Positions 1-33,859 of a stretch of 33,859 nt of DNA are shown here, one piece after another. The notes beneath the pieces are model-generated. The model did no database searches. It was not told the DNA's origin and saw only the letters and a program-made list of their open reading frames with translations. Within the stretch, counting starts at the first letter, position 1. Each line of letters starts with the position of its first letter. Position numbers and translations under genes: made by a program. The DNA is from an uncultured Coriobacteriaceae bacterium. GTDB taxonomy: Bacteria; Actinomycetota; Coriobacteriia; Coriobacteriales; Atopobiaceae. Location of the stretch: NCBI GenBank assembly GCA_902766445.1, contig CACXDP010000070.1, positions 1-33,859 of the forward strand. The letters run 5' to 3'.

Positions 1-1335
1 ACCTCCCAAGATGCACACCTTCATGTGGGGGTTGCGACGCATGGCCACGGCGATGTCGTAAGCCACGTTGGGCGAGATGCTGGGATAATCGAAGCCGGGC
101 TGCTTGTGTTCCCACTTCCAGTCGGTGCCGACGTTTTCGTAGTTGTTCGCGAGGTAGCGTGCGGGAGCCTTGTAGTGCAGATCGTCGTGCAGGAAAGTAC
201 GGAACGCGTTGGTCCAGCTGGCTTCCACGGCGTCGTCGGCGGCATCTTCGCTGGCGAACCATGCCGAGGACCCCTGTACCGCGACCGGTGCGTCGGAGGA
301 GAAGCGCATGTCCAGACGGCCGACGACCTTGCCCTCATCGGCAAGCAGGTTGCGACGGAAGTCGTCGAGCGTGATCCGCAGGCGTCGCTGCCGCACAAGC
401 TCCTCGGGAAGGCCGATAAACTGGGATAGCTGGTGGGCGACCTCGGTCTCGCGCTCGAAAGAAAGGCGGTCTCCCTTCAGCAGGGCGGGGGCGAGCACGT
501 CTTCCGTGAAGTCCATGGCCTGGTCGAACCACTCGTCCTCTTCGATGCCCTGACCAGCGCGTCCGAAGAACTGCGCCGCGGCTGCCATGGTGGGGGTCAT
601 GCCCAAATGGTATAGGTCCTCGCCCTCCAAGGTCTGCACCCAGTCAAAGAGAGCCGACAGCATGACCACGCCGCACAGCTTGACCGATCGCTCGCCCAAG
701 AGGCGCATGAGTACGGCGTTGCGCACGGTGCCGTAGCTCTCGCCAAACAGGTAGAGCGGTGACTGCCAGCGACCGTTCTCCTCCAGCCAGGTGGTGATGG
801 CACGCGCGAAGCAGTCGGCATCGCCGTCAACCCCAAAGATGTCGGCGTTGTCAGCTCCCTCGGCCAAGGTGGAGTAGCCAGTGCCGAGCGCGTCGAGAAA
901 GACGAGATCGCTCTGACGGAGTACCGTCTGGGGGTTGTCCTCCACCTCGATGGGGTAGGGGAGATGGTCGATGCCGTCCGTCCTGACGCGACGGGGGCCA
1001 ATACCGCCGAAGTTGATGGGTACCGACGCGCAACCGGGACCGCCGTTGTAGCAGAAGGTCACCGGGCGAGCAGTGTCGGGGCTGCCCTCGCCATCCACCT
1101 TCACGTAGGAGAGCGAGAACATCTGCCCGATGAGGGCACCCGTGTCTCCACGCACGTCAAGATGCCCTGCGGTGGCCACGTAGTCCATGCTCTGCTCACC
1201 AGCGCGCCAGGTGAGTCGTGCCGAGGCGGCTTCGGGGGTCTTGAGACGCGGGTCGGCTGGAACGGTCATGAAGGTGTCCTTGACGGCGCTGACCTGCAGT
1301 TCCGTTTGATTGTCTTGAGTGGGTGTGTCCGCCAT
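1..1335 (-). CDS. Peptidase S10 (serine carboxypeptidase) family protein, partial (3' end outside window)
   Basis: The reading frame is open from the ATG at 1335 to the left edge of the window (445 codons, no stop), so the C-terminus is missing. Two S10 hallmarks are visible: the oxyanion-loop motif NGGPGCAS (residues 97-104) and the nucleophile elbow GESYGT with Ser200. A DLVFLDALGTGYS segment lies between them and matches the FVDPPGTGFS region of the family. The catalytic Asp and His of S10 enzymes lie nearer the C-terminus and would fall beyond the edge; the last visible residues (MKVCILGG) are just before the expected Asp. There is no signal peptide, so a cytoplasmic enzyme is likely. An AAGGAGG site 6 nt upstream fixes the start. 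The substrate cannot be inferred; the family normally removes C-terminal amino acids or acts as an acyltransferase. Confidence 0.85.
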   Translation of the reverse strand, partial: MADTPTQDNQTELQVSAVKDTFMTVPADPRLKTPEAASARLTWRAGEQSMDYVATAGHLDVRGDTGALIGQMFSLSYVKVDGEGSPDTARPVTFCYNGGPGCASVPINFGGIGPRRVRTDGIDHLPYPIEVEDNPQTVLRQSDLVFLDALGTGYSTLAEGADNADIFGVDGDADCFARAITTWLEENGRWQSPLYLFGESYGTVRNAVLMRLLGERSVKLCGVVMLSALFDWVQTLEGEDLYHLGMTPTMAAAAQFFGRAGQGIEEDEWFDQAMDFTEDVLAPALLKGDRLSFERETEVAHQLSQFIGLPEELVRQRRLRITLDDFRRNLLADEGKVVGRLDMRFSSDAPVAVQGSSAWFASEDAADDAVEASWTNAFRTFLHDDLHYKAPARYLANNYENVGTDWKWEHKQPGFDYPSISPNVAYDIAVAMRRNPHMKVCILGG

Positions 1336-1527
1336 GTTTGCCTCCTTGCGTCAGGGGAAAGGGATTTCCGTTTTGTTCGTGCAAGGAAAGTATACTCAGG
1401 CAAAAGTGCTTTGGGGCAGGACTCTTGGGTACGCACTCGTCCTTTGGAGCCCCGAGTCTCACGCCCTGTCGGTGACGTGACAATGTGTGATGCGCATACA
1501 GTGTAGAGTCGCATAATGGAAACTGAA

Positions 1528-1556
1528 TTGAGCCCGCATGAAGTACGTTATATGTA
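1528..1556 (+). promoter_or_regulatory. Possible sigma-70-type promoter for the EAL/receiver gene
   Basis: TTGAGC (1528-1533) is followed by the AT-rich TTATATGTA (1548-1556), which could give a -10 element at 15-17 nt spacing. It lies about 55 nt before the ATG at 1608. The match is only partial and no operator or riboswitch fold is evident in 1336-1607. Confidence 0.28.
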
Positions 1557-1607
1557 GTGGCAGCCGTGCAGCACTGGCGCAAGCGGGTCGAAAAGTAAGG
1601 ATGCTCA

Positions 1608-4600
1608 ATGGGACGAAACCTAGACGCATTCGTCATGCAGAACTATAAGAGGGCGATAGACTATCGAGAGATTCGCGTGTTCTATCAACCGGTCATCCGC
1701 ACGTCATCTCGTCAGCTGTGTAGCTTCGAGGCGCTTGCGCGATGGATCGATCCGCAGATGGGTACGATCTACCCGAATGAGTTCATCCCGGTGCTGGAAC
1801 GAGAGGGACTGATTCATCTGCTGGATGCCGCGATTCTCCGGCAGGTTTGCGAGCGAATTCGCAGCTCCATCGCCAATGGAGAGACGCCGATTCCGGTATC
1901 CGTCAATCTCTCCCGGCTTGACTTCTCGCTCTGCGACATGTTCACCGTCGTGGACAACATCGTGAGCGATTACCAGATTCCCCATGACTTCGTCTATTTC
2001 GAGATTACCGAAAGCGTCATGGCTGAGCAGAAGGATCTCTTGAGGGGAATCGTGGATCGGTTTCGCTCTGCGGGCTACCAGATCTGGATGGATGACTTTG
2101 GCAGCGCCTATTCGTCTCTGAACGTTCTCAAGGACTTCACCTTCGACGAACTCAAGCTGGACATGAGCTTCTTGCGGCCGTTTAACTTGCGGTCGAGGCG
2201 CATCGTGACTGCCATCGTAAAGATGGCAAAGGTCATTGACATCCACACGCTTGCGGAAGGCGTGGAGACGGAGGAACAGTTTGCCTACATGCGCGACATT
2301 GGCTGCGAGAAGGTTCAGGGATACTACTTCGGAAGGCCCATGCCTTTCGATCAGGCCATCGACAACCTGCGAGACCAGGGCATTCAGGTCGAGCTTCCGC
2401 AAGATCGGCATTATTACGACGAGATCGGAAAGATTGACTATCTGAGTGCGGTCCCGTTCATGACGCGGACTGAGCGTGATGACATCGCTTCGGCTCGAGA
2501 GCTAAACAGCATCCCGCTCGCATTAGCCGAGTTCTCTGACAGTGGTTTCAAGGTGCTGTTCTACAACGCGGCCATTCAGGAGACGGCTCGCAATGCCGGC
2601 ATGTTTACCAGGGTGTTCACGCAGGAGATGCTCTGCCAGCCTCAGCCGTATCATATGCTTACGCGCAATATCATCAATCTGATGGATTCCGTCAAGGTCA
2701 ACGGCGATGGAAAGATGTTCTTCACGATCAACGAGCAGTACTACGAGATCAGGGCTCGTCGCATAACCGAGACGGTGGGCAGGTACTGCGTCCTCATCAG
2801 CATCACCAATCTCACGAAGGATACGCAGTCGGAAAAGACAGGATACCTGGACGACTCCGTCCGCCAGATCTATGCCCTTTTTGAGCGAATCACGCTCATG
2901 AACTATAGGGAGGACAGCATCAAGCCTCTGTACACGGACACGAGGGAAGACCTGCTCTCCAACAGGAGAGGCATCAAGCAACTAGTCGAGGAATACGCGG
3001 AGCGATTCATCTATTGGGAGGACCAGGCCCGGTTTACGCGCACGTTTGACCCGGGTTTGGCGACGAGGCGTCTGAGGGAAAGCGGCAGCATCAGCTTCTC
3101 CGAGGCGTTTCGGACCTGTGTTCGTCACGGGCGATATGCGTGGAAAGAGTACACGCTGCTCAAGGTTGACGAGGAGAACTATTTCCTGCTCGTTCGTAAC
3201 GTTCACGATTCCGTGAAGGACTTCCTTGCAAACAACGCGGTGAAGCTCCACGAAGGAGGGCCATACGCGCCAGAGCAGCTCTGGAGCAATATTGTCCAAT
3301 CAGACCTGTTCCGCATTTTCTGGAAGGATTACGACCGCCGATTCTTAGGCGCGACCCGTGGCTTCCTGGATTTCTACGGCTTTTCGTCTGCGGAGGAGAT
3401 CATCGGCAAGAATGACGAGGAGTTGGGCTGGCATGTCCATCCCGATCTCTTTATGAATGATGAATACAAGGTCATTCACGAGGGCGTGACCTTGCGCAAT
3501 ATGCCCGGAAACTGCATTAGCAGGGGGAAGAACCGAGAGATTCTCGCCAGCAAGACGCCCCTCTACGACGTCAACGGAGAGATTACGGGACTGCTTGGGT
3601 ACTTCATTGACAAGGGTTCGATGGGAGTCAACGATCAGCGAGGCGAGGAAAGCTCACGTCGAGATCTACTGACGGGGCTGCTCAATTCACGTGGAATCTC
3701 CGAAGAGGCGGAGAGTTTCTTGGATGAGTATCATCTCCGGGGCAGGGACTTTGTGCGCATACATATCGGAATCAACGATTTCGACATGATCAATAAGCAG
3801 TATGGCTTCGATTTTGGTGACAAGGTTCTCGTCGCCTTCGGTCGGGCTCTCAGAGAGGGGTTTGGCCAAAGGGGTGTCGTTGGCCGCTATGCAGGACGAA
3901 AGTTCACGATTCTTCAGCAGGTCGATAGCGTGGAAGAGGCAGGTAGACTTCGTGCGAAGGTAAGGGCTGTCGGCGACTCCGTTCGGGAGATTGATGGAAA
4001 GCCAATCACGCTCTATCTTTCCGTGGGCTATGCGCTTTATTCGGAGTGCCTTGACTCGGACGAGCTGACGAAAAATGCCGAGGTTTGTCTGCTTGCGGAC
4101 TACGACCAGAGCATCTCAGCCGAGAGCCGTATCGAACACGCGCGGGAGCTCTTCTCTCTGTTTGACGACCTTCCCGTTCTGTACGCCGTGTTTCATGTGA
4201 CGTATGCGGAGCATAGTGGGCGTTACGACGCGGTCTTCTTTTACGTTAATCACAAGTACGAGGAGTTCGCCCGCCTTCCGGCGAAGGCGATGATTGGACA
4301 CACCGTTCGGGAACTATTCCCGTTCCTTGGGGATGACTGGTACCAAGACGTCAAAAGCGCGGCGCTTGACGGAAAGACCGTGGAAGGCGAGTTTGACAGT
4401 CCGTTAAACGGCGTACACTATCGCTTCACGGCACGCCAGATTATTTACCCCGGGTATTGCGCGATCACGTGCGTGGAGATACCGAAGGTCCGAGAGCGTA
4501 GGCGCATCCTCATCGTCGATGACATTGAGATGAAGCGCGAAATGCTAGGAGACGTGCTATGCGATGAGTACGACATCTCCTACGCTTGCGACGGCGCCGA

Positions 4601-4874
4601 AGCGCTGGACATCCTCCATAGCCAAAAGGGCGATATTTCATTGGTCATTTTGGACCTGCATATGCCAAACATGACAGGCTGGGAGACGATGGCCCAGATG
4701 CAGGCCGACGAGGACCTGAAATCAGTTCCCATAATCGTATTGACAGTCGATCATGAGGCGGAGCTGGAATGCCTGAAGATGGGCGCGATGGATTTCATTC
4801 CCCAGCCGTTTCCGGATATAGAGATCGTCAGGGCCCGTATCGCCAAATGCATCGCACTTTCAGAGAGAAACTGA
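1608..4874 (+). CDS. EAL-domain c-di-GMP phosphodiesterase with PAS-like, degenerate GGDEF and C-terminal receiver domains
   Basis: This 1088-aa soluble protein starts with an EAL domain (about 15-260). All signature residues are present: EALAR (41-45), Asn100, Glu132, DDFG (162-165), Lys183, Glu217 and Gln237. Phosphodiesterase activity, hydrolysing c-di-GMP to pGpG, is therefore expected. The middle (about 280-680) reads as PAS-like sensor segments. A GGDEF fold follows (about 685-825), but its signature is AGRKF (762-766), so it cannot be a normal cyclase and may bind nucleotide only. Another PAS-like segment precedes a receiver domain (964-1085) with Asp971/Asp972 and phospho-acceptor Asp1016. 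The usual KPF lysine of receivers is Gln1066 (IPQPF). There are no membrane segments. The gene stands alone, with a TAAGG site upstream of the ATG. The C-terminal receiver position is uncommon; a partner kinase is not in the window. Confidence 0.93.
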   Translation: MGRNLDAFVMQNYKRAIDYREIRVFYQPVIRTSSRQLCSFEALARWIDPQMGTIYPNEFIPVLEREGLIHLLDAAILRQVCERIRSSIANGETPIPVSVNLSRLDFSLCDMFTVVDNIVSDYQIPHDFVYFEITESVMAEQKDLLRGIVDRFRSAGYQIWMDDFGSAYSSLNVLKDFTFDELKLDMSFLRPFNLRSRRIVTAIVKMAKVIDIHTLAEGVETEEQFAYMRDIGCEKVQGYYFGRPMPFDQAIDNLRDQGIQVELPQDRHYYDEIGKIDYLSAVPFMTRTERDDIASARELNSIPLALAEFSDSGFKVLFYNAAIQETARNAGMFTRVFTQEMLCQPQPYHMLTRNIINLMDSVKVNGDGKMFFTINEQYYEIRARRITETVGRYCVLISITNLTKDTQSEKTGYLDDSVRQIYALFERITLMNYREDSIKPLYTDTREDLLSNRRGIKQLVEEYAERFIYWEDQARFTRTFDPGLATRRLRESGSISFSEAFRTCVRHGRYAWKEYTLLKVDEENYFLLVRNVHDSVKDFLANNAVKLHEGGPYAPEQLWSNIVQSDLFRIFWKDYDRRFLGATRGFLDFYGFSSAEEIIGKNDEELGWHVHPDLFMNDEYKVIHEGVTLRNMPGNCISRGKNREILASKTPLYDVNGEITGLLGYFIDKGSMGVNDQRGEESSRRDLLTGLLNSRGISEEAESFLDEYHLRGRDFVRIHIGINDFDMINKQYGFDFGDKVLVAFGRALREGFGQRGVVGRYAGRKFTILQQVDSVEEAGRLRAKVRAVGDSVREIDGKPITLYLSVGYALYSECLDSDELTKNAEVCLLADYDQSISAESRIEHARELFSLFDDLPVLYAVFHVTYAEHSGRYDAVFFYVNHKYEEFARLPAKAMIGHTVRELFPFLGDDWYQDVKSAALDGKTVEGEFDSPLNGVHYRFTARQIIYPGYCAITCVEIPKVRERRRILIVDDIEMKREMLGDVLCDEYDISYACDGAEALDILHSQKGDISLVILDLHMPNMTGWETMAQMQADEDLKSVPIIVLTVDHEAELECLKMGAMDFIPQPFPDIEIVRARIAKCIALSERN

Positions 4875-4896
4875 TTCGGCGGCGAAGGGTGCCGAT

Positions 4897-4947
4897 TGCC
4901 GAGAGGTGAGCATAGCCACGCTGGGCATCGCGCTCGGCCTCTCGGCA
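4897..4947. terminator. Inverted repeat between convergent genes
   Basis: A perfect 10-bp inverted repeat (TGCCGAGAGG at 4897-4906, CCTCTCGGCA at 4938-4947) extends inward through a GAGC/GCTC pairing (4908-4911 with 4932-4935). It sits between the converging EAL gene and the isomerase gene. No T-run follows on either strand, so it is either a non-canonical terminator or another RNA/DNA structure. Confidence 0.45.
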
Positions 4948-4982
4948 GGTGAAGAGGGACGGCAGATCTATTTGGCGCGAAG

Positions 4983-5441
4983 CTACAGGGCGACGGTGCG
5001 CTCCTCGTCGATGGCTGCTACCTTGCGCCTACGACTGGCGTAGCGCTCGGCCGTAAGGGGCTCGGTTGCCATCCAGGTCTTGGCGATGGCCATCGCGAGC
5101 ACGGGGCCGATGATCTTTCCGCCGATGCAGAGCACGTTGGCGTCGTTGTGCTGGCGTGCGAGCTCGGCGCACACGGGGTCTTGGCACACGCAGGCAAAGA
5201 TGCCGCGGAACTTGTTTGCAATCATGGCCGAGCCGTAGCCCACGCCGTCCACGAAGATGCCGCGCTCGCAATCACCGGTGGCAACTGCCTTCGATGCGGG
5301 GTAGATGAAGTCCGAGAGGTCGCAGCCCTCTTCGTCGTACGTACCGAAGTCGACCACCTCGTGACCCTCCGACTCGAGCCATGCCTTGATTTCGTTCTTT
5401 AGACGGGTGCCGGCATGATCGTTTGCCATGGCGATTCTCAT
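4983..5441 (-). CDS. RpiB/LacA/LacB family sugar-phosphate isomerase
   Basis: The 152-aa length is typical of the family, which interconverts aldose and ketose phosphates such as ribose 5-phosphate and ribulose 5-phosphate. The N-terminal MRIAMANDHAG holds the Asp8-His9 pair. The phosphate/anion loop is GVGYG (66-70), followed by IANKF, and HNDANVL (98-104) carries the ring-opening His98. The cysteine that acts as catalytic base in E. coli-type RpiB is Asp65 here (FVDGVGYG), and the loop is GVG, not GTG, so the substrate may not be ribose 5-phosphate. The start at 5441 has AAGGAGG 7 nt upstream; a longer frame upstream has no comparable site and lacks homology. There are no sugar-pathway neighbours to suggest a substrate. 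Confidence 0.85.
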   Translation of the reverse strand: MRIAMANDHAGTRLKNEIKAWLESEGHEVVDFGTYDEEGCDLSDFIYPASKAVATGDCERGIFVDGVGYGSAMIANKFRGIFACVCQDPVCAELARQHNDANVLCIGGKIIGPVLAMAIAKTWMATEPLTAERYASRRRKVAAIDEERTVAL

Positions 5442-5476
5442 GATATGCCTCCTTGGGTTGGGTTTTGGGCCTACTG

Positions 5477-5725
5477 TCAGACTACGCCGTAGAAGCTCGT
5501 TCCGGCACTCGGTATCAGCGAACGGCTGCAAGAATCCCTCGATGACCACGATCCCGCTGTGGGAAAGTGGTCATGACCACTTTCCCACAGCGGGATCGTG
5601 GTCAAGTGGTTAGATGCGGTAGGTGTCAACGACATTCGAGCGGCGAGCGCAGGAGTTGCGATAGCCCCGCATATCAACGCTCCTGCCAGTGCCATAACGA
5701 GCATCGGATTGTTTCGCCGAGCCAA
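5477..5725 (-). pseudogene. Possible remnant of a secreted protein gene (signal peptide followed by palindrome-encoded residues)
   Basis: An 82-codon frame starting at TTG (5725) encodes two arginines, a hydrophobic core and an ATPALA-type cleavage site, which looks like a Sec signal peptide (residues 1-29). About 10 residues later the frame enters the 62-bp palindrome and then unrelated sequence. The ribosome site is weak (GGGA 13 nt upstream) and the rest has no recognisable domain. It may be a gene truncated when the palindrome arrived, a short secreted peptide, or a chance frame. Confidence 0.3.
5543..5604. repeat. 62-bp perfect palindrome (31-bp arms, no loop)
   Basis: Positions 5543-5573 are the exact reverse complement of 5574-5604, with the centre at TCATGA (5571-5576). 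Symmetry breaks at 5542/5605. No second copy of either arm was seen in the window. It is far longer than an operator and has no T-run. It could form a cruciform in DNA or a very stable hairpin in RNA. Confidence 0.95.
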
Positions 5726-5844
5726 GGGGGCATATCCCGTTTTTCGAGTTCACATCCGTGTCACATCGATTAACACAGCGTACAGTTATGGCCGCCTGCC
5801 TGTGGGTACGATTCCAAATAAGGAGACTCATGTGGAGGCCCATC

Positions 5845-6894
5845 ATGGCAACGTTTCAGGAATTCATCGTGATGCTGGTAAGCAATCCGCTGCTTGCGGT
5901 GTCAATGGCGCTGGTGCTGGGGACCATCTTCGTCAATGGGGCGACAGACGCCGCCAACTCCATCGCGGAGGCGGTCGGCACGCGCGCAATCGGCTTCCCC
6001 AAGGCAATCGCCATGAGCGTGGTCTGCGAGTTCGCCGGCCTGGCAGTCTCGGTATGCGTCTCGACGGCCGTGGCCGAAACCATCGATCACATGGTTGACT
6101 TTGGTGGTGACCCCCACTTGGCCCTCATCGCGCTCTGCGCTGCTATGGTGGGCATCGTGGTGTGGGGGTGCGCGGCTTGGGCATTTGGCATCCCGACCAG
6201 CGAGAGCCATGCACTTATTGCCGGCCTTACGGGAGCCGCCATCGCGCTGCAGGGGGGCTTGGGAGGCGTCAACTGGTCGGAGTGGAGCAAGGTCATATGG
6301 GGTCTGGGGCTCTCGATAGCGTTGGGTCTGGCGTTGGGCTACTTCATGTCGTGGCTTTTGCGCTGGTTGTTCGTAGACCTCACGAACCGCGAGGCCAATA
6401 TCCTGTTCGCGCAGTTTCAGGTGGCCGGTGCCGGATTCGGCGCCTTCATGCACGGAGCCCAGGATGGACAGAAGTTTCTCTCTACTGCGATGCTGGCCAT
6501 CGTGCTCTCGACGGGCGAGGACGCGCTCGCGCAGCATGGATATCCCATCTGGCTCATGGCAATCTGCGCTACCACGCTTTCACTTGGCGTTGCCAGCGGC
6601 GGGGCAAAGATTGTCAAGACCGTGGGTACGGGGGTCGTGAGTATGGAGAAGTATCAAGGCGCGGCCGCCTCGATCTCGGCGGGCATCAGTCTGCTGCTCG
6701 CGACCCTTTTGGGCCTGCCCGTCTCGACCACAAACACAAAGACAGCCGCTATCGTTGGTGCCGGCTGCTCAAGGAGCGTCCGTAGTGTCAACTGGGGCGT
6801 CGCCCGCGAGATGGTCCTTACGTGGGTACTCACGTTCCCGGGTTGTGGTCTCATTGGCTACGTGCTGGCGCGCGTCTTCCTCCTCATCTTCTAG
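5845..6894 (+). CDS. PiT family inorganic phosphate transporter
   Basis: This is a 349-aa hydrophobic membrane protein with the inverted-repeat organisation of PiT (PF01384) carriers, which import phosphate (as metal phosphate) with protons or sodium. The first repeat shows NGATDAANS (31-39) followed by AEAVGTRAIG, corresponding to the family GxNDxxNAxATxVGT signature. PTSESHALI (117-125) matches the PTSSTHAL motif. The second half has GLPVSTTNTKTAAIVG (V293-S-T-T-N297), where Asn replaces the usual His. Two in-frame starts compete: ATG 5845 behind GGAGG at 6-nt spacing (chosen), and ATG 5830 behind AAGGAG at 4-nt spacing, which would add MWRPI. No PhoU-like regulator lies next to it, although many PiT genes have one. 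Confidence 0.93.
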   Translation: MATFQEFIVMLVSNPLLAVSMALVLGTIFVNGATDAANSIAEAVGTRAIGFPKAIAMSVVCEFAGLAVSVCVSTAVAETIDHMVDFGGDPHLALIALCAAMVGIVVWGCAAWAFGIPTSESHALIAGLTGAAIALQGGLGGVNWSEWSKVIWGLGLSIALGLALGYFMSWLLRWLFVDLTNREANILFAQFQVAGAGFGAFMHGAQDGQKFLSTAMLAIVLSTGEDALAQHGYPIWLMAICATTLSLGVASGGAKIVKTVGTGVVSMEKYQGAAASISAGISLLLATLLGLPVSTTNTKTAAIVGAGCSRSVRSVNWGVAREMVLTWVLTFPGCGLIGYVLARVFLLIF

Positions 6895-6962
6895 AGTAAT
6901 CCCCCAGCCGTCATGGCATCTGCTATCTTTTTGTGCAAGGTAATTTGACGGAAGGGCAGAAT

Positions 6963-9113
6963 ATGAAAGCAAGTAGACAGTGGTCGAGGGTGGCGATTAT
7001 GGCGCTGCTGGTTGCGGCCTTGTTCATCGTGGCGGGATGCAGCTCGCCACAGCCATCACCAAGCTCGGAGACTACCCCGCCAGCGTCGGAGGATACTTCG
7101 TCAGCGTCGGCAGACGTTGACGGCGAGGATGCGTCAGAGACGACATCGGAGTTAGATGAAACACAGGCGGAATACGAGAGGGCGCTATCAGCCAGCGCGC
7201 TTGTGACCGGATTCATCGGCGAAAAGTTCTATGACAAGCCAATTGAGAACGATGATGCTGCCCTCGACGCCGTACAGAGTGTCATCGAGCGTGTCGGTGG
7301 CGATGAGACGACCGTGCTCGAGCTGCGGGAGATTCGACCCACCGAGACGGGTACCACGTACTACACGTTTCGTCAGCGTGCGGGCGACGTGTTAGTCCAC
7401 GGAGGATCGGTGAAGCTGGTGGTGGATAAAGACCACAATGCATGTGGTTTGGTGAGTGCGCTGCTGCCCGATGTGCAACTCGAAGATCTTGGATCATGGG
7501 AGATTTCAGCAGAGGAGGCCGAGAAGATAGTCCTAGACGAGTGCGCCGATAGCGATAACGTACGCGCCACGTTGGTGAAGGGCGCTACGGAACAGGCACT
7601 CATCCCTCTGGGGGATGACACACAGCAGGTCCGCTATGCTTGGGTGGTGTACACGAACAACTATTTTGCCGACGTTGACACAGCCTATCTTGCGCACTAC
7701 GTGGATGCTGACGGCGGGTACCTCTATGCCATCCCCGTGAACGTGCCGAACAACGCTGATGCCTTGGCTGGCGACGAGGCGAACTTTCCGTTCGGCGAGC
7801 TAGAAAAAGCCACTTGGTCCGGCACGGTAACCAAGCACAATGGCACCAAGATGGACATCAATGTGCCCATCCTCGTCGATCCCGAAACTGAAGAAGCGAT
7901 TTTGGCAGATGGCGATCGCAAGATTGTTTGCGCCGATTACGCCGACTTCTGGTTTAATGAGCAGATTTCTCCACGCAATGAGGGGGAGGATAGCTTTAAC
8001 AACGACGAGCTAATCATCTACGACACGTTCATCAAGGTATGGGACTTCTTCGAGAGTATAGGTTGGACTGGGCCCGATGGCGAGGGCACGCCCACCCTGC
8101 TTGGGATGGACATGGTGGATGAGAACGATGAGGTTATACAGAACGCAGCATACGGCGGTCGCAGATATGGCTTCCAGACGTTTTGCTTCAACAGGATTGA
8201 TCCCGATGGAGAGTGCTTCGATATCATCGCGCATGAGTTTACCCACTGCGTGACTACCACCACCATGACCTCCAACCTGTACCTCAACGATGCGGGGGCT
8301 ATCAACGAGGGCATGAGCGACATCATGGGCAATCTGACGGAGATGATGATTGCCTACGACCAGGATGGCGAATGGCTCATCGGTGAAAACGAGGGGGAGG
8401 GCGTAGGCCCCTATCGCTCGATGAAGGATCCGCACGCCTTCAATCAGCCAGCATTCACATGGGACGCTTACTACGGACCGGCGGTAGGGGAGGCAACGAC
8501 GGCGAACGACTGCGGTGGCGTACACGTCAACTCCTCACTGCTCAACCTCATCTCGTACAAGCTCGACCAAGCTGGCATGCCGCTGACGGACCAAATGTAT
8601 TTCTGGATGAACGTGGCGCTTGCCATGACCCCCTTCACTGACTACCCACAGATGGCTGAGCTTCTTCCTTGGTGCATGGAGCAGGCGGGTTACACGGAGT
8701 ACGTCGACGCGCTAAAGAAAGCCATAGAAGATACGCGTATCGCTGAGACTGAGAAACCCGACAAGATACCTGAAGGTTTGGGATGCGTGACGCTCAGCCT
8801 ATCCGAGAATGCCCCCGACAACATAAGTGAGATGAGGCTCGTCTTTAAGTCTACCGAAGCCAGTGCGGATGCGCCCGCCGCTATCGCATGGGCGGGAGGG
8901 AACTCAGATGTCTTCATGGCTACCATGGCGGCTGGCGACTATGTCTTTGAATTGAAGCGCTTTGAGGGCGAAAACTTGGTTGGGGAGTTCTCGCTTACGA
9001 AAGATGGCTGGGTCGAGACCAATGTCGAGGGCGATGCACAGCCCAGCCTCCATACCGTCTCGGTAGCCTCGGGCGAAACAGTCACGCTACCGTCGGATGG
9101 TCTGGCGGCATAG
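6963..9113 (+). CDS. Thermolysin-like (M4 family) metalloprotease lipoprotein
   Basis: The 716-aa protein begins with a lipoprotein signal peptide ending in FIVAGC (Cys about residue 25), then a Ser/Thr/Glu-rich linker, so it is predicted to be anchored outside the membrane. A propeptide-like region (about 70-190, FTP/PepSY-type) precedes the catalytic domain. The zinc site is HEFTH (424-428) with third ligand Glu449 in NEGMSDIMG, and the transition-state His is His521 in GGVHVNS. All are classic M4 residues, so it is expected to be an active endopeptidase. The tail after about residue 600 is a beta-rich extension without an assigned role. The start at 6963 is preferred to an in-frame codon at 6933 because GGAAGGG precedes it and the signal peptide begins there. 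Confidence 0.93.
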   Translation: MKASRQWSRVAIMALLVAALFIVAGCSSPQPSPSSETTPPASEDTSSASADVDGEDASETTSELDETQAEYERALSASALVTGFIGEKFYDKPIENDDAALDAVQSVIERVGGDETTVLELREIRPTETGTTYYTFRQRAGDVLVHGGSVKLVVDKDHNACGLVSALLPDVQLEDLGSWEISAEEAEKIVLDECADSDNVRATLVKGATEQALIPLGDDTQQVRYAWVVYTNNYFADVDTAYLAHYVDADGGYLYAIPVNVPNNADALAGDEANFPFGELEKATWSGTVTKHNGTKMDINVPILVDPETEEAILADGDRKIVCADYADFWFNEQISPRNEGEDSFNNDELIIYDTFIKVWDFFESIGWTGPDGEGTPTLLGMDMVDENDEVIQNAAYGGRRYGFQTFCFNRIDPDGECFDIIAHEFTHCVTTTTMTSNLYLNDAGAINEGMSDIMGNLTEMMIAYDQDGEWLIGENEGEGVGPYRSMKDPHAFNQPAFTWDAYYGPAVGEATTANDCGGVHVNSSLLNLISYKLDQAGMPLTDQMYFWMNVALAMTPFTDYPQMAELLPWCMEQAGYTEYVDALKKAIEDTRIAETEKPDKIPEGLGCVTLSLSENAPDNISEMRLVFKSTEASADAPAAIAWAGGNSDVFMATMAAGDYVFELKRFEGENLVGEFSLTKDGWVETNVEGDAQPSLHTVSVASGETVTLPSDGLAA

Positions 9114-9143
9114 AGGCGGGCGTTCGGTTCTGCCCTAGGTTAG

Positions 9144-9237
9144 AACTACACACGGTTTCTCTTTGTAATATGAAAAAGGGCGTAAACTGAATGAGTTTAC
9201 GCCCCTATTCCAGTTTGAAGAGAAACCGTGTGTAGTT
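9144..9237. repeat. 20-bp inverted repeat enclosing a terminator hairpin
   Basis: Perfect 20-bp arms lie at 9144-9163 and 9218-9237 (left arm begins AACTACACACGG). They enclose a separate 11-bp hairpin at 9178-9204. The nested layout spans 94 bp between the convergent protease and thioredoxin-reductase genes. The sequence shows no target-site duplication that I can identify. Confidence 0.93.
9173..9204 (-). terminator. trxB: Rho-independent terminator of the adh-cupin-trxB unit
   Basis: Read on the minus strand, GGGCGTAAACT pairs perfectly with AGTTTACGCCC around a 5-nt loop and is followed at once by TTTTT (9173-9177 on the plus strand as AAAAA). This is a canonical intrinsic terminator about 65 nt past the trxB stop. 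On the plus strand the T-run is absent, so any stop for the protease gene would rely on the outer repeat. Confidence 0.85.
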
Positions 9238-9270
9238 TGCTGCCGATGGGACGGAAGGCCCGCCGGAAAG

Positions 9271-10200
9271 CTAGCTTGATACGGGGTGGCCCAAGTAGGC
9301 CGACACACTCGTTGCGGCGATGGCTCCGTCGGAGGCGGCCGTCACGATCTGGCGCAGTGGCTTCTGCCGAACATCGCCGGCGACAAAGAGACCCGGAGTC
9401 GAGGTGCTCATGTCCTCAGCTGCGATGGCGTAGCCCGCCTCGTCGAACTCAACCAGTCCCTTGACGAGCTCGGACGCCGGCACGCGTCCCACAAAGACGA
9501 AGACGCCTACGTTGGGCTCAAAGGTCTCGGCATGCTCTTCGCCCGTCACGTTGTCACGGAAGGTGACCTCGGTGATGCCGAGCTCGCCCGCGACCTTGGT
9601 GATGCTCGTGAGGAAGCGAATGTCCACCTTGGGGTTGGCTTCGAGCTGCGCTCCCACGGCTGCCTGTGCGCGTAGATGGTCCTTGCGTACGACCATGGTC
9701 ACCTGGGCGGCAAAGCGGGTGAGAAAAAGCGCCTCTTCGGCTGCAGAGTTACCGCCGCCGATTACGAAGACGCGCTTGCCTCGGTAGAACATGCCGTCAC
9801 AGGTCGCGCAGTAGCTCACGCCTCGTCCCGCGAACTCCGTCTCGCCCACGAAGCCGCCTTTGCGAGGTGTCGCGCCGCCCGCAAGAATGACGGTCTTTGC
9901 CTGCAAGACCTTGCCGGGTATCGTGACAGCAAAGCTACCGTCTTCTGCGATCTCAAGCCGCTCGACGACATTCATCTCGATGGTTGCGCCAAGCTCTACC
10001 GCCTGCGTGCGCATTGCCTCGACGAGCGAGAAACCGTCAGCATTGGGCACGCCAGGGTAATTGTCCACTTCGCTGGTCAGGATGACCTGTCCGCCTACGG
10101 CTTCCTGCTCGAGCACGAGCGTGTCGAGCAGGGCGCGTTGTGCGTAGATTGCCGCCGAAAGGCCCGCGGGTCCGGCACCTATGATAATGAGATCGTACAT
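9271..10200 (-). CDS. trxB: Thioredoxin reductase (NADPH)
   Basis: This 309-aa flavoprotein uses NADPH to reduce thioredoxin through FAD and a redox disulphide. Visible motifs in order are the FAD-binding GAGPAGLSAA (8-17), the redox pair C131-A-T-C134 in SYCATCDGMFY, the NADPH-binding GGGNSAAEEA (148-157), and the C-terminal FAD motif GLFVAGDVRQKPLRQ. Length and order match low-molecular-weight TrxB. The ATG at 10200 starts 1 nt after the cupin stop codon with no good ribosome site of its own, so translation is probably coupled. It is the last gene of a three-gene unit with the cupin and the alcohol dehydrogenase. Confidence 0.96.
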   Translation of the reverse strand: MYDLIIIGAGPAGLSAAIYAQRALLDTLVLEQEAVGGQVILTSEVDNYPGVPNADGFSLVEAMRTQAVELGATIEMNVVERLEIAEDGSFAVTIPGKVLQAKTVILAGGATPRKGGFVGETEFAGRGVSYCATCDGMFYRGKRVFVIGGGNSAAEEALFLTRFAAQVTMVVRKDHLRAQAAVGAQLEANPKVDIRFLTSITKVAGELGITEVTFRDNVTGEEHAETFEPNVGVFVFVGRVPASELVKGLVEFDEAGYAIAAEDMSTSTPGLFVAGDVRQKPLRQIVTAASDGAIAATSVSAYLGHPVSS

Positions 10201-10201
10201 A

Positions 10202-10546
10202 TTAGTAGAGAATGAGGGCGATGAACTCCAGCGGCACGTCGCCGGTGTTCTTGAGCCCATGCTTCTCGCCGTCGTTGCAGACGGTGGTGTCGCCTGCCTC
10301 GACCTGCACGAGGGTACCGTTGTCGTTGTACTCGCCGGTGCCCGAGATGAAATAGAAGATTTCGTTGTCACCCTCATGCATGTGCTCGCCGATGCTGTTG
10401 CCGGGAGCGAGAATCATGTGATTGAACAGCCTGCCCTTGCCATAGAGATCGTCGACGCTTTCGGCGATGAGATGCATCTCGGTTTCGCCATTGCCGTTGC
10501 GGATGCAGCGATACTCGATAGTCTGGTCGCTCTTCTTTCTGATCAT
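10202..10546 (-). CDS. Small cupin-domain protein
   Basis: This 114-aa single-domain cupin has the metal-binding set His55-x-His57 and Glu62 (GEHMHEGDNEIFYF) and His96 in the second motif (NDGEKHGLKN). A divalent-metal-binding beta-barrel is therefore expected; the reaction cannot be told from sequence. ATG 10546 is chosen because AAGGAG lies 6 nt upstream; a frame extension of 8 codons lacks a site. The gene sits 16 nt after the alcohol dehydrogenase stop and runs into trxB with a 1-nt gap, so the three are very likely co-transcribed. A role in redox or aldehyde metabolism is only suggested by the neighbours. Confidence 0.88.
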   Translation of the reverse strand: MIRKKSDQTIEYRCIRNGNGETEMHLIAESVDDLYGKGRLFNHMILAPGNSIGEHMHEGDNEIFYFISGTGEYNDNGTLVQVEAGDTTVCNDGEKHGLKNTGDVPLEFIALILY

Positions 10547-10562
10547 GGTTTCTCCTTTCGCG

Positions 10563-11660
10563 TTATGCAAACATGCCTATAAGCATCTCGCGGATATAGT
10601 CCAGCGAGATGGTTGCCCGTGTGTTGTTGACCGAGCCGTTGCGGTGCCAGCGGGGTAGGGCTTTTTCGACCTGCTCTTCGGTCATATGGATGTCAAAGCT
10701 GGGTAGGCAGCTCTTGACGAGGTTGACATACGCCTCCTCGTCGCATCCGATTTCGTCGTAGAAGGCAGCGGCGTAGTCGGCATCGTATCCTCGCACGCAT
10801 TCGAGCATCTGAGGCAGGAAAGCGGCGCTGGCGAAGCCGTGCGGCACGCCGTAGTTCTCGGTAAGGTAGTAGCCGACATTGTGCGGGAAGCAGGTGGCAG
10901 TGGTGTTGATGGCCAGACCTCCCAATATGGATGCCTCGTACAGGTCGCGACGAAGGGCGGCGTCCAACTGCTTGCCTGCGGCTGCTGTCGCAAGGGGCGT
11001 GGCTGCCAAGCGGATGGCACGCACCGCGAAGGCACGCGAAATCTCGTCGGCCTTGTGGCTGAAGTAGCTCTCCGTCGCGTGCGCAAGCACGTCAACGCCG
11101 CAGGACAGCGTGACGGATGCGGGGCAGCTATGCGTGTGACGACTGTCCCCAAAGGCAAGCGAGGCATAGAGGCGATCGTCATGGATGCTGTGCTTCCGTG
11201 CACTCGCGTCGGTGAGCACTGAGACCTTGGTAACCTCGCTGCCAGTGCCGGCCGTCGTACCTACGAGAGCGATGGGGAGCGGGTCATTCTTCCAGTCGAG
11301 GGCGTAGAAGCCGGTCTCGTCGAGCGTCGGGTTCGCGGCAAAGACGGCCACAGCCTTGGCGGCATCGAGCGATGAACCACCGCCGACGCCGATGACGAAC
11401 TGGGCCTTGCTCTTTGCGGCAAGCCGACCAGCATCGATGCAGGAGGCGACGGGTGGGTTCGCTGTGACGCCCGTCCACACGAAGCTGGAGACGTCGCAGC
11501 TAGCGAGTGCGTGCTGCACGTCGGTCAGAGCGCCGCTGGCTTTGGCGGCCTGCTCTTCGCAGACGATTATGCAGCTCGTGCCGAGGGTGGCTAGCTCTTT
11601 CGCGTGTTTGCCGATGCAGCCGTCTCCGGTGTACAGTCGAGTCGGCATGAAGTAGTTCAT
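10563..11660 (-). CDS. Iron-containing (group III) alcohol dehydrogenase
   Basis: This 365-aa enzyme belongs to the Fe-ADH family, which oxidises alcohols or reduces aldehydes with NAD(P). Nucleotide-binding GGGSSLDAAK (93-102) and GTTAGTGSEVT (134-144) are intact. The metal ligands Asp190 and His194 (CGVDVLAHATES), His260 (CFPHNVGY) and His274 (GVPHGFA) are all present. The start at 11660 follows GAGGAG with 7-nt spacing; nine upstream codons in frame are not needed. It heads the unit adh-cupin-trxB. The substrate is unknown; family members act on ethanol, butanol, propanediol and related compounds. Confidence 0.92.
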   Translation of the reverse strand: MNYFMPTRLYTGDGCIGKHAKELATLGTSCIIVCEEQAAKASGALTDVQHALASCDVSSFVWTGVTANPPVASCIDAGRLAAKSKAQFVIGVGGGSSLDAAKAVAVFAANPTLDETGFYALDWKNDPLPIALVGTTAGTGSEVTKVSVLTDASARKHSIHDDRLYASLAFGDSRHTHSCPASVTLSCGVDVLAHATESYFSHKADEISRAFAVRAIRLAATPLATAAAGKQLDAALRRDLYEASILGGLAINTTATCFPHNVGYYLTENYGVPHGFASAAFLPQMLECVRGYDADYAAAFYDEIGCDEEAYVNLVKSCLPSFDIHMTEEQVEKALPRWHRNGSVNNTRATISLDYIREMLIGMFA

Positions 11661-11771
11661 GGGTGCGCTCCTCTCCGGTCGTCTCATATCGCACCATCAT
11701 AGCATCGTTGTACCGTAGGTGTGAGGACGGGGCGTTGTGCGGTATCGATGTGGCACGTCGTAGGGACGGTG

Positions 11772-11800
11772 TTGCTTCGGCCGCGTTGGGGTACGATAAC
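11772..11800 (+). promoter_or_regulatory. Possible promoter for the repeat-bearing surface protein gene
   Basis: TTGCTT (11772-11777) and GATAAC (11795-11800) are separated by 17 nt and lie about 32 nt before the ATG at 11832. The hexamers are imperfect but the geometry is right. Confidence 0.35.
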
Positions 11801-11831
11801 ATCCTAACGCAACCTTTGGGAGGTGTTGTGC

Positions 11832-12842
11832 ATGTCGGAACACATGAGAAGAAGTGCACGAGAGCAGAGGTCTTCACGCGGCGGCAGCGGGGTCGTACCC
11901 ATCGCCGTTGCCGCTGCAATTGCCGGTGCCGTGGCTGGAGCCGCGTTCATGGGTTTGCGTACGGGGCTGACGGAATCGCCTACGCAAGGCAACGTACAGG
12001 CCGTGTCAACGGACGCGCAGAACGCGGATGCCACGACGAGTGGCACTGCGGCGAATGCCACAGGCGCTCAGGGTGGCACGGAAGCTAACGGCCAAGACGC
12101 AAGCCAGAACCAAAACGCTGATTCAAATGGTGCGTCGGCGCCCATGGGTAACGCATTTGTCAACAAGGATGACGATGCGGCAAAGACCGACGACAAAGCC
12201 AAGGACGGCGAGTCGAAGGACGGTGATAAGGCCAAGGACGAGGAGTCGAAGGACGGCGAGGCAAAGACCGACGACAAGGCCAAGGACGAGGAGTCGAAGG
12301 ACGGCGAGGCCAAGGCTGACGGCGAAGCCTCGACTGGTGACCAGGCAAAGGATGGAAGCCAGGATCAGACTCAGACGGGCGGACAGAAAAGCAGCTCCAC
12401 TAGTGGCGACGAGAACCAATCCACAAGCACGGGTACAACAACTGGCGGTGGTACCAGCTCGGCCCAAGGCGACTCGTCGGAGAGCGGTGCGGTAGCCGAC
12501 AGGAAGAAAGACCCGCTGTATGACAAGAGCTCTGGCTGGATAGAGGCTGGCTCATGTGCCACGGAGTATGCCGCGACCGGTTCGCAGACAGCGTCCACCT
12601 ACAAGTGGGACGACGACGAGGCGCAGGTCGGCCTTGACAAGTCATCATATCCTTGGGCACACTTCGGCGACTACGTGGAGGTCGAGTACGAGGGCATCGT
12701 CGTGACGGCGCAGGTCGTTGACTGTGGCTACTACGGCGCAGGTCCTGCGGGTATCATTCTCAACCCTGGCGTCTATGAGGAGTTCGGTGCCGTGGACTCG
12801 GACGACTGGGGTCGTCGCGATGTCAGGTATCGCTTCGTATAA
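11832..12842 (+). CDS. Membrane-anchored surface protein with charged repeats and a possible double-psi beta-barrel domain
   Basis: The 336-aa protein has a short basic cytoplasmic start, one membrane helix (about 21-42, rich in Ala/Val), a long Asp/Lys/Glu/Ser-rich linker (about 45-225) and a folded end (about 227-336). The linker contains three copies of an 11-residue unit KAKDxESKDGx at 122-164. The C-terminal part has FGDYVEVEYEG, then VVDCGYYGAGPAGIILNP, a pattern like the VxVxDRGPxxxxRxIDLS core of RlpA/expansin-type barrels. That would suit peptidoglycan binding or cleavage, but this is a pattern-level guess. ATG 11832 is used because GGGAGG lies 8 nt upstream. The stop codon lies inside the end of the convergent tcdA-like gene (20-bp overlap). 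Confidence 0.82.
   Translation: MSEHMRRSAREQRSSRGGSGVVPIAVAAAIAGAVAGAAFMGLRTGLTESPTQGNVQAVSTDAQNADATTSGTAANATGAQGGTEANGQDASQNQNADSNGASAPMGNAFVNKDDDAAKTDDKAKDGESKDGDKAKDEESKDGEAKTDDKAKDEESKDGEAKADGEASTGDQAKDGSQDQTQTGGQKSSSTSGDENQSTSTGTTTGGGTSSAQGDSSESGAVADRKKDPLYDKSSGWIEAGSCATEYAATGSQTASTYKWDDDEAQVGLDKSSYPWAHFGDYVEVEYEGIVVTAQVVDCGYYGAGPAGIILNPGVYEEFGAVDSDDWGRRDVRYRFV
12195..12308 (+). repeat. 33-bp in-frame tandem-type repeats
   Basis: Three near-identical 33-bp units lie at 12195-12227, 12228-12260 and 12276-12308; the last two are separated by 15 bp encoding AKTDD. Each encodes KAKDxESKDGx, so length variation would keep the frame and change only the linker. Confidence 0.9.
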
Positions 12843-13563
12843 GGTCGCGTACGACCTCGCTTGCCATGAGAAGTCCAGCTGCCGGGGGCACGAATGCCGT
12901 TGACCCCGGCAGACTGCGACGGCTCGAACCCTCGGGAATGGGTTCGTAGGTTTCTTCGTCCGTCACAGGAACCAGAGCGGGCTCAGTTGAGTACACAACC
13001 TTGAAATGCCCAAGCCCGCGCTTGCGAGCTTCCTTACGCATGACGCGTGCGAGTGGGCAGATGCTCGTGCGCGAGATGTCATCTACCCTGAGCGCGCTCG
13101 GATCGAGCTTATTTGCCGTGCCCATGCACGAGATGATCGGGACGCCAGCCTCCGTGGCACTGCGAACGAGCTGTAGCTTGGCGGTAAGGGTGTCCACAGC
13201 GTCAAGCACGTAGTCATAGCGCGAGAAGTCGAAACGGTCGGCTGTGTCTGGCAAAAAGAAGCACTCGTGGGTCGTGACCTCGGCGTCAGGCGAGACTGTC
13301 GCCAGACGCTCCGACATCGCTTGGGTTTTGGGCATTCCCACCGTCTGCGTTGTGGCGACAAGCTGGCGATTGAGGTTCGTGGTGCTGACGACGTCGTTGT
13401 CCACAAGTTCTAGATGGCCCACACCAGAACGTGCCAAGGCCTCGGCAGCGCTGCCACCAACGCCCCCCAAGCCAAAGACAATCACACGGGCGTTCCACAG
13501 CCGCTCCATCGCCTGCTTGCCGAGGAGGAGTTGCGTGCGTGTAAACGGTCCTAGCCCAGCCAT
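12823..13563 (-). CDS. tcdA: ThiF/E1-like ATP-dependent enzyme, probable tRNA threonylcarbamoyladenosine dehydratase
   Basis: This 246-aa protein has the E1-like adenylation fold: GLGGVGGSAAE (31-41), acidic residue in ELVDNDVV (52-59) and NLNRQ with Arg66. VLDAVDTLTAK follows the usual Asp motif. The segment CPLARVMRKEARKRG matches the DPLAKVMRKELRKRG stretch typical of TcdA (CsdL/YgdL), which cyclises t6A37 of tRNA to ct6A. The start ATG 13563 lies 2 nt after the stop of the upstream ligase gene, so translation is probably coupled; a TTG 9 nt earlier is the alternative. There is no csdA/csdE neighbour. Another ThiF-family role is possible but less likely. Confidence 0.85.
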   Translation of the reverse strand: MAGLGPFTRTQLLLGKQAMERLWNARVIVFGLGGVGGSAAEALARSGVGHLELVDNDVVSTTNLNRQLVATTQTVGMPKTQAMSERLATVSPDAEVTTHECFFLPDTADRFDFSRYDYVLDAVDTLTAKLQLVRSATEAGVPIISCMGTANKLDPSALRVDDISRTSICPLARVMRKEARKRGLGHFKVVYSTEPALVPVTDEETYEPIPEGSSRRSLPGSTAFVPPAAGLLMASEVVRDLIRSDT

Positions 13564-13565
13564 GG

Positions 13566-14945
13566 CTACCAACCGCGCTCAGCCTTTTCTTCTTGGTGCA
13601 CAAATGCATCGCGAGGCACCATGTTGAAGTCCCAGAGCTCGGCGGCCGCATTGAGCAGGGCAAGCTCCTGCGGGTCCGCGAGACCGTTGCGTGCGATCGT
13701 GAGCAGACTCTCGATGAATTCGGGCACGGGCCTGTCGTAAATGCGGGAATCCCACCCGCGCACGCGCAGCTCGTAGGTGGCGAGGTCCACGTCTTCCTCT
13801 CGGACTTGGCCGACAAGGTCGAAGGCAGCGTCGAACGCGAGCGCGTTGCAAAAGATGCCTTTGATCAGGCATGCATATCCCACGGCCATGCGCGGTCGCA
13901 GCGAGTCTGCCTGAAGGAACTCCATGCGCCGAGCGAGGCGCACGTTGGGGTAGGCGGCCCCAAAGAGCCCAAGCGCCTCGGTGGCAGAGAGGATGCGGTC
14001 ACCCATAAGGTCGCGAATCAACCGCTTGCCCGTGGAGGTCGACGCGCCCATGGAGTCGCTGAACTGTATCGGACGCAGTCCCTCGAGCCACTCCAAGTAG
14101 CGCTGCGAGTTGAACGTTTCGGAGAAGGTGCCCGGAACCACGCCGCAACGATCTGCATCTACATCCTCCCAGACGATGGAGCGGACCATGCGCGGGCAGC
14201 GCCTCGCACCCGAGCCCCTGAAGCTGCGGACGTTGTCGGTGAGGAACATAAAGATGGGAGAAAGCGCCACCGCGAGGCGATAGGTCTCCAGACCCGTGCG
14301 GCCACGTGCGTAGTCAATCGTAACCTGTGTCGAGCACAGGCAGCGCATCATGTCACGGGCATAGCGCCCGGTCTGAGCCAGGTAGGCGTTCAAGAGCGTC
14401 CAGCGCGTGCGAGGAACGAGGGGCACGTCGAGCGGAGCCTCCACGAACGGGTTGTAGCCCTCGGCAAGCAGCACGTAGTCGCAGCCCAGCGAACGCGTCG
14501 CGACATGCAGCTCACGATCCACATGCTCGATCGCCTGCAGAATCTCAGTCATATGCGAAGAGGGGCCGACTTCGTAGACGAACTGGCCACCCGCCTCCAA
14601 AAACACGTGCATGCCGACGACGATGCCGCGAGATGACACAAGCGACCCCTTGAGTCCCATCACATGACCCTCATGAACCTCTTCCACAAACGCGGGAAGG
14701 TAGTCGTGTAGGCGCATGAGCACTGCCTCGAGGCCCGTCTCGCCCTCGAACGTCACAAATGTTTTCGCTGCGTGGTCGACCAAAATCCTCTCGAGCCGCA
14801 AGGTGACCTCTCCCGACTCTGGTGTGAAGGCGCTTGGGCGTCGACCGCCATTCAGCACCGAGAGCAGTGTCTTATGGTTATGGTTATATGTGGACTCCGC
14901 GTCGTCGAGGCGGCTGGGGTTCTGCTCGTTTTGCTCGGTTTGCAT
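13566..14945 (-). CDS. Glutamate-cysteine ligase, GCS2 (plant/EgtA-like) type
   Basis: This 459-aa protein matches the GCS2 fold that joins glutamate and cysteine to gamma-glutamylcysteine with ATP. Diagnostic segments are GLKGSLVSSRGIVVGMHVF, then LEAGGQFVYEVGPSS (family: LEPGGQFELSGAP), and DMMRCLCSTQVTIDYA (family: MMFRTCTVQVNLDF). Domain length fits plant-type GshA. No gshB or bifunctional gshF is in the window, so the product could be gamma-glutamylcysteine itself, glutathione made with a distant GshB, or a related amide. It heads a two-gene unit with the TcdA-like gene. The start at 14945 follows AAGGG at 8-nt spacing (with GGAGG closer in). The divergent flippase-like gene shares its 154-bp AT-rich upstream region. 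Confidence 0.85.
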   Translation of the reverse strand: MQTEQNEQNPSRLDDAESTYNHNHKTLLSVLNGGRRPSAFTPESGEVTLRLERILVDHAAKTFVTFEGETGLEAVLMRLHDYLPAFVEEVHEGHVMGLKGSLVSSRGIVVGMHVFLEAGGQFVYEVGPSSHMTEILQAIEHVDRELHVATRSLGCDYVLLAEGYNPFVEAPLDVPLVPRTRWTLLNAYLAQTGRYARDMMRCLCSTQVTIDYARGRTGLETYRLAVALSPIFMFLTDNVRSFRGSGARRCPRMVRSIVWEDVDADRCGVVPGTFSETFNSQRYLEWLEGLRPIQFSDSMGASTSTGKRLIRDLMGDRILSATEALGLFGAAYPNVRLARRMEFLQADSLRPRMAVGYACLIKGIFCNALAFDAAFDLVGQVREEDVDLATYELRVRGWDSRIYDRPVPEFIESLLTIARNGLADPQELALLNAAAELWDFNMVPRDAFVHQEEKAERGW

Positions 14946-15099
14946 GCCTCCACCCTTCCTGTGTCTGTGTTATAGGCGTGCATGGGAACGGTTTTGGAGT
15001 GGCGCACGCTTCTCATAGGCATAATATAGTAGAACAAATGAGGGCGAGATGCCCCCACAAATGATAGTTTTGCCTGTTGGTATACGACTGGGGAGCAAT

Positions 15100-16314
15100 A
15101 TGGCACAAGCGGAAGTGTCTCAGGAGCCGAAGCGACACGAGGCGACGAAGGTCAAACTCGGTGTCGGAACACCCGGAAGCACAGGCACGATCAAGACGAA
15201 ACCGGTCGATGAGGAGCAGGAGAATCGATCGAAGGCGGCCCGTGGAGCCATCTTCCTTGGTTTCGTGGTGGTTGTGTACCTGCTCTACCTCATCATATCT
15301 GGCCAGATGGGCGAGTTTGTGAGCGCTCTCGGCAGCGTCGATCTCGGATGGGTAGGCCTTGCCTGCGTATGCTTCGTATCCTACTTTGTCTTTGGCGTAC
15401 TGGCATATGCCATTGCGGTATATATTGACCACGACTCGCCGGTAGGCATCCGCGACCTCATGAGCGTAGAGGCGAGTGGCATCTTCTTTGGTAACCTCAC
15501 CCCCATGATGGCGGGTGCCGTTCCTTCGCAGATCCTGCGTCTCACACGCACCGGACTTGACGTGGGCGAGGCGTCGGCAACACAGTTCACGCGCTTCATC
15601 ATGTTTCAGTTCGGCGTAGTGCTCTTTGCTGCCATCATGCTCGTTGCGAAGCTTGGGTTCTTCTTTGAGACGTATGGCGACATCGTGATGATCAATGTCA
15701 TCGTCTTTGGCGTACACTTCCTCGAGCTTGCCGGACTCTTTGTGATTTGCCTCTGCCCGGGCTTCGTCATGCGCGTCGGCAACGGCCTCATTGCGTTTTT
15801 CTCGAAGCACAACTGGCTTAAGAATACCGAGAAGTGGAACGAGATGGTCAACGTCCAGGTGATGGAGTTCTCCGAAGCGTTTATGACGGCTGCCAAGGAC
15901 TTGCCGTCAATGGGTCTCACGCTCCTCGTGACGATGGCACAGCTCGCGAGCTTCTACATGATACCCTGGTTCGTATTGCATGCGTTCGGCATCGAGGCGG
16001 ACTTCCTCAACTGCCTGGCGGCAGGGTCGATGGTGCAGATGGTGGCGACCGCCGTGCCACTGCCAGGGGGTACGGGCGGTGCCGAGGGCAGCTTCTTTAT
16101 GTTTTACGGGGGGATGTTTGGTGAGGCGGCAAGTGCAGGCTTCATCGTCTGGCGTATCATCACGTTCTTTGGCCCGACCTTCCTCTCGGTGCCGTTGCTC
16201 GGACTGCGCTCGCGCAATCGCTCGTTGAGCCTCTACCAGCGCGTCCAGCGGATCAAGAACGGCGGCCACCATGGTAGTGGTGCCGCGACGCTGCATCCTG
16301 GTCACCACAAGTAA
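15100..16314 (+). CDS. Flippase-like / LPG-synthase transmembrane-domain protein (UPF0104, PF03706)
   Basis: The 404-aa protein starts with about 45 hydrophilic residues, then a first membrane helix (about 51-68) and several more through about 385. The signature PLPGGTGGAEGSFFMFYG (P320 region; PGGTGG 322-327) is typical of the membrane domain shared by lysylphosphatidylglycerol synthases and glycolipid flippase-like proteins. There is no C-terminal aminoacyl-transferase domain, so it is not a full MprF. The likely role is moving a lipid or lipid-linked glycan across the membrane, with substrate unknown. The tail is His-rich (GGHHGSG...PGHHK). ATG 15100 is chosen for the GGGGAG just upstream. 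It ends in a strong bidirectional terminator. Confidence 0.88.
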   Translation: MAQAEVSQEPKRHEATKVKLGVGTPGSTGTIKTKPVDEEQENRSKAARGAIFLGFVVVVYLLYLIISGQMGEFVSALGSVDLGWVGLACVCFVSYFVFGVLAYAIAVYIDHDSPVGIRDLMSVEASGIFFGNLTPMMAGAVPSQILRLTRTGLDVGEASATQFTRFIMFQFGVVLFAAIMLVAKLGFFFETYGDIVMINVIVFGVHFLELAGLFVICLCPGFVMRVGNGLIAFFSKHNWLKNTEKWNEMVNVQVMEFSEAFMTAAKDLPSMGLTLLVTMAQLASFYMIPWFVLHAFGIEADFLNCLAAGSMVQMVATAVPLPGGTGGAEGSFFMFYGGMFGEAASAGFIVWRIITFFGPTFLSVPLLGLRSRNRSLSLYQRVQRIKNGGHHGSGAATLHPGHHK

Positions 16315-16334
16315 TCACGTTCCCTTAGGGATAC

Positions 16335-16387
16335 AAAAAAGCCACCCCTCGCTTCTCCGAAATCGGGAATGCGAGGGGTGGCCCCTT
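16335..16387. terminator. Bidirectional intrinsic terminator
   Basis: A perfect 12-bp stem (GCCACCCCTCGC 16341-16352, GCGAGGGGTGGC 16371-16382) has an A-run (16335-16340) on its left and CCCCTTTT on its right. It therefore gives a T-run to transcripts from both sides. It serves the convergent flippase-like gene and gltX; on the minus strand the six-T tail is the stronger. Confidence 0.93.
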
Positions 16388-16404
16388 TTGTGTGTCAGGA
16401 ACTA

Positions 16405-17892
16405 CTAGGCGAGGGACTTCGCCTGGTCGATGCGGGTCAGCGCATGCTCTCGTCCGAGGAGGGTGAGTGTCTCGCCGATGCCGGGCGATGCCGCACCGCC
16501 CACGCAGGCGACGCGTATGGGCTGGAAGACACGACCCTTGCCCATACCGAGCCGCTCGGGCAGCGGATCAAGCACTTCCTCGATGGCAGTGGGGTTCCAA
16601 TCCGCCTCACCGAGCGTCGTCAACGCCTCGCTAGCCGCTTCAAGCGCATCGCGTGCCCCCTGCTTGGCCAGCCACTTCTTTACGGCCTTCTCGTCGTACG
16701 CTAGCTCCTCGTCTGAGGTGTAGAGGTAGCGCGCCTGGTTTACGACGTCGCGCGAGAGGGTGCAGCGTGGCTTGAACGCCTCGGTCGCGAGCAGATACCA
16801 CGCCTCGTCATGCGTATTCCCGTCGTCAAATCCCGCCGCTGCGAGCTCGGGAAGCAGGATTTCGCGCGTGAAGTCGCCATCATCCATGGCGTGCAGGTAC
16901 TCGCCGTTGATGAAGTCGAGCTTCTTTGGGTCCATGATGGCGGGATTCTTGCTCACATGGTCGAGCGAGAACTCGCGGGCGATGCGCTTGCGGGGGATGA
17001 CGGTGCTCTCGCCGTCGGGAGCCCAGCCGAGCAGCGCGAGGTAGTTCACGAAGGCATCCGAAAGGTAGCCTGCGTCGCGATACTCCTCCACGCTGGTGGC
17101 GCCGTGGCGCTTGGAGAGCTTCTTGCCGTCGGCGCCTAGGATCATGGAGATATGCGCAAAGGTCGGCGTCGGCGCGCCGAGAGCCTCGTAGACGATGACC
17201 TGGCGAGGGGTGTTTGACAGGTGGTCGTCGCCGCGAATGACGTGAGTGATGCCCATGAGCGCGTCATCGACTACCGTGGCGAAGTTGTAGGTGGGCGTGC
17301 CGTCTGAGCGGAAGATGATGAAGTCGTCGAGCTCGCGAGCGTTGAAGGTCACCTCGCCATGTACCGCGTCGCGCACCACGACATCTCCGCGATCGTCGGG
17401 CACCTTTATGCGGATGGTGTGTGGCTCCCCAGCATCGACGCGCGCCTGTGCCTCGGAAGCGTCGATGTCACGACAGGTGCGCTGGTAGCCTTGGAACGTG
17501 TCGTTGCGCTCCTTGGCGGCCTCGCGGTCAGCGGCGAGCTGCTCGGGTGTGCAGAAGCAGTAATACGCACGACCTTCTGCGACGAGCCGCTCCGCCGCCT
17601 CGCGATAGAGCCCGAGTCGCTCGGTCTGGAAATACGGGCCATAGTCGCCCCCGGCCTCCGGTCCCTCGTCCCAGTCGAGGCCCAGCCAGCGCATGGCGCG
17701 CAAGATGACCTGCGTGTTTTCCTCGGTGGAACGGGTGGGATCGGTGTCGTCGATGCGCAGGATGAAGGTTCCTCCCGTGGCACGGGCGAAGGCCCAGTTG
17801 TAGATGGCGGTGCGTGCGCCACCCACGTGCAGCTTGCCCGTGGGGGAGGGCGCGAAACGCACGCGAACCTGCGCGTCGTTGGTGTTGGTCAT
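16405..17892 (-). CDS. gltX: Glutamyl-tRNA synthetase
   Basis: This 495-aa class I synthetase charges tRNA-Glu for translation and tetrapyrrole or tRNA-Gln amidation routes. The HIGH-type motif is HVGG (22-25) in FAPSPTGKLHVGG and the KMSKS-type loop is KKLSKR (257-262) in DGKKLSKRHGA. Length and motif order are those of bacterial GltX. The start at 17892 follows GAGGAG at 5-nt spacing and reads MTNTNDAQVRVRFAPSPTG; a frame extension of 21 codons upstream is spurious because it would cover the promoter. It is a single-gene unit with its own promoter and terminator. Confidence 0.97.
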   Translation of the reverse strand: MTNTNDAQVRVRFAPSPTGKLHVGGARTAIYNWAFARATGGTFILRIDDTDPTRSTEENTQVILRAMRWLGLDWDEGPEAGGDYGPYFQTERLGLYREAAERLVAEGRAYYCFCTPEQLAADREAAKERNDTFQGYQRTCRDIDASEAQARVDAGEPHTIRIKVPDDRGDVVVRDAVHGEVTFNARELDDFIIFRSDGTPTYNFATVVDDALMGITHVIRGDDHLSNTPRQVIVYEALGAPTPTFAHISMILGADGKKLSKRHGATSVEEYRDAGYLSDAFVNYLALLGWAPDGESTVIPRKRIAREFSLDHVSKNPAIMDPKKLDFINGEYLHAMDDGDFTREILLPELAAAGFDDGNTHDEAWYLLATEAFKPRCTLSRDVVNQARYLYTSDEELAYDEKAVKKWLAKQGARDALEAASEALTTLGEADWNPTAIEEVLDPLPERLGMGKGRVFQPIRVACVGGAASPGIGETLTLLGREHALTRIDQAKSLA

Positions 17893-17925
17893 ACGAACTC
17901 CTCTGTTGCGTGAAACGTGGGGGTT

Positions 17926-17955
17926 AGTATCGCACGTGTCGCCCCATCGTGACAA
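17926..17955 (-). promoter_or_regulatory. gltX: Promoter of gltX
   Basis: On the minus strand TTGTCA (plus 17950-17955) and GATACT (plus 17926-17931) are separated by 18 nt, about 34 nt upstream of the start codon. Five of six -35 bases and a good -10 match the sigma-70 consensus. Confidence 0.6.
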
Positions 17956-17994
17956 GTGGGGTACACGAATGGGACGGCCCCTCTTTTGTGTACC

Positions 17995-18023
17995 TTACGC
18001 ACCTGCGCAAGACCTGCTATAAT
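17995..18023 (+). promoter_or_regulatory. Promoter of the zinc-ribbon membrane protein gene
   Basis: A perfect TATAAT (18018-18023) lies 17 nt after TTACGC (17995-18000). The predicted leader is about 55 nt, with GGAGGG before the ATG at 18085. Confidence 0.6.
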
Positions 18024-18084
18024 CCTTTGAACACTACCAACGGACGCAAAACGTACAACCACGCGATATAGGAGGGTCGTCTCG

Positions 18085-18516
18085 ATGACCGAACTATTCA
18101 GGCAGCTGCTTACTCCCGAGATCACCATGGTACTCATCCTCATGGTGGTATGCGTCGTCTCCGTATATCTACTCTCCATCGTGTATGTCATACGTGACTC
18201 CGCGCGTCGAGGAGCAGAGCCTCGTGCCGTATGGGCCATCATTTCGGTTATCCCCATCGTTGGAATCTTGGCCTACGTGATACTGCGGCCCAGCTCGTAC
18301 CTCATCGACCGAGAGGAACAAGACCTCGACATCGCCCTGCGCGAGCATCAGCTCTCGCATTACGGCCTCTGCCCCAAATGCAGTGCTCCGATCGACCGTG
18401 ACTTCATCGTCTGCCCGATATGCAACACGCAGGTGCGCAACGTGTGTCCCACCTGCCATCGACCGCTCAATGCTGACTGGAAGGTCTGTCCTTATTGCCG
18501 CACTCACATCCAGTAG
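18085..18516 (+). CDS. Membrane protein with double zinc ribbon
   Basis: This 143-aa protein has two hydrophobic helices (about 13-35 and 48-67), resembling the short two-helix PLDc_N-type module. A charged linker follows and then two zinc ribbons: C96-x2-C99 with C110-x2-C113, and C121-x2-C124 with C135-x2-C138. The cysteine knuckles should bind two zinc ions on the cytoplasmic side. No catalytic residues are evident; such proteins are usually adaptors or scaffolds. It has its own TATAAT promoter and lies 127 nt before the membrane GGDEF gene on the same strand, so some read-through is possible. Confidence 0.82.
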   Translation: MTELFRQLLTPEITMVLILMVVCVVSVYLLSIVYVIRDSARRGAEPRAVWAIISVIPIVGILAYVILRPSSYLIDREEQDLDIALREHQLSHYGLCPKCSAPIDRDFIVCPICNTQVRNVCPTCHRPLNADWKVCPYCRTHIQ

Positions 18517-18605
18517 ACTGGTATCAAATTCAGGATTTTGCTGCTCGGTTCGTGGGCGGCTTATGGCTTTTGGTCCGTGGGAGCAAGAAACCTCAACACA
18601 ACGGG

Positions 18606-18611
18606 TATAAC
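18606..18611 (+). promoter_or_regulatory. Possible -10 element of the membrane GGDEF gene
   Basis: TATAAC lies 32 nt before the ATG at 18644. No convincing -35 hexamer is seen at the right spacing, so this is tentative. The gap 18517-18643 shows no c-di-GMP riboswitch motif. Confidence 0.28.
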
Positions 18612-18643
18612 TATCAATCCGACGCTCGAACTAGGTGGAGGAT

Positions 18644-19705
18644 ATGAGCCAGTTGCTGTCGACCCTCCGGTACGGAGGTCTGACCAAGGAACAATACACC
18701 TCGATTCGTGACCGCATCGACGAGGAGAACCGGCAGGTGCTGCTTTTGTACGCGCCTATCGGTTGTGTTGTCTTTTGCGTGCTGCTCTTGCTCTCCTATG
18801 TGACTCAGGGAGTGGCAAATGCGAACCAGATGGTCTACGCGAGCTCATGCGTAGCGATGGGAATCCTTACGGTAATCGCGCACGGATTCTCGAAGAATCA
18901 GCCCTTCGTGACACGATTGCTGGTCTGGGCGATCATGGTGGTGCTCTATGCGTTCTCGATAGCCGTGTCGGTGATTCATCCCGAGTATCCCTCGGTCTCG
19001 GCTATCGTGTTTCTGATGGTCGCGCCACTGCTCTTTGTCGAGTTACCGATGCGTGTCATGCTCGTCACGGTCTTGGCCGCAGCGGCGACTTGCGTTACCT
19101 CGATGGCAGTAAAGCCCATGGAGCTTGCAATCGACGACGTGTGGAACGCCGTGTCGTTCGGAATCGTTGCCATCGTAACCAACGTATTCCTCATGCGGAC
19201 AAAGCTGGTCTCGTTGTGGCGGGCACAGCAGATAGAGTATTACAGCAAGTTCGATCGGCTTACGGAGCTCCAAAACAGAAACAGCTACGAGGAGTCGCTA
19301 GAGGGCTATCCAACGAGCGGGGCCGAGGTGATCGTGTGCCTGTATGTGGATGCGAATGGCCTGCATGAGATCAACAACACCCAGGGGCATGATGCGGGAG
19401 ACAAGATGCTGCGAGCCGTGGCGAGTCAGCTTAGGAATCGTTTCGGTGAGGAGCACGTCTATCGCGTGGGCGGTGACGAGTTCGTCGGCTTCGTGCCGGA
19501 CGGTACGGTCGAGTGGACGCGAACCGAGCTCGAAGCCCTGCGCAAGCAACTCTCAGAAGATGGGTACTCGGTGTCGGTGGGCGTATTTGCAGTGACGGCA
19601 CAAGACGCCGACATGCACTCCCTCGTGCGTTCGGCCGAGCACGAGATGTACGACCAGAAGCGTAGTTTCTACACCTCGAGCGGCAAAGACCGCCGACGCA
19701 GGTAA
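18644..19705 (+). CDS. Membrane-bound diguanylate cyclase (GGDEF)
   Basis: The 353-aa protein has a short cytoplasmic start, five to six hydrophobic helices (about 33-185) and a C-terminal GGDEF domain (about 195-345). The domain carries FDRLTELQNRNSY (the DxLTxLxNR entry motif), metal-site Asp in LYVDANGLHEIN, GHDAGDKML and an intact signature GGDEF (276-280). Synthesis of c-di-GMP from two GTP is expected. The inhibitory RxxD site five residues before GGDEF is not preserved in register (RFGEEHVYRV), so product inhibition may be weak. ATG 18644 follows GGTGGAGG at very short spacing (2 nt); a GTG at 18635 in the same frame has no ribosome site. The gene ends 8 nt from the convergent jetD stop. 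Confidence 0.93.
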   Translation: MSQLLSTLRYGGLTKEQYTSIRDRIDEENRQVLLLYAPIGCVVFCVLLLLSYVTQGVANANQMVYASSCVAMGILTVIAHGFSKNQPFVTRLLVWAIMVVLYAFSIAVSVIHPEYPSVSAIVFLMVAPLLFVELPMRVMLVTVLAAAATCVTSMAVKPMELAIDDVWNAVSFGIVAIVTNVFLMRTKLVSLWRAQQIEYYSKFDRLTELQNRNSYEESLEGYPTSGAEVIVCLYVDANGLHEINNTQGHDAGDKMLRAVASQLRNRFGEEHVYRVGGDEFVGFVPDGTVEWTRTELEALRKQLSEDGYSVSVGVFAVTAQDADMHSLVRSAEHEMYDQKRSFYTSSGKDRRRR

Positions 19706-19713
19706 GGGGTCGG

Positions 19714-20886
19714 TCACGCACGCCCGAGAGCGCGCAAGGCCTCTGCGAGGGGTATCTTTTCCTGCTCGACTCGGCGGTGCCCATGCCAGTCTGGGTCGGT
19801 GAGCAGTTCGTAGGCGGCGCGTTCGTCGTTGGTGAGCAGGGGAAGGTCGCGACGCTCGCGCTCGATGCGGGAACGATGGTCCTTTTCGAAAGAGGTGCCG
19901 TAGCGCTCGTAGTGCTCGAGGGTGGACAGGTCCATGAGTATGCTCTCGCAGCGTATCCCACACTCTCGATAGGAATTCAGGATCTCGAATCCGTTTGCGT
20001 CAAGGTCGCCCCAGTACACGATGCGTCGTGCGACCCTCACGCCCTCGAAGTCAGCCACGAGAGATGGCCCTGCGTTGCCTGAGCCAAAGACGCACATGCC
20101 GTCCTCAAGCTCCGGACAAGCGAGGAACGTGTCCTTGTTTTCCACGATGAGGCACAGGTCCGGCTCGTATACAAGCTCACAGACGTCACCTGCCACCCAG
20201 CTGTCGAAGCGCCTGTGGCCCGAAGCGAGGTAGGAAGGACTCACGTAAGAGAAGTCGAGGCGTGCCGGACGCCCCTTGAGCCCAAGTTCTTCCCGTCCGG
20301 CGAGCAAGCACACGAGCTGGCGATGGCGCGCGAGATCGAGCCATTTCGCGTCGATTCCCGGCAGCGGCACCTGTCGTGGCGTGAGACCCGTGGCGTCGTG
20401 GGAGCGGAACCACGTCGCCGCAGAGAGAAGCAGTTCGAACTCTAGGTCGTCCCACGTATCCGCCTTGCGTAGCGCGAGGGCGCACTCGGTGGTGCTGACC
20501 TGGGGAAGCGCATCGCAGATCATATCGTGCCTCAGGCGTGTGCGTTTGAGGGCATGCGTCCATGGGCCGTCTGCACGTGGGGTCGCAAGCGTCGCGGCTG
20601 TCGTTGCGCTCGGTACGATAACGTGGGTGGGCACGCGCTTGGGGCCGCCCGCCTCACGCATCTCGTAGGCGATCTTTGTGTCGGTCTTTTGCTCCCAGGA
20701 ACGAAGTGCACGCGTCAGGTGGTCGAGCTCCTCGAGGCCGGTGAGCAAATCTCGCCTGCTCGGCCTGCCGACAGGCAGAGCCCATGGCCATGCGGCCTCC
20801 ACGCCACAGACGTCTTCGGCAAAGGTGCGGGAGAGTCGTCTGGAGAGGGCGTCCCGCAAAGAGCGCTCATCCTTTAGTCCTGCCAC
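19714..20886 (-). CDS. jetD: Wadjet system nuclease subunit JetD (DUF3322 + DUF2220)
   Basis: This 390-aa protein matches JetD, the Toprim-like nuclease of Wadjet anti-plasmid systems, which cleaves circular DNA after loop extrusion by JetABC. The N-terminal part (about 1-190) fits DUF3322 and the C-terminal part the DUF2220/Toprim fold. Catalytic acidic residues are visible: Glu249 in CLIVENKDTF, and Asp294-x-Asp296 in VYWGDLDANGFEIL. It starts at GTG 20886 inside the end of jetC (13-nt overlap, different frame), with GGAG 7 nt upstream, so it is translationally coupled. It is the last gene of the jet operon and ends 8 nt from the convergent GGDEF gene. I see no intrinsic terminator between them. 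Confidence 0.92.
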   Translation of the reverse strand: MAGLKDERSLRDALSRRLSRTFAEDVCGVEAAWPWALPVGRPSRRDLLTGLEELDHLTRALRSWEQKTDTKIAYEMREAGGPKRVPTHVIVPSATTAATLATPRADGPWTHALKRTRLRHDMICDALPQVSTTECALALRKADTWDDLEFELLLSAATWFRSHDATGLTPRQVPLPGIDAKWLDLARHRQLVCLLAGREELGLKGRPARLDFSYVSPSYLASGHRRFDSWVAGDVCELVYEPDLCLIVENKDTFLACPELEDGMCVFGSGNAGPSLVADFEGVRVARRIVYWGDLDANGFEILNSYRECGIRCESILMDLSTLEHYERYGTSFEKDHRSRIERERRDLPLLTNDERAAYELLTDPDWHGHRRVEQEKIPLAEALRALGRA

Positions 20887-23800
20887 TGCGGGTCTCCATC
20901 CTCGTTCGTGCCTGCACGCAGCAGAGAGCGTGTGCGAGTCGTCCCCGTTCGTTCGTCTTTCGTGAGACTTACGATTTGCGACGCGAGCGGTGCCACGGCC
21001 TCGACCTTGCCGTCGGGCACGGCGATGATCACCTGAAAGCCCAAGCCCGAGAGCGCACCGAGGGCACGGCGCGTGTGGTCGGAGTCTGCCTTGATGAACG
21101 CCTCATCGAGGAAGACCGGCGCGAATGAGGGAATGGTCGCAGAGTTGTATCCCAAGCAGTAAAGAAGCGCGGCACCGAGGATGAACGCGACGAGTTCCTG
21201 ATACTGCCCGCCGCTCTTTCCGTTGATGGAGTCGTACACCACGGCCTCTGCATCGGGGTCATCAGGTACGGTCTCACGAGCGGAGATGGTCACCATGTGG
21301 CGGGTGTCCAGGAAGTGGCGAGCGCTGCGTCCGGTAGTTGCGAGGTCGCGGCGTAGCAGGTCGCAGAAGCGTTCCACGTTTCGGTGCTCACGGATGACCT
21401 CCTCATCGCTCTCGAAGTCGTAGCGCGTTGCGAGTGAGCAGAGTTGGCGTAGGTCGCGGCGAAAGCGTCGCACATCCTGAAGGGTGCGTCGCTCAGCTAC
21501 CACGCCGAGGCGTCCTCGCCTCTCTCCAAAGGCGAACTGCCCGAGAATCTGGTTGATGGGTCGTAGGCGCTCGTCGAGTGCGCGCTCCTCTACGGTGAAG
21601 CCTTCCTGCAGGCGCGAAAGGTGGCGTGACACGTCACGCAGCATCTCGGTTCGCCATTCGGTCTCGGGGTCATCGAGGCGCTGCTCTATGAGCTGTGCGA
21701 GCACGTTGTGATAGTAGGGAAACTCGTCGATAGTCGTCCCGTGTTCGGTGTCGTCGGCCATGAAGTTGCTGTGAAACGTCGTGAACGAGGACTCGATGGC
21801 GCGGATGCACTGCGTCTCGCGTTCGCGCTTCGCTGCCAAGAGGTTCTCTACGTAACCACGTGCCTGTCGAGTGACGCGTTCGAAGCCACGCAGGATGCTC
21901 GAGCGATCGCCGAGCATGGCCTCAGCCTGTGCCACGGCTTCGGTACAAAGCGCCTCCTGTGGCTTCGTGACGATAACGCCCATGCCGACGAGGGCGTTGA
22001 CGAGCACGCGCGTCTGGTCTCGACTGTGCTCGAGACCCTGGATGAGTGCCTTGTGGGCATCGACCGTTCGCTTGAGATCATGGCAGGTTGTGGTGTCGGT
22101 GGCCACAAGCGCATCGGTCTGGCGAAGCATTTCGTTCAAGGCGCGCAGTTCGTCATCTTGCTCTAGTCGCTCGAGCTGCTCCTGTGTCTCGCGCATGCGT
22201 CGGTCGACGGAGTCGATGTCGAGCTCCTCCCAGGTGAGGGTCTCGACGCGTTGCGAGACGTTCATGCGGGCGGCGAGTACAGAGCGTTGGCGGTTGAGTG
22301 CGGCTCGCTCCTTGGCAAGCTCTGCATTGCGTTTCTTTGCGTCCTCAAGCTCGGCCTCGAGGTCCTCGATAAGCATCTCGTTGGAGAAGCCGATGATGAG
22401 CGTGGCACGGCTGTGTCCGATGGCTCCACGGTTGCCCACGCGCTCCTGACCGGAGGGTGTGATGCGTGCACCGCCGCCCGCCAGCTGTGGCACCGTGTCG
22501 ACGCAAAGGTGGTCGGTGGAGTCGCACACGGCATGCCGCACGTACGCGGCGAAGGGCGAGTCGTCGCGATAGACGACCTTCGACGAGACGTGTCCTGCTT
22601 TCGGAGTAGCGGGGTAGTCCTTGTCGAGGTCGACGAAGTCGTAGTGGTAGCGTCGACCCAATTGGTTTGCCAAGCCGTCGATGTCGCGACGAAAGTCCCT
22701 CTCCAGACGCTTGTCCACGAGGATACGGTCTGAGATGTGGGCGAGGGAGATGTTGATGGCGGTGCGCCAGAGAGACTGTTCGCGTGGCACGTCCATGAGC
22801 TCTGCCGCGAAGGGGATGTCGGAGGGATCGAGACCTGCCGCGCGTGCCATCAACTCGCGGGCGCGTGCCATCTGGGGCGTGATGTTGGTGCGGTGCCTGC
22901 GGTAGTAGTCGAGCTGCTTCTCGAGGTCATCGAGCTCGTGCTGCCCCATGCGAAGTCGTGCACCCAAGTCGTCTACCTGCTCCTGCAGCGCCTCGGCCTG
23001 TGCGGGGCCTGACGCGAGGACCTCATCACACCAGGTAGAGAGCTCGTGCCACTCGTCCTCGCTCGATGGCAGAGTCCGATCGCAGTCGTTCAGCGGCGTG
23101 GCGAGCGCCTCCCGATGGCGGCGTACCGATTCGCGACGAGCACGGTCGCTCTCAAGGCTCGCGCGCAGCCGTTCTAGGCTGGCTCCGCCACGCTCGTATA
23201 TGCTGGCACGTATTTGCTCGAGTTGCTCCTTGTGCTCAGCAAGGAGTGTCTTTGCGGACGTGAGGGAGCGCTCGTCCCGCTCGCACGCGCGAACGGTGCT
23301 GCCATGCTCCTTCTCCGTGAGGTCGAGCCGTCTGCGCTCGAGCCAGAGGCGCAGAGGACCTTGGTCGGAGTCGTAGGCGAGTGACTCGGCGAGACGTGCC
23401 TCCTCGCGGGCGTCGAGCATCTCCTGATGGTTCGCGTCGATGTCCTTGAGCATCTCACGCTTGCGACGGGCTTCTTCGATGCGGAGCCACACGCTCTGGT
23501 TATGGTCGAAGCAGTCAATCGTTTGCTGCGCGAGTTCGAAGGTGGAGGGCGGGTCGAGCACGAGCTCCTTAAAGAGATCGTCCACGTTGGTCATCGGGAT
23601 ACCTGACTGGATGCGATAGAGGAGCTTCATCGCGTTGGTGCCGTTACCCTGCGCGCCGATGCCCAGCGCGAGGTAGATGGCACGAAAGAAGCGACCGGAT
23701 CCGTCGTACACGGTGCAGCCAGGATAGGTGGCGCGCACGTCGCGCGAGCGCAGGTTGGTGGAGGCGAACGGGCGGAGTGCGCGTGGATCCAGGTCGCCTT

Positions 23801-24278
23801 CGACGGTAACGAATGTCTGGACCATGTCCGCGTCACCTCCGCCGGGCTTCAGCTGAAAGAATCTCGCGGCGCTGAACTTGGCTCCTGTCGTGTCCTGCCA
23901 AGTGTGGACGATGGCCGACCAGATGAGCTCCGTCTCGTCGCGCAAATACTTTCCCTTCGTGCGACCGCGCTCGTCGGCTACGGTGTCGACCATGCCACGC
24001 ACGTAGGTGCGTACCTCGCGGGGTGAACCTCCACGACCGAGGTTGGAGGCGGCGTTGAGGGTGCGTCCATAGGGCATCATCAGCACGGTCCCCGCGTCAA
24101 AGAGGGTTGACTTGCCGGTGCCTGACCGACCCGTGATGCACACGACCGAAGCAGCGCCTTCGTCGTCTGCGGGACGGATGGCGAGATCGTTGTAGCCATC
24201 GAAGGTGCCCCAGTTTATAAGCTGGATACGGCAGAGTCGCCACTGGGTACTGAGGAGGCTCATCGATGCGTCTGCCAT
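20874..24278 (-). CDS. jetC: Wadjet SMC-like ATPase JetC
   Basis: This 1134-aa SMC/MukB-like ATPase is the motor of the Wadjet complex. Walker A is GRSGTGKST (50-58), the ABC signature is KSGGQ (SGGQ 1022-1025) and Walker B is VFLDEAF (Asp1058-Glu1059). The head halves are joined by long charged coiled-coil segments (about 260-440 and 640-800) around a central hinge-like part. All ATPase residues are intact. The architecture matches type I JetC. ATG 24278 follows AAGGAG at 5-nt spacing and lies 21 nt after the jetB stop; the 3' end overlaps jetD. The family extrudes DNA loops and senses small closed circles. Confidence 0.95.
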   Translation of the reverse strand: MADASMSLLSTQWRLCRIQLINWGTFDGYNDLAIRPADDEGAASVVCITGRSGTGKSTLFDAGTVLMMPYGRTLNAASNLGRGGSPREVRTYVRGMVDTVADERGRTKGKYLRDETELIWSAIVHTWQDTTGAKFSAARFFQLKPGGGDADMVQTFVTVEGDLDPRALRPFASTNLRSRDVRATYPGCTVYDGSGRFFRAIYLALGIGAQGNGTNAMKLLYRIQSGIPMTNVDDLFKELVLDPPSTFELAQQTIDCFDHNQSVWLRIEEARRKREMLKDIDANHQEMLDAREEARLAESLAYDSDQGPLRLWLERRRLDLTEKEHGSTVRACERDERSLTSAKTLLAEHKEQLEQIRASIYERGGASLERLRASLESDRARRESVRRHREALATPLNDCDRTLPSSEDEWHELSTWCDEVLASGPAQAEALQEQVDDLGARLRMGQHELDDLEKQLDYYRRHRTNITPQMARARELMARAAGLDPSDIPFAAELMDVPREQSLWRTAINISLAHISDRILVDKRLERDFRRDIDGLANQLGRRYHYDFVDLDKDYPATPKAGHVSSKVVYRDDSPFAAYVRHAVCDSTDHLCVDTVPQLAGGGARITPSGQERVGNRGAIGHSRATLIIGFSNEMLIEDLEAELEDAKKRNAELAKERAALNRQRSVLAARMNVSQRVETLTWEELDIDSVDRRMRETQEQLERLEQDDELRALNEMLRQTDALVATDTTTCHDLKRTVDAHKALIQGLEHSRDQTRVLVNALVGMGVIVTKPQEALCTEAVAQAEAMLGDRSSILRGFERVTRQARGYVENLLAAKRERETQCIRAIESSFTTFHSNFMADDTEHGTTIDEFPYYHNVLAQLIEQRLDDPETEWRTEMLRDVSRHLSRLQEGFTVEERALDERLRPINQILGQFAFGERRGRLGVVAERRTLQDVRRFRRDLRQLCSLATRYDFESDEEVIREHRNVERFCDLLRRDLATTGRSARHFLDTRHMVTISARETVPDDPDAEAVVYDSINGKSGGQYQELVAFILGAALLYCLGYNSATIPSFAPVFLDEAFIKADSDHTRRALGALSGLGFQVIIAVPDGKVEAVAPLASQIVSLTKDERTGTTRTRSLLRAGTNEDGDPQWQD

Positions 24279-24299
24279 GAATGCTCCTTGTTCGTGGGC

Positions 24300-24950
24300 T
24301 TACAGTCGTTCCTTGAGCTGTGCGATGAGCTCTTGGGCGCGCTCGAGGGTCATGATGCACGGCACTATCGGAAGGATGCGGAATCTGTTGTCGGCGGTTT
24401 TGGCCTGCTCCATGTAGCCGAGGGTCATGGCCTCGCTGACGGCCGCATCGATGCGCTTGCGCACGAGGTTCGCGTCACCTTCGTCAGCGTAGGGGGAGAC
24501 GGTGATGAACGCGTCATCGATTTCGGAGCGATCGATGTACCAATGCTCGCGTCCGTCGAGCTCGGCGTTTTGCGCGGCGATGCGCAGCGTGACGAGGAGG
24601 ATCGTGACGTCACGCTTCTGTACCAAACCGCGCTTGAGTACGACGCCAGGCATCTCTCCGTCAAAAGGTGCCGTTGCCGCCCAAGCAACCCTATACTTCT
24701 CATTGAGGTTGAGTGTTAGGCAGAGGTTGTTGAGCGTCCTTGTCACATCCTCGCGGTGCTGGAGGATGAGGGAGTAGGTGGAAGTGCGATACTTGCCGGG
24801 ATCCTCATCAGAGACATAGCGGTCTCGCAGAAGCCTCGTGGTGGCGTAGCGAGCTTCTGGTGGGATGTCGCCGATATCGCCCTCAAAGAGGCCCTCGCGG
24901 TCGGGTTCGTCGTAGATGTCGTATCCGAGCTCTGCGCTCTCTTCGTCCAT
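24300..24950 (-). CDS. jetB: Wadjet MukE-like subunit JetB (DUF4194)
   Basis: The 216-aa protein fits JetB/DUF4194, the MukE-like winged-helix (kite) subunit that binds JetA and the JetC heads. Recognition rests on length, position between jetA and jetC, and sequence character: TYSLILQHREDVTRTLNN, and a wHTH-like C-terminal half with VRKRIDAAVSEAMTLGYM. Catalytic motifs are neither expected nor seen. TAGGAG lies 4 nt before ATG 24950. The spacing to jetA is 15 nt and to jetC 21 nt, so one transcript is expected. Confidence 0.9.
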   Translation of the reverse strand: MDEESAELGYDIYDEPDREGLFEGDIGDIPPEARYATTRLLRDRYVSDEDPGKYRTSTYSLILQHREDVTRTLNNLCLTLNLNEKYRVAWAATAPFDGEMPGVVLKRGLVQKRDVTILLVTLRIAAQNAELDGREHWYIDRSEIDDAFITVSPYADEGDANLVRKRIDAAVSEAMTLGYMEQAKTADNRFRILPIVPCIMTLERAQELIAQLKERL

Positions 24951-24965
24951 GTGTCTCCTATCCTG

Positions 24966-26468
24966 TTATGTATCGCCATCGCAAAGCTGGGCGAGTTGCT
25001 CGTCGCTCAGTGTGAGGTTCGATCCCAACCAGACGAGTTCGTTGCCGTCTGTGTCCACGCATCGCCAGTAGGTGGGGCTTGACGTGGGCATGTCGTCGAG
25101 GCGCTGTAGCAGGCCTACGACCTCCGAGGAGCGGCGCATGCGCTCGGGCAGGGCGTTGAAGGACGCCGCGACGTCCACGCGATTGTGCTCGTTGCGGACG
25201 GGGGCCTTCGCCACGAGCGAGAGGACGCGCCGTGTCTGCGGGCCGCCTTCGCGTACGAGGCGCTCTAGGTCAACATCGAGGCCGTCGTCACGGTGTTCGG
25301 ATAGTGGCGGTATAGGTCGCGGTGGCGTGAGGTTGGCCTCGCGGGTCAGGAGCGGGCTGATGAGCGTGTCGTTCACGATGCCGTTGGCGGGCAAGGTCTC
25401 GTTATGGGAGACGTGCGACGCCCAGAGGTGGACGAGGTTGTCCAGCTCCTTGAGTGCCTTGGTGAGGGCGCGTTGGTCGGTGTTGTCAAACTGCGAGACG
25501 GCGCGGCCTATGACGTTGGTCGCGCGATTCTTTGCCTCGAGGACGCGATCGATGCCTTGGCTTACCTGGCTCCAGGCGTCGCCGAGCCTGCGACGCTGCT
25601 CCCATTCCATGCCTTCGAATGCCGGTGCATTGGCAATGGCGTCGAGCAGGTCTCCGATTTCGTTGGACTGGCTGGGGTCGGCGATGACGGAAACCGCGTC
25701 GAGGAAGGAGCGTCCCTCTTCGGTGCCCGTGAACATCTCACGGGAGCGCTGCAGGTACGTGCCCATGATTTCGCCGAGAGGCCGCTCGTCGCTCATGAAT
25801 TCGGCGGTGGTGCGACGTGTTTCGTCTCGAATGCCCTGCGCAGTCTTTGCGAGGTCGGCCGGTATGTCGTGCATGAGGTTGACGAGAGTGCGTACCTCCG
25901 CCTGAGCCTGCTCGCGGGTAAGGGTATAGCGTCCCCCTGAGGCATCGAAGGCCTTGAGCTCCTGCTGGGCCCGCTTCACGCGCTCGACGAGCAGCTGTCG
26001 GCGTTGCCTCTTGTCGCCTGAGAGCTCGGCGGCAGTACGGGTGAGCGCCTCACGCAACACGCGCATGAGCGATCCGCTAAAGATGGCGTCGGTTCGCGAT
26101 AGGCTGTCGATGGCATCCATGGCGCGCATGGCCTCGGTCGTGAGCCGATAGCTCGTGCGTCCGTCTTCCTCGATGGCGCTCTCCAGCCAACCGAACTGAT
26201 CGGTGAGCAGTCGGCATAGCTCGCGTGCCGTGATTGTGCGTCCGTCAACGATGGGTAGCGTGCCCTCCATCTGTGCTGCGGCAAGGTCGTCCGCCATGTC
26301 GTCGATGATGGCGAGCAGGTCGTCCTCGTAGCGGCTGTCGGTCTTGTCGGGGAAGGACGAGCGGAAGAGCGCTATGTAGGTCTGCGAATAGGGACTCTTT
26401 AGCAGGTTGAGCGCTCCGCTATCGTAGGCCGTCTGAATCTGTCGGTACTCCTCAAAGAAGCTTGCCAT
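24966..26468 (-). CDS. jetA: Wadjet kleisin-like subunit JetA (DUF3375)
   Basis: The 500-aa protein matches the DUF3375 family, the MukF/kleisin-like subunit of type I Wadjet. It begins MASFFEEYRQIQTAYDSGAL, with an N-terminal helical/winged-helix region, long helices in the middle (about 150-350) and a variable end. It bridges JetC heads with JetB in the family model. ATG 26468 has only a weak ribosome site (GGCAGA), and the stop codon of the upstream GGDEF-EAL gene lies just 25 nt before it, so coupling or re-initiation from that gene is plausible. Confidence 0.92.
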   Translation of the reverse strand: MASFFEEYRQIQTAYDSGALNLLKSPYSQTYIALFRSSFPDKTDSRYEDDLLAIIDDMADDLAAAQMEGTLPIVDGRTITARELCRLLTDQFGWLESAIEEDGRTSYRLTTEAMRAMDAIDSLSRTDAIFSGSLMRVLREALTRTAAELSGDKRQRRQLLVERVKRAQQELKAFDASGGRYTLTREQAQAEVRTLVNLMHDIPADLAKTAQGIRDETRRTTAEFMSDERPLGEIMGTYLQRSREMFTGTEEGRSFLDAVSVIADPSQSNEIGDLLDAIANAPAFEGMEWEQRRRLGDAWSQVSQGIDRVLEAKNRATNVIGRAVSQFDNTDQRALTKALKELDNLVHLWASHVSHNETLPANGIVNDTLISPLLTREANLTPPRPIPPLSEHRDDGLDVDLERLVREGGPQTRRVLSLVAKAPVRNEHNRVDVAASFNALPERMRRSSEVVGLLQRLDDMPTSSPTYWRCVDTDGNELVWLGSNLTLSDEQLAQLCDGDT

Positions 26469-26493
26469 GACGTTGTCTGCCTGCAGCGCTAGG

Positions 26494-29400
26494 CTATGCG
26501 TTCGTGTCGTTGCGCAGTAGTGCGTCTGTGCTCACTATGTACGCGTAGGCGATGTCGCCCTTTCCCTTGGAGTTGACGACGCGTGCGCGGTAGACGACGC
26601 GTTTCACCTCGTCTCCCTTCGCCAGTACGCGAAATGCGATTTCTAGCGCATTGCTTGCGGTCAGGCGCTCGACCTCCATCAACTGCTGACTGACGCGCGG
26701 CCAGTCTTCGGGATGTACCATTCCCTGCATGTGGCTGGCGATGTGCAGGAGCGCGTCCGAGAGCTCCTCATAGCCGAGCAGATGGGCAAGACCGTCGTTT
26801 GCAAACAAGATCTTGCCGCTTGGGCGATGTGCGAGCATGGCGAGCGGCATGCCCTCGGCCAGCTCGCGCGAGGTGAAGCCGAGCAACGACCTTAGCGGGG
26901 AATCTGCGAGCTCGGGGGTCCATGCCCTAAAGCCACTCTTGCCCTCGAGCTTCACGGCATAGAGCGCCTCGTCCGCTCTGGTATAGACGGTCTGGAGGTC
27001 GAGGTTTGGCTTGTACCAGGCGTAGCCGGCAGAGAGGGGCAGCAGATAGCGCTGGTCGTGAAGCTCGAACGTGAGGCTTCTGCTTGTGAGGTACTTCAGC
27101 ATCTCTTCGAGGTTGTCGACATCCTTTCCAAAGAGCGCCACGAGCACCTCGTCGCCGCCGTTGCGCCCGATGATGGCCGTGGGTGGGAACGTGGCTACAA
27201 GCTCGTGCGCCAAGGTGCGCAGGGCCTCATCACCTACGTCATGGCCATAGAGGTCATTGACGGTCTTGAAGTCGTCCACGTCCATGAGGATGAGTACGAA
27301 CGGCTTGTCAGGGACCCCTTTCATGTTCTCTGCGATAGCCTCATCGATGCCACGGCGGTTGAGCAGGTTCGTGAGGGGGTCGTGCGTGCCCGCGAGGATG
27401 AGCTGTTCACGCTCGCTTTGCTCGGCGTCAGCGAGGGAGAAGGCAAAGATGCAGCATCCCTCGGTGCGCGAGGGCGTAAAGTTATAGCTTATCCAGTGGC
27501 CGGCGTGGGAGCTGTACGTCACGTCATGCAGGCTCTCGCCCTCGATGGCAGATCGGTAGCAGAGTGACAGCCACGGCAGTCCCGCGAAGCCTGCGACCTC
27601 AAGCAGGGTCTTGCCGGTGAAATCAGCGGGTCCGAGCCTGCCCCACTCGCGGTAGAGGTCGTTGGCGTACACGTACTCGACGTCCTGTGGACCGTCCCCC
27701 GCTTCGTTCAGGATGACCCGCAGTACTGCATAGGCTACCGGCACATCGCCGTACGTTCCCAGGCCTGCGCCCAAGAGGGTGGGCATGCTCATGATTAGGA
27801 ATGCCTCTGCCGTCTCGCACGAGACGAGCGGCATCGCGTAGAACTGGTAACCAGATCCGGTGTCGACCGGTCCGGAGATGCGCTCCCACGATCCGGAGGT
27901 GCGGCAACGCACGATGGCAGAGTGGAGTGCCTCGTCGAATCGTACCGCGAAGCGTGCCGTCTGTGTCGTAGGGATGCTCGTCGAGAGGACATCCCCTCGA
28001 TCGAGGAAATCGCGTAGCGCTTCGTTGGCACGCGGTACATACCACGAGTCGTCCCTCAGTTCGATGATCCCCGCGGGGAGCTCCGATACGGGAGACTCGC
28101 TCACGCCTTGGCCGTTGTTGTTTGATGCGAGGTCGCACAAGCTTACCGAAGCGACGGCATCCCAATACGGCTCCTCCTCCTGCGGTTCGAGAGGAAGGTG
28201 AGTGCCTGCCCGCAGCGTCGAGATGATCTCCTTGAGGGGAGTCGGCCTGAAATAGTGGTAGCCTTGCAGCATGTCACATCCCATGGACGCGAGTCGCTCG
28301 GCCTGTTCAGCTGTCTCGATGCCCTCGGCGAGCGTCTTTGTGCCGAGTCGCTTGGCCGCACGGATGATCGAGTCTACGATGATGTCGCACTTCTCGTCGT
28401 TCTTCTTTTTGAAGAATGCCATGTCAAGCTTGATGAGGTCGAAGTCAAACTCCTTGATGGCAGCGAGAGAGGAGAAGCCGCTACCGAAGTCGTCCATCCA
28501 GACTTCGAAGCCTTCCTTGTGCAGGGCGTCGATTTGCCCATGGAGGAGCTGTGGGTTGCTCGAGGCGACAGACTCGGTGAACTCGATGCGCAGCAGCTTG
28601 TGCTCGATGCCGCGGGCGTCAGCCATGCGAGCGATCACGTTCGCGATGTCCATCTCGTCGAGATCGCGTAGCGAGAGGTTCACCGAGATGGGAACCACGC
28701 CGACTCCCCGCTGTCGCCTGTCCGCCATGTCGGCAAGTGCGTGGTCGACGATACGCAGGTCGAGCTTACTCAGGAGTCCTGCTTCTTCGAGCACAGGTAT
28801 GAAACTCGCGGGGGAGAGGGGGCCGTACTCGGGATCGATCCAACGTGCAAGGGCCTCCTCGTGGCATACCCTGCCCGTGGCGGAACGAACTATGCCCTGA
28901 TAATAAGGTCTGACCCATCCTTCGGCGAGGGCACGATCAAGATTGTCGAGGATGTGTATGCGCAGCGCTGCCTCGCGGCGCATCTCGTCGGTGTACCACA
29001 TGTAATGCGACTCCCACGTCGCACTATTGGACTCGCATGCAAGCTGTGCGCGGTCGACTGCATGCGCGATGTCGTCATCCTTCTCGATGGAGTAAATGCC
29101 CGCCTTGATGGGTGGGGCGCCTTCGATGCCACAGGAGAGGAAGTCGGCAAAGGCTGACTTGACGCGATCCTCTACGACATCTGCCGCCGTGATCGTGCAG
29201 AAGCTGTCGCCACCGAAGCGGCTGCAGACGTTGGAGGGGAAGTGCTTACGGAGGATGTCGGCAAAGGTGCGCAGCATCTGGTCGCCGGCCTTGCGTCCGT
29301 AACGGGCGTTGTAGTGCTTGGTGCCCATGATGTCGAAGTCCACGAGAGCGAGGTTCGTTCCTCGCGCAATTGATTCTCTTGCAGCGAGTTCGGCCACGTG

Positions 29401-29814
29401 ATGAAAGCGGTCCATGCTGGAGAGTCCAGTGAGCCAGTCGATGACATCGCCACGATTCATCTTGACCAAAAACACATAGAAGACGGGCCGCTCGCCCTCA
29501 CGTCTCACGAGCTTGCCATAACCGTCCACGCCCACCGCTGTGCCGCTCTTTGTACACACCTGATAGAAGATGTGGGTGTGTCCGTCGTCCTCTTTCACTT
29601 GGCCCCAAATGCTGTCAGTGATGGCCTCGAGTTCATGGGCATAGACAAACCCGTTGAAAGAACCGCCCGTGAGCTGCATGAACTCTTCCATGGTGTCGCA
29701 CTCAAAGAGGTCGAGCACGTATTGGTTGACATGCAGAATCTCCCTGTCGCCATCGGCATAGTAGATGAGGATGCCGCCGGGGATCTGGTTGCTCTCGAGG
29801 AGCCACTGTTCCAT
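26494..29814 (-). CDS. PAS-GGDEF-EAL-PAS-GGDEF-PAS c-di-GMP signalling protein
   Basis: This 1106-aa soluble protein contains an N-terminal PAS-like domain (about 1-120); a first GGDEF (about 125-275) with signature GGDSF (201-205), where Ser replaces the catalytic Glu; and an EAL domain (about 290-535). The EAL domain has EALAR (320-324), Asn379, Glu411, DDFG (441-444), Lys462, Glu497 and Gln517 all intact. A PAS-like stretch (about 575-795) is followed by a second GGDEF (about 810-960) with MDVDDFKTVND and GGDEV (886-890), and a last PAS (about 985-1095). A working phosphodiesterase is expected, with possible cyclase activity from the second GGDEF because the first four signature residues are intact. 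It lies 64 nt after the DUF2804 gene and 25 nt before jetA, so it is probably co-transcribed with Wadjet. It is paralogous in build to the protein at 1608-4874. Confidence 0.93.
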   Translation of the reverse strand: MEQWLLESNQIPGGILIYYADGDREILHVNQYVLDLFECDTMEEFMQLTGGSFNGFVYAHELEAITDSIWGQVKEDDGHTHIFYQVCTKSGTAVGVDGYGKLVRREGERPVFYVFLVKMNRGDVIDWLTGLSSMDRFHHVAELAARESIARGTNLALVDFDIMGTKHYNARYGRKAGDQMLRTFADILRKHFPSNVCSRFGGDSFCTITAADVVEDRVKSAFADFLSCGIEGAPPIKAGIYSIEKDDDIAHAVDRAQLACESNSATWESHYMWYTDEMRREAALRIHILDNLDRALAEGWVRPYYQGIVRSATGRVCHEEALARWIDPEYGPLSPASFIPVLEEAGLLSKLDLRIVDHALADMADRRQRGVGVVPISVNLSLRDLDEMDIANVIARMADARGIEHKLLRIEFTESVASSNPQLLHGQIDALHKEGFEVWMDDFGSGFSSLAAIKEFDFDLIKLDMAFFKKKNDEKCDIIVDSIIRAAKRLGTKTLAEGIETAEQAERLASMGCDMLQGYHYFRPTPLKEIISTLRAGTHLPLEPQEEEPYWDAVASVSLCDLASNNNGQGVSESPVSELPAGIIELRDDSWYVPRANEALRDFLDRGDVLSTSIPTTQTARFAVRFDEALHSAIVRCRTSGSWERISGPVDTGSGYQFYAMPLVSCETAEAFLIMSMPTLLGAGLGTYGDVPVAYAVLRVILNEAGDGPQDVEYVYANDLYREWGRLGPADFTGKTLLEVAGFAGLPWLSLCYRSAIEGESLHDVTYSSHAGHWISYNFTPSRTEGCCIFAFSLADAEQSEREQLILAGTHDPLTNLLNRRGIDEAIAENMKGVPDKPFVLILMDVDDFKTVNDLYGHDVGDEALRTLAHELVATFPPTAIIGRNGGDEVLVALFGKDVDNLEEMLKYLTSRSLTFELHDQRYLLPLSAGYAWYKPNLDLQTVYTRADEALYAVKLEGKSGFRAWTPELADSPLRSLLGFTSRELAEGMPLAMLAHRPSGKILFANDGLAHLLGYEELSDALLHIASHMQGMVHPEDWPRVSQQLMEVERLTASNALEIAFRVLAKGDEVKRVVYRARVVNSKGKGDIAYAYIVSTDALLRNDTNA

Positions 29815-29834
29815 TGTGCGCCTTTCTTCCGACG

Positions 29835-29850
29835 TGGCGTCAAAACGCCA
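29835..29850. other. Small hairpin in the DUF2804/GGDEF-EAL gap
   Basis: TGGCGT and ACGCCA form a perfect 6-bp stem with a 4-nt loop. There is no T-run on the minus strand, so a true terminator is unlikely; it may be an RNA processing or stability element. Confidence 0.35.
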
Positions 29851-29878
29851 TTCTAGCAGCTCGGGCTAAGCGTTCGCC

Positions 29879-30922
29879 TTAATACCTGTTGTGGATGTGC
29901 TCGGCGCTAGCACGCAGGCCACGAATGGCGAGTGGCGTACCGTCATCGAGTGCGACCGTGCCGTCGAGCACGCCAAAGACCTGATGCTGCTCGGACTTGA
30001 TGAGGCCTCCCACGTCGATGTCGTCGATGCGGTCAATCGAAGGCGAGAACGCGAGGTCGAGCCTGCCCTCGTCATCGGTCATGTGCCACGGTGCGAGGTA
30101 GTCGTAGCCGCCGTCCTCCTTGGTGGGGATGCCGAAGTCAACACGTCCAAGCTTGTGAGCGACGCCGTCCACAAAGAGCATGTTTTCGCTGGCAGCGGTC
30201 GTGTTGCCGAAGCCGTAGCCGAGGTTCAGGCCAATGACATGACCATCAAGCTTGCCTTGTGCCGCAGCCCAATACCATACGTTGTCGTAGGTCCAGACGC
30301 CACGCCCCCAGTCGAGGAGGCCGAGCGAATCGCTCGCGTCGAACTCGTGGACCATCGCACCGCGTCGGAAGCCGCCGCGTGCTCGCATGCCGATGATTTT
30401 GCGGTTGTAATAGAAGGCCTTCTCGTCCTCATCCCAGGGGGTGCAGATCACCATCGAGTCGCGTGGCTCTTGGTCTAGGAGAAGCTCGACCTCGAGCTCG
30501 TCGTTGCCGTCGAACGATGCCATGTAGAACGAGAGGCGCCGCGCCGTCCCTTCGTGGGCGAAGCGCACGCGACAGCGCTTGTTTTTCCAGACGATGTCAC
30601 CCGTTTCCGAGCTGAGGGGCAGCTCCATGCGTCCGAGGGGCATCACGAGCATCTCGCTGGTGGTCTTGTAGGTACAGGTCTCGAAGTCGATGACGCTAGC
30701 CGAGACGAGGCCGATGTATCCTAGGTCCGAGAACGTGAGCGCCACGGCAAAGCGGTCATCGTTTATGAGGTAGTAGTCCCAGTCCTTGATGCGCAACGGA
30801 GACGCGGCGATGCGTTCGTGGTCATAGTCAAAGGGCGGCCTGAAGGCGTACCCTGGCTCGCGCAGCCGCCCGCGCTCGTCCAGCAGTGGTCCTGAACCCG
30901 TGATGAGGTGGTCTTGTGCCAT
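29879..30922 (-). CDS. DUF2804 family protein
   Basis: The 347-aa protein matches DUF2804, a beta-rich family related to CrtC/AttH lipocalin-like folds, whose biochemical role is not established. It reads GPLLDERGRLREPGYAFRPP at the start and has conserved-looking aromatic patches (DWGRGVWTYDNVWYWAAAQG, and LNLGYGFGNTTAASENMLFV). There is no signal peptide or membrane helix, so a cytoplasmic location is likely. ATG 30922 has AAGGGAG 7 nt upstream; an upstream in-frame extension would cross the promoter-like TATACT and is rejected. It is divergent from thrS and may be the first gene of a unit running through jetD. Confidence 0.88.
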   Translation of the reverse strand: MAQDHLITGSGPLLDERGRLREPGYAFRPPFDYDHERIAASPLRIKDWDYYLINDDRFAVALTFSDLGYIGLVSASVIDFETCTYKTTSEMLVMPLGRMELPLSSETGDIVWKNKRCRVRFAHEGTARRLSFYMASFDGNDELEVELLLDQEPRDSMVICTPWDEDEKAFYYNRKIIGMRARGGFRRGAMVHEFDASDSLGLLDWGRGVWTYDNVWYWAAAQGKLDGHVIGLNLGYGFGNTTAASENMLFVDGVAHKLGRVDFGIPTKEDGGYDYLAPWHMTDDEGRLDLAFSPSIDRIDDIDVGGLIKSEQHQVFGVLDGTVALDDGTPLAIRGLRASAEHIHNRY

Positions 30923-30973
30923 GATTGCGCTCCCTTCCGCGGGAAAGCTTCCGCAAGAATCAGTTGTAGGCAT

Positions 30974-30979
30974 AGTATA
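30974..30979 (-). promoter_or_regulatory. Possible -10 element for the DUF2804/GGDEF-EAL/jet unit
   Basis: TATACT on the minus strand lies about 52 nt before the ATG at 30922. The -35 region is weak. This is the best promoter-like element found upstream of the proposed long operon. Confidence 0.35.
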
Positions 30980-31009
30980 CGCGTAAAGAAGCACGAGTGA
31001 GGACCCACC

Positions 31010-31040
31010 AAAACTCGCACGGAGTCGCAAAAACTCGCAC
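31010..31040 (+). repeat. Direct repeat pair upstream of thrS
   Basis: AAAACTCGCAC occurs at 31010-31020 and 31030-31040, exactly 20 bp apart (two helical turns), in the divergent region of thrS and the DUF2804 gene. Such phasing suits a dimeric DNA-binding protein, but none can be named. No T-box leader motif is present. Confidence 0.6.
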
Positions 31041-31111
31041 ACATCTTCACGCCTCATCTCACGCCGTTGGTGTAAGCTGTACAAGTTTCTGCGATTTCGA
31101 GGAGAGTTGCC

Positions 31112-32878
31112 ATGAAGGTACTTTACAACGACGGCCATGTGGCCGAGGTCGCTCCCGAAGAGGAGCTACACGTCATCCGTCACAGCGCCGCCCACATCCT
31201 GGCCCAGGCCATCAAGCGCCTGTATCCCGAGGCGGACTTCGCCTATGGCCCAGCCACCGACAATGGTTTCTATTATGACGTCGACCTGCCTGAGGGCGTG
31301 AAGGTGAGCGAGGACGACTTCCCTGCCATCGAGGCGGAGATGCGAAAGATTTGCAAGGAGAACCTCAAGTTCCAGACCTATGAGCTTCCGCGCGAGGAGG
31401 CCATCACGCACATGCAGGAGCGTGGCGAGAAGTACAAGGTCGAGCACATCGGCGACCTGCCCGAAGATGCCCGTATCACCTTCTACAAGCAGGGTGAGTA
31501 CGTGGACATGTGCGTGGGACCGCACCTCATGTATACCAAGGCGCTCAAGGCCTTCAAGCTCACCGGCGTCTCCGGCGCCTACTGGAAGAACGACGCTCAC
31601 AACAAGATGCTGACGCGTATCAACGGCATCGCCTTTGCCACCAAAGCCGAGCTCGATGCCCACCTCCAGATGATCGAGGAGGCAAAGAAGCGCGACCACC
31701 GGCGCATCGGCCAGGAGATGGAACTCTTTATGTTTGCCGACGAGGGCCCGGGCTTCCCCTTCTGGCTGCCGAACGGCACCAAGCTCAAGAACGCCCTCAT
31801 CGACTACTGGCATGAGATGATGGCCAAGTACGACTACGATGAGGTGGAGACCCCGCAGATCCTCAGCCGCAAGCTCTGGGAGACCTCCGGACACTGGGAC
31901 CACTACAAGGCAAACATGTACACCACCGTCATCGACGAGGAAGACTATGCCGTCAAGCCGATGAATTGCCCCGGTGCCTGCCTCATCTACAAGAGCCGCC
32001 CGCGCTCCTATCGAGACCTGCCGCTTAAGCTTGCCGAGGCTGGACTCGACCATCGCCACGAGCTGAGGGGCGCCCTGCACGGGCTCTTCCGCGTGCGCGC
32101 GTTCACCCAGGATGACGGCCACATCTATGTGACGCCCGAGCAGATATCGGACATCGTGCTCGAGACGGCGCGCCTCTTCGACGAGTACTACCAGCAGTTC
32201 GGCTTCGAGTACACGGTCGAGCTCTCCACCCGTCCCGAGGACTCCATGGGTTCCGACGAGGATTGGGCTGCAGCTGAGGATGGCCTGCGCCTGGCGCTGG
32301 AGAAGATGGGCACCGAATACATCCTCAACGAGGGTGACGGCGCCTTCTACGGGCCAAAGATCGACTTCCATCTCAAGGACTGCCTGGGGCGTACCTGGCA
32401 GTGCGGTACCATCCAGCTCGACTTCCAGCTCCCGCAGAACTTCCAACTCGAGTACACCGCCTCTGACGGCTCCAAGCAGCGCCCGATCATGATTCACCGT
32501 GCGGGCTTCGGTTCCTTCGAGCGCTTCATCGGCATGCTCACCGAGCAGTATGCCGGTAAGTTCCCCACCTGGCTTGCTCCCTGCCAGGTCAAGGTCCTGC
32601 CCGTCTCCGAGAAGACCCGCGACTATGCCATCGAGGTCGGCAATGCCCTCAAGGAGGCCGGCATCCGCGTCAAGGTGGACGAGCGTGACGAGAAGATCGG
32701 CTACAAGATCCGTGAGGCCCGCGCAACCGACCGTGTGCCCTACATGCTGATCTTGGGCGAGAAGGAGAAGGCCGCCGGTAACATCTCCGTGCGTGACCGC
32801 TCCAACGAGACCCATCCGGCAGAGCTTGCCGACTTCATCGCCGAGATCACCAAAGAGATCGTCGAGCGTCGTGGGTAG
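31112..32878 (+). CDS. thrS: Threonyl-tRNA synthetase lacking the TGS domain
   Basis: This 588-aa class II synthetase is about 55 residues shorter than E. coli ThrRS (642 aa). The shortfall is at the N-terminus, where only about 20 residues precede the editing domain, so the TGS domain is absent. The editing site is intact: H24-x3-H28 (HSAAH), and C134-x3-H138 (CVGPH). Catalytic zinc ligands are Cys286, His337 and His462. Motif 2 is present as HRHELRGALHG, and motif 3 as AGFGSFERFIGML. In the usual MNCPGH segment the final His is Ala289 (MNCPGA). The start at ATG 31112 has GGAG upstream; there is no in-frame upstream room for a TGS domain because the non-coding divergent region intervenes. 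Strong codon bias fits high expression. Confidence 0.96.
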   Translation: MKVLYNDGHVAEVAPEEELHVIRHSAAHILAQAIKRLYPEADFAYGPATDNGFYYDVDLPEGVKVSEDDFPAIEAEMRKICKENLKFQTYELPREEAITHMQERGEKYKVEHIGDLPEDARITFYKQGEYVDMCVGPHLMYTKALKAFKLTGVSGAYWKNDAHNKMLTRINGIAFATKAELDAHLQMIEEAKKRDHRRIGQEMELFMFADEGPGFPFWLPNGTKLKNALIDYWHEMMAKYDYDEVETPQILSRKLWETSGHWDHYKANMYTTVIDEEDYAVKPMNCPGACLIYKSRPRSYRDLPLKLAEAGLDHRHELRGALHGLFRVRAFTQDDGHIYVTPEQISDIVLETARLFDEYYQQFGFEYTVELSTRPEDSMGSDEDWAAAEDGLRLALEKMGTEYILNEGDGAFYGPKIDFHLKDCLGRTWQCGTIQLDFQLPQNFQLEYTASDGSKQRPIMIHRAGFGSFERFIGMLTEQYAGKFPTWLAPCQVKVLPVSEKTRDYAIEVGNALKEAGIRVKVDERDEKIGYKIREARATDRVPYMLILGEKEKAAGNISVRDRSNETHPAELADFIAEITKEIVERRG

Positions 32879-32900
32879 AAACCGACATCGTGAGACGTCC

Positions 32901-32945
32901 GGCATCCCCCGTGACCAGGAGACTGGTTGCGGGGGTGCCCCGTTT
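32901..32945 (+). terminator. Terminator-like hairpin after thrS
   Basis: GGCATCCCCCG pairs with CGGGGGTGCC (one bulged T) and continues inward through ACCAG/CTGGT around a GAGA loop. The tail has only three Ts (CCCGTTT), so termination may be partial. The next reading frame runs through it. Confidence 0.7.
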
Positions 32946-32963
32946 GAGTGCAAAGATCTGCCC

Positions 32964-33374
32964 GTGGTGGAGGTTCTTAGTGGCAACCCCATCGAGTGTA
33001 TTGATGTGAAGGGCAAGCGCATCGATGTTACCCTCATGACCAAGTTGGGGGTCAATGCCAAGGGGGCTTTGGAGGTCATAGACAACGGAGACGAAGAAGA
33101 TGCTGAGGGGCGCTATCGCCACTATCGCCTCACGTCCGATGCCGCCCAAGTCATCGCCTCCTATCTCGTCTGCCATCCACGGGTGCTTGAGGTCCGCTAT
33201 CCTGGTCTCAAGTCTGACCCGTCGTTCAACGTCGCTGCCCGTACGCTCCAAGGTGGCTTTGGTCCCATCGTCGACTATCGTATGGATGACGGGTGGCATC
33301 GCCTGGTGGCAACAGAGGTGGGCGTGCTTGATCAGGTCATGGATCTCGAGCGGAAATTAGGGGTTCGATCATGA
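32964..33374 (+). CDS. Small protein resembling the C-terminal part of Cys/Met-metabolism PLP enzymes
   Basis: The reading frame is open through this region; the end at 33374 is clear but the start is not (GTG 32964 taken; GTG 32967, GTG 33006 and ATG 33036 are alternatives, none with a convincing ribosome site in place). Residues from SDAAQVIASYLVCHPRVLEV through RYPGLKSDPSFNVAART to LQGGFGPIVDY resemble the C-terminal domain of cystathionine gamma-synthase/lyase-type enzymes (NA..VA.FL..HP.V..V.YPGL.S.P). The PLP-lysine and cofactor-binding domain are missing, so it cannot be a working enzyme alone. The stop overlaps the ATG of the next gene (ATGA), which supports genuine translation. It could be a decayed gene fragment or a reused domain. 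Confidence 0.6.
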   Translation: MVEVLSGNPIECIDVKGKRIDVTLMTKLGVNAKGALEVIDNGDEEDAEGRYRHYRLTSDAAQVIASYLVCHPRVLEVRYPGLKSDPSFNVAARTLQGGFGPIVDYRMDDGWHRLVATEVGVLDQVMDLERKLGVRS

Positions 33375-33859
33375 GATGCGCTGCGAAGAGGGGAGTGGCC
33401 AGCCTCGTGGCCCTGTCACTGATACTCGGGTCTCCGGTTGTGCTCTGCGGCTGTGAATCGGATGAGGACCTGAAGGCCCTGAGTGATCAGACCTTGCGAC
33501 AGGAGAGCGAAGAGGCCATACGGGCGGCTCTGGACAAGGAACTGACGCGCATGCAGACCATCGATTCTGCGGCAATCGAGGACATCGCCGCCGGTTTGGA
33601 TGACACGGCGCTGCAGTCACTTGATACCTACCAGTCGACGGCCACCGAGCTCACCGAGCATATCTTCAGGCATTTTACGTATGAGATCGGCGACATCACG
33701 GTCGACGATGGCACTGCGAAGGTGGATGTGAGCCTCACCAACGTGGACGTCACGGCAGTCCTCGATGAGGCCCATGATGTATTGGTCTCTGGTGAGGGGT
33801 CTCAGCGCCTGAAGGAGGCCTACGACACCGGTGACGAGAACACGATCATGCGCACGGCC
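33371..33859 (+). CDS. Putative lipoprotein, partial (3' end outside window)
   Basis: The frame is open for 163 codons to the right edge. It starts with a basic n-region, a hydrophobic stretch and the lipobox LCGC (Cys28), so a membrane-anchored exported lipoprotein is predicted. The visible mature part is acidic and helical (about 30-90) followed by a beta-rich segment (FTYEIGDITVDDGTAKVDVS, about 105-130). This looks like the small alpha+beta (NTF2-like) fold of many Gram-positive lipoproteins, but no family can be named. ATG 33371 overlaps the upstream stop as ATGA, which suggests coupled translation. Confidence 0.82.
   Translation, partial: MRCAAKRGVASLVALSLILGSPVVLCGCESDEDLKALSDQTLRQESEEAIRAALDKELTRMQTIDSAAIEDIAAGLDDTALQSLDTYQSTATELTEHIFRHFTYEIGDITVDDGTAKVDVSLTNVDVTAVLDEAHDVLVSGEGSQRLKEAYDTGDENTIMRTA

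What the first reader, a model, noticed from the sequence alone, without database searches (positions are those of the whole stretch)
19714..29814. Wadjet anti-plasmid operon directly behind a c-di-GMP enzyme
jetA-jetB-jetC-jetD are complete, with intact ATPase and nuclease motifs. The stop of a PAS-GGDEF-EAL-PAS-GGDEF-PAS gene lies 25 nt before jetA, whose own ribosome site is weak, and no terminator is visible between them. This suggests one transcript and possibly coupled translation. A second-messenger enzyme linked to plasmid defence would be unusual: either c-di-GMP status tunes Wadjet, or Wadjet inserted behind this gene. Gene identities rest on the known Wadjet type I families; the link is inferred.
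Basis: partly seen in the sequence, partly recalled or inferred. Interest (0 to 1): 0.75.

Follow-up and report, generated by a model that had tools for sequence, protein, structure and literature searches.

The report
Ordinary Wadjet operon behind c-di-GMP gene
This is an intact but ordinary bacterial anti-plasmid system (Wadjet) in a gut bacterium; it lies right behind a signalling-enzyme gene in this one lineage only, so the pairing looks like an accident of gene order and not a control circuit.

Summary
A complete type I Wadjet operon, jetA-jetB-jetC-jetD (26468-19714, minus strand), has intact ATPase and nuclease motifs. The stop of a GGDEF-EAL-GGDEF-PAS gene (29814-26494) lies 25 nt before jetA, whose ribosome site is weak, with no promoter or terminator seen between. 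One transcript is likely. The suggested functional link is not supported. GGDEF-EAL/jetA adjacency occurs only in the window genome and one near-identical relative (RUG440; 96.9% DNA identity over the block and its flanks). It is absent at the other 29 Wadjet loci of the order with upstream sequence, and at 67 of 68 wider GTDB loci. The closest other jetABCD (JetC 77% identical) lies elsewhere with its own promoter-like element and strong ribosome site. Full-length relatives of the GGDEF-EAL protein (51-54%) occur in same-genus genomes away from Wadjet. Four same-genus genomes have an HD-domain gene where the window has GGDEF-EAL + jetABCD + GGDEF. With roughly 36 c-di-GMP genes per genome, one such neighbour upstream of one Wadjet locus in the genus is expected 12-20% of the time. 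Verdict: ordinary Wadjet, lineage-specific neighbourhood, probably shared transcript, no evidence of c-di-GMP control.

The parts
24966..26468 (-). jetA (DUF3375, kleisin-like)
   Evidence: PF11855 E=2e-61; PADLOC JetA1 E=2.5e-76
24300..24950 (-). jetB (DUF4194, MukE/KITE-like)
   Evidence: PF13835 E=8.9e-22; PADLOC JetB1
20874..24278 (-). jetC (SMC ATPase); Walker A G50-T58, signature S1022-G1024, Walker B D1058-E1059
   Evidence: PADLOC JetC1 E=4e-242; relatives in PDB 8dk2 and 8as8; motif residues invariant over 15 sequences
19714..20886 (-). jetD (Toprim nuclease); E249, D294 and D296 present
   Evidence: PF09983 E=1e-36; E249 aligns with the residue mutated in PDB 8q72 JetD(E248A)
26494..29814 (-). 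GGDEF-EAL-PAS-GGDEF-PAS protein: EAL motifs intact, first GGDEF degenerate (GGDSF), second GGDEV
   Evidence: Pfam and PDB alignment
26469..26493 (-). 25-nt junction, weak ribosome site, no terminator or promoter-like element
29850..29858 (-). Extended -10-like element TGCTAGAAT, candidate promoter of GGDEF-EAL and possibly of the jet genes
   Evidence: consensus match only, kept in G009
18635..19705 (+). Convergent GGDEF gene, stop 8 nt from the jetD stop
   Evidence: PF00990 E=1.1e-18
29879..30938 (-). DUF2804 gene, conserved upstream flank of the block; the listed ORF start at 31138 is too long, since most homologues begin near residue 67-73, so the start given here is an estimate
   Evidence: PF10974 E=4.5e-123; start estimated from homologues
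18085..18516 (+). Double zinc-ribbon gene, conserved far flank of the block
   Evidence: flank of DUF2804-HD in four genus relatives

Best explanation
An ordinary, intact type I Wadjet system. By homology, JetABC is an SMC motor that extrudes DNA loops and JetD cuts small circular DNA such as plasmids (inferred, not assayed here). In this gut (rumen-type) Atopobiaceae lineage the four genes lie behind an unrelated c-di-GMP enzyme gene, between DUF2804 and a zinc-ribbon gene, where several relatives carry an HD-domain gene. The jet genes seem to have no promoter of their own here and are probably read through from a promoter in front of GGDEF-EAL (inferred). No c-di-GMP control of Wadjet is needed or indicated.
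For: Complete type I gene set with intact motifs. GGDEF/EAL upstream of jetA only in G000 and G009, absent at 29 other order loci with upstream sequence and in 67 of 68 GTDB loci. Upstream neighbours elsewhere in the genus are a histidine kinase, DUF188, aldo-keto reductase, metallo-beta-lactamase and others. G011 jetABCD, the closest other system, is elsewhere with its own TGCTATACT and strong ribosome site. Relatives of the GGDEF-EAL protein in G012, G007, G001 and G005 are not next to jet genes. Block and flanks diverge equally between G000 and G009. All genes are under purifying selection, dN/dS 0.02-0.15. Same site without the block in G006, G013, G015 and G004.
Against: A second GGDEF gene abuts jetD, and G001 also has a GGDEF gene downstream of jetD; counting lineages, two c-di-GMP neighbours among about 26 sides has a chance probability of 0.03-0.07, post hoc; counting all three sides it is 0.002-0.01. 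The HD gene is present elsewhere in G000, so the site change was not a simple clean insertion. No expression data.
Confidence: 0.85

Rival explanations
1. c-di-GMP status tunes Wadjet: the GGDEF-EAL enzyme and jetABCD form one functional module.
For: 25-nt gap, no promoter at jetA, weak jetA ribosome site; GGDEF genes on both sides; arrangement kept in two closely related genomes with both parts under purifying selection.
Against: Adjacency not conserved in any other lineage. GGDEF-EAL relatives exist away from Wadjet. No paper was found that links Wadjet with c-di-GMP.
Confidence: 0.05
2. GGDEF-EAL, jetABCD and the convergent GGDEF moved in together as cargo of one island or mobile element.
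For: The three units together occupy the DUF2804/zinc-ribbon interval that holds only an HD gene in four relatives. Diguanylate cyclases occur on mobile genetic elements and genomic islands (PMC10672970, abstract).
Against: No integrase, transposase or boundary repeats found; equal divergence of block and flanks shows no recent transfer between G000 and G009; no intermediate or donor genome found.
Confidence: 0.35
3. jetA has its own promoter inside the 3' end of GGDEF-EAL, so the two are transcribed separately.
For: The closest other system (G011) has its own promoter-like element directly before jetA.
Against: No sigma-70-like or extended -10 match on the minus strand near 26468-26800. Consensus scans miss many promoters.
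Confidence: 0.25

Closest known systems
Wadjet type I (JetABCD; MksBEFG in Corynebacterium glutamicum)
   Same: Four genes, order A-B-C-D, domains, ATPase and nuclease residues, PADLOC type I best hits.
   Different: Nothing in the system itself; only its neighbour differs.
GGDEF-EAL bifunctional c-di-GMP enzymes
   Same: EAL catalytic residues and a GGDEF domain align with solved enzymes.
   Different: A degenerate first GGDEF before the EAL, and a second GGDEF behind it flanked by PAS domains; the same full-length layout recurs in genus relatives away from Wadjet.

Membership tests
Wadjet type I | jetA-jetB-jetC-jetD, DUF3375, DUF4194, SMC ATPase and DUF3322/JetD_C in one gene cluster | tested here: met
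Wadjet type I | JetC Walker A, signature and Walker B intact | tested here: met
   invariant in 15 sequences
Wadjet type I | JetD catalytic acidic residues | tested here: met
   E249, D294, D296
Wadjet type I | Restriction of small circular plasmids | not testable with these tools
   needs a transformation or conjugation assay
c-di-GMP phosphodiesterase (EAL) | EAL catalytic residues | tested here: met
   alignment with 5m3c; activity not tested
Diguanylate cyclase (GGDEF) | GGDEF/GGEEF signature | tested here: inconclusive
   first domain GGDSF (lacks the Glu), second GGDEV
Wadjet accessory gene (GGDEF-EAL as part of the system) | Conserved association with jetABCD across lineages | tested here: not met

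The most novel reading that the evidence does not exclude
In this single lineage the c-di-GMP enzyme and Wadjet were recently wired into one transcript, so that signals acting at the GGDEF-EAL promoter, or c-di-GMP itself, set the level of plasmid defence.
Probability: 0.06. Interest if true: 0.7.

Novelty: new member of a known kind. Interest (0 to 1): 0.15.

Why it matters
If c-di-GMP controlled Wadjet, biofilm state could govern plasmid uptake. The comparison made here says the pairing is most likely a local accident of gene order. What stays useful is modest: native Wadjet regulation is hardly studied, and here the operon seems to depend on a promoter in front of another gene, while its closest relative has a promoter-like element of its own.

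Tried and rejected
Rfam and tRNA scans of the window found nothing. Boundary repeats at the block ends: only one chance-like inverted pair at each end and no direct repeats; each end was scanned on its own, so a repeat shared between the two ends was not tested. The hairpin GGCGTTTTGACGCC between DUF2804 and GGDEF-EAL is not kept in G009. The minus-strand ORF 31166-33085 was rejected as a gene: the plus strand there encodes a class II tRNA synthetase of the ThrS type. Literature searches for Wadjet with c-di-GMP gave only incidental co-mentions. Structure prediction was not run, because homology was already clear.

Full report
Observation. The window holds, on the minus strand, DUF2804 (ORF end 29879), a GGDEF-EAL gene (29814-26494), jetA (26468-24966), jetB (24950-24300), jetC (24278-20874) and jetD (20886-19714). 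Pfam and PADLOC name all four Jet proteins, best as type I. JetC carries Walker A (G50-T58), the SGG signature (1022-1024) and Walker B (D1058, E1059), invariant over 15 relatives. JetD carries E249, which aligns with the residue mutated in PDB 8q72 JetD(E248A), and D294/D296. The junction is 25 nt, has no terminator-like site, and jetA's ribosome site is weak (-3.6 kcal/mol against -7.3 to -7.9 for jetB, jetC and jetD).

The enzyme. The EAL domain aligns over its whole length with solved phosphodiesterases, and the catalytic residues are there. The second GGDEF reads GGDEV. The protein may be bifunctional; activity was not tested. The genome has about 36 ORFs with GGDEF or EAL domains (my count of the hits) in 4.07 Mb, close to 1% of genes (gene number estimated).

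Organism. The window's genome is an unnamed assembly of 484 contigs, 89% complete. Its closest relatives with the system are public MAGs labelled Atopobiaceae, Coriobacteriaceae or actinobacterium, from sheep gut and the RUG series; that the RUG series is from rumen is my own knowledge. Atopobiaceae belong to the Coriobacteriales.

Is the pairing conserved? A search with JetC in 100 relatives and with the JetA family in 397 genomes of the order found 33 genomes with a JetA match, 32 of them over the family's cut-off. Of 31 loci with at least about 1.3 kb upstream of jetA, only the window and G009 have a GGDEF/EAL gene there (my count). In a wider set of 80 GTDB loci, 68 of them with more than 2.5 kb upstream, again only RUG440 has it. 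Elsewhere in the genus the gene upstream of jetA is a hybrid histidine kinase (G014, G010, with a 55-aa ORF between), DUF188 (G001), aldo-keto reductase (G007), metallo-beta-lactamase (G015) and others.

Converse test. Relatives of the GGDEF-EAL protein with the full architecture (51-54% identical) occur in G012, G007, G001 and G005, not next to their Wadjet genes; in the fragmented assemblies G005 and G016 the genes lie on short contigs, so distance cannot be measured there. The convergent GGDEF also has relatives away from Wadjet. So neither partner needs the other.

Site. In G006, G013, G015 and G004 DUF2804 is followed by an HD-domain gene (Pfam HD) and the convergent zinc-ribbon gene. In the window the same two flanks enclose GGDEF-EAL, jetABCD and GGDEF instead. 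The HD gene is found on another contig of G000, so the region was rearranged, not just cut open once. No integrase or transposase was found among the window proteins scanned, and no repeats at either end.

How it is probably expressed. The only extended -10-like match (TGNTANNNT) on the minus strand between 19714 and 30938 is TGCTAGAAT at 29858-29850, 35 nt before GGDEF-EAL, and it is unchanged in G009 although nearby bases differ. Such matches are no more frequent in the window than in shuffled sequence, so this is a suggestion only. In G011 the jetA gene has a similar element (TGCTATACT) and a strong ribosome site directly in front. I infer that in the window lineage jetABCD is read through from the GGDEF-EAL promoter. 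That alone does not make c-di-GMP a regulator of Wadjet.

Chance. Two lineages with such a neighbour on either side (window, G001) give 0.03-0.07, and all three sides counted apart 0.002-0.01, post hoc. The G001 GGDEF is only 30% identical to the window's, and c-di-GMP genes may cluster, so I read this as a weak hint at most.

Selection. Between G000 and G009 all jet genes and both GGDEF genes show dN/dS of 0.02-0.14, so both parts are functional genes; this does not say that they act together.

Literature. No paper in the searched library links Wadjet to c-di-GMP. A review notes that plasmid restriction by Wadjet probably involves further layers of regulation in vivo (PMC10586767), so control of Wadjet is an open question in general.

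Verdict. Ordinary type I Wadjet, real adjacency, probable shared transcript, no support for a functional c-di-GMP link.

Noticed in passing
L042:4870-5037 and L044:4419-4586: In G014 and G010 a 55-aa acidic ORF (MRIIAKQPSVED...), nearly identical in both, ends a few nt before the TTG start of jetA; no Pfam match.
   Followed up: partly
L126-L165 (Curtobacterium, Isoptericola and other actinobacteria): About 40 JetABC loci have no JetD detectable by the session's JetD profile in the fetched flanks, even at a loose threshold in the 18 rechecked: either a diverged or distant nuclease, or nuclease-free MksBEF-like systems. A few of these loci are cut short by the contig end.
   Followed up: partly
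window 18085-31138 compared with L091, L092, L093, L095 and L041: The interval between DUF2804 and the zinc-ribbon gene holds an HD-domain gene in four relatives and the Wadjet block here; in G011 jetABCD lies on the other side of DUF2804. Possibly a recurrent exchange site.
   Followed up: partly
window 1608-4874: A further EAL-PAS-GGDEF protein with a C-terminal receiver domain, making three c-di-GMP genes in this 34-kb window.
   Followed up: no
L058:3145-6710: jetC of G008 appears split into two ORFs, possibly a frameshift or assembly error.
   Followed up: no
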